Below are positions 1 to 56,651 of a stretch of DNA of 56,651 nucleotides, in pieces. The stretch's first letter is position 1. Every line of letters begins with the position of its first letter. The notes below the pieces were generated by a model. It made no database searches. It was not told where the DNA came from and was given only the letters and a program-made list of their open reading frames with translations. Both the position numbers and the translations under genes were made by a program. Origin of the DNA: Verrucomicrobiota bacterium (GTDB lineage Bacteria > Verrucomicrobiota > Verrucomicrobiia > Opitutales > Opitutaceae); contig JAPLTN010000096.1 in the NCBI GenBank assembly GCA_026398135.1, forward strand, positions 1-56,651. Reading direction: 5' to 3'.

Positions 1-173
1 AAACCCAAGCGCTCCTCAACGGGGTGTTCGGCACTACATGCCTCCAGAAACTCGTCTTCCCTCGTAGCCGCCCGCCGCCAAAAATCCGCTCTCCTCTGAA
101 ACTTTTTTAGCCGACCGCGCCAACTGCGGAACTCGGGTTAAAGTGCTCTAGACGGGGCCAATGGGCATAAAAA
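1..173. other. Left-edge stretch without a recognisable gene
   Basis: I see no coding pattern, RNA or repeat I can defend here. One frame is open from the edge to a stop near position 99, but it is too short and has no recognisable protein features. It may hold the end of a gene lying outside the window. Confidence 0.4.
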
Positions 174-201
174 GGCCCGGGCTCCGCGAGGAGACCGGGC
201 C
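174..201 (-). terminator. Rho-independent terminator of the FKBP gene
   Basis: Arms GGCCCGG (174-180) and CCGGGCC (195-201), extended by CTCC/GGAG inside, form a GC-rich hairpin. Read on the minus strand it is followed by a short T run (complement of AAAAA before position 174). It lies 24 bases after the stop of the minus-strand FKBP gene. Confidence 0.85.
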
Positions 202-224
202 AGAGAGGTCAAGCGGGCTGTGAA

Positions 225-1037
225 TTACTTGGTGGCGGGGGCTGCCTCGGGGACGGGGGCACCCTCGGGGACGAGGGTGCCTTCGGGAGCAGGAGCGGCC
301 TCGGGCGGTTTGATTTCGAGCAGCTCGACATCGAACAGCAGGGTGGCGTTGGGCGGGATGGTGCCGCCGGCGCCGGCCGGGCCGTAACCGAGCTTGGAGG
401 GGATATAGAGTTTGATCTTACCGCCGGCACTGATGAGTTGGAGGCCTTCGGTCCAGCCGGGGATGACGCCGCCGAGGGGGAACTCGACCGGCTCGCCGCG
501 TTGCACGGAGCTGTCGAAGACGGTGCCGTCGAGGAGGCGTCCGGTATAGTGGACTTTGACGACATTTTCCGGGGTTGGCTTGGCGCCGGTGCCGGGTTCG
601 GTGATCTCGTAGTAGAGGCCGGTCGGGGTGGAAAGGATCTTGGGGTTTTTCTTCAGTTCGGTGAAGTAGGCGGCGGATTCAGCCTCGGCTTTCACTGCCA
701 ATTTGGCCTGGGCAACTTGCTGGCGGCCACCCAGCACGCGCTGGATTTCGGGGCCGAACTGGTCGGGGTTGAATTTGCCCTTAACACCACTGAACGCGGC
801 ATCAAGGCCCTTGAGGGCGGCGGCTTTTTCACCTTCGGTGATGCCGAAATCGGCGATGCCGATGCGTTGACCCACGAGGTAGCCGAAGGCTTCGAAGATC
901 TGCTCATCGGTGAACGCGGCGGGTGCCGGCGCGGTCACGGGAGGAGTGGTGGCGGTCTCCTGGGCGGAGGCGGCGGCGGTGGAGAGGACGCCGGCGGCGG
1001 CGAGGGCGGAGGCCTGCATTAGGCGGACGAGGTTCAT
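225..1037 (-). CDS. Exported FKBP-type peptidyl-prolyl cis-trans isomerase
   Basis: Catalyses cis-trans isomerisation of Xaa-Pro bonds and probably helps fold periplasmic or surface proteins. The 270-residue product starts with a signal peptide (MNLVRLMQASALAAAGVLS, then AAASAQ). An FKBP_N-like helical part (~35-135) with a predicted dimerisation role in the family is followed by the FKBP_C domain (~150-245), with recognisable VHYTGRLLDGTVFDSS, GVIPGWTEGLQL and YGPAGAGGTIPPN motifs. The tail is a low-complexity Pro/Ala/Glu run (PPEAAPAPEG...). I chose the ATG at 1037 because it places the signal peptide at the N-terminus; an in-frame ATG at 1109 would add 24 residues that do not resemble an export signal. 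Neither start has a clear ribosome binding site. Domain assignment is secure; its clients are unknown. Confidence 0.9.
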   Translation of the reverse strand: MNLVRLMQASALAAAGVLSTAAASAQETATTPPVTAPAPAAFTDEQIFEAFGYLVGQRIGIADFGITEGEKAAALKGLDAAFSGVKGKFNPDQFGPEIQRVLGGRQQVAQAKLAVKAEAESAAYFTELKKNPKILSTPTGLYYEITEPGTGAKPTPENVVKVHYTGRLLDGTVFDSSVQRGEPVEFPLGGVIPGWTEGLQLISAGGKIKLYIPSKLGYGPAGAGGTIPPNATLLFDVELLEIKPPEAAPAPEGTLVPEGAPVPEAAPATK

Positions 1038-1158
1038 GCGGTAGGGTTGGGTGATTTGGTTGCCGCAAAACAGGGCTGAGAAGCAGCCAAGGCGGATAAA
1101 CGGTGACATTGCCCGGCTAACTTTGTTGCTGGCAAACCGATACTCTTGAAAAAAATCA

Positions 1159-3993
1159 TCAGCGGGGCGGGAACTCGAAGTCGGCCTTTTTCTTGTCCTT
1201 GGAGAGGACGAGGTAGGCGCTGAAGGCGCGGCCGGCCTTGGACATGAAGCCGTCGATCAAGTTGGATTTACCCTCGGCGAGCAGGAGCTGGATTTCTTCG
1301 AGCGGGAGTTTCTTGCCGCAGACTTCGAGCTTGGTGGTGAAGACGGCGCGGGGCGCGTCGTCCGCGCCGGGCTTGGCCACGATGAAGGAGTCGTCGGTTT
1401 GGTAGAGCACGCCGTCTTTGTGAGAGGCGCTGGGCCCGATTTTTTTCGCGGCGGAGAGATCGAGCGGGGCCTTGGCCTTGCGGGCGACGGGTTTGCCGTC
1501 CTTGCCGGTTTTGGCCTCGCGAGGCGGGAACTCGAAGTTGGCTTTGCCTTCCTTGCGCACGAGGTAGGCCTTGAAGGGACGGTTGAACTTGCTGGTGAAG
1601 TTTTCGATCAGCGGAGTGCGGCCGGTGGTGATGCAGGTGATCAGGTCATCGCGGGTGAGCTCGCGTTTGCAGAGGATGCGGGAGAGCGAGAAGGTCTGCT
1701 CCCAGGCGTCGCCCTTGCGTTCGCGGAGGATGTATTTGGTGGGGGCTTCGCAGAGCTCGGCGCCGGACTTGGGGTCGGTCCAGAAGGGCACGAGGTCGGC
1801 GACGTCGGTCTTGTCGCCAAAATCCATCGCGACTTTTTTGCGGCCGGGCAGCTCGGCTTTTTCGTCGTCCACGATGCGGAGCTTGGCCGGGAAACGGTTG
1901 CCGGTGCGCGGGGAAACGAAGCCGTCGAGCGGGCCGACCTCGCCGGTGGTGACGAGCTGGCGGACCTCCTCTTCCTCGATTTTACGGCCGGTCATGACCT
2001 TGTAGATCATGAGGGTGCCGTCCTGGGTTTTGTAACCGCGGAGGGTCTCGAACATCGGTTTGCCGTCGGTGGGCGAGACGATGTCGGTGGTGCGGGAGTT
2101 GGACTCGTCTTCCTCGAAGCCTTTGACGCGTTCCACGATGCCGACGGTCTGGGCGATGACTTCCTTCATGAAGTCGTCGCGTTTGACCCGGCCCTGCTCC
2201 ATCTGGCGGAGCTTGAATTCCCACTCGCCGGTCATGGCGGGGGAGGTGAGGGCGTCGGCCTTTACGGCGTGGAGAAACTGGAGCAACGATTCGGCCTTGG
2301 GCGAAGGCACGAGCTCGCGTTGCTGGCGCTCCATGTACTTCTGGTTGATCAGGCCGTCGATGGTGTCGGCGCGGGTGGCCGGGGTGCCGAGACCGCGTTC
2401 CTTCATGGCCTCGGCCATGTCCTCGTCCTCGACCAGTTTGCCCGCGCCTTCCATGGCGGAGAGCAGGGTGGCTTCGGTGTAGCGTGGAGGCGGCTTGGTG
2501 CTCTCGGCGTGGAGGATGGCCTCGACGGTTTTGGCCTTGGCGGCGTCGGCGGGGGAGAGCGCGGGCAGGGCCTTGGTGGGCGCGTCTTTTTTGCCCTCGG
2601 GGGCGGTCTCGTCTTCGAGGGCGGCGGCTTTGCCATAGACGGCCAGCCAGCCGGCGTCGGTGAGGACTTTGCCCTCGGTTTTGAAATCGTGCTGCCCGGC
2701 GATGGTCGAGATGCGGGTGGTGACGTCGAAGTGGGCCTCGGGGTAGAAGGCGGCGACGAAACGGCGGGCGATCATATCGTAAACCTTGGCCTCCATCTCA
2801 TCGAGCGACTTGGGCTCGGCGGTGGTGGGGATGATGGCAAAGTGGTCCGAGATCTGGGCGTTGTTAAAAATCTTTTTGTTACCGGGGCGTATCCAGGCGG
2901 ACTGGACGACCTTGGCGGCGTGGGCGGCGAGGTCGCCGGAGAGGGCCTGCATGGTCTCGCGCACGGTGGCGGCGTAGTCCTCGGGCAGGGCGCGGGCGTC
3001 GGTACGGGGGTAGGTGATGAGTTTGTGGCGCTCGTAGAGTGCCTGGGCGATCTGGAGGGTGCGGCGGGCGGAGAGGCCGAAGCGGCCGTTGGCCTCGCGT
3101 TGCAAGGTGGTGAGATCGTAGAGGCGCGGGGAAGCCTGGGTGGTGGGCTTTTTCTCCTCGCGGACAGCGGCGGCGGGCTGGCCCTGGCAGGCGGCGAGCA
3201 CGGCGCGGGCGGCTTTCTCGTCCCAGAGGCGGTCGGCGCGGTCGTGCTCGTTGGCAGTGTCGCGCTTGAAGGCGGCTTTCTGGTAAACGCCTTCGTAAGC
3301 GCCTTGGGCGACCTGGAACTGGGCGGTGAGCCGCCAGAAGGCGCGGGGTTTGAAATTGCGGATTTCGAGCTCCCGGGCGTAAACGATGGCGAGGGTGGGG
3401 GTCTGCACGCGGCCGACCGAGGCGACATTGCCGGCGCGGGAGCCGAACATGCGTTTGGTGAGGGCGCGGGTTCCATTGATGCCGATCAGCCAATCGCTTT
3501 CGGAGCGGCAGCGGGCGGCGTCGGCCAGGCCGGAGAGATCGGAGCCGTCGCGCAGTTTCTCGAAGGCTTTTTTGATGCCGTCGGCGGTCATGCTCTGCAT
3601 CCAGGCGCGTTTCACCGGCAACTTGGATTTGGCCAACTGGTAGAGGTAAACGAAGATCAGTTCGCCCTCTCGGCCGGCGTCGCAGGCGTTGATGACCTGG
3701 TCCACGTCTTTGCGGGCGAGGAGTTTTTTTAGCAGGGAAAACTTCTCCTTGGAGTCTTCGATGGGCTTGAGTCCGAATTTCTCCGGGATGATGGGAAGGG
3801 TCTCCAAGCGCCAGAAGCCGTATTTCTTTTTATCGATGTCCTCGGGCATCTCCAGCTCGACCACGTGGCCGACGGCGGAGGAGATCACCCATTCGTCGTT
3901 CTCGTACCAATCACCGGTTTTGGGGACTTTTCCGAGGGCGCGGGCAAGGTCGGCCGCGACGGACGGCTTTTCGGCGATGACGAGAGACTTCAT
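1159..3993 (-). CDS. topB: DNA topoisomerase III (type IA)
   Basis: Type IA topoisomerase that cuts one strand and passes another through, used in decatenation and recombination-intermediate removal. The Toprim domain is at the N-terminus (KSLVIAEKPSVA; acidic DAGREGELI near residue 90). The catalytic tyrosine is Tyr328 in LITYPRTDAR, the same number as E. coli TopB. The start is the ATG at 3993 (MKSLVIAEKPS); an upstream start at 4032 only adds a non-conserved leader. The protein is 944 residues, well above the ~650 of E. coli TopB. The excess is a C-terminal extension with three copies of a topoisomerase C-terminal repeat, each ending near FEFPPR or a variant and containing G-x-hydrophobic-I-x-x-F-x-S-(K/R)-x-x-R-x-F. 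Such repeats are known in TopB-like proteins of several phyla and are thought to be degraded zinc-finger DNA-binding units. Confidence 0.95.
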   Translation of the reverse strand: MKSLVIAEKPSVAADLARALGKVPKTGDWYENDEWVISSAVGHVVELEMPEDIDKKKYGFWRLETLPIIPEKFGLKPIEDSKEKFSLLKKLLARKDVDQVINACDAGREGELIFVYLYQLAKSKLPVKRAWMQSMTADGIKKAFEKLRDGSDLSGLADAARCRSESDWLIGINGTRALTKRMFGSRAGNVASVGRVQTPTLAIVYARELEIRNFKPRAFWRLTAQFQVAQGAYEGVYQKAAFKRDTANEHDRADRLWDEKAARAVLAACQGQPAAAVREEKKPTTQASPRLYDLTTLQREANGRFGLSARRTLQIAQALYERHKLITYPRTDARALPEDYAATVRETMQALSGDLAAHAAKVVQSAWIRPGNKKIFNNAQISDHFAIIPTTAEPKSLDEMEAKVYDMIARRFVAAFYPEAHFDVTTRISTIAGQHDFKTEGKVLTDAGWLAVYGKAAALEDETAPEGKKDAPTKALPALSPADAAKAKTVEAILHAESTKPPPRYTEATLLSAMEGAGKLVEDEDMAEAMKERGLGTPATRADTIDGLINQKYMERQQRELVPSPKAESLLQFLHAVKADALTSPAMTGEWEFKLRQMEQGRVKRDDFMKEVIAQTVGIVERVKGFEEDESNSRTTDIVSPTDGKPMFETLRGYKTQDGTLMIYKVMTGRKIEEEEVRQLVTTGEVGPLDGFVSPRTGNRFPAKLRIVDDEKAELPGRKKVAMDFGDKTDVADLVPFWTDPKSGAELCEAPTKYILRERKGDAWEQTFSLSRILCKRELTRDDLITCITTGRTPLIENFTSKFNRPFKAYLVRKEGKANFEFPPREAKTGKDGKPVARKAKAPLDLSAAKKIGPSASHKDGVLYQTDDSFIVAKPGADDAPRAVFTTKLEVCGKKLPLEEIQLLLAEGKSNLIDGFMSKAGRAFSAYLVLSKDKKKADFEFPPR

Positions 3994-4066
3994 GGGTTTC
4001 GTGCGCGTAGGGAGCGAGAGCGGCAAGCGCAAGCGCGACTTTTTTTAGACCGACGCGGGAAGCAGT

Positions 4067-4546
4067 TTATTTAAGCGGATAAACCTTCGTCTCGGGCGCC
4101 AGGCGCAAGCGCTGATCCAGCTCGAAAAACACCGCTGGCGTCGGCCGTAGCGCGGCGAAGCGCGGATGGGTCGGATTTAGGAGATAGTTAAATTCCTGTG
4201 GCACGATCACGCTGGGGACCGCCAAGGCGAGTCCGCCCGCCTTGCGCAGCCAGCGGTCGCCCAGCGCCCGGGTCTGGGCGAGGTCGTCGCGCCGGCTGAA
4301 GGCGTCGGCCGGAAGCGCCTCGACGTCCTCGGCTGCCAAATCGACCTGGATGAAGGAAAACATCGGCAGGGGTGCGGCGGTATCGAGGTGCACCAGAGTT
4401 TCGAGCAAGGCCAGTGAACGGGCTGCGCTGGTATAAACCACGCGCAGGCCCGGGCTGTTCCAGCGTCCGCCAAAGAGTTTTGCGCCCTCACCGCTGAAGG
4501 CCTCCGGGGCACGAGTGGTGCGTGTCAGACGAAAGACCGTCGGCAT
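4067..4546 (-). CDS. RES-domain toxin
   Basis: 159 residues, the usual size for RES-family toxins. Conserved positions are visible: Arg in FGGRWNSPG, Tyr in VVYTSAARSLALLETLVH with the Glu of LLET, and a C-terminal Ser/Asn segment (VPSVIVPQEFNYLLNP). Characterised relatives either degrade NAD+ (MbcT) or ADP-ribosylate targets (ParT); which applies here cannot be told from sequence. The gene lies six bases downstream of its antitoxin gene, the normal antitoxin-first order. The family call is secure; present activity is inferred. Confidence 0.9.
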   Translation of the reverse strand: MPTVFRLTRTTRAPEAFSGEGAKLFGGRWNSPGLRVVYTSAARSLALLETLVHLDTAAPLPMFSFIQVDLAAEDVEALPADAFSRRDDLAQTRALGDRWLRKAGGLALAVPSVIVPQEFNYLLNPTHPRFAALRPTPAVFFELDQRLRLAPETKVYPLK

Positions 4547-4552
4547 CGCAGA

Positions 4553-5020
4553 CTAGTTATAGACCCCGTATTCGAGCCGACCGATGAGGTTTTCGACCTC
4601 GCGGGCACCGGGCTCGGTCTCGGCGTAATCCAGCGGGGTGGCCCCGCCCAGAGCCAGCGCCGGACGCCGCAACCATTCCCGGGCGGTTTGTTCGTTTAGG
4701 TCGAACAGCTGCGCGGCCTGCCAAAACAACCGCGCATAACGCACGATGCGGTCTCCATGCGCCGAATCCAAGGGGGCCCCGTCGTGGCGACGCCGCGCCA
4801 AGGTGGCGACCGAGATACCGACCTTTTGGGCCATGGCCTCGACTGTCAGGCCCAGCAGCTCGCGTAACGCATCAAACTCGACCAAGGGCAGGCCAACCCG
4901 GATCGCGCTCATCATCGCCGGTCCGTCGAGGTGGGGATGCGCAGGCTCAAGGGTGGGGATTTCGTGAAGAGCTCCCGCGTGCAGGCGGCTGGGATGTTGT
5001 AAAATCAGGGCATCATTCAT
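4553..5020 (-). CDS. Xre/MbcA/ParS-type antitoxin (DUF2384 family)
   Basis: 155-residue partner of the RES toxin. A helix-turn-helix region (LRELLGLTVEAMAQKVGISVATLARRR, about residues 53-79) is followed by the DUF2384-like C-terminal part (RIVRYARLFWQAAQLFD ... AREWLRRPALALGGATPLDYAETE) that contacts the toxin in known complexes. A TATACT -10-like hexamer sits at 5026-5031 on the minus strand, only six bases before the ATG, so the message may be leaderless; I see no good -35. Autorepression by the toxin-antitoxin complex is usual in the family but no clear operator was identified. Confidence 0.88.
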   Translation of the reverse strand: MNDALILQHPSRLHAGALHEIPTLEPAHPHLDGPAMMSAIRVGLPLVEFDALRELLGLTVEAMAQKVGISVATLARRRHDGAPLDSAHGDRIVRYARLFWQAAQLFDLNEQTAREWLRRPALALGGATPLDYAETEPGAREVENLIGRLEYGVYN

Positions 5021-5066
5021 TTGAGAGTATAAAATAAATCAAATGAGCGGAAGCCAAGCAAAAAAT

Positions 5067-5097
5067 ATCCCGCCTGCGCATTGGAGCGAGGCGGGAT
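5067..5097 (-). terminator. Rho-independent terminator of the aminotransferase gene
   Basis: Perfect 9-bp arms ATCCCGCCT (5067-5075) and AGGCGGGAT (5089-5097). On the minus strand the hairpin is followed by ATTTTTTG. It lies 30 bases after the aminotransferase stop and separates it from the antitoxin gene just downstream. Confidence 0.85.
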
Positions 5098-5126
5098 GAA
5101 GCTGAGATCGTCGGCAGGTTAAATTT

Positions 5127-6215
5127 TTAAGCGGCGACCTTCGGGCACTCGGCGAGGGCGGAGTCGAAGGAGGCGAGCATGCTGGCGATGGTGGCGTCGG
5201 TTTCGTCGCCCATGTTGGAGATGCGGAAGGTCTTGCCCTTGAGTTTGCCGTAACCGCCATCGATCACGAGGCTGTGCTTGGACTTCAGGGTCTTGTTAAG
5301 CGCGGCGAGATCGTAGTTCAGGTTGTTGGCGAAACAGTTGAGGGCGATGGAGCCATAGCCTTCCTTGGGGAACATTTTAAAACCCTTGGCCAGAATGTGG
5401 TCGCGCACCGTTTTATTGAGACGGGCATGGCGGGCGTAGCGGGCTTCGATGCCCTCGGCTTTGATGTCTTCGAGCTTGGACTTGAGCGCGTAGATCAACG
5501 CGATGGACGGGGTGCTGGGGGTCATGCCGGCTTCGTGGTTCTTTTGGAACTCGACGAAATCGAAATAATACCCGCGGTCGGCGAGAGTGGCGGCGCGTTC
5601 GAGGGCGCGTTTGGAAACGCTGACCAGCGCCAGACCGGGCGGCATGGCCAAGGCTTTTTGCGAACCGGTGATCAGCACGTCGATGCCGAGTTCGTCTTTC
5701 TTGATCGGCACCACCGAGAACGAGCTAACGGTGTCCACGATCGAGATGACGTCGGGGAATTCGCGGATCACGGCCATCAGAGCGGGCAGATCACTCATGC
5801 AACCGCAGGAAGTCTCGTTGTGAATCAGGGTGATGGCGTCGTAGGCCCCGGTGGCGAGCTCGCGGCGCACGGCCTCGGGATCGACGGGCTGGCCCCACTC
5901 GGCCTTGAGCGCGCCGGCGGCCTTGCCGCAACGCAGGGAAACGTCGTACCATTTGTCGGAGAACGCGCCGTTCATGCAGTTAAGAACTTTTTTCTTAACC
6001 ACGTTACGGATAGCGCCTTCCATGATTCCCCAGGCCGAGCTGGTGGAGAGGTAAACCGGGTCCGTAGTGTAGAACAGGGCCTGGAGGTCAGGTTGAATCG
6101 CATTGTAGAGCGCGACGAAATCGTTGCTACGGTGGCCGATCATGCCCTGGGCCATGGCCTTAAGGGTTTTTTCAGAAACGGCGATGGGGCCGGGAATAAA
6201 GAGTTTGTAGCTCAT
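5127..6215 (-). CDS. Class V PLP-dependent aminotransferase (alanine/serine-glyoxylate type)
   Basis: 362 residues of the alanine-glyoxylate / serine-pyruvate aminotransferase group (COG0075). The N-terminus LFIPGPIAVSEKTLKAM and the IGHRSNDF motif are typical of this group. The PLP-binding lysine is Lys187 in ITGSQKALAMPPG, preceded by IVDTVSSF, whose Asp contacts the pyridine nitrogen. Substrate cannot be fixed: relatives act on alanine, serine or phosphoserine-like substrates, and in organisms lacking a SerC orthologue they can serve serine synthesis. Single gene, with its own terminator. Confidence 0.85.
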   Translation of the reverse strand: MSYKLFIPGPIAVSEKTLKAMAQGMIGHRSNDFVALYNAIQPDLQALFYTTDPVYLSTSSAWGIMEGAIRNVVKKKVLNCMNGAFSDKWYDVSLRCGKAAGALKAEWGQPVDPEAVRRELATGAYDAITLIHNETSCGCMSDLPALMAVIREFPDVISIVDTVSSFSVVPIKKDELGIDVLITGSQKALAMPPGLALVSVSKRALERAATLADRGYYFDFVEFQKNHEAGMTPSTPSIALIYALKSKLEDIKAEGIEARYARHARLNKTVRDHILAKGFKMFPKEGYGSIALNCFANNLNYDLAALNKTLKSKHSLVIDGGYGKLKGKTFRISNMGDETDATIASMLASFDSALAECPKVAA

Positions 6216-6313
6216 GATATGTGGGTTTTGCGGGGGATGGTCTGCGGTGAAAGTGAAAGGGCTAAACGAAGCGGTTCTGTGACCTGCCGGTCAAATCCGA
6301 TTTCCCGCTTCGT

Positions 6314-7450
6314 TTACGAACTCAGGCGGCGGAAGGTGGCGACGTAGAAGCCGTCGTTATCATCGGTTCCCGGAGCTATCGTGCGTGCAGGGGCGTCGAT
6401 TTGGTAGGTGCCGGAGTGGCGCGTGAGAAACGCTTCGGCGACCAGGCGATTTTCAGTGCGGGCAATCGAACAGGTGGCGTAAACGAGCAGACCGCCCGGG
6501 CGCACCCGGGGCGCGGCTTGATCGAGGATCGTGCTCTGGAGCTGAGCGGCGGCGCGCAGATCGGCTTGGGTCGTGCAGGCCATCAGATGAGGCGCGCGCC
6601 GCCAGGTGCCGCTGCCGGAACAGGGGGCATCCACCAGCACGCCGTCGTAGGCGTCGCCCGTTGTGCCTGGGGTGTGGATACGGCCGGCCAGACCGGCCCG
6701 GTTGGCGCGGACGCGGAGCTCGGCCAAGGGGGCGCTGCGGGTGTCGGTGGCGTCGATCCGCGCGGAGGGGCCCAGCAGGCGGGCGAGTTGGAGGGTTTTG
6801 CCTCCTGCTCCGGCGCAGGCGTCGAGCCAGCGCGGGCCGGGTGAACGGCTGGGAATATCCAAACCGGCCAAGATGTGCTGCGAGCCGGCGTCCTGCACTT
6901 CGTAGCGGCCCTCTTCGTAGGTGCGGGCCGAGCTGACGTTGGTCTCGGGCGGGAGCCGCCAGGCATCGGGCAGGCTGGGGTGGCGCTCTGCGGTCCAGCC
7001 CCGGGCCGCCCAATCGGCGAAGACCTCCTCGGGGTCGTCGGTTTGCAGGCGAACCCACAAGGGTGCGCGCGTGAGCAGGGCGCGGGCGGCAGCGTCTGGG
7101 GCGGTGCCGGTTTCGCACTCTTCGGCGAACCAATCGGGCATCAGCTCCAAGGCGGTAAACTCGGGAGCGGGTGTGGCGGCGAACGCCTCGCGGAAGCCCT
7201 CGGTTTCACGGGTGGCGGCGCAGGCGCGGGCGACGAGCGCGGCCCAGATCGTCTCGTCGGTGACGCTGCCGAGGACGCGCGCCAAACGGGTGGCGGTGAG
7301 CAATAGCTCGCGGTAAAAACGGCGGTCGCGGCTGCCGAAACGGCGGTCGGCCAGCAGGGCTTGCAGCCGGCCGGGCATGGCACGGTCGAGCGGTTGCAGG
7401 CGCTCCCAAAGGGTGCGCGCGATTCGGAGCTGGTTGGGAGCGAAACTCAT
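6314..7450 (-). CDS. RsmB/NOP-family RNA (cytosine-5) methyltransferase
   Basis: 378 residues. The C-terminal Rossmann methyltransferase domain shows motif I (LDACAGAGGKTLQLA), motif IV with one cysteine (VDAPCSGSGTWRR) and motif VI with the second, catalytic cysteine (YATCSIARTENR); two cysteines are the mark of RNA m5C enzymes. A YEVQDAGSQHI segment just before motif I is also typical. The N-terminal ~150 residues are helical and could be a NusB-like domain as in RsmB. The target is probably rRNA, but the exact cytosine cannot be given. Confidence 0.88.
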   Translation of the reverse strand: MSFAPNQLRIARTLWERLQPLDRAMPGRLQALLADRRFGSRDRRFYRELLLTATRLARVLGSVTDETIWAALVARACAATRETEGFREAFAATPAPEFTALELMPDWFAEECETGTAPDAAARALLTRAPLWVRLQTDDPEEVFADWAARGWTAERHPSLPDAWRLPPETNVSSARTYEEGRYEVQDAGSQHILAGLDIPSRSPGPRWLDACAGAGGKTLQLARLLGPSARIDATDTRSAPLAELRVRANRAGLAGRIHTPGTTGDAYDGVLVDAPCSGSGTWRRAPHLMACTTQADLRAAAQLQSTILDQAAPRVRPGGLLVYATCSIARTENRLVAEAFLTRHSGTYQIDAPARTIAPGTDDNDGFYVATFRRLSS

Positions 7451-7488
7451 GGCGGGCGGGACAGGCCGATAGGGCGGCCTGCGGTCGC

Positions 7489-9642
7489 TCAGAAAGCCTT
7501 GGTTTCGACGCGCAGTCCGAAGCGGAAGTTATCTTCGCGGCGCGAACCGTCGTAGAAGGAGAGTTCGTAGCTCAGGGTCCAGAGGCGGGAAATGCGCTGG
7601 CGCAGGGCGTAAGTTTGCTCGGTGAATTGCGACTCCTTGGAATCGTAGCGCACGCGCATAAGAATCGCATAAATCTCGCTCAGACGCAGACCGTAGTCGG
7701 CGGTGTATTGCTGGATCTCGCGCGCGGTGACGACGTCTTGCAGGTAGTGGGTGCCGAGGCGGAAATTCCAGCGGTCGGCGTCCTTCACGGTGAGGCCGGT
7801 ATTCAGCTCCTGAACTTTACCGGTTTGCAGGGTGGTGCGGTTGTAGGCGTCGAAATTCAGCCAGCGGGCGGGAAGGAGTTCGAGGAAGGTGTGGGCGTCG
7901 CTTTGGTCGCGGCGCTGGCCGGCGGTGGTGGCGGCCTCGGCGTCGGCGTATTGATCCACCGCCATGTTCAGGCGCACGAGATCACGCGAGCCGTAGGCCG
8001 GGTCGCGGGTCTGGAGCGTGTGGTCCATGCCGATGCGGAAGGTGTTGAGGGCGGGCAGGCGGTCGATTTCGCGCCGATCGGCCAGGCCGAGGGGGCGCAG
8101 GTAAGTGCTGAAAACATCGTCGTCTATCGCGGGAATGGATCCCCGGCCTACGTCGGCGGAGGGGCTCAGGCGGTAGGAAACCTTGGGGGTGGCGATGTGG
8201 CGCAGGCCGTCGATGCCCCAGGCCGGGTTCTTATAGTTCCAGGTGGCGCTGCTTTCCCACAGTTTGCTGTCGAAGCCGAATTCGCCAAGCACCCGGGTGT
8301 ATTGGTCGTTGGTGCTGGTCGCCAGGGTACGTTGGTAATGGGTGATGCGGGTGCCGGCGGTGGGCGTGACGGAGAACCACTCGCGGGGAGAGAAGGGGCG
8401 GTTGACGCCGTAGTAGAGGTCGGCGCGGTCGCTGCGCACGGTGCCGGTGCCGAAGGGGTCGTCTTCGCGCAGGGTGGCCACACCGGCATTGATGCGGTGG
8501 TAAATGCCGGCGCCGATCTCGACCGGCAGGCCGTCGAAACGCACTTCCGGCAAACGCTCCTGGACCACCGAGTAGTCGTTTACTTGCACGCGGCTGAAGA
8601 GCGAGACGACGTAGTTGTCGCCCGCCTTGTCGGCCTCGATCCAGGTGTCGGGCGTCTGGACAATGCCGAAGTTTTCCGGGCGAAAGTCGCGGGTCACAAA
8701 CGAGTCCGACCAATAGTTGAGTTGACCAGCCACGGCGAGGCCGGGTTGCACCACTTGATAGTGGTTCCATTCAATGTAGCCGCGTTCGGCGCGGATTGTT
8801 TGGCCGCGGATATCCAAGCCGGTGTCGCCCTGATCCTGAATGAAGCCGGTGCGGAACCCGCCCTTCGCGCCGGTGCCGTCGGCGCGAAACGTATCGTAAT
8901 CGCCGATCGGCCCGAAGAGCAGTCCGCGCTTGGTGAAGATGCCGAGATCGGCGCCCAGCCGGGTGGTTTCGCTGACTGATTTGGTGGCGGCGGCGCCGAG
9001 TTCCGCGCCGAGTTTACCACTGTAGCTGGCGTATAAATCCAGCCCGGCGAACGATGGGTTGTTGGGGTTTTCCGTGAAGGAGGGCAGGGGGAAAAAGTTG
9101 ACTCCGCCGACGCCGGCCCGGGCTTTTTCCAGCTTAACAGATGCAGCCGATTTCTCGCTGCCGTTTTGATAGGTCACGGTGCCCGCGCTTACCGAGGGGC
9201 CCAGGGGTTCAGGCTCGCCGTAAGTCACGGAGGCGTTGGTTACGCGCAGGTTTTCCGGGGTGCCATCGGCTTGAGTACCTTGGGCCAGGACGCCTTCCTG
9301 GCCGACACGGAAGCGGCCTACTCGGTAGGTGCGGTCATCGTAACGGTAACTGAGTTCGTCGGCGAGCAGGCGCTTGGTGCCCTGGATGAGAACGACGTTG
9401 CCCCGGGCATAGGCGGTGCGTTCGGCCATGCGGTAGCTGATTTCGTCGGCGTAGAGCACGACATCCCGGTCGGCCAGCCGTGCTTCCCCAGTGGCGATCA
9501 ACTCGGTTTCGGTGATGCGCGTCTTTCCGGCGGTGAGTTGGGGCCGAATGGGTTCGGCGGCGTTCAAGCTCGCGAAAGCGAGCAGCAAAGTGGCAACGAG
9601 TGGAGCGAAGCGAGGAGTCACAGACGCGCGAGCAAAGAGCAC
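7489..9642 (-). CDS. lptD: LPS-assembly outer-membrane protein LptD
   Basis: LptD forms the outer-membrane part of the lipopolysaccharide translocon. An N-terminal signal peptide is followed by an OstA/LptA-like β-jellyroll (residues ~35-130: VVLYADEISYRMAERTAYARG, NVVLIQGTKRLLADELSYR) and a large C-terminal β-barrel ending in an aromatic-rich last strand (FRFGLRVETKAF). The start is uncertain: the open frame continues upstream through slyD, but the Arg-rich translation there is an overlap artefact. GTG at 9642 or GTG at 9621 both give a good signal peptide (APLVATLLLAFASLNAAEP). I see few cysteines, so the disulfide-controlled maturation of E. coli LptD may not apply. The gene follows slyD closely. 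Confidence 0.85.
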   Translation of the reverse strand: MLFARASVTPRFAPLVATLLLAFASLNAAEPIRPQLTAGKTRITETELIATGEARLADRDVVLYADEISYRMAERTAYARGNVVLIQGTKRLLADELSYRYDDRTYRVGRFRVGQEGVLAQGTQADGTPENLRVTNASVTYGEPEPLGPSVSAGTVTYQNGSEKSAASVKLEKARAGVGGVNFFPLPSFTENPNNPSFAGLDLYASYSGKLGAELGAAATKSVSETTRLGADLGIFTKRGLLFGPIGDYDTFRADGTGAKGGFRTGFIQDQGDTGLDIRGQTIRAERGYIEWNHYQVVQPGLAVAGQLNYWSDSFVTRDFRPENFGIVQTPDTWIEADKAGDNYVVSLFSRVQVNDYSVVQERLPEVRFDGLPVEIGAGIYHRINAGVATLREDDPFGTGTVRSDRADLYYGVNRPFSPREWFSVTPTAGTRITHYQRTLATSTNDQYTRVLGEFGFDSKLWESSATWNYKNPAWGIDGLRHIATPKVSYRLSPSADVGRGSIPAIDDDVFSTYLRPLGLADRREIDRLPALNTFRIGMDHTLQTRDPAYGSRDLVRLNMAVDQYADAEAATTAGQRRDQSDAHTFLELLPARWLNFDAYNRTTLQTGKVQELNTGLTVKDADRWNFRLGTHYLQDVVTAREIQQYTADYGLRLSEIYAILMRVRYDSKESQFTEQTYALRQRISRLWTLSYELSFYDGSRREDNFRFGLRVETKAF

Positions 9643-9662
9643 CGGGGCATTCAGGCAAGCCC

Positions 9663-10229
9663 CTAGCCCTTGCAGCCGCAATCGGGTTTGTCGCAGGTGC
9701 CTTCTTTGTCTTCGCAGGAGCACTCGCCGCCGCCGCAACCACCCTCTTTTCCGCCGCCGCCACAGCAACCGCCTGCACCGTGGGCGTGGCCGTGGGCGAG
9801 TTCGTCTTCGGTGGCGGGACGAACCGCGAGCACTTCGACTTCAAATTCCAAATCCACTCCGGCCAGGGGGTGGTTGGCATCGAGGAGCAGCTCATCGCCT
9901 TCGACGCCCACGACCGTGACGATGGGGGCATAGGCATCGGCACCGGCGCGGAATTGATCGCCCGCCTTGATGTCGCCTTCGATGGGGAGCAGGGACTTTA
10001 ACACGCGTTGCACCTGGGCTTCGTCGCGTTCGCCGTAGGCCTTGGTGGCGGGCACGCCGATGTGGGCTTTGGTTCCGGCAGCCAGGTCGCGCAGTCCTTC
10101 TTCGAGGCCCTCCACGATTTGCCCCGCACCTTCCAGAAAGGAAATCGGCTCACCGCCGGTGGATGCGTCAATGACCGCCCCTTGGGTGTCGCGCAAAGTG
10201 TAGTGAAAGGTTACGATGTTTCGGCTCAT
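9663..10229 (-). CDS. slyD: SlyD-like FKBP isomerase with Cys/His metal-binding tail
   Basis: 188-residue cytoplasmic FKBP with the SlyD arrangement: short FKBP halves (IVTFHYTLRDTQGAVIDAS; FEVEVLAVRPATEDEL) interrupted by an IF chaperone insert (~70-130). The tail from about residue 147 is rich in His, Cys, Gly and Glu (GHAHGAGGCCGGGGKEGG and further Cys pairs), comparable to the Ni/Zn-binding tail of E. coli SlyD, which supplies nickel to hydrogenase and helps folding. No hydrogenase gene is in the window. Stop and lptD start are about 20 bases apart, so the two are probably co-transcribed. Confidence 0.92.
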   Translation of the reverse strand: MSRNIVTFHYTLRDTQGAVIDASTGGEPISFLEGAGQIVEGLEEGLRDLAAGTKAHIGVPATKAYGERDEAQVQRVLKSLLPIEGDIKAGDQFRAGADAYAPIVTVVGVEGDELLLDANHPLAGVDLEFEVEVLAVRPATEDELAHGHAHGAGGCCGGGGKEGGCGGGECSCEDKEGTCDKPDCGCKG

Positions 10230-10295
10230 GGGAGCTTATCGCAACACGTCCAAGCCTTCGTCGCCAAGCGCCGACTAGTGCTGTTTTTGTGTGTT

Positions 10296-11189
10296 TTAGC
10301 GGGCTTCGGCACGGGCGGTTTCCCAGCCCAGCAAGGCCTGCTTACGGGTCGCGCCCCAGCGATATTCGCCGAAGACACCGGTTTTTTTGATCACCCGGTG
10401 ACAGGGGATCAGGTAGGCGAGGGTGTTTTTGCCGACGGCGCCGCCCACCGCGCGCGCGGCCTTGGGTTGGCCGATGGACTGCGCGACCGCTTCGTAGGTG
10501 GAGACTGCTCCGGAAGGGATGCGCAGCAAAGCGCGCCAGACCTGAATCTGAAAATTCGTTCCCGCGAGGAGCAGCGGAATGGGTCTGGCTGGGGCACGCT
10601 TGGACAGAGGCTGGTGGAAAATGGCGTCGGCTTGGAGCTGGGTGGATGTCTCGTCGTGCACCAGATTTGCGGTCGGCCATCTGGCGCGCAGTTCGTTCAG
10701 CGCCGCGTCGCCGTCGGCGGTGTCGTTGATAAACGACAGGCTGCATACGCCTCGTACGGTAGTTGCCAGCAGACAAAGCCCAAACGGCGTCGCGGCTGTG
10801 CCGTGGTGAATGGTCAGGCCCGCGCCGCCGCGTTTAAACTCTCCCGGGGTGAGCGCTTCCACGCTGACAAACAGGTCGTGCAGCCGGCTTGGTCCCGAGA
10901 GGCCGGAATCCAGCGCCGTGCTGAGGACATCGCGTTTGGCCAAGCGAGTCTTGGCGTGTTCCACGGTGAGAAATTGCAGGAAGCGCTTGGGGCTGACTCC
11001 GGCCCAGCGGGTGAACAGGCGTTGAAAGTGAAAGGGACTCAGGTGCACCTGGCGCGCGACTTCGTCCAGGTCCGGTTGGGTTAAGTAGTTCGCGCGCAAA
11101 AACTCTATCGCCCGCTCGATGCGCGCGTAGTCGCCCGAAGCGGTGGCACTGGGTTGGGGGGAATTGGGCGTCGATAGGATGTTTTTCAT
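10296..11189 (-). CDS. AraC-type regulator fused to O6-alkylguanine-DNA alkyltransferase (Ada-like)
   Basis: 297 residues. An N-terminal AraC helix-turn-helix (~20-120; LDEVARQVHLSPFHFQRLF and a second helix pair) is fused to an Ogt/AGT domain whose acceptor cysteine is Cys263 in the LIPCHRVIKKTG motif. It removes O6-alkyl groups from guanine by suicidal transfer to this Cys. Compared with E. coli Ada it lacks the N-terminal zinc/phosphotriester domain (Cys38 type), so how DNA damage would switch the regulator is unclear; the transferred group on Cys263 or an unknown signal are possibilities. Confidence 0.92.
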   Translation of the reverse strand: MKNILSTPNSPQPSATASGDYARIERAIEFLRANYLTQPDLDEVARQVHLSPFHFQRLFTRWAGVSPKRFLQFLTVEHAKTRLAKRDVLSTALDSGLSGPSRLHDLFVSVEALTPGEFKRGGAGLTIHHGTAATPFGLCLLATTVRGVCSLSFINDTADGDAALNELRARWPTANLVHDETSTQLQADAIFHQPLSKRAPARPIPLLLAGTNFQIQVWRALLRIPSGAVSTYEAVAQSIGQPKAARAVGGAVGKNTLAYLIPCHRVIKKTGVFGEYRWGATRKQALLGWETARAEAR

Positions 11190-11267
11190 CAGGTTTTTTC
11201 TCTCCGCAGTTTACGCTTTAACCACTTCGTTCCCCACCCGTTTCTTGCGGAGTTATCCCGGACGAAA

Positions 11268-13817
11268 TTAACCCTCGGCCCGCAAGACTTCCAGCGGCGG
11301 CCGGGTCGCGACGCCGCGTTGGGTGAGCAGGCCGGTTACCACCGTAAGGACGGTCACGGTGGCCATCGTGGCTGCCATGCTGGTCCAGGGCAGCACCGGC
11401 GCGGTTTCAAAAACATAAATCGCGACCGCCGCACCGCCGCCCAAAGCCAGGACGGCACCCGCGCCGCCGGCGAGCAGGCCGAGCGCGGTCAGTTCGGTGA
11501 TCAACGCCACCCGCACCTGCGCCGCGCTCGCGCCCAGCGTGCGGAGCAAGACCGCCTCGCGCATGCGTTGCTCGCGGCCCGCCGCGAGCGCGCCGGCCAG
11601 TACCACCACGCCGGTCGCCAAGGTGAAGAGCGCGATGAAACGAACCGCCAGCTCGGCTTTGGCGAAGACGCCGTCGAGCGACTCGATGATCAGACCGAGA
11701 TCGAGCACGGAGATGTTGCCAAACGCGGTCACCACTTCGCGCTGCACCCGCGCGTTCAACTCTTTGTCCTCCGCTCGCGCCGCCAGCACGTGGAATTTGG
11801 GCGCGCCTTCCAAAACGCCGGTGGGGAAGAGCACGAAAAAGTTCGGTGACATGCGTTGCCAATCCACTTTGCGCAGACTCGCCACGCGGCTGCGCACCGG
11901 CACGCCCTGCACATCCCAGTCCAGCTCGTCGCCGAGCCCGATGCGCAGGTCTTTGGCCAAGCCTTCCTCCACCGAAATCGGGACCCCTTCGCCGGCGGTC
12001 GCATCCCATTTTTCGACCCAGTTGCCCGCGATCACCCGTTCGGTCTCCGCCGGTGCGCTGCGGTAGCTGGAGCGGTATTCGCGGCGCAGGGTCCAGCCGG
12101 GCACGCCCGCCTGCGGATCCTGCATCAATGCTTCGACGGTGCGGCCTTTGAGCTTGGCCAGCCGCATCGTGACAATCGGGGCTTCGGCGCGGGGCGCGGC
12201 TCCGAGCGCGGTTAATTTTTCCCGCAAGAGGTCCACTTGGTCATCCTGCACGTCGAAGAATAACAGGTTGGGCCGGTCGTTTGCGCCCGCGAATTGCAGC
12301 TGACCCAGCAGGGCGGAGCGGGAGAAGGCCAAGGTTAACAACAAGAATGCGCCCAGCCCCAGCGCGACCACTAGCCGCGCGGTTCGGTTGCCGGGCCGGT
12401 GCAGGTTGGCCAGGCCTTGGCGCAGGGAGAACGGCAGCGCGCGCATCGTCTCCATTTGGGCGCTTCGGCGCGTCGCCGCCATCAAGCCGCGTGCCACCAG
12501 CACGAGCGCGCCGCCCGCCGCCGCCAGCGCGCCGGCGAAGGCCGCACCTTGGCGCGAGTTGCCCGAGAGCGTCACGGTGAGGCCGAGCATGAGCGCGGCC
12601 AGCGCGGCGCCCGCCGCCCAGCGCCAGGGGTCGCGCCGCCCGCTCACGGGCTCAACTGCGCGCAGCACGGCCAGCGGCGATACCCGCCGTACGGCCAGGA
12701 GCGGCACCAGTGTGCAGAGCGTCGTGAGGGCCACGCCGATGGCGCCGGCGCGCGCGATTTCCCACCAGCGCACGGCGAAGTTGGCGGTTTCCACCGGCAT
12801 GAAATCGCGGATCAGGGCGGCCAGGGCCGCTTGCAATCCCGCGCCGGTCAACGCGCCCGCCACGCTGCCCAGCACGCCCACCGCGATGCCTTGAACGAGA
12901 AACACTCCCAGCCCCAGTCCGGCCCCCGCGCCGAGGCAGCGCAGCACCGCGACGGTGGCGAGTTTGCGCTGCACCAGAGCCTGCATGGCCGAGGCCACGC
13001 CGACGGCGCCGAGCAGCAGCGCGACCAGGCCGGTGAGGCGCAGGAAGCCGCTGACGTTTTCCATCGCTTTGCCGAGCTCGCGCTTGCGCTCGCTGACCGT
13101 ATCGGCGCGCAGACGCAGAGAGCGCATGGAATCTTTCTCGCGCGCGTCGAGAGCATCGACGTCGGTGGCCGCGCTGAATTTCAAATGCGTCCGGTAACGC
13201 ACCAGGCTGCCCGCCCCGAGCAGTCCGGTGCCTTCCAGCCCGGCGCGGCTGACCAGGACACGCGGCGAGAGCATGGCCACCGCCGCCGATTCGCCGGGCA
13301 GTTTTTGCAGGGCCCCGGCCACCTGGAAGTTTTTCTGGCCAAGCCGCACCACCGAACCCGGCGCGAGGCCGAATTGTTTAAGCAGGGTTTCTTCGACCAA
13401 CACCGAGTTGTTATCGGCTAACTGTTCGCGCGCGGTGGCGGGAGCGGATTCCACCGCACCGTAAAACGGGTAGGATGGCTCGACCGCGCGCACGGTGATG
13501 AGGCGGGATTTGACCGCCTTTCCATCCGGGCCGGGCACGGCGAGCATGGAGGCGAAGGTGATTTCGCGGCTTTGTTCGCCGCCCAGCCGGGCGAGCAGTG
13601 CGTCCACTTTCGCATCGGGCGCGGCGCGGGCCTCGATCACCATGTCGGCCCCGAGCAGGGCGCGCGCCTGATCGTCGATCGCGGCGGAGATGTTGCGGCC
13701 GAGCGATCCGGTCGCGGCGAGCGCGGCCACGCCGGCGACCACGGCCAGGGCGGTTAACAGCAGACGTCCGCGCGAGGCCCGGGCGTCACTCCAGGCTAGT
13801 TTCAGGAGGAAATGCAT
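11268..13817 (-). CDS. ybbP: FtsX-like ABC transporter permease (YbbP type)
   Basis: 849 residues with one N-terminal membrane helix (LLLTALAVVAGVAALAATGS), a large periplasmic domain, and two groups of FtsX/MacB-type helices (around 260-390 and the C-terminal 120 residues, ending PPLEVLRAEG). Pairs with the ATPase gene 11 bases upstream. The layout, with tesA diverging from the ATPase gene, matches the tesA-ybbA-ybbP locus of Enterobacteria. Relatives are mechanotransmission-type ABC proteins working on lipids, lipoproteins or exported products rather than classical importers; the substrate here is unknown. Confidence 0.88.
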   Translation of the reverse strand: MHFLLKLAWSDARASRGRLLLTALAVVAGVAALAATGSLGRNISAAIDDQARALLGADMVIEARAAPDAKVDALLARLGGEQSREITFASMLAVPGPDGKAVKSRLITVRAVEPSYPFYGAVESAPATAREQLADNNSVLVEETLLKQFGLAPGSVVRLGQKNFQVAGALQKLPGESAAVAMLSPRVLVSRAGLEGTGLLGAGSLVRYRTHLKFSAATDVDALDAREKDSMRSLRLRADTVSERKRELGKAMENVSGFLRLTGLVALLLGAVGVASAMQALVQRKLATVAVLRCLGAGAGLGLGVFLVQGIAVGVLGSVAGALTGAGLQAALAALIRDFMPVETANFAVRWWEIARAGAIGVALTTLCTLVPLLAVRRVSPLAVLRAVEPVSGRRDPWRWAAGAALAALMLGLTVTLSGNSRQGAAFAGALAAAGGALVLVARGLMAATRRSAQMETMRALPFSLRQGLANLHRPGNRTARLVVALGLGAFLLLTLAFSRSALLGQLQFAGANDRPNLLFFDVQDDQVDLLREKLTALGAAPRAEAPIVTMRLAKLKGRTVEALMQDPQAGVPGWTLRREYRSSYRSAPAETERVIAGNWVEKWDATAGEGVPISVEEGLAKDLRIGLGDELDWDVQGVPVRSRVASLRKVDWQRMSPNFFVLFPTGVLEGAPKFHVLAARAEDKELNARVQREVVTAFGNISVLDLGLIIESLDGVFAKAELAVRFIALFTLATGVVVLAGALAAGREQRMREAVLLRTLGASAAQVRVALITELTALGLLAGGAGAVLALGGGAAVAIYVFETAPVLPWTSMAATMATVTVLTVVTGLLTQRGVATRPPLEVLRAEG

Positions 13818-13828
13818 GGCGGCGCGTG

Positions 13829-14533
13829 TCAGTTGACGGCGGTCACGATTTCTCCGCCACGCAGCCGCAGAACGCGACCGCAGCGTTTGGCGAGTTCGGC
13901 GTCGTGGGTAACGAGCACGAGGGTGGTGCCCTTTTCGCGGTTCAGGCCGAAGATCAGTTCAGTGACCAGCGCCGCCGTGGCCCCGTCGAGATTGCCGGTG
14001 GGCTCGTCGCAGAACAGGATGCTCGGGTCGGTGACGAAGGCGCGGGCCAGGGCCACGCGTTGCTGTTCGCCGCCCGAGAGCTGCACCGGATAGTGGTCGA
14101 GACGAGCACCAAGCCCGACGCGTTCCAACAGGGCTTTGGCCGAGGCTTCGGCTTGGCGACGGGCGTCGGCGCCGCGCAAACCGCGCAGTTCAAGGGGCAC
14201 GAGCACGTTTTCCAGGGCGGTGAGCGAGGGGATGAGTTGAAAGTTTTGAAAAACGAAGCCGGTGGTTTCGTTGCGCACCCGGGCGCGGGCATCTTCGTCT
14301 AGGCCGGCAAGCACGCGTCCGGCCAGCGTCACCGTGCCGGTGGTGGGCTGATCCAGACCGGCGCAAAGGCCGAGCAGGGTGGTCTTGCCGCTGCCGCTGG
14401 GACCGACGAGCGCGAGGGATTCCCCGGCGGCGAGCGCGAAACTGGCCTCGCGCAGCACGGTAAGCGGACCGGCGGCGGTGGGGTAGGTGCGGCTGACATG
14501 GTTAACTTCCAGAATGGGAGAGGCGGGAGTCAT
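13829..14533 (-). CDS. ybbA: ABC transporter ATPase (YbbA/LolD type)
   Basis: 234 residues with Walker A LVGPSGSGKTTLL, signature LSGGEQQRVALARAF, Walker B ILFCDEPTGNLD and H-loop VTHDAELAK. The NLDGATA segment after Walker B is typical of the LolD/MacB/YbbA branch. ATG at 14533 is chosen; a TTG at 14557 would add eight residues. The translational neighbour is the FtsX-like permease. Confidence 0.93.
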   Translation of the reverse strand: MTPASPILEVNHVSRTYPTAAGPLTVLREASFALAAGESLALVGPSGSGKTTLLGLCAGLDQPTTGTVTLAGRVLAGLDEDARARVRNETTGFVFQNFQLIPSLTALENVLVPLELRGLRGADARRQAEASAKALLERVGLGARLDHYPVQLSGGEQQRVALARAFVTDPSILFCDEPTGNLDGATAALVTELIFGLNREKGTTLVLVTHDAELAKRCGRVLRLRGGEIVTAVN

Positions 14534-14590
14534 TAGGCTTGGAGGGTTGCGCAACAAAGAGAGACGACATTAATAAGCAACCGACGCGCC

Positions 14591-15226
14591 ATGAACCCTC
14601 TTCGTCTGCTCACCCCGGTAATGTGGTTTTTCGCGATTTTAGTGTCCGCCTGCGCAGCGGAACCGGTGCGCGAGCGAACCATTTTGATCGTCGGGGACAG
14701 CCTCACCGCCGGCTACGGTTTGCCCGATCCGGCCACCCAAGCTTACCCCGCCTTGCTGCAAGCCAGGCTCGATGCTTTGCCCGCTCCGGGCTGGCGAATC
14801 GTCAATGCCGGGGTGTCCGGCGATACGACCTCGGGCGGACTGCGGCGGATTGATTGGGTAACGCGTCAGCCGGTCGCGATTCTCGTTCTGGCGCTCGGGG
14901 CCAACGATGGTCTGCGCGGCCTGCCGCTGGATTTGATCCGGGCCAACTTGAGCGCCATCGTCGCCAAGGTGCGGGCCAAGAACCCGCAGGTGCGCGTCCT
15001 GCTGGCGGGTATGCGCATGCCGACCAGCATGGGTGATTATGCGCGCGATTACGCCGGGCTCTTTACCGCTTTGGCGCGCGCGGAGAATTGGGGACTGGTG
15101 CCGTTTCTGCTCGAAGACGTGGGCGGGGTGGCGGAGCTCAATCAAGCCGATGGCATCCACCCGAATGAGGACGGACATAAGATCGTTGCGGACAAGGTAT
15201 GGCCTCACTTGCTCGTGTTACTGTGA
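14591..15226 (+). CDS. tesA: SGNH/GDSL esterase, TesA-like
   Basis: 211 residues. Block I GDSLTAGYG carries the nucleophile Ser37; block III GANDG and block V DGIHPNEDGH (Asp and His) complete the SGNH set. The N-terminus is an export signal with a possible lipobox (VSAC, Cys21), so the enzyme may be a lipoprotein rather than free in the periplasm. Related enzymes hydrolyse lysophospholipids, acyl-CoA or arylesters. It is divergent from the YbbA/YbbP genes with only 57 bases between the starts, so both promoters must lie in that gap. Confidence 0.9.
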   Translation: MNPLRLLTPVMWFFAILVSACAAEPVRERTILIVGDSLTAGYGLPDPATQAYPALLQARLDALPAPGWRIVNAGVSGDTTSGGLRRIDWVTRQPVAILVLALGANDGLRGLPLDLIRANLSAIVAKVRAKNPQVRVLLAGMRMPTSMGDYARDYAGLFTALARAENWGLVPFLLEDVGGVAELNQADGIHPNEDGHKIVADKVWPHLLVLL

Positions 15227-15246
15227 ATATCCGTCGCCGCCGTTTT

Positions 15247-16146
15247 ATGCCCGCGCTGAACCGGGCCTGGCTGTGGTTGGGCGTGGTGCTCGGAGTGGGG
15301 GCGATCTCACCGGTCCGGGCCGCGTTCACGCCGTCTGCTCTCGCGGTCAATACGAGCTACCGGTGGACGGAAAACATCTCCCGCGCTTCGGGCGCGGCGG
15401 ATTTTCGCGATGCGGCGGAATACGAACTGGGCGGCCAAGCCCGCTTCGTTCGTCAACTGACGCCGCGCTTGCTGGCCCGGCTCGACCTCGATGTCGCCGG
15501 ATGGATCTGCCCGGAATATGATTTGCTGGACCGCCTCGAATTCGGCCCCCGTCTGGTGCTGACGCGTAAAATTGGCCTCGGACCCGAGGCTTGGGTGCTC
15601 GCTGCCGAGACCGGTTTAACCGCGCGAACCGGTCGCCTGGACGATGCGGACAGCGTGGCCGCGCGAGCGGGGTTAACGCTATCCAAACGATTCGGACCTT
15701 GGTTTTCCACGGCGGTGAGCGGGAGTTGGACTGGCCAGGAGGCGAAGGACGCGGCCTTCGCGGTGGCGCATTATGCGGCGGAGGCGCGGGTAAACTTTGA
15801 TCCGCATCCCCGGGCGCGGTTTTCGGCCGGAGTCGGACGGCGTGATGGCACGTTCACGGTCGGGGCTTCGGAAATGCGTTTCGGGCGGGCACTGGCGGGG
15901 GCCTTGGGGCCGAGGGTGGCCAGCTATTTCGCCACTGTCCCGACTGCCACTACGGAGTTGTTTGGACCGGGCTGGGTTTCCTACTCCGTCGAGGCCGAGG
16001 TGGAGGAATGGTGGTGCGAGTTTTCGCCCGTTTTGACCGATCGGAGCAGTTTGGCGCTGCGTTATGGGCGGGCCCATTTCACCAACCGCGTGGATATCGA
16101 ATACCGGCAGGATACGGTTTCGCTCAGCTTTCTTTATGCGTTTTGA
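15247..16146 (+). CDS. Putative outer-membrane β-barrel protein of unknown family
   Basis: 299 residues from the ATG at 15247, which puts a clean signal peptide first (LWLGVVLGVGAISPVRAA). An ATG at 15199 would overlap tesA by 28 bases and bury the signal. The rest is made of alternating polar/hydrophobic strands (e.g. AVNTSYRWTENIS, LLARLDLDVAGW) and ends in ...SLSFLYAF with a C-terminal Phe, the mark of barrel proteins recognised by BamA. I do not recognise the family. It overlaps the following cupredoxin-like gene by 11 bases, arguing for coupled expression and a shared role. Confidence 0.65.
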   Translation: MPALNRAWLWLGVVLGVGAISPVRAAFTPSALAVNTSYRWTENISRASGAADFRDAAEYELGGQARFVRQLTPRLLARLDLDVAGWICPEYDLLDRLEFGPRLVLTRKIGLGPEAWVLAAETGLTARTGRLDDADSVAARAGLTLSKRFGPWFSTAVSGSWTGQEAKDAAFAVAHYAAEARVNFDPHPRARFSAGVGRRDGTFTVGASEMRFGRALAGALGPRVASYFATVPTATTELFGPGWVSYSVEAEVEEWWCEFSPVLTDRSSLALRYGRAHFTNRVDIEYRQDTVSLSFLYAF

Positions 16147-16840
16147 TTTTTTACCAACAACAGGTTCGGTTCGCGGCTCTGGTTTTTGGCGGCGGCTTGG
16201 AATAAGCTTGGTGCTGGGCGCCGGGTTTTTGGGCGGACCGCTGGCGGCTCGGAACGGCTTCGAGGCGGTGGTGGTCGATGCGGCGGGCGAGTTGGTTAGC
16301 GACGTCGTTCTCTCGCTCACTCCGCTCGACGGACAAGCCATGCCGCCCTCCGTCGCCGGCGAGGCGAAAATTTCCCAAATCAAACAGGAGTATTCGCCCT
16401 ACGTCACGGCGGTGCGCACGGGAACACCGGTTGAGTTTCCCAATCTCGATACGATTCAGCATCACATTTATTCGGTCTCAAAACCCAAGCGGTTCGAGAT
16501 TCCGCTTTATGAGCCGGGGCGGAGCGAGGTGGTGACTTTTGATCAACCGGGCCTGGTGGTGATCGGTTGTAATATCCACGACTGGATGTCGGCTTACGTG
16601 CTGGTGCTCGACACTCCCTGGTTTGGGAAAACCACTGCGGACGGGCGGGTGAGTCTGGCCGATTTGCCCTCTGGTCGTTATCGGCTGGAACTCTGGCACC
16701 CGCGCGTCAGCAAGCCGTTGAGCCGCGAGGTAACGCTGGGCACGACGAGCGGTGCGGAGCCGCTTCGGTTGACCCTCGCGCTGCGTCCGGATCGTCGATT
16801 GCGGCGGGCTCCGACGCCGGGCGCCGGGGGCGCGTATTGA
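16136..16840 (+). CDS. Periplasmic cupredoxin-like protein (methylamine-utilisation-protein annotation type)
   Basis: 234 residues from the ATG at 16136 inside the end of the preceding gene. After an N-terminal hydrophobic export segment comes a cupredoxin-like fold: EFPNLDTIQHHIYSVS followed by GCNIHDWMSAYVLV. The His of QHH, the Cys and His of CNIHDW and the Met after it form the type-1 copper ligand pattern expected of plastocyanin-like proteins. A carboxypeptidase-regulatory-like segment (GRVSLADLPSGRYRLELWHP) follows. Copper binding is inferred. Such proteins are often annotated as methylamine utilisation proteins, but no other methylamine genes are present here. Confidence 0.75.
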   Translation: MRFDFLPTTGSVRGSGFWRRLGISLVLGAGFLGGPLAARNGFEAVVVDAAGELVSDVVLSLTPLDGQAMPPSVAGEAKISQIKQEYSPYVTAVRTGTPVEFPNLDTIQHHIYSVSKPKRFEIPLYEPGRSEVVTFDQPGLVVIGCNIHDWMSAYVLVLDTPWFGKTTADGRVSLADLPSGRYRLELWHPRVSKPLSREVTLGTTSGAEPLRLTLALRPDRRLRRAPTPGAGGAY

Positions 16841-16865
16841 GCGGGTGTTGTCATCACGGAATCGC

Positions 16866-18575
16866 ATGTTTCGTTTTCGCCATTTCGGGACCCGGCTTTT
16901 GTGCATCATCGTGGGGCTGCTGGCGGTCGCGCAGCTGACGACTTTCTTTTTCGTGGCGCAGGCGAACCGGCGCAATGCCCTGGCGGCGGTCGAGCAGGCG
17001 CTGGATCGCGGCGCGCGCCAGTTCGAGGCGATCACGCGGGGGCGGCAGGCGGATCTCCTGCTCGCCGCCCGGATGCTGGCGGGCGACTACGCGTTGCGGC
17101 AGCTTTTTCTGCGGGCGGATTTCAATCAGGACACGGCGCGCTCCGCATTGGCGTCCTATCAGGATCGTATCCAAGCTTCGGCGCTGATCATGCTCGATGC
17201 CGAGGGCGGATTATTGGCCTCCACGCAGTCGGGAGGGACTCATGCGCTGGAGCCGTTTCGTCGTTTACGAAGCCTGGCCGAAACGGAACCGACCCAGGAG
17301 GCGGCCGGGTGGGGATTCCTGGGCGAGATGGCGTTGAACCAGATCGTCTTGGTGCCGCTTTACGCGCCGCATCCCGAGATCGCGGCGTGGATCGGAGTGG
17401 GTTTTCCCATCGACCGCGCCACGGCCGAGAATCTCAAAGACACTTCGAGTCTGGAGGTCACCTTTTTAACCCTGGACAATACGCCGAGAGTGATCGCCTC
17501 CACCCTTGGTCCGGAACGCGCGGACGAACTGTCGCGACTAGCCCGGCCCGGGGGTGATTTGGCTTTGGCGCGTCTGCGCTTGGGGGGCGAGGAGTATGTG
17601 AGTCGTTTTCGCCGGGTTGACACCTCTACCGGGCAGCCGGCGTGGGTCGTCCTGCAACGTTCCCTTGAGGTCGAGCTCGCGCCAGCGCGGACCTTGGAAA
17701 ACGTGCTGGTGGCTTTCACGCTGGCCAGCCTGGTGGTCGCATTGTTGATCGGCTTGTTTTTGGCCCGTTCGATCAGCCGCCCCGTGCGCAGGTTGGAAGA
17801 GCATACGCGGGTGATCGCGGGCGGGGACTATGCCACCGCGATTCATCTTCCCAGGGCGGATGAACTCGGGCGGCTGGCCGAGGCGTTCAATGCCTTGAGC
17901 TCGGGTTTGGCGGAGCGTGACCGGGTACGGGATTTGTTGGATAAAAACGTGTCGCCCGAGGTCGCGGCCCGCCTGCTGCGCGACGGGGCGGCGCTCGGCG
18001 GCGAGGAGCGCGAAGTCACGGTGTTGTTTGCCGATTTGCGGGGGTTTACCCCGCTTTCCGAAGGGCTGCCGGCGCGCGAGTTGATCGCGTTGCTAAACCG
18101 TTATCTGGATCGCATGAGTGCGGCGGTGGAGGCGCAGGGCGGGGTGGTGGACAAGTATATCGGCGACGAGATCATGGCGATTTTTGGCGCGCCGGTGGAG
18201 TGTGCGGACTCGGCGGACCGGGCGGTGCGGGCGGCTCTGGCGATGCGTGGCGCGCTGGCGGAGTTGAACCGGGAATTGGCTTCCGAGGGGCGGCCGCCGC
18301 TTGCCTTTGGCGTGGGTATCAACACCGCGCACGTAATCGCGGGCAACATCGGCTCGCGCCGGAGGCTGAATTATTCGGTGATTGGCGACGGAGTGAATCT
18401 CGCCGCCCGCTTGCAGCCGCTTACCCGGCGGGCCGAGTTCGCCACCGATATAATCGTAAGCGATTTCACCCGGGCGGCGCTACGCGGGAGTTACGTGTTG
18501 CGCGCGCTGGGCGATATCACGGTCAAGGGCAAGACCACCTCGTCGCACATCCACGCGGTGGATGCGGCGGGGTAA
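16866..18575 (+). CDS. Membrane-bound class III nucleotide cyclase with HAMP domain
   Basis: 569 residues: membrane helix (~10-31), extracytoplasmic sensor (~32-280), second helix (~281-301, ending LFLARSISRPVRRLEEH), HAMP linker (~302-350) and a C-terminal cyclase domain (~383-560). Metal-binding aspartates are Asp390 (VLFADLRGFTPLSE) and Asp434 (DKYIGDEIMAIFGAP). The latter segment's Lys and the Asp in YSVIGDGVNLAARLQ fit adenylate rather than guanylate specificity, and the Asn and Arg of NLAARLQ are the transition-state pair, so the enzyme should be active. ATG at 16866 is used; GTG at 16845 is possible. It is the last gene of the barrel-cupredoxin-cyclase run, so a periplasmic redox or copper cue is a plausible input (inference). 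Confidence 0.9.
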   Translation: MFRFRHFGTRLLCIIVGLLAVAQLTTFFFVAQANRRNALAAVEQALDRGARQFEAITRGRQADLLLAARMLAGDYALRQLFLRADFNQDTARSALASYQDRIQASALIMLDAEGGLLASTQSGGTHALEPFRRLRSLAETEPTQEAAGWGFLGEMALNQIVLVPLYAPHPEIAAWIGVGFPIDRATAENLKDTSSLEVTFLTLDNTPRVIASTLGPERADELSRLARPGGDLALARLRLGGEEYVSRFRRVDTSTGQPAWVVLQRSLEVELAPARTLENVLVAFTLASLVVALLIGLFLARSISRPVRRLEEHTRVIAGGDYATAIHLPRADELGRLAEAFNALSSGLAERDRVRDLLDKNVSPEVAARLLRDGAALGGEEREVTVLFADLRGFTPLSEGLPARELIALLNRYLDRMSAAVEAQGGVVDKYIGDEIMAIFGAPVECADSADRAVRAALAMRGALAELNRELASEGRPPLAFGVGINTAHVIAGNIGSRRRLNYSVIGDGVNLAARLQPLTRRAEFATDIIVSDFTRAALRGSYVLRALGDITVKGKTTSSHIHAVDAAG

Positions 18576-18587
18576 GCTCGCGAGAGG

Positions 18588-19322
18588 CTAGTCTTCGCGC
18601 GGACCGCGAACGACGCGGGTGTCGCACATGTAGTCGTGCAGGGTGCGTTTTTCCTCGTCGAAAGCGGCCATCACGTAGCCGGCGAAGAAAACCACCGTGC
18701 TGACGGTTTCGGAAAAGTAGCGACCGATGATTCGCCCGACGCCGAGGCGGCCTCCGTCGGCGCGCACGACCCGCAGTCCGAGTATGCGTTTGCCCGGGGT
18801 GGCCTCGTGGCGGCGGATGAAATAAACCGCGTAGGTAATCGCGATGAGCATATTGATCGGTCCTGCGATCAGGAGCAGACGCCAGACGCCCGGCCAGTCA
18901 GGGGGAGCGGGCAGGAGTCCGTCAAAAAAGAGGGTCGCCACGGCGCGCTCGACCAGAAGTCCGATGCTGTAGAGCACGATCCCGTCGATGATTTTGGCGG
19001 AAAAACGCACCCAGAACCCGGCGTATTCCGGCGATTCCGAGGCCGCGCTTTGGCGTCGCGGCGAGACGGGCGTCCAGCCAGAAACAGGGTTTGGGTGCGG
19101 AACAAATGAGGACGGCGGATTAACGGGCAGGGGAGGAGGGGCTGCGGGGACGGGCGGAGGCACGCCGAGCTCGGTTACGCGGTAGGCAGGTTCCCAGGCG
19201 GACAGCCCGACGCGCCAGACCAGAGTGGAGCCATCGAGCGCGCCTTCGGCCACGCGTGTGTCCAGTTCCTCGCGCTCCACCGGCCCGATGCGTTGTCCGT
19301 CCTTGACGTAGTACCATTTCAT
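18588..19322 (-). CDS. GYF_2-RDD membrane protein
   Basis: 244 residues. An N-terminal GYF_2 domain (MKWYYVKDGQRIGPVEREEL ... TLVWRVGLSAWEP) is joined by a Pro-rich linker (PPPVPAAPPPLPVNPPSS) to an RDD domain with three or four membrane helices and the motif GFWVRFSAKIIDGIVLY, then ATPGKRILGLRVVRADG. Common in Verrucomicrobiota, Planctomycetota and others; function is not established, with some RDD proteins linked to Na+/H+ exchange. ATG at 19322 begins exactly at the GYF domain. Convergent with the cyclase gene (12 bases between stops). Confidence 0.88.
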   Translation of the reverse strand: MKWYYVKDGQRIGPVEREELDTRVAEGALDGSTLVWRVGLSAWEPAYRVTELGVPPPVPAAPPPLPVNPPSSFVPHPNPVSGWTPVSPRRQSAASESPEYAGFWVRFSAKIIDGIVLYSIGLLVERAVATLFFDGLLPAPPDWPGVWRLLLIAGPINMLIAITYAVYFIRRHEATPGKRILGLRVVRADGGRLGVGRIIGRYFSETVSTVVFFAGYVMAAFDEEKRTLHDYMCDTRVVRGPRED

Positions 19323-19398
19323 GCCGGCACCTTGCCGGTGGGCCGGGGCGTTTGGCAACCTGCGTTTGCCCTTTGGTTTTTAACCACTTTTCTCGATC

Positions 19399-21030
19399 AT
19401 GCTAATACGATTCATCATCGTCACCCTGTTGAGTTTGGCTGCGCTGACCGTCACGGGTTGTCGCCCTCGCCAAACCGCAGTCGAAGCCGCGCGCGCGGAT
19501 CAAACCCTGCTCCTGGGCAACGGTGCCGAGCCCGGCGACCTCGATCCCCATCTCGCCACCGCGTTCACCGAATACAACGTCATCATCGCCCTCGGCGAAG
19601 GTTTGACCGCGATAGACGAAGCCACCGGTAAGCCCGTGCCCGCCGCCGCCGCTTCGTGGGAGGTGTCGCCGGACCGCCTGCGCTACACGTTTCACCTTCG
19701 GCCCGAGGCGCGTTGGTCCAACGGCGAGCCGGTCACGGCGGCGGATTTCGTTTTTTCTTTCGAGCGCATCCTGCGTCCCGCGCTCGCCTCGGAATACGCT
19801 TACATGCTGTTTCCGGTGCTAGGCGCGGAGGCGTTTAACGCTGGAAAAACCTCTGACTTCACCAGTGTGGGGGTGTCCGCTCCGGATACACGCACCCTGG
19901 TGGTCGAGCTGGCCCGGCCCACGCCTTATTTTCTCGGGCTGGTGGCGCATCAAGCGTGGTTTCCGGTTCATCCGCCCACGATTTTGAAATTCGGTCGCTT
20001 GGATCAGCGTGGCACGGCGTGGACCCGGCCGGAAAACTACGTCGGCAACGGTCCGTACCGGCTCGCGGCCTGGGTTCCGAACGACCGCATCGAAGTCGTG
20101 CGCCACCCCTATCATTATGCCGATGCAAACGCAGGTCCGCGTCGGGTCGTGTTTTTCCCAACGGATAATATTCCTGCCGACGAAGCGGCCTATCGAGCCG
20201 GCCAGCGGCACGCGACTTACGATCTTTTGCCGGATCGCATCGCGACCTACCGAGCCCAGATGCCGTCCCCGATTCGGGTGGATCCGTTGCTGGAGACTCT
20301 TTATCTGCGCTTCAACACCACTCGTGCGCCACTTGACGATATTCGTGTGCGGCGCGCCTTGGCCTTGGCCATAGACCGCCAAGCCATCGCCACCTCGGTG
20401 CTCCAAGGCTCGCGTTTGCCGGCCTCGCATTACACGCCGCCAGGGACGGGCGGGTATCAGGCCGAGGCTCGCCAGACCTATGATCCTGCGGCGGCCCGCG
20501 CGTTGTTGGCAGCCGCCGGATTCCCCGATGGGAACGGGTTTCGCCGCTTGGAGGTCTTGATGAATACCGACGCGATCAACACCCGCATCCTCGAAGCCAT
20601 CCAGGCCATGTGGAAACGCGAGTTGGGTATCGACGTCGCTCTGGTTTCGCAAGATTACCGAGTCTATCTGGATGCGATGAAGGGGCTGCGTTACGACGTC
20701 GCACGTGCCCGTTGGATCGGGGACTACAACGACCCCAATACTTACCTCGATATGTTCGTAAGCGGCGGTGGCAACAACCAGACCGGCTGGTCCTCGCCCG
20801 CCTACGACCGTTTGATCGCCGAGGCGGCCAACGCCGCGACCCCTACGGAGAGGCAGGCGCGATTCCAGGCTGCCGAGGCACTTTTACTGGAAGAGGCACC
20901 TATCGCCCCGGTGGTTTTTGGCGCACGCGTGCACTTGTTGCATCCCGAGGTGCAGAATTGGCGTCCATCTTTGCTCGGTGTGCGGCGCTACCAAAACCTG
21001 CGCTTCGCGTCGGCCGCGTCGACGCCATAA
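19399..21030 (+). CDS. Oligopeptide-type ABC transporter substrate-binding lipoprotein
   Basis: 543 residues of the SBP_bac_5 (OppA/DppA) family. Signal with lipobox LTVTGC (lipidated Cys21). Typical motifs are AEPGDLDPHLATAFTEYNV, RYTFHLRPEARWSNGEPVTAADFVFSFER (split across residues ~100-135) and WIGDYNDPNTYLDMF near residue 450. It binds peptides in the periplasm for import. No permease or ATPase gene is adjacent, so it probably works with a transporter encoded elsewhere. Confidence 0.93.
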   Translation: MLIRFIIVTLLSLAALTVTGCRPRQTAVEAARADQTLLLGNGAEPGDLDPHLATAFTEYNVIIALGEGLTAIDEATGKPVPAAAASWEVSPDRLRYTFHLRPEARWSNGEPVTAADFVFSFERILRPALASEYAYMLFPVLGAEAFNAGKTSDFTSVGVSAPDTRTLVVELARPTPYFLGLVAHQAWFPVHPPTILKFGRLDQRGTAWTRPENYVGNGPYRLAAWVPNDRIEVVRHPYHYADANAGPRRVVFFPTDNIPADEAAYRAGQRHATYDLLPDRIATYRAQMPSPIRVDPLLETLYLRFNTTRAPLDDIRVRRALALAIDRQAIATSVLQGSRLPASHYTPPGTGGYQAEARQTYDPAAARALLAAAGFPDGNGFRRLEVLMNTDAINTRILEAIQAMWKRELGIDVALVSQDYRVYLDAMKGLRYDVARARWIGDYNDPNTYLDMFVSGGGNNQTGWSSPAYDRLIAEAANAATPTERQARFQAAEALLLEEAPIAPVVFGARVHLLHPEVQNWRPSLLGVRRYQNLRFASAASTP

Positions 21031-21104
21031 CCGCTACAAGCCGCCTTTTGGCCCGCGTCGTTAGCCTTTTTGTTATTTTACCCGAAAAAATTCCAACGCT
21101 GTTC

Positions 21105-21133
21105 TTGACCCGTCGTGACTCCAGCTACGATAT
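21105..21133 (+). promoter_or_regulatory. Possible σ70-type promoter of the TPR-ExbBD-vWA block
   Basis: TTGACC (21105-21110), 17-base spacer, CGATAT (21128-21133), about 15 bases before the ATG at 21148. The -35 is good and the -10 moderate. Position in a 117-base intergenic gap supports it. Confidence 0.35.
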
Positions 21134-21147
21134 GTTCTTTACCCCCT

Positions 21148-24060
21148 ATGACGCTGCCTCGTCACCCGAACGGCTCCAGCAGCCGATTGCGCCTTCCCCT
21201 TACGCTTGCCGCGTTCGTTTTCGCCTGCGTACATGTCCATGGGCAAGTCCCTACTATTCCTCTGGCTAACCAAGTGGCGGAGGCCGAGCAGAACCTCACG
21301 GCTAAAAGGCCTGCGGATGCAGTCGTGCTGCTTGATGAAATTATCAAGCGCGCTCAAGCGGGCGAAGCGCTTCCTGCCGGCGTGACTTTGGAGAAGCTGT
21401 TGCAAACGGCGGCCAATACGAATTTCCAGATTCAGAAATACGACCGGGCGGCGGAGCTTGGTCTTGCGTTGGAAAAAGTCCCGGGCGTCGGGGCGTCGGT
21501 TTTAGCCGAAGCGCGCATGATTACCGGCTTGGCTTTGGCTTTGCAGCAAAAGTATGCCGAGGCGGTGCTGATGTTTCAGAAGGTCGAGGACTCCAAGACC
21601 TACCGTGACAAAGCATTGCTCTATGGCGCGATGTCGGCCGCGCAAGCGGGCCAAATCCCCGTGGCGATCGATACGTATAACCGGATGCTCGCCACTTCGG
21701 CCCGTGACCGAGATTGGGCGGACGCCGCTTTGTCCCTCGTCGATCTGCATTTGCGCGCGGGAAACATCGCGGATGCCCGACGCGTTCTGTCGTTTTTACG
21801 CGGTAATCTGGCCTTGGTGGACAACATCGCCGGCCTAAACATTCTCTCCCTCACATTGGGCGACGCCTTGATGAAGGCGGGAGATAACGCCGGGGCGCTG
21901 GCCGCATTTAGGAATGTTACCACCCGTGATGCGCTGATTGCGGAACAAAAAAAGCGTAACGTCGCCTTGGAGCGCGCGCTCTCCCGTTATACAGGCATGC
22001 AGCGCCCATCGGCGACGGATGCCGATACCATCCGCCGTCTTAATGCGCGTCTGGAACAAGCGAAGTCATCCTTGGAACAGGTCGAGAAATTGACCGGTTA
22101 CGATGCCACGCTGCGTTACCGTCTCGCCTTCACTTTTCAAGAACGCGGCGGGGCTTGGGAAGCCGCCCTCCTATTTGAGGACTTGATTGCGAACTACCCC
22201 GATTCCCCCGAGCAGGAGAATGCTTATTTCGGTCTGGTGCGCGCCTACGCCGATGCGGCCCGGTTCGATAAAGTGGGGCAGGCGGTGGATCGGTTTGTGC
22301 GTGCTTTCCCAAACTCCAAGTTCGGGCCGCAGGCGCTTTATCTGGCGGCGATGGCGGCAGGACAGCGCCAAGACACGGGTGCGCAACTAAACTTCCTGTC
22401 CTTGGCCACGGATAAATTCCCAGGTTCCGATCTGGGCGAATCGCTGCAACTGATGAAGGCGAACACGCTCTTCACTTTAAACCGTTACAACGAGGCCAAA
22501 ACTGTAGTCGTGGGCTACGCCAAGGAATTCCCGACCGGTAAATTTATTGAAGAAGCCAGGTATCTCTCTGCTATGGCGGACTTGGCCGAGGGTCGGGCTT
22601 CGGAGTCTGAAGTCCAGATTCAAGCCTATTTAAAGGATTATCCGGAAGGTCGCTTTGTGCCTGACGCACGCTATCGCCTGGCCGCTGCTGCTTACGCCAA
22701 GCAGGACTTTAAGCTCTCTGCCGAGCTCTGTGCCAAATGGTTGGCGGATTATCCTCCCGAGCAACCCCAGCGCGGCGAGATTTATTCCCTCAATGCCGAT
22801 GCCTTGGTGGGCTTGGATCGCGCTGGAGATGCCATCATCGCCTATCAAAAGGCGCTCAGCTTCACTCTTTCCGATGACCAATTAGGCTACGTTTTAGACG
22901 AGCTCACGCGTTTGTATCAGTCTCGTAAGGAGTTTGATGCGGCGGTTACCATGTGGTCGCAGTTCGCCGCTGAGCGCCCCGACCATCCGTTCGTAATCAA
23001 TGCGGCCTACTGGATCAGCCGCATACGCACCCGCGAAGGAAAACCTGATGAGGCTTTGGAGATGGTTTCCCAAATCACTCGTCGCTACGTCAAGGACCCG
23101 AGTCGTGGTGACGTTGAGCGTCTTTTAATTGAGATCGCTTCTACGATAGCTCGTCCGCCCCGGGTGAAAAAAGGGGAACCCAAGCCCGCTCCGATTCCAG
23201 ATCAGGTGCTTTTTGACCGGGCTAATCAGCTCATTCTGGACAACAACACACGCTCTAACCCCACCGCTCAGGCCCGTTCACTTTTCGTCCAAGCTGAAAT
23301 CGCGTCACTCCGCAAAAATGAAGCGAAGAAAAACGAAATCCTGGGCAAGATTGCCTCCAAATTCGCACCGGATCAGTTGCCCCCGGGCATTCTTGGCAAA
23401 GTCGGCGATGCGTTGATGGCTCAACGCCAACCCGAGCTGGCAAAGAAGTTCTACCAGGAAATCATCACCGCACATCCCCGTTCAATTTTTGCGGATTACG
23501 GTTACGTCGGATTGGGTGAAATTGCGTTGCTCAAAGGCGACGGAAATGACGCCCTGGGTCGCTTTAACGCCGCGATCGATGTCGCCGGTGCACGGTTCAA
23601 GCTCAAGGAAGCCACTATCGGCCGGGCCCGCGCCCAGTTGCTGAATGGCCGCCTTGAAGCCGCCAAGGCACTTTTCGAGGAAGTTGCCGGCAATCGTAAC
23701 TGGCGCGGTGAGGCGACGGCCGAAGCGCTGTATAATTTGGGCGAAATTTCTTTGAGCCGAAACACTCCTGAGGATTTGGCCAAGGCCCAAGCCCACTATC
23801 AACGCGTTTATCTCTCTTACAAACGCTACGGACCTTGGGTAGCCAAAGCTTACCTGCGTTCCGCCGAGACCTTTGATAAACTCGGCCAAGTCCAGGAGGC
23901 GCTGACCACGATTAATCGTTTTTTCAGTTTTCGTGAACTCGAGCAATACCCCGAGTGGAAACAAGCGGTTGCGCTTAAACCTCAGTTAGAGGCGCGTGTC
24001 CCGGCCGCTCCCGCCACCCCTGTTGCCCGTCCCGCCACCCCGGCCCCCGCCAGCACATGA
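21148..24060 (+). CDS. Exported TPR-repeat protein
   Basis: 970 residues from the ATG at 21148, giving a signal peptide (RLRLPLTLAAFVFACVHVHG). Nearly the whole chain is TPR-like helical hairpins in a YbgF/BamD style (e.g. GDALMKAGDNAGALAAFRNV, YFGLVRAYADAARFDKVG, GKVGDALMAQRQPELAKKFY), ending in a Pro/Ala tail. It would form a long periplasmic scaffold. Its stop overlaps the next start (ATGA), and the ExbB/ExbD/ExbD/vWA genes follow on the same strand, so I place it in a proton-driven envelope complex. A GTG at 21115 is a less likely start. Confidence 0.85.
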   Translation: MTLPRHPNGSSSRLRLPLTLAAFVFACVHVHGQVPTIPLANQVAEAEQNLTAKRPADAVVLLDEIIKRAQAGEALPAGVTLEKLLQTAANTNFQIQKYDRAAELGLALEKVPGVGASVLAEARMITGLALALQQKYAEAVLMFQKVEDSKTYRDKALLYGAMSAAQAGQIPVAIDTYNRMLATSARDRDWADAALSLVDLHLRAGNIADARRVLSFLRGNLALVDNIAGLNILSLTLGDALMKAGDNAGALAAFRNVTTRDALIAEQKKRNVALERALSRYTGMQRPSATDADTIRRLNARLEQAKSSLEQVEKLTGYDATLRYRLAFTFQERGGAWEAALLFEDLIANYPDSPEQENAYFGLVRAYADAARFDKVGQAVDRFVRAFPNSKFGPQALYLAAMAAGQRQDTGAQLNFLSLATDKFPGSDLGESLQLMKANTLFTLNRYNEAKTVVVGYAKEFPTGKFIEEARYLSAMADLAEGRASESEVQIQAYLKDYPEGRFVPDARYRLAAAAYAKQDFKLSAELCAKWLADYPPEQPQRGEIYSLNADALVGLDRAGDAIIAYQKALSFTLSDDQLGYVLDELTRLYQSRKEFDAAVTMWSQFAAERPDHPFVINAAYWISRIRTREGKPDEALEMVSQITRRYVKDPSRGDVERLLIEIASTIARPPRVKKGEPKPAPIPDQVLFDRANQLILDNNTRSNPTAQARSLFVQAEIASLRKNEAKKNEILGKIASKFAPDQLPPGILGKVGDALMAQRQPELAKKFYQEIITAHPRSIFADYGYVGLGEIALLKGDGNDALGRFNAAIDVAGARFKLKEATIGRARAQLLNGRLEAAKALFEEVAGNRNWRGEATAEALYNLGEISLSRNTPEDLAKAQAHYQRVYLSYKRYGPWVAKAYLRSAETFDKLGQVQEALTTINRFFSFRELEQYPEWKQAVALKPQLEARVPAAPATPVARPATPAPAST

Positions 24061-24893
24061 GTCCCCGTCGTCCCTACCTCTTCGCGTTTGGCCCTTTGAC
24101 CTGGCTGTTTGCCGTCCTGGCCTTGGCCCCGGCAGCGCACGCCCAACGCTACATTCTTAAGAACGGCAATCCACTGAACGCGGCGGATGTCACCTTGGCC
24201 TCCGGCTTTCTCGTTCAGCAGATTCCCTCACCCGGCGGGGGCAGCGTTGAAAAGCGCTTCCCGCTCGCCGATATTGCCCGTCTCGATTTTCCCGAACCCG
24301 AGGCGCTGGATACCGCCGATGATCTGGTTGCGGCTGGCAAGGGCGACGAAGCCCTGCAGTTGTTATTACCGATTTACCGGCAGTTCGCCCCTTTTGCCAA
24401 ACTTCCCGGATCTTACTGGGCACGAGCGGCTGAGCTTCGGCTCAAAGCACTCCTGCTCGGGACCGATGGTCCCGCGATTACGAGTGCCGCCCGTGAGCTC
24501 ATGCAGAGCGGCCAGGGCTCGGATATTGTCGGCACCGCCAAGCTCGCCTTGGCCCAGCTCGACGCCCGGGCTGGCAAAGAATCCTTGGCCAACATAATGA
24601 TCGAGGAGATTTTGCGCGAAGCCACTCCCTCCGTTCAGGCCCGCGCCTGGCTCTTACGCGGCGATCTTGCCGCCAAACGCGCTGCCCATGCCGAGGCCTT
24701 GGAGGCCTATTTACGGATACCGGCTTTTTTCGGCACGATCGACGAGTTAATGCCTGCCGCTCTGCTCGGTGCCGCTCGTGCTTATAAAGGTTATGGCGAT
24801 AGAGGCCGGGCGGAGCGTTCAGCTATGGAGCTTATTGATAATTACCCGACCACCCTGCAAGCCGCCCAGGTCAAAAAAGAGTTTAATCTTTGA
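24057..24893 (+). CDS. Exported helical-repeat (TPR-like) protein
   Basis: 278 residues with a signal peptide (GPLTWLFAVLALAPAAHAQ). A short β-rich start (YILKNGNPLNAADVTL ... RFPLADIARLDFPEPE) is followed by helical pairs of TPR type ending YNLYPTT-like (ELIDNYPTTLQAAQVKKEF). The ATG overlaps the preceding stop by four bases (ATGA), so translation is coupled with the large TPR protein. Probably a second periplasmic subunit of the same system; no known family recognised. Confidence 0.75.
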   Translation: MSPRRPYLFAFGPLTWLFAVLALAPAAHAQRYILKNGNPLNAADVTLASGFLVQQIPSPGGGSVEKRFPLADIARLDFPEPEALDTADDLVAAGKGDEALQLLLPIYRQFAPFAKLPGSYWARAAELRLKALLLGTDGPAITSAARELMQSGQGSDIVGTAKLALAQLDARAGKESLANIMIEEILREATPSVQARAWLLRGDLAAKRAAHAEALEAYLRIPAFFGTIDELMPAALLGAARAYKGYGDRGRAERSAMELIDNYPTTLQAAQVKKEFNL

Positions 24894-24912
24894 TACTTTT
24901 TCTCCGAATCCA

Positions 24913-24940
24913 CTGACAATCCATCCTGGCCCCCTAGAAT
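24913..24940 (+). promoter_or_regulatory. Probable σ70-type promoter of the exbB gene
   Basis: CTGACA (24913-24918), 16-base spacer, TAGAAT (24935-24940), 21 bases before the exbB ATG. Five of six matches in both hexamers. It would let the ExbB/D/D/vWA genes be expressed apart from the TPR genes. Confidence 0.5.
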
Positions 24941-24961
24941 CCAATTTTTAACTAACACGTT

Positions 24962-25765
24962 ATGAAACGCATCCTTACATTGGTCTCCCTCATCTCCGTT
25001 ACCCCGCTGGCCCTGCTGGCGCAGGCCGCAGCTGCTCCTGCCCCCGCCGTCAAATCGGTGAGTTTGTTACAAGAGCTATCTTCGCCCTTCATATTACCCC
25101 TCTGGTTTTGCTCCGCGTTGATTGTATATCTGGTAATCGACATCTATCTCAAGAGTTCGGCCAAGCAATTTATCCCCCCCGCCGACCTGGAGGCGGTTCG
25201 CACTTTTTTCCGCGCCGGTGATTATCACGGTGCCTACTCCTGGTCCGCCGGCACGAGCGGCGCAGTGGCTGCCGTGGTCCATGCGGGTATCAAGCATTCC
25301 AACGAGGGTAAAACTGCGACCGAAGATGCCATGGGTGCGGCGATAATTGGCGAGAACTCCAAGTTTCAAAATAAAATCGCCTACCTTTCCGTTATTGGCG
25401 TTATCGCGCCGATGGTTGGTTTGACGGGAACAGTAGTCGGTATGATTCAGGCATTTGCGGCCATGGGTGCCGCCGGTGCCGCCGATCCTTCCAAACTGTC
25501 GGGCGCTATCGGCCACGTGCTTCACGCCACGGCGGCTGGTCTTGCGGTGGCTATTCCTGCCTTCGTATTTTATTATCTACTTCGTAATCGCGTATCGCAC
25601 CAGATCCACGAACTGACGGTGGTGGTTAACGATCTCTTCCGTAGCTATCCTTATGAACATCTTCAAGGTGTGGTCTTCGAGGGTGGCGAGCATGTGGCAG
25701 CGACTCCGAATTGGATCACCGGGGCGGCCCCGGTTGGTTCCGTAAGTGGCGAAGCCCAAGCGTAA
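24962..25765 (+). CDS. exbB: MotA/TolQ/ExbB-family proton channel protein
   Basis: 267 residues. N-terminal cleavable-looking or anchoring segment (MKRILTLVSLISVTPLALLA), then three helices: ILPLWFCSALIVYLVIDIYL, the long IAYLSVIGVIAPMVGLTGTV, and LHATAAGLAVAIPAFVFYYL. The last carries the polar TxxGLxVAIPA pattern lining the ExbB/TolQ proton path. Forms an inner-membrane motor with the two ExbD proteins encoded next. An extra N-terminal signal-like segment is a variation also seen in other phyla. Confidence 0.92.
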   Translation: MKRILTLVSLISVTPLALLAQAAAAPAPAVKSVSLLQELSSPFILPLWFCSALIVYLVIDIYLKSSAKQFIPPADLEAVRTFFRAGDYHGAYSWSAGTSGAVAAVVHAGIKHSNEGKTATEDAMGAAIIGENSKFQNKIAYLSVIGVIAPMVGLTGTVVGMIQAFAAMGAAGAADPSKLSGAIGHVLHATAAGLAVAIPAFVFYYLLRNRVSHQIHELTVVVNDLFRSYPYEHLQGVVFEGGEHVAATPNWITGAAPVGSVSGEAQA

Positions 25766-25798
25766 CATTTATTAAACCGTCTCCAACCAAGAACGCAG

Positions 25799-25833
25799 AA
25801 CAGCCGCTTAAGCTAAAGAGCTCCAAGGCTGTT
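25799..25833 (+). other. Hairpin in the exbB-exbD gap
   Basis: Arms AACAGCC (25799-25805) and GGCTGTT (25827-25833) with a weaker inner pairing. No T run follows, so it is not a standard terminator; it may stabilise the mRNA between exbB and exbD. A TTGACT at 25833-25838 with a poor -10 overlaps it. Confidence 0.3.
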
Positions 25834-25880
25834 TGACTCTGGGATCTGAAGATTTCTTAAACCCTTAATCCCTTTTCTTT

Positions 25881-26306
25881 ATGGCAGGTGGTGGTGGTGG
25901 TGGTGATGGCGAGCCAGAATTTCAAATCGCCCCAATGATCGACGTTTTATTGGTGCTGCTCATATTTTTTATGAGCATCGCCACTTCCAGCGTGGCCCGC
26001 TACGACCCGGGAATAGCAGTGCCCCTCGCTCCCGACGCCAACAAGAAGGAGGATTCCGAGGGTGAACTCGTTTTTAATGTCGCGTGGAAGCCTTCCACGG
26101 ATACGGCGGTAATTTCCTACGAGGAACAGGTGGTGGTGCCCGATCAGGTGGTGCCGACACTTATCGCCCGGAAAAATGCCAATCCGCAAGTTCGAGTCCT
26201 CGTCCGGGCTGATTCGGAAACTCCTGTTCGCTATGTAAATAGCGTGATTGAGGCCGCCGCCAAGGCAGGCATCGTCGATGTCACCTTCGCCACGGTCGCA
26301 CGTTAA
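25881..26306 (+). CDS. exbD: ExbD/TolR-family protein (first copy)
   Basis: 141 residues. Gly-rich cytoplasmic start (MAGGGGGGDGEPEFQ), one membrane helix with the essential acid Asp21 in IAPMIDVLLVLLIFFM, and a periplasmic domain ending in the RYVNSVIEAAAKAGIVDVTF pattern of ExbD/TolR. Works as the stator-side partner of ExbB in using proton flow. Second exbD gene follows 62 bases later, so the channel may carry an ExbD heterodimer. Confidence 0.93.
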   Translation: MAGGGGGGDGEPEFQIAPMIDVLLVLLIFFMSIATSSVARYDPGIAVPLAPDANKKEDSEGELVFNVAWKPSTDTAVISYEEQVVVPDQVVPTLIARKNANPQVRVLVRADSETPVRYVNSVIEAAAKAGIVDVTFATVAR

Positions 26307-26368
26307 CTCTCCGAACGCATTCTGCACCGCGTTTCACGCCATTTCACTGTCCTCCTTTTCTTAGCCCG

Positions 26369-26815
26369 ATGAAAATACCCGTCCAGTCCAACAATCCCGA
26401 TGTCGGTTTCCAGATTGCTCCGATGATCGACGTGGTATTCGTCATCCTCGTTTTCTTCATGTCGTTGGCGGCTCAGATTCGCATTGAGCAGATATTACAA
26501 ACCAAGCTTCCAGGCGTTTCGGTCGCTGGTACCGCGACCGAGTTTGTTGACGAGCAGATAGTACAAATCGGCCAAGACGGCGAAGTAACCCTGAACGAGG
26601 AGATTTATGATTCGCCGACCAGTCGTGATATGCCCCAGCTCACGACCACTTTGGGCCAACTTAAAGCATCCAGCGACGCCGCCAAAAACAAACTCGTGGT
26701 TACCGTGATCAGCCACCCCGATTCACCTTATTACCGCACGATTGATGTGCTCAACTCTCTCGCCGTTGCCGGGGTGACCAATGTCACTTTCACGGCTGAA
26801 GGCGACGAGTCCTGA
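26369..26815 (+). CDS. exbD: ExbD/TolR-family protein (second copy)
   Basis: 148 residues. Membrane helix with Asp21 in IAPMIDVVFVILVFFM, and a periplasmic domain with PYYRTIDVLNSLAVAGVTNV. It differs clearly from the first ExbD in the periplasmic part (TKLPGVSVAGTATEFVD), which suggests distinct surfaces in a hetero-oligomer rather than a recent duplication. Thirteen bases separate its stop from the vWA gene start. Confidence 0.93.
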   Translation: MKIPVQSNNPDVGFQIAPMIDVVFVILVFFMSLAAQIRIEQILQTKLPGVSVAGTATEFVDEQIVQIGQDGEVTLNEEIYDSPTSRDMPQLTTTLGQLKASSDAAKNKLVVTVISHPDSPYYRTIDVLNSLAVAGVTNVTFTAEGDES

Positions 26816-26828
26816 ACGTTCCCGCCCC

Positions 26829-28403
26829 ATGTCTGAACTAAATCCCGAAACTCCCGAGTCCGAAGTCGAGGCGGTGGCTTCCGCTCCCGCAGTGGCTGCT
26901 CCGCGAAAAAAGAATTTTTATCAGCGGCTGACCGCGAGTATGCCGTTGCTTATCACTATCATCGTGCACGTTGTGCTGATTGGTGGAGCTGCGGCTATCG
27001 TGGTGCAGCAGAATGTTATTGGTAAAAAGAAAACCTTTGAGGCGGCCAACCAAAACGAGTCGGTGGCGGAAAAGCAGGTCGAGCATCGGCTTCAAGTCGC
27101 CCGTCGTGGAGGAGCGTCCAGTAGCGCGGCCAATCCCGTTTCGGCCAATCGTATTTTTTCCACCGCTGAGAATGCCTTGCAGATGCCTGCCATGCCAGAC
27201 CTTCCCACCATGGGTTCGGGTGGGTTTGGTGGCTTCGGTTCGATGGGCTCGGGCGTGGGATTAGGCCAAGGAGCGGGCATGGCCACTTCGCTGGGTGGCG
27301 GCGGCGGTCTTGGTGGTCGCGGCTTTATGTCGATGAATTTTCTGGGGCTTACTTCACAAAACGTAAGCAAAGTGGTTTTTGTGGTCGATACCAGCACTGA
27401 GATTATGGATTTGCGTAAGGGCGGATTTAGGGCGTTTTCGATTATCCGCGAAGAGATTATGCGCTTAGTAGGCGGTCTTCCGCCCGGGGCCCAGTTCAAC
27501 GTGATTCTGTACCGCACTAGGGGGCTAGAGAACGGGGAAGGTGAGTTTAATATTTACAAACGTGAAATGTCCCCGGCGACGAGTGAAAACAAAAAAGACT
27601 TTTTTGAGTGGATGACGCCGGTGAACACTAAATTGGATAATTTCGGTCCCGCTTCAGCGACGCGTCGAACTGGCTGGAGGCGCAAGCCGCTCCCGCCTGA
27701 GTCGGGCGTCGACCCCTTGTTAAATCCACCGACTTGGGCGCGCGCCATGCACGCGGCCTTGGAGCAAGCTCCGGATACGGTTTTCGTAATTACTGCCGGG
27801 ACCGGAAGAGTCACTCGTGATATCAGCGAGCAAGAGCTCGCGAAACGACGGGCCAGCGTGGAGAAAGAACGGCAGGAATATGCCCGCGAAGCCAAAAAAG
27901 AGGGAACCACCTTGGAGGCGGTTCAGGCTGCCCGTCAAAACGCGATTCGCAAGGCTTCCAACGAATTTGCAGAGGCCAATAAAAAGCTTATAGCAGCAGG
28001 TAAAGATCCGATTGTAGCTAGCGAATGGCATGTTATTTTCCGGGCCGACGTACAAGCGGCGTTGAAGAAAAATGGAATTACTATTACCTTGGATGGAACG
28101 GGTTGGACCAAAAAGGATGGCACTCGGTTTGCTCAGCCGCCCGGACGGATTTATACTACAGAGGGTGCTACCTGGAATGACCTGACAACTCATATCGCCC
28201 GTTTGCAGCGCACTTTTTTACCGCAGCAGCGCGCTTCTATAAACTTGTACCTCTTTGTCGGTCCTGATGATAAGCCGGATCAAGCCGTGGCTATACTTTC
28301 CGACATCGCCAAGAAAAACGGTGGCAAGTTCCAGCTACTCACCACCAAGCGGCTCGAAGAAATTCGAGCCAAGGAACTCGAAGCCCAGAAAAAAGGCTCC
28401 TGA
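26829..28403 (+). CDS. Membrane-anchored vWA-like protein with TonB-type transmembrane helix
   Basis: 524 residues from ATG 26829. Cytoplasmic N-terminus, a single helix (~38-59, PLLITIIVHVVLIGGAAAIV), a Gly/Met-rich linker (~125-170), then a von Willebrand A-like domain from ~180 (KVVFVVDTSTEIMDLR). The metal site is degenerate: DTSTE instead of DxSxS. A charged helical insert lies around 330-400 and a second α/β part at the end (NLYLFVGPDDKPDQAVAIL). The helix contains T43-I-I-V-H47, comparable to the SxxxH of TonB/TolA helices that couples to ExbB-ExbD. Since no tonB is adjacent, I infer that this protein is the energised periplasmic arm of the complex. No published function known to me. 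Confidence 0.75.
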   Translation: MSELNPETPESEVEAVASAPAVAAPRKKNFYQRLTASMPLLITIIVHVVLIGGAAAIVVQQNVIGKKKTFEAANQNESVAEKQVEHRLQVARRGGASSSAANPVSANRIFSTAENALQMPAMPDLPTMGSGGFGGFGSMGSGVGLGQGAGMATSLGGGGGLGGRGFMSMNFLGLTSQNVSKVVFVVDTSTEIMDLRKGGFRAFSIIREEIMRLVGGLPPGAQFNVILYRTRGLENGEGEFNIYKREMSPATSENKKDFFEWMTPVNTKLDNFGPASATRRTGWRRKPLPPESGVDPLLNPPTWARAMHAALEQAPDTVFVITAGTGRVTRDISEQELAKRRASVEKERQEYAREAKKEGTTLEAVQAARQNAIRKASNEFAEANKKLIAAGKDPIVASEWHVIFRADVQAALKKNGITITLDGTGWTKKDGTRFAQPPGRIYTTEGATWNDLTTHIARLQRTFLPQQRASINLYLFVGPDDKPDQAVAILSDIAKKNGGKFQLLTTKRLEEIRAKELEAQKKGS

Positions 28404-28742
28404 GTTCATGGGCGAATCTTGATAGGCGCACTTCGAATCATACCGGACAAGCCGAGGACGGAAAAATTTCATATGTTCGCTTTATCAAAGCTCGGCTAAA
28501 GCCGGAACTCCAATTTAAGCTCTGATCGGGCTTTCTCCCGTTGGAGTTCCGCCCTTTAAGCGGTCCGGATTACACTCGGTAGGGCAACGCCTGATATCGG
28601 GTGGTTTTTACAGGTGTTCGTGAAAACCACGGCTGCAAAAGTGCGGTAAAGAATTATCGAGTGACTGCGCGTTCCTGCTTTTTTTATCGGTAAAACGGTC
28701 TCGGACGTTGCACCGAAGCCTTCGCAAGTCTTGCTGCTCGAT
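28404..28742. other. 339-base intergenic region with nested inverted repeats
   Basis: No gene seen. It holds the 28503-28551 inverted repeat listed separately and a second hairpin with 8-bp arms GTGGTTTT (28601-28608) and AAAACCAC (28623-28630). Neither is followed by a T run. A promoter for the HtrA gene must lie near the right end, but I see no convincing one. Confidence 0.5.
28503..28551. repeat. Inverted repeat, REP-like
   Basis: Perfect 11-bp arms CGGAACTCCAA (28503-28513) and TTGGAGTTCCG (28541-28551). A small inner hairpin CGGG/CCCG (28527-28540) sits beside the right arm. No T run, so a dispersed intergenic palindrome or an mRNA 3' stabiliser is more likely than a terminator. Confidence 0.6.
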
Positions 28743-30257
28743 ATGCGAATTCCCAGGATTGCGAGCATCGTCCCTATCGGGTTTAACCCACGGGCCTTCA
28801 CGTTTTTACTTTTATCAGCGCTTTGCGTCCGTGCCCAGCTTTTGCCGGCCAGTTCACCGGAGCAGGCGGTGGTGCAGATTCTCACCGCCAGCCAAACTCC
28901 CGATTTTGATGCCCCGTGGCGTTTCGATTCGGTGCGGCGCTCCACTGGCACCGGGTTCGTGATCGAGGGCGGGCGCATCCTGACCAACGCCCACGTAATC
29001 GCGTGGGCCAAACAGATTTTGGTGCGTCGTTATCAGGATCCCCGTTTGCTGCCCGCCCGGGTGGTTTATGCCGGGCATGATTGTGATCTGGCCATCGTTG
29101 AATTACTCGACCCCAAGGGGCTTGAGGGGGTGAGTCCGCTCACCTTGGGCGAATTGCCGGCGGTGCAATCCACGGTTGTGACCATCGGTTACCCGGCTGG
29201 CGGTGAGCAAATCTCGTTCACCCGCGGCGTAGTATCCCGCATCGAGATGCAGGCCTACGCGCATCCGGGTAATCGGTCCTTATTGGCGGTGCAGACCGAT
29301 GCCGCGATCAACCCGGGCAACAGCGGCGGCCCCGTGCTGCAAGAGGGCAAGGTGGCGGGGGTGGCGTTTCAAGGTATCCCCGGCCTGCAAAACGCCGGTT
29401 TTTTCATTCCGCCCGAGGTAGTGAGGCATTTTCTCAAGGACGTCGCCGACGGTCGTTACGATGGCGTGCCCTTGGCGGGTGTTACTCTGGAGCCGCTGCA
29501 AAATCCCGCCTACCGCCGCCAGCTGGGCTTGGCCGACGATGGCCGGGGGGCGCGGGTGGACGCGCTTCGTCCTGATGGTGCCGCTATGCGCGTGCTTCGT
29601 CGCGACGATGTCGTGCTCGAAGTTGGCGGGCTCGCGGTCGGCAGCGACGGCATGGTGCTGTATCGAGGGAACCGGGTTTCGGCCTCGGTGGCGTTTCAGC
29701 AGCCGCAATCCGGCGAACCCGTGCGCTTGAAAATCTGGCGGGATCGCGCCGAGTTGACGCTCGATTTGCCCATGGAGGCCTATCGCGGGGACCGCCTGGC
29801 CGGCCGCAGCTACGACACGTTGCCCCGTTACTTCGTGCACGCCGGCTTGGTCTTCACCCCGCTTTCGGCGGATTACCTGGAAACGGTTGGCCGTCCTGGC
29901 CGTGACAATCTATGGGCTGGTTTAGCCAAGCTGATCTACGAATTACGCGGGCGTCCGCTGGAAGAGCCCGCCACCGTGCGCGCCGAACCTATCGTGCTGG
30001 CCACGATACTCCCTCATCCGGTGAATGCCGATTTTAGCATGCGCGGAGGTGCATTGGTTAATCGCATCAACGGTGTGCGTATCGAGCGGCTGGAGGACGT
30101 GATCCGCGCCCTCTCTGAAAATCAAGGAGAGCGTCATGTGCTGGAATTCGATGGCCCCGACCAAGGTCCCCTGGAGGCAATCAACCGCGCCGCCGCCGCC
30201 GCCGCGCACACCGAAATCCTTCGCACTTACGCAATCCCCTCCGATCAACGCCTATGA
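28743..30257 (+). CDS. HtrA/DegP-type serine protease with PDZ-like domains
   Basis: 504 residues from ATG 28743 (an upstream TTG at 28731 is possible). Signal peptide (FTFLLLSALCVRAQ), trypsin-like domain with His84 (ILTNAHVI), Asp115 (HDCDLAIVEL) and Ser194 (NPGNSGGPV), then two PDZ-like parts (~225-320 and the C-terminal ~110 residues, VNRINGVRIERLEDVIRAL). Likely a periplasmic protease or chaperone. It overlaps by four bases (ATGA) with a paralogue that has lost the catalytic residues, so the two are probably made in fixed ratio and may form a hetero-oligomer. Confidence 0.9.
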   Translation: MRIPRIASIVPIGFNPRAFTFLLLSALCVRAQLLPASSPEQAVVQILTASQTPDFDAPWRFDSVRRSTGTGFVIEGGRILTNAHVIAWAKQILVRRYQDPRLLPARVVYAGHDCDLAIVELLDPKGLEGVSPLTLGELPAVQSTVVTIGYPAGGEQISFTRGVVSRIEMQAYAHPGNRSLLAVQTDAAINPGNSGGPVLQEGKVAGVAFQGIPGLQNAGFFIPPEVVRHFLKDVADGRYDGVPLAGVTLEPLQNPAYRRQLGLADDGRGARVDALRPDGAAMRVLRRDDVVLEVGGLAVGSDGMVLYRGNRVSASVAFQQPQSGEPVRLKIWRDRAELTLDLPMEAYRGDRLAGRSYDTLPRYFVHAGLVFTPLSADYLETVGRPGRDNLWAGLAKLIYELRGRPLEEPATVRAEPIVLATILPHPVNADFSMRGGALVNRINGVRIERLEDVIRALSENQGERHVLEFDGPDQGPLEAINRAAAAAAHTEILRTYAIPSDQRL

Positions 30258-31771
30258 ATGCGCCCCGGAACCTTCGTTTTTACCTGATCGCCTCGTGCCT
30301 CGCGCTGGCCGCATCACTCACGCTGGCGGTGGGTGTGCATGCGCAAGCTCCCGCAACCGCTTTAAGCGTGCTGCCCGACACCGAGGCGACGGATTGGACG
30401 CGCTCGCTGGTCAGTATCGAGGTGACTTACAAGGCGCTCGACGCTTTTCAGCCCTGGAACACGCCTACGCGGGCCATTCGCAAGCAGGGTGTGGTCGTCG
30501 CGCCCGGGGAAGTGCTCACCACCGCGCAATACCTGCCCACCCACACGCTGGTGCGGGTCCAAAAAGGCGGTCGCGGCCGCTGGTTCGACGCCCGCGTGAA
30601 ATGGTGGGACGCGCAGTCCAATCTCGCCTTGCTCACTTCGGAGGCTCCGGACTTTTGGAAAGGTTTACAGCCGGTCGAGCTTTCCTCCGAGGCTTCGCGA
30701 GGACCGGATTTCGATCTCGTGCGCTGGCGCGACGGCAATCTTGAGAACCGGCGGGTTGAATTTGGCCAGTTTACGGTGCGCGAAGGCGTGCTCGGTTTTG
30801 CCCCGCACGTGATGTTGGAGATTAGCACGGATCTCACCGGACTGGGCTGGTCCGAGGTGGTGGCGCATCGCGGCCGTGTGCTTGGCCTCACCACGTACTC
30901 CACCGGACGGACCTGTGGCGTGGTGCCTGCGGCTTTCATTCAACGCGTGCTCGATGCCCAGCGCCTGGGGAAGTTTACCGGGCTGGGTTATCTCGATTTT
31001 ACGTGGCAGCCGGGCAGCAATCCCGAGTTGCTCACCGAACTAGGCCTTGCGGGTTCGCCCAGGGGCGCGGTGGTGCACCAAGCTGGACGCGTGAAGGATC
31101 CGGCTTTCGCTCCACAGCCGCGCGATATTCTTTTGGAAATCGATGGATCCCCGATCGACATCGAGGGCGATTACCTCGATCCGGACTTTGGCCATCTCAT
31201 GCTGGAAAACCTGGCCAACCGGACCCACTTCGCCGGGGACGTGTTGCCCATAAAGCTCCTGCGCGGCGGAAAGGAAATGACGGTGAATTATCGCATACCG
31301 CGCGCGAGTTTCGCCGAGGAACTGGTGCCTCGTGAAACTTTTGACCGCCCCCCGGCCTACGTCGTGACCGGCGGTCTGGTCTTTCAGTCGCTCTCCCAAC
31401 CCTTCCTCCGGGGCTGGGGTGACGATTGGCGCAAGTATGCGCCGCTGAGGCTTCAATATTACCAGTATTCGGACACAGCGGATGGACGTAAATCGCTCGT
31501 GGTGCTCACCGGAGTACTGCCCGATGTATTCAATCTCGGTTACCAAGACGAGCGCTTCATCGTGCTCGACAAGGTAAACGGACGCACCATTGCCACCCTC
31601 GCCGACCTGGTCGAGGCGCTGGGCGCGCCCGAGCCCGGGGCTGATGTGCATCGTTTCGAGTTTATGCGCGGTCAGGGATTGGAACGTATACTCCTCGACG
31701 CCCCCGGACTGGACGCGGCCACGGCAAGGGTGATTCAGTTCTACGGCATCCCGGCCGCCACACGGTTGTAA
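30254..31771 (+). CDS. HtrA-like pseudoprotease with PDZ-like domains
   Basis: 505 residues with a signal peptide (YLIASCLALAASLTLAVGVHA) and the same layout as its upstream neighbour. Aligned by eye, the catalytic positions are replaced: VLTTAQYL for ILTNAHVI (His to Gln92), DAQSNLALL for HDCDLAIVE (Asp to Asn123), and the GNSGG loop is replaced by GLGWSEV. The PDZ-like regions remain (PRDILLEIDGSPIDIEGDY; ERFIVLDKVNGRTIATLADL). It is an intact gene, so selection appears to keep a non-catalytic function such as substrate capture or regulation of the active partner. Confidence 0.8.
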   Translation: MNAPRNLRFYLIASCLALAASLTLAVGVHAQAPATALSVLPDTEATDWTRSLVSIEVTYKALDAFQPWNTPTRAIRKQGVVVAPGEVLTTAQYLPTHTLVRVQKGGRGRWFDARVKWWDAQSNLALLTSEAPDFWKGLQPVELSSEASRGPDFDLVRWRDGNLENRRVEFGQFTVREGVLGFAPHVMLEISTDLTGLGWSEVVAHRGRVLGLTTYSTGRTCGVVPAAFIQRVLDAQRLGKFTGLGYLDFTWQPGSNPELLTELGLAGSPRGAVVHQAGRVKDPAFAPQPRDILLEIDGSPIDIEGDYLDPDFGHLMLENLANRTHFAGDVLPIKLLRGGKEMTVNYRIPRASFAEELVPRETFDRPPAYVVTGGLVFQSLSQPFLRGWGDDWRKYAPLRLQYYQYSDTADGRKSLVVLTGVLPDVFNLGYQDERFIVLDKVNGRTIATLADLVEALGAPEPGADVHRFEFMRGQGLERILLDAPGLDAATARVIQFYGIPAATRL

Positions 31772-31822
31772 CGCGAAGGTTTAGAGCAGTTTAATTAAAT
31801 ATTTAGCCCATGCGTTTTAGCA

Positions 31823-31854
31823 TGTAGGGCGGGGTCGCCGCACCCCGCCCTACA
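31823..31854 (+). terminator. Terminator-like perfect hairpin, possibly also a dispersed repeat
   Basis: Perfect 12-bp arms TGTAGGGCGGGG (31823-31834) and CCCCGCCCTACA (31843-31854) with an 8-base loop, followed by TTTTAA. It lies between the convergent pseudoprotease and U32 genes, 52 and 30 bases from their stops. The sequence has the look of a REP-type palindrome found many times per genome, which only a genome search could prove. Confidence 0.65.
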
Positions 31855-31883
31855 TTTTAAGGCTAGAGTTTTATTTTAAATGC

Positions 31884-34574
31884 TCAGCGTTTTTTGAAGA
31901 TAACCTGCGGCGTGGTTTCGAGCTGACCGCGAGTGACCCCGATCTGATTGAGCAATTTCAATTCGCGCCAGAGCTCCGCGCCCGAGATTTCGCCGCGCAG
32001 GAGTTTTTCGTAGGCGCGCACGGTACGCAGGACTTCGGCGGGCGACTCATCGACAAACTCGACCCGGAACTCGCGCGCTCCAAGGGCGAGCAGGCGATCG
32101 GCAAACTCGGCACCGGTCTGGGCGCGAGGGTTAAAAACGGTGTTGCGGCAGCCGGCGTCGGCCTTGAGCGGGAGCAGCGCGCCGACGCGGTCGCGCAGGG
32201 CGACTTTGTGTTTTTCGCAAGGACGTCCGCAGTCGTGGTAGTCTTTCCCTTTCGAGAGGAAGGCGCAGAAGACACAGTGCTCCATGTGAAACATCGGCAT
32301 GTGCTGATGGAGCGTGAGGTCGAACCAGGCGGCGGGCGCGGCCTGCAAGAGCGATTCGAGCTGGGCGAGGTTGAGGTCGTAGCTGGCGGTGATGCGTTCG
32401 AGTTTGTAGCGCGTCAGGTAGTATTCGGCGGTGAGCGGGTTGGCGACGTTGAGCGAGAAATCGCCGCGCAGGCGCAGGTGGGGCGCGGCGGCAGGGAAAA
32501 AGCGCAGGTGCTCGTGGTTGCGCGCGAGGATGCCGTCGGGCTCGGCGGCGAGGACCTGTTTGAGGATCCATTCCTCGGTGGGTTTGTAGATGCGTGGCGG
32601 GGCCAGCCAGATGGCCGGGGCCGTGGGCGAAGCCCCCGGAATGACCAATGACCAATGACCAATGTCCAAGGCAGCGGAAGCCTGCCAGGTGCGGAAGCGC
32701 TGCACGGCTTCGCGGTAGTGTTTGGGGTTTTCCAGCTCGCAGTAGATGTCGGCGAAGCGCACGTCGCCAGCGAGCACGGCGTCGAGCTGGGCAAAGTCGC
32801 GAACGTAAATGATGAGCCGGGGTTCAGCTGATGGTGAGCCTGCCGTATCCGTGCCCTTGGGCATTGGACAGTGGGCATGGGTCATTCCCGCGTCCGCGGT
32901 GAGCGTCCATTTGCGGGGGGCGGCGCGAAGTTGTTCCAAGCGGGCGGCGGCGTCGCGGCGCAGGCGGTTGAGCTCGCTGGTCGGGAGCATGACCGCGCCT
33001 TCGAGGTGGTTGGCCAGTTGGCCGAGGTGGAAGGGTGTGCCGCCGAGCCGGCCGAGTTGGTCGCGCAGACGCTCGGTGGTGAGCGGGCGTTGATCGGCGG
33101 GGGCGGTTTCAAGCGGAAGGATTGAGGCTTCGCGCACGACGTGCCCTTCGCCGTCGTCGAGAATCAGGGTGAGCGGTGCGCCGGCGTGGCCGTGTACTTC
33201 GGTGTGAATGGGGCGGGTGTGGCGGATCTTGTCGCCGGCGAAAGTGGCGCGCAGCTCGCGGTCGAGCGCGGGGTCGTTGGTTTTCCAGACGCGATGTCCG
33301 GGGCGGATTTTTTTGAAATCGAGGTCGCCGTGCCCGAAGCGCAGGGAAACTTCGCCGGTGCGCGGGTCGGGCGCGGAGATTTGATAAATGCGTCCGCCCT
33401 CTTCGCGGTTGGCGGGATTTCCGGCGTCGAAGACGATTCCGTCGCCGGGCTTGGCGGGCGCAGTGAGTTTGATGGTCACGTGGTCGGAACCGACGCGGGC
33501 GACTTGGCCGAGTAACACGCCGCGTTTGGTGCCGAAGCGACCGTGGGCGAGTTCCTGGTTTTGCACGCCGTTGAACCAGCCCGGGTAAAGCCCGCGCGAA
33601 AAGGCCATGTTGAGTTCGTATTTGGCCGTGCCGGGATCGAAGGGCGGTGGGGCGTCGGCACCGCATAGTTCGGCCATCACGCGGTCCAGTGCCTGACGGT
33701 AGGTACGAGTTATGCTGGCGACGTATTCGGCGGATTTGAGGCGGCCTTCGATTTTGAGCGAGGCCACTCCGGCGCGAACGAGCTGCGGCAGCACGTCCAG
33801 GCCGGACAAATCCTGCGGGCTGAGCAGGTATTTGCGGTCGCCGAGATCGACCGTCGCGCCGTCGGATACGAGTTCATAGGGCAGGCGGCAGGCTTGGGCG
33901 CATTCACCGCGATTGGCTGAGCGCCCGCCGAGCGATTCACTGGTGAGACATTGACCGGAGTAAGCCACGCAGAGCGCGCCATGGACAAAGACCTCCAGCG
34001 GAAGCGGAGATTGACCGGGGGTGAGTGAGGCGCGCTGGGCTTCCTGGATGTGGGCGATTTCCTTGAGCGAGTTTTCCCGCGCAAGCACGACGAGTTCGGC
34101 CCCGAGATCGCGCGCAAAGGCCACGCCCGCGTCGTTGGTCACGGTCATTTGGGTGGAGCCGTGTATGGGGAAATCGGGCGAAAGGCGTCGGATAAGGCGG
34201 CAGATGCCGACGTCCTGCACGATGGCGGCGTCCACCCCGGAGGCGATGATGCTGCGCAGGTATTCAGCGGCATCGGCCAGCTCGTCGGTGAAAACGAGGG
34301 TGTTGAAGGTGACGTAGCCGCGCACGCCTCGGCGGTGCAAAAAGGCCATGAGTTCGGGCAAGTCGGCCACGGTGAAGTTGTGGGCGCGCATGCGGGCGTT
34401 GAAGCGTTCGAGGCCGAAGAAGATGGCGTCGGCGCCGTTTTCCACCGCGGCGCGGGCGCATTCCCAGTCACCGGCGGGCGCGAGGAGTTCCGGGCGGGTG
34501 TAGCGAGCAGCCGAAGGATCGGACGCAGAAGCGGTGGCGTTGGCGGGTGCGGACTGGGATACGGCGGCAGACAT
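31884..34574 (-). CDS. U32-peptidase-family protein, RlhA-like (RNA hydroxylation)
   Basis: 896 residues from ATG 34574. The N-terminal half is the U32 TIM-barrel (RPELLAPAGDWECARAAVENG, GADAIFFGLERFNARM) with the Cys pattern of the iron-sulfur type (GALCVAYSGQCLTS ... NRGECAQACRLPYEL). A second domain and a collagenase-like C-terminal part with further cysteines (HCVFCAFLSKGKDYHDCGRPC) follow. In E. coli, RlhA hydroxylates C2501 of 23S rRNA and TrhP modifies tRNA; this long form most resembles RlhA. The name peptidase is historical. The substrate here is inferred. Confidence 0.85.
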   Translation of the reverse strand: MSAAVSQSAPANATASASDPSAARYTRPELLAPAGDWECARAAVENGADAIFFGLERFNARMRAHNFTVADLPELMAFLHRRGVRGYVTFNTLVFTDELADAAEYLRSIIASGVDAAIVQDVGICRLIRRLSPDFPIHGSTQMTVTNDAGVAFARDLGAELVVLARENSLKEIAHIQEAQRASLTPGQSPLPLEVFVHGALCVAYSGQCLTSESLGGRSANRGECAQACRLPYELVSDGATVDLGDRKYLLSPQDLSGLDVLPQLVRAGVASLKIEGRLKSAEYVASITRTYRQALDRVMAELCGADAPPPFDPGTAKYELNMAFSRGLYPGWFNGVQNQELAHGRFGTKRGVLLGQVARVGSDHVTIKLTAPAKPGDGIVFDAGNPANREEGGRIYQISAPDPRTGEVSLRFGHGDLDFKKIRPGHRVWKTNDPALDRELRATFAGDKIRHTRPIHTEVHGHAGAPLTLILDDGEGHVVREASILPLETAPADQRPLTTERLRDQLGRLGGTPFHLGQLANHLEGAVMLPTSELNRLRRDAAARLEQLRAAPRKWTLTADAGMTHAHCPMPKGTDTAGSPSAEPRLIIYVRDFAQLDAVLAGDVRFADIYCELENPKHYREAVQRFRTWQASAALDIGHWSLVIPGASPTAPAIWLAPPRIYKPTEEWILKQVLAAEPDGILARNHEHLRFFPAAAPHLRLRGDFSLNVANPLTAEYYLTRYKLERITASYDLNLAQLESLLQAAPAAWFDLTLHQHMPMFHMEHCVFCAFLSKGKDYHDCGRPCEKHKVALRDRVGALLPLKADAGCRNTVFNPRAQTGAEFADRLLALGAREFRVEFVDESPAEVLRTVRAYEKLLRGEISGAELWRELKLLNQIGVTRGQLETTPQVIFKKR

Positions 34575-34621
34575 GCGATGCCGCCGACCTTGGCCGTAGT
34601 AACCAGTGCATGTCGAGAATC

Positions 34622-34678
34622 GCCGGTGGGCCCGGAAAAGTGTAACCAATTTGGTTACACTTTTCCGGGCCCACCGGC
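34622..34678. repeat. 57-bp perfect palindrome
   Basis: Two exact 28-bp arms (34622-34649 and 34651-34678) around one T at 34650. The centre reads GTGTAACCAATTTGGTTACAC and its flanks contain CCGGAAAA/TTTTCCGG and GGGCCC. It lies between the ubiB-like gene's stop and the U32 gene's start, both on the minus strand. No T run on either side, so a plain terminator is unlikely. Confidence 0.95.
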
Positions 34679-34750
34679 AGTGTGGATAACTTAGGGGTTG
34701 GTGCCGCCGCGGAAAGCGCGGGGGAGCTTGGGCTGGGCCGGGAGCGGGGT

Positions 34751-36385
34751 TTAGCGGCCTTCACGGAAGATGCCGTAAACGACGTAGGCCGCGATGGCGG
34801 CGGCGAGGACGTAACCGCTTCCGCCGAGCAGGTTGAGCGCGCCGCCTTTGGCCGCCACGATCAGAGAACTGCCAATCACCAGGCAGCCGCTGATAAAGCC
34901 GAGCGCGATACGGTTGGCCGAGGTTTTGAGCGCGTCGTCCAGATCCTCGAGCCCTTGGTGCTGGAACTTGATCGTGAGTTCGTCGTGTTCGATGCGCCGG
35001 ATGATGCGGTGCAGCTCGGCGGGCAAATCGCGCAGGCCGCCGAGCGTGGTGCGCAGCAGGGCACGGGTATCGCGCAGGATGGCGCGCGGGCCGACACGGT
35101 CCTTTTGGAGCTGCACCAGAACGGGGCGGGCCGAGCGTTTGAGGTCGAATTCGGGGTCGAGCGAGCGGGCGACTTCCTCAATGGAGAGCACGGCCTTGGC
35201 CATGAGGGAGTAGTCGCTGGTAATGGAGATGCCGTTACGGCCGAAGATGAACAGAAGCTTCAACATGGCGCGGCCGAGGTTTACCTGGCCGATGGCGCGG
35301 TTAAAATCTTCGCGCAGGGCGAGGGTGACGTCGCGCTCCATGGAGCGGAGATCGGCGCGGCCGGCGGGGCTGCCGAGCTCGGCGGCGATTTGCACGATGC
35401 GTTCGGCGTCCTGATCCACGGCGGCGAGAAAGAGGTCGGCCAGGGCGTGGCGCAGGCGGCGGGTTAAGTGTCCGGCCAGGCCCCAGTCGAGGAAGCAAAG
35501 GCGGCCGTCGGCGGTGACGAGCACGTTGCCCGCGTGGGGGTCGGCGTGGAAAAAACCGGCTACAAGCACTTGGTGAAAGAGGGAGGCCGCGCCGGCGCGG
35601 GCGAGGGCGCGGGCGGCTTCGGGGGCGAGGCCGCTGGAATCCACCGGGCGGCCTACGATGCGTTGCATGACGAGCACGCATTCACTGGAGAATTCTTCGT
35701 AGATTTCCGGGGCGAAGACGTGTTCGGGGTTGGGGTTGGTGGCGGTGAAGAAGCGCTGGTTGCGCGCTTCGTAGGTGAAATCCAATTCTCGCAGCACCCC
35801 TGCGCTCACTTCGGCGACCACGGCAGGCAGGTCGTAAGGGCGTAGGGTTTCGATGCGTTCGTGGAGCTGGTTGACGAAGAAGCCGAGCAGGGCGAGGTCG
35901 GTCTCGACGAGTTTGCGCAGGCCGGGGCGCTGGATTTTAACCGCGACTTCGCGGCCGTCGTGCAGAGTCGCGAAGTAAACTTGGGCGAGGGAGGCGGAAG
36001 CGGCGGGTTTTTCGTCGAATTCGGAAAACACCTCGGCGAGCGGCCGACCGAGAGCATCCTCGAGCACGGGGCGCATCTCTGAGAAGGGCAGGGTGGCGAC
36101 GTTGTTGCGCAGTTTGCGCAGTTCGAAGATGAGCGCGGGGGGCAGGGCGTCGGGCCGCATGCTGAGAAGCTGCCCGGCTTTGATGAAGGCGGGACCGAGG
36201 TCCTCCAGAGCGGTGCGAATACGGACGTAGGCGGGAAGGCGTTTGGCGGGGCGCGGAATGAAGCGCTGCCAAAAGCCGGCGGGCAGTTCGAGTTGGTCGA
36301 GCAGTTCGCTGAATCCGCAGCGGGCGGCTACGGCGATGATCTCCTTCGCTCGGACGGCGTGGGCGAGCAGGTTGAAGGGAGTCAC
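34751..36385 (-). CDS. ubiB: UbiB/AarF (ABC1/ADCK) family atypical kinase
   Basis: 544 residues. Family motifs are all visible: KxGQ as FIKAGQLLSMRPD, the Ala-rich loop ASASLAQVY, the ATP-site Lys in EVAVKIQRPG, the catalytic loop FFHADPHAGNVLV and the metal-binding FLDWGLAGH. Two C-terminal membrane helices (IALGFISGCLVIGSSLIVAA; GSGYVLAAAIAAYVVYGIF) anchor it. Relatives support ubiquinone or other quinone synthesis and lipid homeostasis as ATPases. The GTG start at 36385 is the only one in frame before the repeat region. It sits next to a phasin-like gene, a pairing common in bacteria. Confidence 0.9.
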   Translation of the reverse strand: MTPFNLLAHAVRAKEIIAVAARCGFSELLDQLELPAGFWQRFIPRPAKRLPAYVRIRTALEDLGPAFIKAGQLLSMRPDALPPALIFELRKLRNNVATLPFSEMRPVLEDALGRPLAEVFSEFDEKPAASASLAQVYFATLHDGREVAVKIQRPGLRKLVETDLALLGFFVNQLHERIETLRPYDLPAVVAEVSAGVLRELDFTYEARNQRFFTATNPNPEHVFAPEIYEEFSSECVLVMQRIVGRPVDSSGLAPEAARALARAGAASLFHQVLVAGFFHADPHAGNVLVTADGRLCFLDWGLAGHLTRRLRHALADLFLAAVDQDAERIVQIAAELGSPAGRADLRSMERDVTLALREDFNRAIGQVNLGRAMLKLLFIFGRNGISITSDYSLMAKAVLSIEEVARSLDPEFDLKRSARPVLVQLQKDRVGPRAILRDTRALLRTTLGGLRDLPAELHRIIRRIEHDELTIKFQHQGLEDLDDALKTSANRIALGFISGCLVIGSSLIVAAKGGALNLLGGSGYVLAAAIAAYVVYGIFREGR

Positions 36386-36392
36386 GGAGGCG

Positions 36393-36499
36393 AAGTAGCG
36401 AGGAGCGAGGAGTGAGGAGCGAGGAGGTTCCAGGCAGGGGAAGCAGGAGTTGGTTTATTCCGCCTTCTCGCTTCTCGCTACCCACTACCCGCTACTTTG
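36393..36499. repeat. Inverted pair of GTAGCGAG-type repeat arms (empty element)
   Basis: Left arm 36393-36427 is made of AGTAGCGAGGAGCGAGGAG-like units. Right arm 36463-36499, reverse-complemented, starts AGTAGCGGGTAGTGGGTAGC and resembles it. Only ~35 bases lie between. The same arm type brackets the four-helix-bundle gene at 46.4-46.9 kb, so this may be an empty or collapsed copy. It fills the gap between the phasin-like and UbiB genes. Confidence 0.6.
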
Positions 36500-36504
36500 G
36501 TCTT

Positions 36505-36834
36505 TCAGGGCTCTTGGTTGCGGGTCGGAGCGGAGGCGGGCGCGGAGGAGGCGGCTTCGAGGGCGGCGACTCGGGCTTCGAGAGCGGCGAGGCGGGCGGT
36601 GACGGCGGTGTCGTGTTTGTTGAATAACTCGGCGGCCTTGGCGGAGGCTTGGTGGCCGAGCTCTTCGAATTCGCGGCGGCCGCGCTCGGCGATTTTTTCG
36701 GCGATGATACGGGCGTCGTCGGCCTTGATTTTGCCTTGGCGCACGTAGTCATCGAGGGCGTCCTGGACTTTTTCCTTGGTGATGACGGCGGCTCCGACGC
36801 CGGCGAGGAGGGTTTTTTTGATGGTTTCGATCAT
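36505..36834 (-). CDS. Phasin-like / PhaF-type coiled-coil protein
   Basis: 109 residues. The N-terminus MIETIKKTLLAGVGAAVITKE and following KVQDALDDYVRQGKIKADDA match the poly(hydroxyalkanoate) granule-associated protein family (COG3937). A long helix (REFEELGHQASAKAAELFNK) and a heptad-like end (RLAALEARVAALEAA) predict a coiled coil. No PHA synthase is in the window, so a granule role is unproven. Downstream of it on the same strand lies the UbiB-like kinase. Confidence 0.8.
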   Translation of the reverse strand: MIETIKKTLLAGVGAAVITKEKVQDALDDYVRQGKIKADDARIIAEKIAERGRREFEELGHQASAKAAELFNKHDTAVTARLAALEARVAALEAASSAPASAPTRNQEP

Positions 36835-36879
36835 GGTGGTAAAGGTGTTGGGCGTTGGAGGGGCGGCAAACGGAAAGGA

Positions 36880-38139
36880 TCAGTCGCCGGCGACGGCGGC
36901 GGCGGGTATGGGTGCGTTGGTGGCGGCGTGGGGGGCGGCGGCGCGCAGGCGGTGGGCTAGGACGAGGGTGAGCAGGAAGGCGGCGGTGGCGAGCAGGCCC
37001 ACGTGTTCGTAGCCGTAGAGGTGGTTGGCGGCGTCGCTCCACACGAGGGCGCCGCCGGCGAGGTTGGCGAGCGCGCCCACGCCTTGCTGGATGGCGGAGT
37101 TGAGGCTCATGAAGCCACCGCGAAAGCGCGGGGCGACGGAGTTGGCCACCAGCGCGGTGGCCGGGCCGAAGCGTCCGGACATTCCGACGAAGAACAGGGT
37201 GGTAACCACGAGAACGAGCGGCAGTGGAGCGGGGCCGAGGCGGGTGAGAACGAGCACGGCGGCAATTGCCGGGACGGTGATGGCGGCGAGGACGTGGAGT
37301 TTGTCGTGCCGGTCGGTGAGTTGGCCGATCCAGCGGGTGGAGGCAAAGGTGGCTAGCCCGCCAAAGAAATAGACGAAGGGGAGCTGGTTTTCGGTCAGGC
37401 CTACGTTGGCGATCATGCTAGGGGCCATGAACGGGATGACGCAGCCTCCGCTGAAAATCAGGGCGGCGGTGACGGCGAAGCCGCGCCAGTGGACGCGTTC
37501 GGCCAGGAGGTCGCGCATGGCGCGAAAGGGGTGGGGGCGCGGGCCGGTGAGCGTGAGCGGCGGGCGAGAGGGCAGGTTGCGCGTGATGGCCAGGAGGATG
37601 GGGATGGAGAGAGCGGCGAGCAGGAAAAACGGAGCGTGCCATTGGAAGCGGTTGGCCAGGGTGAGGCCGAGGGGCACGCCGGCAATGGAGGCGAGCGGGA
37701 AGGCGGACATGACCATGGCGAAGCCGCGTCCGCGTCGTTCGGGCGGTACCACGTCGCCGACGGTGGCTACGACGACCGCGCCAGCCAAACCGCCGAAGGC
37801 TCCGGCGAGGAGGCGGGCGGCGAGCAGGGCGTGGTGCGAAGGCGCGAGGGCGCACGCGAGGGTGGCCAGGCCGAAGCCGGAGTAGAGCCAGAGGAGGGCG
37901 TGTTTGCGGTCCACGCGGTCGAGGAAGAAGCCGCCGATTATACCCGCGATGGCGGCGGCGCCTCCGTAGAAGGCGACGAGGTGGCTGAATTGCGCGGGTG
38001 AGAGTTCGAATTCCCGCATGAGCCCCGCTCCGAGGGGCATCATGATCATGTAGTCCAGAATGTGGGTGAACTGCACCGCCGCCAGCGTGAGCAGGATGGT
38101 GCGTTCGGAGCGGAGGGCGGGTGCGGTGGCGACGGACAT
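36880..38139 (-). CDS. MFS transporter (AraJ/drug-efflux type)
   Basis: 419 residues with twelve predicted membrane helices. Loop 2-3 motif GGFFLDRVDRKHALLW and the GAFGGLAGAVVVATVGDVVP region with PPERRGRGFAMVMSAF are typical of the DHA1 (proton-driven drug/sugar efflux) group. The substrate cannot be predicted. The C-terminus is a short Ala-rich cytoplasmic tail. Confidence 0.9.
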   Translation of the reverse strand: MSVATAPALRSERTILLTLAAVQFTHILDYMIMMPLGAGLMREFELSPAQFSHLVAFYGGAAAIAGIIGGFFLDRVDRKHALLWLYSGFGLATLACALAPSHHALLAARLLAGAFGGLAGAVVVATVGDVVPPERRGRGFAMVMSAFPLASIAGVPLGLTLANRFQWHAPFFLLAALSIPILLAITRNLPSRPPLTLTGPRPHPFRAMRDLLAERVHWRGFAVTAALIFSGGCVIPFMAPSMIANVGLTENQLPFVYFFGGLATFASTRWIGQLTDRHDKLHVLAAITVPAIAAVLVLTRLGPAPLPLVLVVTTLFFVGMSGRFGPATALVANSVAPRFRGGFMSLNSAIQQGVGALANLAGGALVWSDAANHLYGYEHVGLLATAAFLLTLVLAHRLRAAAPHAATNAPIPAAAVAGD

Positions 38140-38221
38140 AACCGGTCATGTTTACGCCAGACTCGGCTTGGGCGCAACTGGCGCTCTGTCCGCGATGTGC
38201 GGGGGGGGCGGATTCGACGGA

Positions 38222-38770
38222 TTAGGCGGACGGCTTGTATTGGAGATCGCGGCGGACGGAGGCGCGGAAGATCATGGCGAACGCGATGCCCAGCAGGGTG
38301 GCGAAGAGGAAGGTGTTTACGCCGTAAACGACGCCGCGGGCGGTGGCGGAGGTGGCGTATTCGATTTTCTGCATCACCTGGGCGGCTTCTTCGGGGGAGA
38401 GTTTGGCGAGTTGGTCCTTGGCGCGTTCGACGATGAGGCCTTGTTGCAGGGTGCGCAGGCTGGGGTTGATAAACGCGAGGTAGAGGTATTGTCCGATGGC
38501 GGTTACGATGCCGCCGACCAGGCCGGTCGCGACGGCGAACTTGGCACCCGCGCCAAAGGGCAGGGGGCCGCCTTGCGAAATGGTTTTTTTGGCGGAGCGA
38601 TGGGCGAAGGACACTACGACCATGAGCAGGATAAACCCGATCAGGCTTTCGGGCATCTGGGCGGAGGCCATGCCCTCGGCCGTCTGATGTTTACCCAGGG
38701 CGAAAACGACCAGGGTGGCGAATAACTGGGCGAGGCCGATGAGGGCACCGTAGAGAAGTGGGAGCGGCAT
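38222..38770 (-). CDS. Small membrane protein, DUF4199-like
   Basis: 182 residues with about four membrane helices (LLYGALIGLAQLFATLVVFAL; LIGFILLMVVVSFAH; AVATGLVGGIVTAIGQYLYL; GVNTFLFATLLGIAFAMIF) and the feature YLAFINPSLRTLQQ after helix three, typical of DUF4199 proteins of Bacteroidota and Verrucomicrobiota. Function unknown. The family call is by pattern and less certain than the topology. Confidence 0.65.
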   Translation of the reverse strand: MPLPLLYGALIGLAQLFATLVVFALGKHQTAEGMASAQMPESLIGFILLMVVVSFAHRSAKKTISQGGPLPFGAGAKFAVATGLVGGIVTAIGQYLYLAFINPSLRTLQQGLIVERAKDQLAKLSPEEAAQVMQKIEYATSATARGVVYGVNTFLFATLLGIAFAMIFRASVRRDLQYKPSA

Positions 38771-38794
38771 GGGAGCTAGGAGCGAGAAAAGCTG

Positions 38795-38825
38795 GTAGAG
38801 CTAGTAAGCTAGTAGAGCTAGTAAG
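38795..38825. repeat. Tandem GTAGAGCTAGTAAG repeat
   Basis: Two exact 14-bp copies, 38795-38808 and 38812-38825, with similar sequence (GTAAGTAGAGC, AGCTGGTAGAG) around them. It occupies the gap upstream of tatA's stop and supplies the last codons of tatA. Resembles the TAGCGAG arms elsewhere in the window in style but not in exact sequence. Confidence 0.7.
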
Positions 38826-39207
38826 TAGAGCGTGGCGGGGGCGAGGCGGGAGCTGGGGGCAGAGGAGAGCTGGCAACCGGAGTGGGGCTGGACCCCGGAG
38901 CGGGTGCCGGTGGTGGCTCCAGGGCTTCAATGGGGCGGGGTATGCTCGCGGGAGGAGCGGGTCGCGGGGCGGGGGGCGTTACGGTTTCCTCTTCCATGAC
39001 GCGCTTCACTTCGGTTTCGATGTTGGCCGTGGCTTTTTTGAACTCGCGCATTGCTTTGCCGATCGTGCGGGCCATGTCGGGCAGGCCTTTGCCACCGAAA
39101 AGCAGGAGGCCGATGACGGCCACGAGCATCATTTCCATGCCTCCGATGCCCTCGATAAAGGCGAGGGTGGCGAAGGGTGGTTGGATGGTGGGCAGGAGGC
39201 CGTTCAT
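38818..39207 (-). CDS. tatA: Twin-arginine translocase subunit TatA/MttA
   Basis: 129 residues. Short N-terminal extension, membrane helix GGMEMMLVAVIGLLLFGGKGLPD, then the amphipathic helix ARTIGKAMREFKKATANI, the TatA/B signature. The tail is Pro-rich (PPAPRPAPPASIPRP) and its last residues are encoded by the intergenic GTAGAGCTAGTAAG repeat, so the true C-terminus was probably altered by the repeat. ATG at 39207 is assumed; the second Met (MEMML) could also serve. No tatC is in the window. Confidence 0.88.
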   Translation of the reverse strand: MNGLLPTIQPPFATLAFIEGIGGMEMMLVAVIGLLLFGGKGLPDMARTIGKAMREFKKATANIETEVKRVMEEETVTPPAPRPAPPASIPRPIEALEPPPAPAPGSSPTPVASSPLPPAPASPPPRSTY

Positions 39208-39254
39208 GGCGCGTGGGTTGGGTGAGGGTTCGACGGAAGTGAAGCGCGATTCGA

Positions 39255-40193
39255 TCAGGTGGCGAGCGCGACCTCGACGATGAAGCTTTGGGTTTTCCCG
39301 GGTGGAACAAGATGCAGACCCACGCCGGTCTCGGGGGCGTTGGGCGGTCCCATCCAGGGTTCGATGCAGTAGAAAGGAGCATCGGGCGAGGCCGACCACG
39401 TGACAAAGGTGGCGTCGGGCGGGGGCGGGCTTTTCTTGTCGAGGCTGAGGCTTATTTGAATCGCGCCGGCGCGGTCTCCGGTGGCGGGCGCGAGGGTGGC
39501 GGTGGGGCGGGTGAGGCCGAGGTGAAAGGTGTCGATCCAATCGGGATTGGCCAAGGAGGCGGCGGTGGGAAGGGCGGGGCCGGGCACGAGTTGTCCGCTA
39601 AGGTTTTGGCGCAGGTGGCGGGTCGCGGGCATTTCCAGCCGGTAGTCATCGCGGGTGCGTCCAGGTTCCCAGGGAGCGGTAAAATAAAAATGATGGCCGG
39701 CGCTCCAAGGTAGCGGGCGGGCGTCGAGGTTTTTCAGGTCAAACTCGCAGGTTAGCGAGGCGGGGCCGAAGCGGTAGCTGACGCGGAATTCGTAGGCGTA
39801 GGGGTAGGCGGCGAGCGCGGCGGCGTCGGGTTGGAACAGGGCGGAGAATCCCGAGACGTCGGCGTGCTCCAAGGCGAAGCGGCCCTGGCGGGCGAGGCCG
39901 TGCATGGGCATGGGGAGTTTTTCGCCGCCTGGGGTGCGCCAGCGGTGGATCTCGCCTTGATCGAAGGTTCGGGCGTTGAACGGAAAGAGGATCGGGTTCC
40001 CGCCGCGCACACTGGCGAAGTTCTCGAAAGTGGCGTTTTCCGGCCAGTGGATGACGTCGCGAATGGTGCCGTCTGCCAGGGCTAGATTCCAGTTCATGAG
40101 ACGTGCCCCGCGTTCGGGGCAGGCGAGGTAAGTGGAGCTACCAACGCGCCAGCGGTGCAGCGTTTCGCCGAGATGGGTCACAGTATCGAGCAT
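39255..40193 (-). CDS. Aldose 1-epimerase (mutarotase) family protein
   Basis: 312 residues from ATG 40193. The β-sandwich mutarotase family is shown by GNPILFPFNARTFD, the catalytic-His region WSAGHHFYFTAP and a late Glu/aromatic segment FYCIEPWMGPPNAPETG holding the likely catalytic base. It interconverts α and β forms of hexoses or hexose-6-phosphates. The in-frame extension to 40289 lacks conserved sequence and is not used. Confidence 0.88.
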   Translation of the reverse strand: MLDTVTHLGETLHRWRVGSSTYLACPERGARLMNWNLALADGTIRDVIHWPENATFENFASVRGGNPILFPFNARTFDQGEIHRWRTPGGEKLPMPMHGLARQGRFALEHADVSGFSALFQPDAAALAAYPYAYEFRVSYRFGPASLTCEFDLKNLDARPLPWSAGHHFYFTAPWEPGRTRDDYRLEMPATRHLRQNLSGQLVPGPALPTAASLANPDWIDTFHLGLTRPTATLAPATGDRAGAIQISLSLDKKSPPPPDATFVTWSASPDAPFYCIEPWMGPPNAPETGVGLHLVPPGKTQSFIVEVALAT

Positions 40194-40371
40194 GGAGGCC
40201 GAGGAGATGAGGGGCGGAGGTCGGGCGGGGCAAAAGGTTTTTGGATTTTTGCCCGCGGTGCTTTGTCGAGATCGGGCCGGCGCGGACACCGCCCTTGACT
40301 CGCCCCCTGCGCGAGGGCTACGCCTTAACCTTTTAACCTGTTACACACACCGTCCCCATCCGCTTAACGCC

Positions 40372-40929
40372 ATGCCCTCCGCCAACGACATCCGCAAAGG
40401 CCAAGTCATTAAATTCAACGGCGAGCCCCATCTCGTCATGGAAACCCAACATCGCACGCCAGGAAATCTGCGCGCGTTCGTGCAGGTGAAGATGCGCAAT
40501 CTTCGTTATGGCAAGGCGCTCGACCAGCGTTTCGCCTCCACCGACACGATCGAAGTGTTGCCCACCGAGCACAAGACCCTGGAGTTCTCCTACGCAGATC
40601 GCGACACCTTCGCGTTCATGGATCCGGAGACCTTTGAGACCATCGAACTGCCGGCTTCCCTCATCGGCGACACGAAGAATTACCTCACGGCCAACGGCAA
40701 AGTGGAAGTGCTCTACGTCGATGAAAAGCCCTTGACCATCCAGCTGCCGACCTCGGTGGTTTTGAAGATCGTTGAGAGTGCCGACGGTGTGAAGGGTGAC
40801 ACCGCTTCCAACGTGCAAAAGCCGGCAAAACTGGAAACCGGTTTGGTCGTGAGCGTGCCCTTGTTCATCAAGGAAGGCGAACTGATCAAGGTCTCGACCG
40901 ACGACGGTTCCTATATGGGTCGCGCCTGA
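40372..40929 (+). CDS. efp: Elongation factor P
   Basis: 185 residues, three OB-like domains, with the C-terminal signature PLFIKEGELIKVSTDDGSYM. EF-P rescues ribosomes stalled at polyproline. The loop that normally carries the modified lysine (PGKGQ in E. coli, Lys34) reads TPGNLRAF here, with Asn32 at the aligned place. Thus the Lys- or Arg-modification systems described for EpmA and EarP cannot act at that position. The ATG at 40372 is chosen over a long upstream in-frame extension. A TTGACT -35-like hexamer lies at 40295-40300. Confidence 0.95.
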   Translation: MPSANDIRKGQVIKFNGEPHLVMETQHRTPGNLRAFVQVKMRNLRYGKALDQRFASTDTIEVLPTEHKTLEFSYADRDTFAFMDPETFETIELPASLIGDTKNYLTANGKVEVLYVDEKPLTIQLPTSVVLKIVESADGVKGDTASNVQKPAKLETGLVVSVPLFIKEGELIKVSTDDGSYMGRA

Positions 40930-40977
40930 TTTTTTATCACGGACGGGCCGGGGACTGCTCCCGGTCCGGCAGCGTTG

Positions 40978-41009
40978 GCCGCCTCCGTCAAAGACGAGGC
41001 GGCTTTTTT
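40978..41009 (+). terminator. Rho-independent terminator of efp
   Basis: Perfect 8-bp arms GCCGCCTC (40978-40985) and GAGGCGGC (40996-41003), followed by TTTTTT. It lies between the convergent efp and ugd genes and reads on the plus strand. Confidence 0.92.
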
Positions 41010-41015
41010 ACGGAC

Positions 41016-42377
41016 TTACTTGCCGATACCGTAGGCGCGGAAGCCGAGGGCGCGGAGTTTGGCGAGGTCGGTGATGTTGCGGCCGTCGAAGAGGAAGGCG
41101 GGCTTGGGCATGGCGGCGAGGATGGCGGCGTAGTCGAGGGTCTTGAATTCGTCCCACTCGGTGAGGATGGCGATGGCGTGGGCGCCGGCGCAGGCCTCGA
41201 GAGCGGATGTGGCGATGGTGAGGCGGCGATTGGCGGGGGCGTCTTTGCCGAGGACGTCTTCGCGAATCATTTCGGCGGGGACCTTGGGATCGTAAACCAC
41301 CACGTCGGCGTGTTCGGTGATGAGGTCGCGGCAGACGCTGATGGCGGCGGATTCGCGGGTGTCGTTGGTGTCTTTTTTGAAGGCGAACCCGAGTACGGCG
41401 ATGCGTTTGTCCGCCACGCTGTTAAAAAGGGTTTTAACGATTTTGGCGGCGAAGCGGTGTTTCTGCCAGTCGTTCATGGTGATCACGGACTCCCAGTAGC
41501 GGGAAACTTCCGGCAGGCCGAAGTGTTCGCTGAGGTAGCTGAGATTGAGCACGTCCTTCTGGAAGCAGGAACCGCCGAAGCCGACCGAGGCTTTGAGGAA
41601 CTTGGGGCCGATGCGGGAGTCTTTGCCAATGGCGTGGGCGACTTCGTCCACGTCGGCGCCGGTGGCTTCGCAGAGGGCGGAGATGGCGTTGATCGAGGAG
41701 ATGCGCTGGGCGAGGAAGGCGTTGGCGACGAGTTTGGAGAGCTCGGAGGACCACAGGTTGGTGGTGATGATGCGGTCGCGCGCGACCCAGCGGGCGTAAA
41801 CCGAGACGAGGGTTTCGATGGCCTTTTCGCCTTCAGGGGTGCGTTCGCCGCCGATCAGCACGCGATCGGGATTGGCGAGGTCGGCCATGGCCGTGCCCTC
41901 GGCGAGGAACTCGGGGTTGGAGAGAACCTGGCATTTCGCGGCGCTGGGTTGCGCGGCGAGGATTTCCTGAATGGTGGTGGCGGTGCGCACCGGGATGGTG
42001 GACTTCTCGACGATGATTTTCGGCGAAGTGGCGACCTCGGCGATGGTGCGGGCCACGGACTCGATGTAACGCAGGTCGGCGGCGCGACCGGCGCCGACGC
42101 CGTAGGTTTTGGTCGGGGTGTTGACCGAGACGAAGATGATGTCGGCGGCGGCGATCGCGCCCTTTACATCGGTGGAGAAAAACAGGTTCCGGCCGCGGGC
42201 GGCTTTGACGATGTCATCCAGACCGGGCTCGTAGATGGGCAGGGTGTCGGAGTTCCAGGCGGCGATGCGCTTGGTGTTCATGTCCACGACGGTGACCGTG
42301 ATATCGGGGGCTTTGAACGCGATCATGGCCATGGTGGGGCCACCTACATAACCGGCGCCGATGCAGCAGATTTTCAT
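41016..42377 (-). CDS. ugd: UDP-glucose 6-dehydrogenase, animal-like type
   Basis: 453 residues. Two-step NAD-dependent oxidation of UDP-glucose to UDP-glucuronate for polysaccharide synthesis. Motifs: N-terminal Rossmann [19 protein letters not shown], active-site Cys271 in [16 protein letters not shown], and [18 protein letters not shown]. The Cys loop and overall length match the eukaryote-like UGDH form (human Cys276, [19 protein letters not shown]-like) rather than the shorter E. coli Ugd. No glycosyltransferase cluster is adjacent. Confidence 0.95.
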
Positions 42378-42477
42378 ATTTGGAAAAGCAATGAATTGTC
42401 CCGGCGGGAGCTGAAACCAAGCCGGTTTTTAACCGAAAACGTTGAGAACAAAAGGGCGTGCGGACGCCTCGGGGAGC

Positions 42478-43341
42478 TTAGCTGCGTGCTTGTTTACGGC
42501 GGGCTTGCACGATTCGGTCACAGGTGGCGTCGCACCAGCGGATGAACGCGCAGGGACGCGGGCTGTGGAAGTCCTTGGGTTCCCAGCCGCCGCCGTCCAC
42601 GTAGAGGGTTTTGGGGTTGATCCAGGTGCCAAAAACCAAGTCGGCGACCGGGAAGGTGAAGAAGCCGGAGATGCCTTCGTTGCAATCGATCACGGCGTGG
42701 TGGCGAAGGTGGAAGCTGTAGATGTGACGCCAGGCCCAGCCGAAGTAACGGTTCTCGATGAGCGGCGCCCATTTTTCAAAGGCCCAGTGTTCGATGGCGT
42801 GGAAAATCTCATAAAGCGCGAGCGAAGCGGCCAAGGCGGCAAAGCCGGCGGAGAACCAGGGCAAGGAAGGGAACAGCCAGTTTAGCGCGATCAGCAAAGG
42901 GGTGACGACCAAGGCAAAGACCGGCAGGGTAAACCAAGGAAAAAACGAGGCCTCATGCTGTTCGGGCTGGGTGATCGGGTAGATGTTTTCCACGTAGGGC
43001 AGCTCACGGCCTGAGGAAGTGCGGCGGCGGGTGATGCGGGTGAGGCTGTGGTGCAAAGTGTGCTGGCGGTAGAAATGGCTAAGGAAGCTCAGGACCGGTT
43101 TGTGCAGCACGTAGCGGTGAAGGAAGAACTCGAAGAAGGCATTGAACAACGTGACGGCTAAAAATGCGGCGACGAAGGCCCACCAAGGCGGTGACCACTG
43201 GGCGTCCCACAGCGTAGCGGGAGCGATTAACCAGAATATACCTCCGATAAGGGCGAGCATGCCGACCACGGTGGCGACAAACAAAGTCAGGGAGAACTTC
43301 TCTTCTGCGTGAGAGGCGGGAGTGGGGGCGGCGGACGACAT
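42478..43341 (-). CDS. Fatty acid hydroxylase / sterol desaturase superfamily membrane protein
   Basis: 287 residues from ATG 43341. Multi-helix membrane protein with the di-iron histidine boxes: FFEFFLHRYVLH, SHFYRQHTLHHS, EIFHAIEHWAFEKW and SFHLRHHAVID. Uses O2 to hydroxylate or desaturate a lipid-type substrate in the membrane; the substrate is unknown. A longer frame reaching 43524 has no sensible N-terminus. Confidence 0.88.
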   Translation of the reverse strand: MSSAAPTPASHAEEKFSLTLFVATVVGMLALIGGIFWLIAPATLWDAQWSPPWWAFVAAFLAVTLFNAFFEFFLHRYVLHKPVLSFLSHFYRQHTLHHSLTRITRRRTSSGRELPYVENIYPITQPEQHEASFFPWFTLPVFALVVTPLLIALNWLFPSLPWFSAGFAALAASLALYEIFHAIEHWAFEKWAPLIENRYFGWAWRHIYSFHLRHHAVIDCNEGISGFFTFPVADLVFGTWINPKTLYVDGGGWEPKDFHSPRPCAFIRWCDATCDRIVQARRKQARS

Positions 43342-43561
43342 AAGCGCGTATTCACTCCGAAGGCTTGGCCGGCGACAATGGCCAATCTTGCAAAAAATAC
43401 GTGTCTGATTGTGCCGGGTTAAACTGCGCGAGCAAGTGCGCGAGAAAGCGTGGGGCTTGCAATCGGGAGCGGACGCGACGACGGTGACGGCTTGTTCTTT
43501 CAGATCACCGGCATGATCGGGCATAAGCTCGGTCTCGGAAAATCACCGAAAAGCTTATTTC

Positions 43562-43918
43562 GGGGGTGTTCTGGATTCGACCCTTGGTTGGAGTGCACGG
43601 CTGCCCTTCGCGAGTGACGGTCTCGCGTTATAAATTCCTTCAAAACAAAATAAACGGCACCTTCGAAGAAATGCCCCTCGCTGCCTAAGTGCAGTGACGA
43701 TCGCCCAGTGACGTCCACTAGCTGACGTGATCGACGACCAGTGGACATAGCGCCCAGAGCCACCCGCGGTGTGGGCGCCGTATCTTCGATCCGGGGGTTA
43801 GTTAACACCATTGCGCGTGCAGTCGCGGGGTGTCGGCGAATTTAAAACGGCACTATAAGGGTAGACGCCATGCGCGAAGGCCAGGGGCACGCGGGTTCAA
43901 TTCCCGCCACCTCCACCA
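43562..43918 (+). ncRNA. ssrA: tmRNA (transfer-messenger RNA)
   Basis: The 5' end GGGGGTGTTCTGGATTCGAC and 3' end GGTTCAATTCCCGCC-ACCTCCACCA pair as the tRNA-like acceptor (GGGGGUG with CACCUCC) and T arm, with encoded CCA. The tag frame most likely resumes at GGC 43656 (AAAATAAAC before it resembles E. coli AAATAGTC) and ends at TAA 43686-43688, giving GTFEEMPLAA, a 10-residue tag with the usual LAA end. The pseudoknots are not resolved by eye. A terminator follows. The 3' part is duplicated downstream. Confidence 0.95.
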
Positions 43919-44102
43919 ATTGAACAACGAAGAGCCTGCGGGTGCCGAAAGGCGCTCGCAGGTTTTTTTGTGACGGCGCGGGCGGGAATCGAGCCGCGTG
44001 CGCGCGCTGTGCGCTCCATCGCGGGTGTCAAGCGCACCGCCCGAGGCGGCGCCAATTCCCGCCACCTCCACCAATTGAACAACGAAGAGCCTGCGGGTGC
44101 CG
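43898..44102. repeat. 50-bp direct repeat of the tmRNA 3' end (att-like)
   Basis: Positions 43898-43947 and 44053-44102 are identical over 50 bases, starting in the T-loop of tmRNA (CAATTCCCGCCACCTCC) and running through CCA into the terminator stem. Crossover inside a T-loop with duplicated 3' end is the pattern left by tmRNA-integrating tyrosine recombinases. The 105 bases between hold the tmRNA terminator and GC-rich sequence, no gene. Confidence 0.85.
43935..43969 (+). terminator. Rho-independent terminator of ssrA
   Basis: Stem CCTGCGGGTGCC (43935-43946) / GGCGCTCGCAGG (43951-43962), GAAA loop, then seven T. Two or three inner mismatches. The downstream 50-bp copy includes only the left arm. 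Confidence 0.88.
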
Positions 44103-44130
44103 CGCTTGTGCTACCATTACACCATCGAGC
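44103..44130 (-). pseudogene. Truncated tRNA (5' fragment)
   Basis: On the minus strand the sequence begins GCTCGATGGTGTAATGGTAG, an acceptor strand plus D arm in the style of a Gln- or Glu-type tRNA, and stops at the 50-bp repeat junction. Anticodon and T arms are absent. It follows tRNA-Lys and tRNA-Thr in the same orientation, so the original operon probably had a third tRNA that was cut by the rearrangement at the tmRNA 3' end. Confidence 0.6.
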
Positions 44131-44177
44131 AGTAAGGGAAAACTGGGTTATGTATCGCGAGGATTTGGACTGGCGAT

Positions 44178-44252
44178 TGGAGCCGGCGACTGGACTCGAA
44201 CCCGCAACCGCCTGTTTACAAAACAGGTGCTCTACCATTGAGCTACACCGGC
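44178..44252 (-). tRNA. tRNA-Thr (UGU anticodon)
   Basis: Full cloverleaf: acceptor GCCGGTG with CGCCGGC, D arm AGCTCAATGGTAGAGC, anticodon loop TTTGTAA (anticodon TGT), T arm GCGGGTTCGAGTCC-type, and encoded CCA. 75 bases. Confidence 0.95.
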
Positions 44253-44328
44253 GACACAATCGGGTCGCGAAATCAACATAAACCTCGGAAAGAACGCGGC
44301 CTAACCAGTTAGTGGCCAAGCCGTAAAG

Positions 44329-44403
<75 letters not shown>

Positions 44404-44418
44404 AAAACGGGAGTGGAG

Positions 44419-44447
44419 GAAAGTCCAAGAGCGGGACGCACTGTCAA
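44419..44447 (-). promoter_or_regulatory. Possible promoter of the tRNA-Lys/tRNA-Thr operon
   Basis: Perfect -35 TTGACA (complement of TGTCAA, 44442-44447), 17-base spacer, weak -10 ACTTTC (44419-44424), about 15 bases before the tRNA-Lys 5' end. The exact -35 and spacing are good, the -10 poor. Confidence 0.4.
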
Positions 44448-44530
44448 TGCCGTTTTCGAGAAAAGTGCGTTCAGCCCGAATTTGCCCTTGCTTCTCCCGC
44501 GCCCGCGCTCTGCTTTCTCACCTCCCACCC

Positions 44531-44725
44531 ATGCAAAAGACCAAGAAGTCCGTCGCCAAGCGCTTCAAGCTGACCGCCAAAGGTAAGCTCGTGCGTCGCA
44601 CGCCTGGTTTCCGTCACTTGCTTGCCGCGAAGAGCACGAAGTCCAAACGCCGTGCCTCCAAAGACAAGCTCGTGGCCGAAGGCCATGCCAAGCCGCTCAA
44701 GCGCTGTCTCCCGTTCGGCCTGTAA
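44531..44725 (+). CDS. rpmI: 50S ribosomal protein L35
   Basis: 64 residues, the standard bL35 length: MQKTKKSVAKRFKLTAKGK, then the RRTPGFRHLLAAKSTKSKRR basic core. ATG at 44531. rplT follows as usual, but infC, which normally precedes rpmI, is not upstream; tRNA genes are there instead. Confidence 0.96.
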   Translation: MQKTKKSVAKRFKLTAKGKLVRRTPGFRHLLAAKSTKSKRRASKDKLVAEGHAKPLKRCLPFGL

Positions 44726-44816
44726 CTAAACCTACAGCGTCGCACACCAACCAAAACCGCCAGACGGGTGATCCTAACGAGACGACCCGTCGGCCCAAAC
44801 ATAGGAAACTAAAAAC

Positions 44817-45197
44817 ATGCCTCGTGCCACAAATGCCGCCGCTTCCCGCCGTCGCCGGAAGAAGGTCCTCGGTTACGCCAAAGGTTACTTCGGTAACAAA
44901 TCCAAGCTCTTCCGCTATGCGAAAGAAGCCGTCCATCACGCCTGGCTCTACGCCTTCCGTGCCCGCCGCAAGAAGAAGAGCGACTTCCGCTCCATTTGGA
45001 TCATTCGTTTGAACGCAGCCGCTCGTGCCAATGGCATCAGCTACAGCCGTCTCATCGAAGGTCTCAAGGCCGCCAACATCCAGCTCGACCGCAAGGTCCT
45101 GTCCGACCTCGCCATCCGCGACGAGGTCGCCTTTACCGGCCTGGTTGTCAAAGCCCAGGACGCGTTGAAGGCCAAGGTCGCCGCCAAGGCCGCCTAA
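44817..45197 (+). CDS. rplT: 50S ribosomal protein L20
   Basis: 126 residues: MPRATNAAASRRRRKKVLGY, then AKGYFGNKSKLFRYAKEAV and FRSIWIIRLNAAARANG, all bL20 hallmarks; early rRNA-assembly protein. The rpmI-rplT gap contains an ACGGGT/ACCCGT inverted repeat that might serve L20 autogenous control, which is known in other bacteria but unproven here. Confidence 0.97.
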   Translation: MPRATNAAASRRRRKKVLGYAKGYFGNKSKLFRYAKEAVHHAWLYAFRARRKKKSDFRSIWIIRLNAAARANGISYSRLIEGLKAANIQLDRKVLSDLAIRDEVAFTGLVVKAQDALKAKVAAKAA

Positions 45198-45251
45198 ACA
45201 GCCCCCATCTAACGCGAGCCCGCATCGGCTCGCCTCCTTTCAGTCCCCGGA

Positions 45252-45289
45252 GGACGGGCCTTTCAACAAGGCGCCGTCCTCTTTTTTTT
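45252..45289 (+). terminator. Terminator or attenuator between rplT and pheS
   Basis: Stem GGACGG (45252-45257) / CCGTCC (45274-45279) with an inner GCCTT/AAGGC pairing, followed by TCTTTTTTTT. It ends the ribosomal-protein message. Just before it, GTCCCCGGAGGAC could form an alternative hairpin using the left arm, so an attenuator for pheST is possible, though I find no Phe-rich leader peptide. Confidence 0.85.
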
Positions 45290-45351
45290 GCCCGCGTTTA
45301 TCCTTTTCCCTTCCGGCTCCCCGCCCCTTGCTCCCCGCTCTCCGTTCTTCC

Positions 45352-46395
45352 ATGCAAGACCAACTCGCCGCCCTCCTCGCCAAAGCCGCCGCCGAACTTC
45401 CGGCCCTCGCCGCCCGCCCCGACTTCGAGGCCGCCAAGGCCCGCTTCGTCGGCCCCAATGGCGAGCTCACCGCGCTCATGAAGCAGATGGGCTCCGTGCC
45501 CAAGGAACAGAAGCCCGTGGTCGGCAAACTGGTGAACGAGGCCAAGACCGCGCTCCAGGCCCACCTCGACGCCGCCCTCGCCCGCATCGAGGCCGCCGAA
45601 CTCTCCTCCCGCCTCGGTCCCCCCGTGGATCCCACCTTGCCTTCGCCTGATCGTGGCCTCGGCACCCACCATCCGCTCACCCTCGTGCGCGAGGAGATGA
45701 CCCGCATCCTGCGCAAGGTCGGCTTCACCGTCGTCGAGGGCCCCGAGGTCGAGACCGAGTATTACTGCTTCGACGCGCTCAACACTCCCGCCGACCACCC
45801 CGCGCGCGACGCCCAGGACACGTTTTACCTGCCCGAGACCGCCCGTTTTGGCAACGTTTCCAAAAAGTCGGCCGACGAGAAATACCTGCTCCGCACCCAC
45901 ACCAGCTCGGTGCAAATCCGCACCATGCTCAAGGGCCAGCCGCCCATCCGCATCGTCTCGCCCGGCCGCGTTTATCGCCGCGACACCACCGACGCCACAC
46001 ACTCGGCCAATTTCCATCAGCTCGAGTGTCTCTACGTGGACAAAAACGTCACCGTGCGCGACCTGAAGGCCTTGCTCGACTACATCTTCGCCTCCCTGCT
46101 CGGCAAAGACACCAAGACGCGTTTCCGTCCCCACTATTTCGGCTACACCGAGCCCAGCTTCGAGGTGGACCTGAGCGCGACGCATCTACCCAAGGTCAAT
46201 AAGCCTTGGATCGAAATCGGCGGCTGCGGCATGGTGGACCCCATCGTGTTCAAGGACGTCGGCTACGACCCTGAAGTCTGGAGCGGCTACGCCTTCGGCA
46301 TGGGCCTGGAGCGCCTCGCGATGCTGCTCTACGGCATCGATGATATTCGTTATTTCTATCAGAACGACGTGCGCTTCCTGCGCCAATTCGCCTGA
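45352..46395 (+). CDS. pheS: Phenylalanyl-tRNA synthetase α subunit
   Basis: 347 residues from ATG 45352. N-terminal coiled coil, then the class II catalytic core: motif-2 region GRVYRRDTTDATHSANFHQL and motif 3 YAFGMGLERLAMLLYGIDD. Charges tRNA-Phe with the β subunit. pheT follows, but about 510 bases separate them because of an inserted element. Confidence 0.97.
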   Translation: MQDQLAALLAKAAAELPALAARPDFEAAKARFVGPNGELTALMKQMGSVPKEQKPVVGKLVNEAKTALQAHLDAALARIEAAELSSRLGPPVDPTLPSPDRGLGTHHPLTLVREEMTRILRKVGFTVVEGPEVETEYYCFDALNTPADHPARDAQDTFYLPETARFGNVSKKSADEKYLLRTHTSSVQIRTMLKGQPPIRIVSPGRVYRRDTTDATHSANFHQLECLYVDKNVTVRDLKALLDYIFASLLGKDTKTRFRPHYFGYTEPSFEVDLSATHLPKVNKPWIEIGGCGMVDPIVFKDVGYDPEVWSGYAFGMGLERLAMLLYGIDDIRYFYQNDVRFLRQFA

Positions 46396-46406
46396 ACCAA
46401 ACTGAC

Positions 46407-46900
46407 GGGAAGTAGCGAGTGGAGAGTAGCGAGTAGCGAGCATCTCAAACCCGAAATCCCAACCCACATTTAACCCAATCCGACCATGGCCCGTGAAAAG
46501 TCCCAGTCTTTCCGCGACCTGCTCGTCTGGCAAAAAGCTCACGCTTTCACCCTCGCTATTTACAAGCTCACTGAATCTTTCCCGCGCGAAGAGATTTACG
46601 GTCTTACATCGCAGCTTCGCCGCGCCGCATCCAGCACGCCCACCAACATAGTAGAGGGCTTTCGCAAGCGCTCCAAGGCTGACAAAATCCGCTACTACAA
46701 TATCGGCCAGGCCTCCGCCGATGAATGTGTTTATCACCTCATACTCGCCCACGATCTCGGCTACGCCGACACCCGCGCGCTTCAGGCTGATCTCGATGAG
46801 ATCGCCCGCCTCCTCCAAGCCTACATCAACGGCATCGAATGCTCCGACTAACTTAGGTCGCCGCCCTCTCGCTACCCGCTACTCACACCTCGCTACTTCT
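46407..46900. mobile_element. Putative element carrying a four-helix-bundle gene between imperfect inverted repeats
   Basis: Left arm (46407-46440) reads GAAGTAGCGAGTGGAGAGTA then GCGAGTAGCGAG. The right arm (46866-46899), reverse-complemented, reads GAAGTAGCGAGGTGTGAGTA then GCGGGTAGCGAGAG, so the arms match with a few changes. Together with the gene inside they occupy the whole pheS-pheT gap (11 bases after the pheS stop, 5 before the pheT start). No clear target-site duplication. No transposase is encoded, so any movement would be non-autonomous or by homologous exchange. Confidence 0.6.
46486..46851 (+). CDS. Four-helix-bundle protein (23S rRNA IVP family)
   Basis: 121 residues matching the S23/IVP four-helix-bundle family: FRDLLVWQKAHAFTLAIYKL, then TSQLRRAASSTPTNIVEGF and QASADECVYHLILAHDLGY. 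Genes of this family were first found in 23S rRNA intervening sequences and later as stand-alone genes; their function is unresolved. The gene lies on the same strand as pheS and pheT, so it is probably on the same transcript. Confidence 0.9.
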   Translation: MAREKSQSFRDLLVWQKAHAFTLAIYKLTESFPREEIYGLTSQLRRAASSTPTNIVEGFRKRSKADKIRYYNIGQASADECVYHLILAHDLGYADTRALQADLDEIARLLQAYINGIECSD

Positions 46901-46904
46901 ACGC

Positions 46905-49367
46905 ATGAAACTCTCCCGCTCCTGGCTTCAAGACTACGTGGATCTCTCCGGCGTCTCCGACGACGACATCTCCCGCGCCATCACCTTCCTCGGCTTTGAG
47001 GTCGAGCAGGTCCTCCGCACCGGCGCACCCGCCTTTAACCTCGTCGTGGTCGGCCACATCCTCACCCGCGACAAACACCCCAACGCCGACAAGCTCTCCG
47101 TCTGTACTGTCGATGTCGGCTCCGCCCACGGCGGCGTGCGCACCATCGTCTGCGGCGCGCCCAACTGCGCCGTCGGCAACCGCGTGCCCGTCGCCCTGCC
47201 CGGCGCCGTCCTACCCGGCGACTTCGTGATCAAGGAGGCCAAGGTCCGCGGCCAGCCCTCTTCGGGCATGATGTGCTCGGCCAAGGAGCTCACCCTCGCC
47301 GAGGATTCGCAGGGCCTGCTCCTCCTCTCCGGCACGCCGGAGGTCGGCACGCCGATCAACGCCATCCTGCCCGCCGGCGACGTGGTTTTCGACATCGAGA
47401 TCACCCCCAACCGCCCCGACGCCCTCAGCCACCTCGGCGTCGCCCGCGAGCTCGCCGCGTGGTTCAAAAAAGAGCTCCGTTACCCCGTCGTCAGCTTCAC
47501 CCCCGCCGCTATTTCCGCCGATCCGCGGGTTGATTTGCTCAAATCCGTCCGGGTCGATGCTCCGTTGGATTGTCCGCTCTACACCGCGACCGTGATCACC
47601 GGCGTAAAAGTAGGTCCCTCACCCGATTGGCTGCAACGCCGCCTCACCGCCGTGGGGCTGCGTCCGATCAACAACATCGTCGATATCGGCAACTACGTGA
47701 TGCTCGAATACGGCCAGCCCGTGCACGCGTTCGACGCCCGCAAACTCTCCGGTGCCCAGATCATCGTGCGCCACGCCGCCGAAGGCGAAAAGATCACCAC
47801 CCTCGACGGCAAAGAGCGCACCCTGGCCGCCGGCATGCTCGTCATCACTGACGCCCAGCATCCCGTCGTGATCGCCGGCATCATGGGCTCGGCCAACTCG
47901 GGCGTCTCCGACGACACCACCGACCTCGTTCTCGAAGTCGCGTTCTTCAAACGCCAGTTCGTGCGCATTACCAGCAAGCGCCTCGGCCTCGCCTCCGACT
48001 CCTCCTACCGCTACGAACGCGGCGTCGATGTGCATTCGCTCGACGAGGCCGCCCACCGCTTTATCGACCTCGTGCTTGCCCACGCCGGCGGCGCGGTTGC
48101 CGGCCCCATCCACCGCATCGGTTCGACCATTCCTTGGGAACGCGAGATCACCGTCACCCCGGCCTATATTAACGAAAAACTGGGCTTCGAGATTCCCGCC
48201 GACGAGATGCGCGCCGCCCTCGAATCCCTCGAACTCGTCGTCACCGACGAAACCCCCACCGAGAAACGCGGCCCCGCCTGGACTTTTTCCATTCCCAGCT
48301 GGCGCGATGATCTCGACCGCCCCATCGACCTGGTCGAGGAAGTCGTGCGCCTCTACGGCACCGAAAAGATCCCGACCTCCGTCATCCAGTCGCCCGGCCT
48401 GGTGGGCAACGACGACCCGATCGTGCTCTTCAACCGCAACGTCGCCGCCGCCCTCGTCGGCCAGGGCTTTAACGAATGCGTCAACTACACCCTGCGCCCC
48501 GCCAAGGAAGTCGCCGCCTGGGCCACCGCCGCCCAGACCGCCGCGCTCGCCCTCGCCAACCCCTTCGTCGAGGACCAGTCCCATCTCCGCTCCACCCTGG
48601 TCGGCGGCCTGCTCGATTCCCTCAAACTCAACCAATCGCGCGGCGTCCCGGCCTCGCGCCTTTTCGAGACCGGACGCGTATTCCTGGAGCGCAACGGCCA
48701 GCTCTCCGAGTGCGTGGCCGCCGCTTTTGTGATCGCCGAAGAGACGGGCGAACGCAGCTGGCGCCCGCGTGAGGCGGCGGATTTCTACACCGCCAAGCGC
48801 CAGGCCGCGATCATTGCCGCCTTCGCCGGCATCGAGCTGGACCGCCAGCCCACCGCTCTTGTCGCCGCGCCCGCCCAAGGCTGGCAGACCGGCCACGCCG
48901 CCACGGCGGGCAACATTCAGCACGGCTGGACCGCGACCTTTGGCCTGGTGGACCTCGCCCACCTCAAGGCCCTTGGCATCACCGGCAAGGTTTACGCCGG
49001 ATTCTTTGCCATTGTATCGGAGAAGGTCACGGCAGACGCCGAACGCCGTAGTTTTAAGCCCTTCAGCCTGCAACCCGCCGCCCTGCGCGACCTCGCCGTG
49101 GTAGTGCCCGCGACCACGCCCGCGAGCGAAGTACAGAAGGTGATCGCCAAGCACGCCCGCGCCGCCGCCGGAGCCGCCTTCGCACTGGAGAGCGTCGAAG
49201 TGTTCGACGTGTACACCGGCAAAGGTGTGCCCGAGGGCCAGCAAAGCCTGGCCTACGCGCTGACCTTCCGCGCCCCCGATCGCACCCTGACCGACGACGA
49301 GGTCAATGCCGCCTTTACCAAAGTGCAGGCCGATCTCACGGCGGCGGGTTACCATATCCGCAAGTAA
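46905..49367 (+). CDS. pheT: Phenylalanyl-tRNA synthetase β subunit
   Basis: 820 residues, normal length. N-terminal tRNA-binding OB domain (VVVGHILTRDKHPNADKLSV), B3/B4 editing region, B5 (PAYINEKLGFEIPADEM), core-like domain and C-terminal anticodon-binding FDX-ACB domain (AYALTFRAPDRTLTDDEVNA). Editing of Tyr-tRNA-Phe is expected. The start ATG (46905) is only five bases from the inverted-repeat arm of the inserted element, so its native translation-initiation region may have been replaced. Confidence 0.97.
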   Translation: MKLSRSWLQDYVDLSGVSDDDISRAITFLGFEVEQVLRTGAPAFNLVVVGHILTRDKHPNADKLSVCTVDVGSAHGGVRTIVCGAPNCAVGNRVPVALPGAVLPGDFVIKEAKVRGQPSSGMMCSAKELTLAEDSQGLLLLSGTPEVGTPINAILPAGDVVFDIEITPNRPDALSHLGVARELAAWFKKELRYPVVSFTPAAISADPRVDLLKSVRVDAPLDCPLYTATVITGVKVGPSPDWLQRRLTAVGLRPINNIVDIGNYVMLEYGQPVHAFDARKLSGAQIIVRHAAEGEKITTLDGKERTLAAGMLVITDAQHPVVIAGIMGSANSGVSDDTTDLVLEVAFFKRQFVRITSKRLGLASDSSYRYERGVDVHSLDEAAHRFIDLVLAHAGGAVAGPIHRIGSTIPWEREITVTPAYINEKLGFEIPADEMRAALESLELVVTDETPTEKRGPAWTFSIPSWRDDLDRPIDLVEEVVRLYGTEKIPTSVIQSPGLVGNDDPIVLFNRNVAAALVGQGFNECVNYTLRPAKEVAAWATAAQTAALALANPFVEDQSHLRSTLVGGLLDSLKLNQSRGVPASRLFETGRVFLERNGQLSECVAAAFVIAEETGERSWRPREAADFYTAKRQAAIIAAFAGIELDRQPTALVAAPAQGWQTGHAATAGNIQHGWTATFGLVDLAHLKALGITGKVYAGFFAIVSEKVTADAERRSFKPFSLQPAALRDLAVVVPATTPASEVQKVIAKHARAAAGAAFALESVEVFDVYTGKGVPEGQQSLAYALTFRAPDRTLTDDEVNAAFTKVQADLTAAGYHIRK

Positions 49368-49386
49368 GCCTGGCGAAAATCAGGGG

Positions 49387-50307
49387 TTACATTTTTGCCG
49401 GCTTTCGGTTGTCCGTGGTTTGGCTGGGGTCGTTACTCGGCATGGTCGTGGCGTTCACGTCATCGGGCTTGGTCGGTTCAGGCGCGTCTGGCTTCGCAAG
49501 TGCATAGCTTCGAAACGTCGTGCTCCAGGCCGTGTCGATATTGCCGAGCAAGAGATAGCGTCCACGCACTTTACCCCTGAGCTCGACTGGGAAAAAGTGA
49601 TTGGTGCCCGGCAGACGGGCATTCCGGAGCAGGATATCCACTTCACGCAGGTGCACGGAAAAGTAAGCGCGTATATCTCCCTTGTTTTTCATCGAGATCT
49701 CCAGGAATCCTGGAGGGGATTTGCTGACAACGATACGGCTCTGCAGCGCCGCCAACACCCGGTTGCGGATGCGGTCTCGCACGGGTAGATCATCGAAGTC
49801 TTCGTCACGGGATACCACCCGCCAGGTCGAGCTGAGCGCGGTATCCTCGACGAGATGAAACTCCAGCGTCTCCAGCCAGGCGCGCGTGCGGGCCAGACGG
49901 CTGGCGGCAGGGGTGGTGGAGCGTCGATTGAGGGATTTTTCCATTTTCTCGGCGTGCGCGGCTTTCTCTTTGGCTGTGGCTGGAGCACCGTTTTTGTTGA
50001 GCAAAACACTGCGCCCGGCGGGGGGAAGGGAAGGATCCCAGCGGATTTCTTCCGTTTCATCTTCGTTAACATTCACGTAAATCCAGGACCATTTTTCCTG
50101 AGGTCTTTCCGAGAGCGTTAGTGCGGCGGCGGCGATTTCGGGCGGCCACTTCGCCAGGATATCGGCATAGTTGGCGAAATTATTGGGGTCGGTTTTGGGG
50201 TCCGCAGTCTGAGCGGCTGCGGGCGGTGCATCTGTTTTGGCTCCCGCTTTTGTTTGTCCAATGCACTCCGATACATGGCATGCCAGCCCGAGAACAAGAT
50301 AGCCCAT
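49387..50307 (-). CDS. Hypothetical exported protein, start uncertain
   Basis: 306 residues as drawn from ATG 50307. The N-terminus MGYLVLGLACHVSECIGQ is hydrophobic but lacks the usual positive charges. Just upstream, another frame has ATG AGC AGA... (50339) encoding MSRASKRFAS before TGA, which overlaps the ATG (TGATG). A frame change there would give a normal signal peptide, so a frameshift is possible. The body has a Lys/Glu helical part (TAKEKAAHAEKMEKSLNRR) and no family I know; the end is Pro/Thr/Asp-rich. Confidence 0.55.
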   Translation of the reverse strand: MGYLVLGLACHVSECIGQTKAGAKTDAPPAAAQTADPKTDPNNFANYADILAKWPPEIAAAALTLSERPQEKWSWIYVNVNEDETEEIRWDPSLPPAGRSVLLNKNGAPATAKEKAAHAEKMEKSLNRRSTTPAASRLARTRAWLETLEFHLVEDTALSSTWRVVSRDEDFDDLPVRDRIRNRVLAALQSRIVVSKSPPGFLEISMKNKGDIRAYFSVHLREVDILLRNARLPGTNHFFPVELRGKVRGRYLLLGNIDTAWSTTFRSYALAKPDAPEPTKPDDVNATTMPSNDPSQTTDNRKPAKM

Positions 50308-50416
50308 CAGGAAGCGAAGCGCTTTGATGCTCTGCTCATGGTAGCCTCAATAATGCCAATTCTCAACGTACTCGCCGGGGGGCTGGCGATCCACAGGTGT
50401 CTGGCCGTGGTTTGTT

Positions 50417-50448
50417 AGCATTGCAATTAACCAGCATTGCAATTAACC
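50417..50448. repeat. Exact 16-bp tandem duplication
   Basis: AGCATTGCAATTAACC occurs twice without spacer (50417-50432, 50433-50448), 13 bases before the transposase remnant. Probably a by-product of insertion or excision. Confidence 0.85.
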
Positions 50449-50461
50449 TGTCCCTTATCCT

Positions 50462-50995
50462 TGTCGCTCGCCGCAGGATGTGTTTTGGGGCGCCGACCAA
50501 GAGGAGCTTTGCGCCTACGTGACCGATCTGGACGCCGGGCAGGCTACGCCCGCGCAGATCGTGCTGACGTATCGCAAACGCGGCGACGCGGAGAACGTCT
50601 TCGACGAGCTGAAGAATCAGTGGGGGTTTTCCGGCTTTTGCAGCGGCAAGGGCGTGGTCAGCGAAACCGCCGCCCGGCTGCTGTTGCTGACCTACAACCT
50701 GTGGAGCCTGTTCGTGCGCGTGCTCAAGGAAGAGGGCTGTCACCGGGAAGCGATCACAAGCCGCGACGACCTGCTGGTCATGCCGGCCAAACTCGTCGAA
50801 ACCGGCCGGCAAAAAACCCTCAAACTGAGCGTCGGCGACAAATGGTGGTCCGCGATAAGCCTCTCCTACCAAAGGCTTCAGCGCTGGCTCGCCTCAATCG
50901 CGCCGCAGTTGGACCCCCAGCAAACCTTCGAGCGCTATCTGTGCTGGCTCAACCCTCTCAATCCCGATGACTGGCTCCCTCAACCCGCCCCGTGA
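50462..50995 (+). pseudogene. IS4/IS1380-type transposase remnant (C-terminal part)
   Basis: About 175 residues continue a DDE transposase C-terminus. The motif YRKRGDAENVFDELK fits Y-(2)-R-(3)-E-(6)-K of the IS4-like group and carries the catalytic Glu; SETAARLLLLTYNLWSLFVR is typical of IS1380-like proteins. The N-terminal two-thirds with both catalytic Asp are absent, so the gene is dead. CCCTTATCC (50453-50461) and GGATAATGG (51015-51023) around it may be worn terminal repeats. Confidence 0.8.
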
Positions 50996-51316
50996 ACTTC
51001 AACTGCGGGATTTAGGATAATGGATAGCGTAAGTGGATCGGTGCTGGCCGTAACAATACGAATTAAATAATTATCAAAAAGGTATTTATAGAAGTTTAAG
51101 TTTTTTAAAAATGATTGCAATGCTCATTTAAGTCTAAATACGTATTTTTTGGTTCTGAATGGCACTTTAAATAATACACTTTTTACTGAAGTTTCCCCGA
51201 ATTGAAAATTAATAATTTACAATCGGGTTACGCCGAAAAAACGCTTTATCCAAAGTGCCCATAATAGAAAAAACAGTAAACCAATGCTTCAGAAACAGTA
51301 ATTAAAAAACAAAAAC
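50996..51316. other. A+T-rich intergenic region
   Basis: 321 bases without a gene. Base composition changes visibly to A+T-rich after the transposase remnant. It holds repeat copy A (51161-51260) and presumably the promoter of the unknown exported-protein gene; no clear hexamer pair was found. Confidence 0.5.
51161..51260. repeat. MITE-like repeat, copy A
   Basis: About 100 bases starting GGCACTTTAAATAATAC and ending TTATCCAAAGTGCCC, so the ends are inverted repeats. The core AATTGAAAATTAATAATTTA, then CAATCGGG, matches copy B at 53104. No coding capacity. Confidence 0.75.
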
Positions 51317-52810
51317 ATGAAAAAAATAAAATCAATGATCCTTTTGCTATTAAATATGGCGGTATGCTTTATTTCTTGGGCCGATGACGAAGATATTCCG
51401 ACTATTGGAGTTCCGATTATTTCCCTAATGCAAACTCAAACTGAAGATGGTCGAGATGTTATGAGGCTTGGCGTAGACGCTCGAACTTTATCTAGTAGTC
51501 GAAGCCCTTATAGTATATATATATGGGCGAATGCCGAGTTCATTTATAGTTTACCAGACCCTTCTGACCCTGAGTCTAGAATTTTTCTAAATGCAACAAG
51601 GCGTTTTCGCACTTCTGTTGTAATTCGTCCCGGGCAAGACACTTCGGTGTATTTCCTTTATGGTGGTGTTCCAAGAAATGCTTACGAATTTACTAGAGAT
51701 CGGAATGCGAGATTTGAAGGACTCAACTTGTCTCTAGAAAATACACTTACACTTGATTACCATTTAGACCCATTTGAAAGTGAAAGAAGTTATGGTGCTG
51801 AACTTTTCGCGAATGGATATCCATACCATGCTGCACTGCCCGTGTCTGAACCCGCGGTATCCATTTTTGAGGATGTAATTTCACAAGATGTTCCCGCAGT
51901 TAGAATCCGTGTCGCTATGGCTAATGGGATACCAATGTACCGAAATTATACAGTCTTAAATGTTCCTTTAAATTTTACGTATACTTTTAGGAATAGAGCA
52001 ACTCGTGCATTAACTACAGTTTCAGTACCGAGAATTTATCAAGTTGACCATCCATCTGATGGTCGTGGTGCTATAGAGACTACTGTTCAGTACCCGACAG
52101 TTAGCCAAGATTTGATTGATCGCCTGCGTTCCCAAGATTTAATTTTTGTTAACGTCCGTGTGACGTTACGACGCTATCCCGAGTATATAACACCCCAAAT
52201 CCCAGATGAGAGACAGTTGGAATATTCATTTACTGACGGTCGGGCTACAGATGGATCATTTATAGCGGATAATAACCCAAATGACAATGCTCCAGGTGAT
52301 CATAGTGTTGCATCCTCCTCTCGCTCGGACAGCTTTGATGCGTCAATGGAAGCTTGCTTATGGGCAGCTACTAATTATGCTGACTTTTGGGGCGCTAGGC
52401 GGCTAACTACTAATTTGTCTTCTATGACCTCTAAACCTTACAATGGTGTCACAATGTTAAAGGTTAAATCGTCAAAGGAGCGTCCGACTGATCCGAATAA
52501 CTTAGTAACTTTTGACCGTACTGAGATTTACTACAAAAACTATATGGTTTTAAAACGTGATGGGCTTCCGCGACCAGGGCTTCCGACCACGCGGAATATT
52601 GGGGACAGCACCTTAAAGAAGTATAAAATCAGGTCAGTTTACGGGTTAGAACATACATTCAAGTTACGAAACAAGTATTACAACAATTTTGGGGACTGGC
52701 TATTGGATTTGCAGCTACGCGTTAATGGCTATTACGTGAGTCATTACTCCACGCGTATTGTGAACTCAAATAATACTGTTACAGCATCTAGTTTAATCTC
52801 AGTTAAATGA
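51317..52810 (+). CDS. Unknown exported protein, A+T-rich gene
   Basis: 497 residues. A clear signal peptide (MKKIKSMILLLLNMAVCFIS, then WADDED) precedes a mostly β-like, Tyr/Asn-rich chain; motifs such as VPLNFTYTFRNRATRALTTV and RLGVDARTLSSSRSPYS. No known family. Codon use (TTA, AAT, AAA, AGA) differs strongly from the GC-rich genes around, indicating foreign origin. It lies between the two MITE-like copies, whose outer edges span 51161-53202. A surface or cell-contact function is possible but a guess. Confidence 0.7.
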   Translation: MKKIKSMILLLLNMAVCFISWADDEDIPTIGVPIISLMQTQTEDGRDVMRLGVDARTLSSSRSPYSIYIWANAEFIYSLPDPSDPESRIFLNATRRFRTSVVIRPGQDTSVYFLYGGVPRNAYEFTRDRNARFEGLNLSLENTLTLDYHLDPFESERSYGAELFANGYPYHAALPVSEPAVSIFEDVISQDVPAVRIRVAMANGIPMYRNYTVLNVPLNFTYTFRNRATRALTTVSVPRIYQVDHPSDGRGAIETTVQYPTVSQDLIDRLRSQDLIFVNVRVTLRRYPEYITPQIPDERQLEYSFTDGRATDGSFIADNNPNDNAPGDHSVASSSRSDSFDASMEACLWAATNYADFWGARRLTTNLSSMTSKPYNGVTMLKVKSSKERPTDPNNLVTFDRTEIYYKNYMVLKRDGLPRPGLPTTRNIGDSTLKKYKIRSVYGLEHTFKLRNKYYNNFGDWLLDLQLRVNGYYVSHYSTRIVNSNNTVTASSLISVK

Positions 52811-52948
52811 GTGCTCTCGGTGTCTAATTCGCCATGTAATATTCTGACTTAATGATGGGTTCTACCGCTTGCAGCGGTGTAACTTAAGTACTAGATGGCT
52901 GTTTGCACGTTCCAATTGCGACTTCGACCGACGCTTAGAACAGTGCCA

Positions 52949-52985
52949 CATTTGTGCCATAAGGATATTCCTTATGGCACAAATG
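52949..52985. repeat. 37-bp perfect hairpin
   Basis: Exact 17-bp arms CATTTGTGCCATAAGGA (52949-52965) and TCCTTATGGCACAAATG (52969-52985) around TAT. It starts 138 bases after the unknown exported-protein gene and has no T run. It could be two abutting IS ends, a REP-type element or an mRNA 3' structure. Confidence 0.9.
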
Positions 52986-53103
52986 ATGCGTATTATCTAA
53001 AATCCTGAGGCTGCTGCCATGCGATGGGGCTAAGTCGAAACATACGTGAGCCCTCCCGCAAGCGTTCACGACAACAACGCCGCCTCTTTCTCGTTCTTCT
53101 TAA

Positions 53104-53202
53104 GGGCACATTGAATAATTCGCTTTACGGAAACATCCTGTATTGAAAATCAATGACTTACAATCGGGGTGTGCCATAAAAGGCTAATTATTCAAAGTGC
53201 CC
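53104..53202. repeat. MITE-like repeat, copy B
   Basis: Terminal inverted repeats GGGCACATTGAATAATT (53104-53120) and AATTATTCAAAGTGCCC (53186-53202) match at 16 of 17 positions. The core TATTGAAAATCAATGACTTA, then CAATCGGG, resembles copy A. Better preserved than copy A at its ends. Confidence 0.8.
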
Positions 53203-53495
53203 CTTAATTTTCTTATTCCCAGTTAGCGTGAAATTAACGATGGCTCAGGTTAAAGCCCAATTGAGTAAAGGGCGGGGCAATCGAACAGTGTCCAGCTCAA
53301 GCCACTTATGAGAGAAATCGGTTAAGCAGGATGAGACAAATTCAATCGTATGACCCCGTCCAAAAATAGCAGCACGGCATCACGATGCTTCCATATAAGT
53401 CTAAGAGTTTCTCAATATTGACATTTTACCCTAAAATTTCCCTGTTAAATAATTATATTAAAAATTTAAGAGCTCAAATAATCACCCTAACCTAG

Positions 53496-54500
53496 ATGAA
53501 AGCCTCGCACTTATTTTTTGCTGGTTCAGTAGCGTTAAATGTAGCATTCATTGCCGCCAACTGGCACTCTTCCGCCTTTGTGGCCCCGGTCCTTAAACCA
53601 GCCGAGTCGCCCCGTACGCCCACTGAAAGTTTATCTGCCTCACCAGGAGCACAGTTAAATACCCCTGCTAATTCGTCAACCCCCCAAAGAAAACTGGAAT
53701 CGGTTCGCGACTTCCTTCTTGAGTCCGGAATTCCCGCAGAAGGTGTTCGCGAGGTTATACAAATGCTCGTCTGGAGAAAATACGACGATCAATACAGGGC
53801 TAAGTACCAAATTCTTGATCGATCTCATTCCAACAAAACGTGGTGGAAGGATGATTTCAATGAAATCAAAAGGCTCAAAACACCGTTAAATGGAGATCAA
53901 CAAAAAGAAATCCAAGAGCTATTAAAAGCAGCCGACGCGGAGCTCGAAAACCTACTCATTGTTAATGATAAACTAGATATGAATCCACCTAACCGATTCA
54001 ACTTTCTACCGGCTGATAAAGCAAAAGCTATTAGTAAGTTGAATTTAGATTATGACTACATGATCTCAAGTATCGGTAATGATAATGGTGATGAAGGGGA
54101 TTCCGATCAGCATAAATTAGATACCGCGGGCGAAAGCCTCCGCATAATAGAGTCAGAAAGAAAACGAGATATAAACGCCCTTTTAAGCCCCGCCGAGCGA
54201 GAAGCCTACGACCTGCGCGAGTCGGATACCGCCAAAAACCTGCGTCCGCTCATTACCGCGTTGGACGCCACCGAAGCCGAGTACCGCTCGATCTTCCGGC
54301 TTCAGCAGGCCTTTGACGAAAAATACGGAGTGATGAACAACCCGGCGGCCGACATCGATCCCGCCCGGAACGAAGAAGCGTTCAAAAACCGCGCTGCTGC
54401 GGAGAACGTGTTGGAGGCCCAGATCAAGGCGCTGGTGGGAGCTGAGCGTTATAACACAGCGGTTAATCAACAAATCAAATTAGACGGCCCCCTCCGTTGA
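53496..54500 (+). CDS. Unknown exported or membrane-anchored helical protein, mosaic gene
   Basis: 334 residues: N-terminal hydrophobic segment (HLFFAGSVALNVAFIAANW), low-complexity Ser/Pro linker (~30-65), then helical. The last ~105 residues (LLSPAEREAYDLRESDTAK; IFRLQQAFDEKYGVMNNPAAD) look like a family of Verrucomicrobiota proteins of unknown function. Base use switches inside the gene near 54181: A+T-rich before, GC-rich after, suggesting recombination between a foreign 5' part and a resident 3' part, or unequal decay. The frame is intact throughout. Confidence 0.7.
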   Translation: MKASHLFFAGSVALNVAFIAANWHSSAFVAPVLKPAESPRTPTESLSASPGAQLNTPANSSTPQRKLESVRDFLLESGIPAEGVREVIQMLVWRKYDDQYRAKYQILDRSHSNKTWWKDDFNEIKRLKTPLNGDQQKEIQELLKAADAELENLLIVNDKLDMNPPNRFNFLPADKAKAISKLNLDYDYMISSIGNDNGDEGDSDQHKLDTAGESLRIIESERKRDINALLSPAEREAYDLRESDTAKNLRPLITALDATEAEYRSIFRLQQAFDEKYGVMNNPAADIDPARNEEAFKNRAAAENVLEAQIKALVGAERYNTAVNQQIKLDGPLR

Positions 54501-54815
54501 ATACAGGGCAAACCATCAGTGTCTGCCCATCGGTTTATATATAGCTATTTAATCGTTGTTTAAACAGGGCTATAGCGTCCATCCAAGGCCTGGGATGTGA
54601 CAAAAGGTTTTCGGGCGATGCGTATGAACTGGCAGCTTAATTGCAGGGTCCGTCGAGCCGACGCGGTGGCAACGGGGTTTAAAATCCGTCGCTAAATCGC
54701 TCAAGCAGAAGCAGCAGGGAGGAATCCGAATCAAGCTGTCCTTAATCAGTGCCCTAATCAGTGCCCTGCTCGGGAAGTGGTCGAAATCACGCTCTCCGAC
54801 GGTTCCTGATTTTCC
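54501..54815. other. Intergenic region with a 12-bp tandem repeat
   Basis: 315 bases without a supported gene. AATCAGTGCCCT is repeated exactly at 54744-54755 and 54756-54767. Nothing else recognised. Confidence 0.5.
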
Positions 54816-55337
54816 ATGCGAGCACGCCCGCAAACTCTCGCTGTAGTCGCCGCCCGCTCCGATTCGCTAATCCGTTTTGGACGCGAGCTGGCGGACTGGT
54901 TGCACACCGTGCGCACCGTCGGTTCTCGTCCGGCGCTGGCCCGCACGGTCGATAATGCGCCGCCGCTCCTGGCGGGTCGTTTTGCCGAAGGGGCTTTGGC
55001 CGACGCCACACTCGCGGCTTACGCCGAATGGTTATGCGTCCGCATCCGAACCATGCCGCCGGCCTGGTGTTTTGAGGCGGAGCGAATCGCGCCTGAGCCG
55101 TGGTTTGCCGACGATGGACCGAGGGCGCGTCTGCTGGCCTTGCGAGATACGCCGCCAGCCTTCAAGCGCCGCAATCTCTTCACGTCCGCGCCCGATCTGC
55201 CGGTGCGTTTGCGTCGTGGCCGTCCGCCGGTTTCCGCCGAGTCCAAACGATCCACCAACGCCGCCCGCCAGCGACGGTTTCAGCAAAAACGCCGGGAGCT
55301 GCTGAGCGATTTGCTGAAACGCGTGGGGTCGGGGTGA
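54816..55337 (+). CDS. Hypothetical basic protein
   Basis: 173 residues, strongly GC-rich codons, thus likely resident. Rich in Arg and Ala; it ends with a basic helical stretch (STNAARQRRFQQKRRELLSD) preceded by RRGRPPVSAES, an AT-hook-like RGRPP. DNA binding is a possibility only. I do not recognise the family. Convergent with the toxin gene (stops 4 bases apart). Confidence 0.6.
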   Translation: MRARPQTLAVVAARSDSLIRFGRELADWLHTVRTVGSRPALARTVDNAPPLLAGRFAEGALADATLAAYAEWLCVRIRTMPPAWCFEAERIAPEPWFADDGPRARLLALRDTPPAFKRRNLFTSAPDLPVRLRRGRPPVSAESKRSTNAARQRRFQQKRRELLSDLLKRVGSG

Positions 55338-55341
55338 TAGC

Positions 55342-55638
55342 TCAGGAGTGTTTGAGTTTTCGTTGGATCCACTTGGGGTCGCGGCGACAGTCGAGTACGG
55401 CTTTTACTTCGGCAGTCCCGGCGTGAATTTCATAATAAACGGCAAAGGGGAAGATACGTCCGAGTAATCGGTAGGAACCATGGATCTTTCGGTGAACACC
55501 TGCGTGAAGTTTCAACGAGTCGATATCTGAGAATAAGGAATTCAGGAAATAAGCGCCGAGTCCGGACTGCTGTTTCTCGTAAAAAGCAAAACCCTCGGAC
55601 AAGTCGTTCTGTGCCGAGGGAAGAATGCGGACGTTCAC
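55342..55638 (-). CDS. RelE/ParE-type toxin
   Basis: 98 residues from GTG 55638. ParE-fold pattern: VNVRILPSAQNDLSEGFAFY, YFLNSLFSDIDSLKLHAG, then YRLLGRIFPFAVYYEIH and VKAVLDCRRDPKWIQRKL. ParE relatives inhibit gyrase, RelE relatives cut mRNA; which applies is unknown. The GTG overlaps the antitoxin stop (GTGA), a strong argument for this start over the longer frame to 55677. Confidence 0.85.
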   Translation of the reverse strand: MNVRILPSAQNDLSEGFAFYEKQQSGLGAYFLNSLFSDIDSLKLHAGVHRKIHGSYRLLGRIFPFAVYYEIHAGTAEVKAVLDCRRDPKWIQRKLKHS

Positions 55639-55853
55639 AGGTGACGTTCGCGGAGTTGGCGTTTGGCTTCTTCCCAATCAACGGAGACTTCCTTCCCATC
55701 GGCGATACGTTGCTCGCGCTCGCGAAGAACATCAGCGTGCCAGGCAGGCGATTCGAAGCTCTCGGCGTTGCGGGAGAGATTCTCCCAGATGGCTTCCATG
55801 GCGTGAAGTTTTTCCGCCGTAGTCATCTGATCAAGTGGGAGTATGACTTCCAT
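55635..55853 (-). CDS. Addiction-module antitoxin component (small helical, TIGR02574-like)
   Basis: 72 residues: MTTAEKLHAMEAIWENLSRN, then a SPAWHADVLREREQRIADG region, typical of antitoxins encoded upstream of RelE/ParE-type toxins. It neutralises the toxin by direct contact. Translationally coupled with the toxin by a four-base overlap. Confidence 0.85.
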   Translation of the reverse strand: MEVILPLDQMTTAEKLHAMEAIWENLSRNAESFESPAWHADVLREREQRIADGKEVSVDWEEAKRQLRERHL

Positions 55854-55946
55854 GCGAATAGGTCTATTTCTTCGCCGTGCGCGAGCAAGGCCGAAGCGGA
55901 CTTCTCGGTTTTGATGATGTCAGAATGGGCGAGGGACCCGCTACCC

Positions 55947-56300
55947 TCAGAACGGTACGTCGTCTTGCACGGTTTCGCCGGGGGGCTCGACCAGGGGGGC
56001 GCCGTCGTCGTCGGACATGGGGGCTTCGGGCGTGGCGCCGACGGCCTCGATTTTCCAGCAGTTGAGGTTCACGAAATAGCTTTCTTTCCATTCGCGACCG
56101 CGCAGGTCAAACGAGACCTTGGCTTTCGCGCCGGGCTTGAGCGCGGCGACGAGGCCGACTTTGTCCTTCACGCACTCGAATTTAATGTCCTGCGGGAACT
56201 TGCCCGACTCGATGGTCAGCACGAACTCGCGTTTGTTGAAGCCGCTGCCGAAGGTTTGTTCCTCGAAGATTTTTTTGATGGTGCCGGTGATTTCAAACAT
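55947..56300 (-). CDS. DUF3127 family protein
   Basis: 117 residues from ATG 56300: [20 protein letters not shown], then [22 protein letters not shown] and [12 protein letters not shown], a small β-barrel (OB-like) as in DUF3127 proteins, with an acidic tail ending DDVPF. The tail recalls SSB-type C-termini (acidic stretch then Phe), so interaction with DNA-repair or replication proteins is possible; function is not established. Confidence 0.82.
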
Positions 56301-56416
56301 GTCGCGACGATGGAAGCCGCCGACCGGCGAGGGCGAGCCGTCTTTTCTGCATCGGCCTTTTTCGCGGGCAAAATTTCTCCTCGCGCCCCGGTGGGCGTTT
56401 CCCACTCCTTTTCCCC

Positions 56417-56651
56417 ATGCAAATCGATATCGACCACCTCGCCATGCTCTCGCGGCTCGCGCTCACGCCCGAGGAAAAGGCGAAGTTTTCCGCGCAGTTG
56501 GGCGACATCATCGGCTATATCGAAAAACTCAAAGAGGTGAACGTGGACGGGGTGGAGCCGACCGCGCACGCCACGCCGATTTTTAATGTGTTGCAGGCCG
56601 ACGAACCGCGGCCGGGCTTGTCGGTCGAGGACGCCTTGCGCAACGCGCCTC
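56417..56651 (+). CDS. gatC: Glutamyl/aspartyl-tRNA amidotransferase subunit C, truncated by window edge
   Basis: 78 residues visible: [20 protein letters not shown], then [15 protein letters not shown] and [10 protein letters not shown], the GatC pattern. It helps GatA and GatB convert Glu-tRNA-Gln or Asp-tRNA-Asn to the amide form. The frame is open to the window end. gatA normally follows. Divergent from the DUF3127 gene with 116 bases between. Confidence 0.93.

Follow-up and report, generated by a model that had tools for sequence, protein, structure and literature searches.

What does a proton motor do when a vWA protein stands where TonB would be expected? The question is raised by a block of six genes in a 56,651-nucleotide stretch of a Verrucomicrobiota genome (contig JAPLTN010000096.1, hereafter the window). 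A sequence-only reading of this DNA regarded the vWA protein as the energised arm of the motor and was aware of no published system built in this way. The second claim is wrong: PMC12204202 (Williams-Jones et al. 2025) presents the same make-up and the same histidine argument. There, clusters of TPR, tolQ, two tolR and TMH-linker-vWA genes in PVC bacteria are described as force transducers powered by the PMF, with no function assigned, and the block in the window is a further member of these vWA force transducers. We consider it probable that it encodes a trans-envelope machine of ExbBD/TolQR type, driven by protons and fitted with a vWA arm, for which a glycan task serves as a lead.

The block, its motor and its distribution

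All six genes of the earlier reading, TPR1-TPR2-ExbB-ExbD1-ExbD2-vWA, are present consecutively on the plus strand between 21148 and 28403 (table 1), and the reading frames of TPR1 and TPR2 overlap by 4 bases.

Table 1. Features of the block and of its 3' flank in the window. Residues of the vWA arm are numbered from the ATG at 26829, as in the sequence-only reading.
Feature	Position	Strand	Remarks
TPR1	21148..24060	+	about 970 residues, N-terminal signal-like helix; ORF opens at 21115; TPR/YfiO/YbgF families
TPR2 (Mul1B-like)	24057..24893	+	signal-like helix, small beta domain at about residues 31-77, TPR helices after
ExbB/TolQ-type motor subunit	24962..25765	+	signal-like helix at N terminus
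ExbD1	25881..26306	+	Asp21 within TM helix
ExbD2	26369..26815	+	Asp21 within TM helix
vWA arm protein	26829..28403	+	524 aa; ORF opens at 26781
Arm TM helix, residues 38-63	26940..27017	+	T43-I-I-V-H47; AF2 helix
H47 codon of vWA arm	26967-26969	+	
Disordered linker, residues 62-177	27012..27359	+	QVEHRLQVAR segment, Gly-rich stretch after; pLDDT mostly <50
vWA-like head, residues 178-524	27360..28400	+	degenerate MIDAS D187-T-S-T-E; pLDDT mostly >90
HtrA-type serine protease with PDZ domains	28731..30257	+	flank, outside core
HtrA-like paralogue	30254..31771	+	flank, outside core; catalytic residues apparently absent (by eye)

ExbB matches the Pfam family MotA_ExbB (E 2.8e-27) and the two ExbD proteins match ExbD (E 1.1e-16 and 8e-15); the Asp21 read from the translations of both copies is confirmed in the alignment. 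The PADLOC models, which cover ZorA and ZorB of Zorya and other defence systems, find no family among the six proteins at E 0.01, and a defence role was set aside. The best models for ExbB and both ExbDs are TolQ and TolR, with scores under the model cut-offs, and TPR1 scores above cut-off with both YbgF and BamD. These affinities, together with the HtrA-type proteases 3' of the block in the window and at two further loci (L051 and L171), would fit a Tol-Pal-like role in envelope stability or assembly, the arm pulling on a periplasmic TPR/outer-membrane complex in division or outer-membrane assembly. We hold such a role to be unlikely: Pfam finds no Pal or TolB family in the block, matching genomes carry anywhere between one arm and 18 or more, and the arm is patchily distributed, occurring in 7 of 25 genomes listed for its own family, where a housekeeping tether should be spread more evenly. 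The HtrA pair is not counted as core: of the loci read, the window, L051 (the same locus as L175) and L171 are the only ones in which it trails the block; a single HtrA homologue lies near L065 on the opposite strand.

The expectation that the gene linkage would reach beyond this strain is borne out. Within the genus, 13 of 15 genomes carry the arm, as do 7/7 of the good ones, and the suggested search for arms beside exbD finds ExbD immediately upstream in 16 of 24 named relatives; an ExbD pair lies directly 5' of an arm in all 12 arm-bearing genomes compared. The six-gene order is found in 14 of the 24 named loci, among which L175 and L176 duplicate L051 and L052, and also in 11 of 20 fetched loci, which we picked by hand and whose genes were called profile-first. 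Eight families of the phylum are represented, and a TPR1 homologue occurs in all 11 of these other module loci. The module is also present, at 62% identity, in L173, a record whose title names Akkermansia muciniphila; we take that title as doubtful and left the record out of the evidence on Akkermansia.

The vWA arm and its exchangeable heads

The analysis supports the view that the vWA protein is a TonB/TolA-type arm in its anatomy: the AF2 model consists of a TM helix, a disordered linker and a folded head. The T43-I-I-V-H47 motif noted earlier in the single helix is real and conserved. H47 is found in 25/25 close vWA arm homologues (the 25-row alignment A9) and in 20/20 wider homologues (alignment A1, built on 20 of the 22 arms that the fetched loci yielded, two with non-vWA heads included); position 43 is T or S in 25/25 and 19/20 of them, and the helix-linker alignment A2 has the histidine in 21/21. 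Among 78 background proteins, a set that includes shadow ORFs, none has [ST]xxxH at its first TM helix, and nine have a histidine in the core of that helix. The arm helix contains His and lacks Asp, and the QVEHRLQVAR segment of the linker is invariant or almost so in A9. Pfam finds neither TonB_C nor a TolA C-terminal domain in the arm, and the five TonB_C matches of the genome all lie on other contigs, away from the block; the vWA gene occupies the slot that tonB holds in L042 and L043, two ExbB-ExbD-ExbD-TonB clusters that this genome also has.

Helix and linker form a module whose heads, vWA or other, are exchangeable, the arms being about 20% identical and their histidine invariant. Five genomes each hold at least 16-18 arms as against 10-15 ExbD matches; arm counts are minimum values wherever the scoring took in 18 candidates, namely in every g42 genome except G127. 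At E 0.01 Pfam recognises SHD1 in 5 of 18 alternative heads, vWA in one and nothing else. PA14-like motifs are visible by eye in alternative heads; a PA14 identity was set aside on these Pfam results and on a comparison with PDB sequences, which returned nothing at E 1. Arms that swap heads would show the TonB principle to be modular at the head end.

The sequence-only proposal of an energised arm thus stands as regards anatomy, the invariant histidine of the TM helix and the position in the tonB slot, and is partly supported as an overall interpretation; we find the arm mechanism quite likely. The helix might instead be a plain anchor and the protein an unenergised scaffold or substrate of the adjacent motor, the contact between the two being deduced here from sequence. 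That an invariant histidine persists in a hydrophobic helix across such divergent arms, with the head free to vary, argues against a mere anchor, as does the place of the gene in the tonB slot, and we regard this alternative as very unlikely.

The arm protein matches Pfam PF00092 below its cut-off, at 13.9 bits against 23.8. A Foldseek search with the modelled arm gives one PDB match at E <= 0.001, the PilB minor pilin (E 3.5e-4, TM-score 0.27); many next-ranked matches are vWA proteins with low TM-scores, and pilus adhesins are among the nearest folds. PilB and some of the other matches presumably contain vWA themselves. The MIDAS is degenerate, reading DTSTE in the window and having mostly E, S, G, R or D at its third position in relatives, and a metal-binding adhesive vWA was set aside because the MIDAS is not conserved. 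The minor pilin and adhesin folds could fit a motor that serves surface motility or adhesion, with the vWA head or its partner acting as in Myxococcus gliding. In the AglRQS-Glt gliding machine of Myxococcus, one TolQ-like and two TolR-like subunits (AglRQS) power an envelope apparatus with TPR and vWA proteins, the same make-up as the single ExbB, two ExbDs, TPR and vWA proteins here, but its vWA adhesin, CglB, which contacts the substrate, is a surface lipoprotein of the outer membrane, whereas the arm in the window sits in the inner membrane through a motor-type helix. The unconserved MIDAS and the absence of any motility family from the block and the flanking proteins scanned also weigh against motility, and multiple arms per genome, some of them other-headed, are in our judgement a better fit for transport. 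We therefore think a motility motor improbable, although a gliding role is also suggested for vWA force transducers in the available passages of PMC12204202.

Mul1B homology and the glycan lead

For TPR2, Pfam returns no family at E 0.1, and the AF2 model has a TPR fold (pLDDT 88). Its match to the Mul1B model NF052542 (E 0.0011, 18.2 bits) lies below the cut-off of 75 bits; a comparison of profiles gives E 1.3e-8, with eight slices of TPR1 as the comparison set all at E >= 0.08, and the C-terminal half of TPR2 does not match Mul1B. By profile comparison, then, TPR2 is homologous to Mul1B. TPR1 matches the long TPR protein of genus g20, whose gene goes by the name Mul1A, at E 3e-16 without a decoy control, and this may be generic TPR similarity.

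Genus g20, the bearer of true Mul1B, would be Akkermansia, as read off the NCBIfam Mul1B model. In 4/4 g20 genomes mul1B has an ExbD pair 5' of it that shares its contig and strand, and the two Mul1B loci seen in full are arranged ExbB-ExbD-ExbD-TPR-Mul1B, with the vWA gene absent. The helix-linker profile matches 82 genomes in a search of 288, for which the count of g20 genomes is not listed, and none of the 82 belongs to g20. A weak P0006 match in the g20 genome G051 (L069:8751-10352) was rejected as an arm, its helix reading SILIW without His and its sequence lacking a vWA match, and the G069 region (L155) has no arm match. In an unrooted tree of 39 of the 50 distinct ExbB stretches, those of at least 190 residues, the MUL1 ExbB groups with the module ExbBs and apart from the TonB-linked ones (94/95, just below the starred level); the module ExbBs are not its specific sister, and a third ExbB class falls within the same group.

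According to the available passages of PMC13174399, PMC12418764 and PMC12928651, MUL genes are required for mucin transport in Akkermansia. The first of these treats MUL1 as gut-specific and Sus-like and assigns the pilus to MUL2, for which reason we take MUL1 to encode the periplasmic complex. The uptake role floated in the sequence-only reading gains indirect support from the Mul1B homology. Against a glycan task speak the gut-specific, Sus-like view of MUL1 and two further reports: the alginate products of a Verrucomicrobiota alginate degrader are assigned to TonB-type transport (PMC13274419), and two polysaccharide-using Lentisphaerae strains reportedly have no ExbB (PMC11361711).

The relatives of the block point weakly to complex-sugar uptake. 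Glycan enzymes adjoin 4 of the 12 motorless arm loci examined, namely GH5 at L055 and L181, a SASA esterase at L193, and GH88 with fucosidases at L063; at the other eight, none of the neighbours scanned degrades glycans, nor do the eight flanking proteins scanned in the window include a glycan enzyme. Control regions, which we chose non-randomly at round coordinates, are also rich in glycoside hydrolases. In genome G035, Sulfatase occurs in 5 of 58 arm neighbours and is absent from the first 25 of 93 families listed for the 60 control proteins (at most a few there). We claim no enrichment of glycan genes beside the G035 arms, because the control matched GH2, GH43, GH94 and alpha-amylase.

A proposed machine and its known relatives

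In the machine that we propose, ExbB and the two ExbDs, whose families are established, would assemble into an inner-membrane motor, and the TM helix of the vWA arm would dock on the ExbB rim via T43 and H47, much as the histidine does in AlphaFold3 models of homologues in the passages of PMC12204202. The linker, about 115 disordered residues, has the anatomy to span the periplasm, and the head may transmit force by gripping a partner. To judge from gene linkage, this partner is probably formed by TPR1 and TPR2, which the sequence-only reading took for a periplasmic track or receptor, and an outer-membrane protein may or may not belong to it. As a lead, which we judge somewhat less likely than not, the machine would be related to MUL1 of Akkermansia and would move large glycans, or surface complexes that handle glycans, across or at the outer membrane. 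A broader scheme, which we find doubtful, is a TonB-independent importer of large glycans in Verrucomicrobiota: one ExbB-ExbD-ExbD motor, together with periplasmic TPR1 and TPR2, would drive several arms that have a single SxxxH helix-linker module in common and differ in their interchangeable heads (vWA or other folds), recruited to glycan-degradation loci as TonB paralogues are in other phyla, with MUL1 as a derived branch. If true, it would provide a molecular basis for polysaccharide uptake in the phylum. The TPR2-Mul1B homology ties a published family without a function, for which its describers know of no deletion phenotype (PMC12204202), to loci of a family in which mutants do have a phenotype, so that what the vWA motor does becomes testable in a cultured Verrucomicrobiota strain.

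The window displays four features of the published transducers: a helix motif of the SHLS/SxxxH type, a disordered linker, a C-terminal domain of vWA fold, and synteny. As far as the passages of PMC12204202 go, the two share gene order, a single TMH with a motor-contact His, the disordered linker, the vWA head and occurrence in Verrucomicrobia; they differ in that the window linker is Gly-rich and theirs Pro-rich, and in that the window has two TPR genes. Those passages contain neither the TPR2-Mul1B homology nor non-vWA heads, and a term search of the paper gives no Akkermansia, mucin or polysaccharide; swappable heads on a helix-linker module, the Mul1B homology and the glycan enzymes beside 4 of 12 motorless arm loci are additions absent from the openly licensed PMC literature searched. 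With Akkermansia MUL1 (Davey et al. 2023, through PMC13174399, PMC12418764 and PMC12928651), its gene content being taken from the two g20 loci read in this analysis, the block shares ExbB, an ExbD pair, a long TPR protein and a Mul1B homologue, but the TPR genes come last in MUL1 and first in the window, and the vWA arm is absent from MUL1 (two loci; none found in g20). The TonB clusters L042 and L043 have the same ExbB-ExbD-ExbD-arm order and a His in the arm helix, whereas their arm ends in TonB_C and their ExbB falls in another tree group. The second family in the passages of PMC12204202, TPH-vWA/TolQ, shares a TM-anchored vWA and a TolQ-like motor; it has no linked ExbD and carries Asp in its helix, whereas the window carries Asp in its two ExbDs and His in its arm.

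The six-gene block and its proposed vWA arm

The sequence-only reading saw six consecutive same-strand genes here, with Asp21 in both ExbD copies, and open reading frames and Pfam matches bear this out. ExbB, ExbD1 and ExbD2 are confirmed by Pfam, the long TPR1 matches TPR families, the short TPR2 has no match in the Pfam scan of the block proteins, and the Pfam vWA match of the 524-residue vWA protein falls under the family cut-off. There is a four-base overlap between TPR1 and TPR2, and 13 bases separate the ExbD2 stop from the vWA start; all six genes probably form a single operon. The G+C content is about 55-58% across window positions 22001-30000 versus about 59-69% over most of the remaining window. 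In the neighbouring HtrA-like pair, judged by eye, the first protein retains the His-Asp-Ser triad and the second appears to lack it (an active and an inactive member).

Located features of the window and of the second arm in the same genome
Feature	Position	Strand	Remark
TPR1, TPR2, ExbB, ExbD1, ExbD2, vWA	21148-28403	+	six genes, read from sequence
Two overlapping HtrA-like genes	28731-31771		PDZ_3 domains; beside the block
tmRNA, then tRNA-Thr and tRNA-Lys on the other strand	43562-44403		tag GTFEEMPLAA
Transposase-like fragment (by eye)	50480-50995		beside a stretch of 43-48% G+C
Stretch of 43-48% G+C	50001-54000		with the transposase-like fragment, a possible mobile insertion
Second vWA arm	contig C62 (L002/L050), 3847-5418		65% identical

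What could such a block do? We propose, as the best reading, that ExbB-ExbD would form a motor driven by the proton-motive force, that the vWA protein would dock on it through T43 and H47 as an arm, and that the arm head would exert force on either the two TPR proteins or a partner in the outer membrane, with a putative cargo. The AF2 model of the vWA protein, built on a 25-row alignment, shows residues 38-63 as a helix and 62-177 as disordered, and its head, modelled with confidence, runs from 178 almost to the C-terminus. Its single PDB match by Foldseek at E <= 0.001 is the PilB minor pilin, at E 3.5e-4 with a TM-score of 0.27, and many vWA proteins rank beneath it; by sequence the protein has no clear relative in the PDB (best E 0.2). 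The motif T43-I-I-V-H47, already picked out from the sequence, is strongly conserved: H47 is the sole invariant column of the wide 20-row alignment A1 and is kept in 25/25 rows of the close alignment A9, S or T stands four positions earlier in 19/20 and 25/25 rows, respectively, and none of the 78 background proteins having a first TM helix carries [ST]xxxH in it.

The claim that this make-up was undescribed has to be withdrawn. Williams-Jones et al. 2025 (PMC12204202) described vWA force transducers with TPR-tolQ-tolR-tolR synteny, and the window block is therefore a member of that kind, for which the authors state that no deletion phenotype had been reported. An envelope device resembling Tol-Pal is an unlikely alternative identity for the block.

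Spread, linkage and exchangeable heads

The arm is present in 13/15 genomes of the window's genus (7/7 good genomes), in 41/145 phylum genomes by profile P0006 and in 82/288 genomes by the helix-linker profile A2. Linkage of the vWA gene to exbD extends well beyond this strain: among 20 loci fetched for an arm or Mul1B match, the six-gene order recurs in 11, spanning eight families (L051, L052, L053, L058, L060, L061, L062, L065, L066, L067, L068). Six of the other nine are arm loci with no motor beside them (L050, L054, L055, L059, L063, L064), two are Mul1B loci (L056, L057), and L069 fell outside the arm family. ExbD lies directly upstream of the vWA gene in 16/24 named loci, and both TPR genes are visible in 14 of these; in the other 8/24 the vWA gene stands alone (L175 and L176 repeat L051 and L052). 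An ExbD pair directly precedes an arm in 12/12 genomes compared by coordinates, selected from those having arms. This Opitutaceae-like block also occurs, at 62% identity, in L173, a MAG contig whose title, Akkermansia muciniphila, may be wrong.

We add to the published family that arm heads are exchangeable, since the helix and first linker half are found again joined to other heads. Non-vWA heads occur in L063 (5794-7638) and in L058, which keeps the six-gene order. In G035, of genus g42, 12/16 aligned arms share a common non-vWA head by alignment; Pfam found SHD1 in five and VWA_3 in one of all 18 rows. Across the seven g42 genomes tallied, arms and ExbD matches of all kinds number at least 16 versus 14 (G035), at least 18 versus 10 (G050), at least 18 versus 15 (G159), at least 18 versus 14 (G227), at least 17 versus 15 (G247), at least 13 versus 8 (G087) and 5 versus 9 (G127). 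A large paralogous arm set in one genus (L136-L150, L063) has a near-identical helix-linker, for which the consensus lies around FVPPKPVDRPKMKLKKPKVKVKK; most of its heads are other than vWA, and some carry SHD1.

Mul1B and glycan neighbours

A second addition is a link between TPR2 and Mul1B of the Akkermansia MUL1 locus. TPR2 weakly matches the NCBIfam Mul1B model (E 0.0011; 18.2 bits, with the model cut-off at 75), colinearly over TPR2 68-179 and model 70-181. Profile-profile comparison extends this beyond 200 columns (E 1.7e-8 and 1.3e-8 in two comparisons; eight TPR1 slices as decoys, E >= 0.08); the N-terminal part of TPR2 alone gives E 9e-5 (decoys E >= 0.02), and no match is seen between the C-terminal halves (E 0.1). 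The Mul1B model scores above cut-off in 14/145 phylum genomes, all in genus g20, which we take to be Akkermansia. There mul1B has an upstream ExbD pair on the same contig and strand in 4/4 genomes searched for ExbD, and both fully read loci (L056, L057) have the order ExbB-ExbD-ExbD-TPR-Mul1B. In the midpoint-rooted, 39-row ExbB tree, MUL1 ExbB and the module ExbBs share a group that excludes the TonB-linked ones (support 94/95, slightly short of the starred level), although MUL1 ExbB is not their specific sister. This group also holds a third ExbB-ExbD class of g20 (L079, L082, L083, L084), followed by repeat-like secreted proteins. Counting against the link, none of the 82 arm-bearing genomes belongs to g20, and PMC13174399, in the part covered, has aquatic Akkermansiaceae without MUL1 synteny and calls MUL1 Sus-like. 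The covered parts of PMC11790493 and PMC4960237 contain no description of a MUL1 motor; those of the reviews PMC12928651 and PMC12418764 state that MUL genes encoding pili and a periplasmic complex are required for mucin transport or accumulation. That the block is instead a motor for motility or adhesion seems rather improbable.

Glycan-degrading enzymes adjoin 4/12 motorless arm loci with scanned neighbours, L179 and L191 being left out of the count: GH5 at L055 and L181, a SASA esterase at L193, and GH88 (with a weak GH43 match) plus two fucosidases at L063. The proteins scanned at the other eight include no such enzyme: L050 has a histidine kinase, a second vWA protein and an acetyltransferase, L054 Golvesin_C, L059 Hsp70, L064 a glycosyltransferase (one neighbour scanned), and L183, L184, L185 and L186 no families. 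Sulfatases occur in 5/58 neighbours of G035 arms; because the control set is itself rich in glycoside hydrolases, we do not count this as enrichment, and the glycan neighbours are a weak addition to what is published. In the parts covered, PMC13274419 credits a Verrucomicrobiota isolate with TonB-type systems for alginate products, and PMC11361711 reports two polysaccharide-using Lentisphaerae strains without ExbB; both argue against the vWA machine as the phylum's only route.

Possible motor sharing and the place of TonB

The second arm of the window genome has no adjoining motor and lies beside another vWA gene, a histidine kinase and an acetyltransferase; one motor may therefore serve two arms. 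That the vWA protein is instead a non-energised anchor is improbable, and we rate it lowest of the three alternative readings. TonB_C genes and TonB-dependent-receptor plug domains are also found in 16/16 genomes compared, and 0/5 TonB_C matches of the window genome sit on the window's contig. Gene order also makes the vWA protein look like an arm: at its ExbD pairs on contigs C78 and C20 this genome has the order ExbB-ExbD-ExbD-TonB, and the order of the window block is identical except that the vWA protein occupies the place of TonB.
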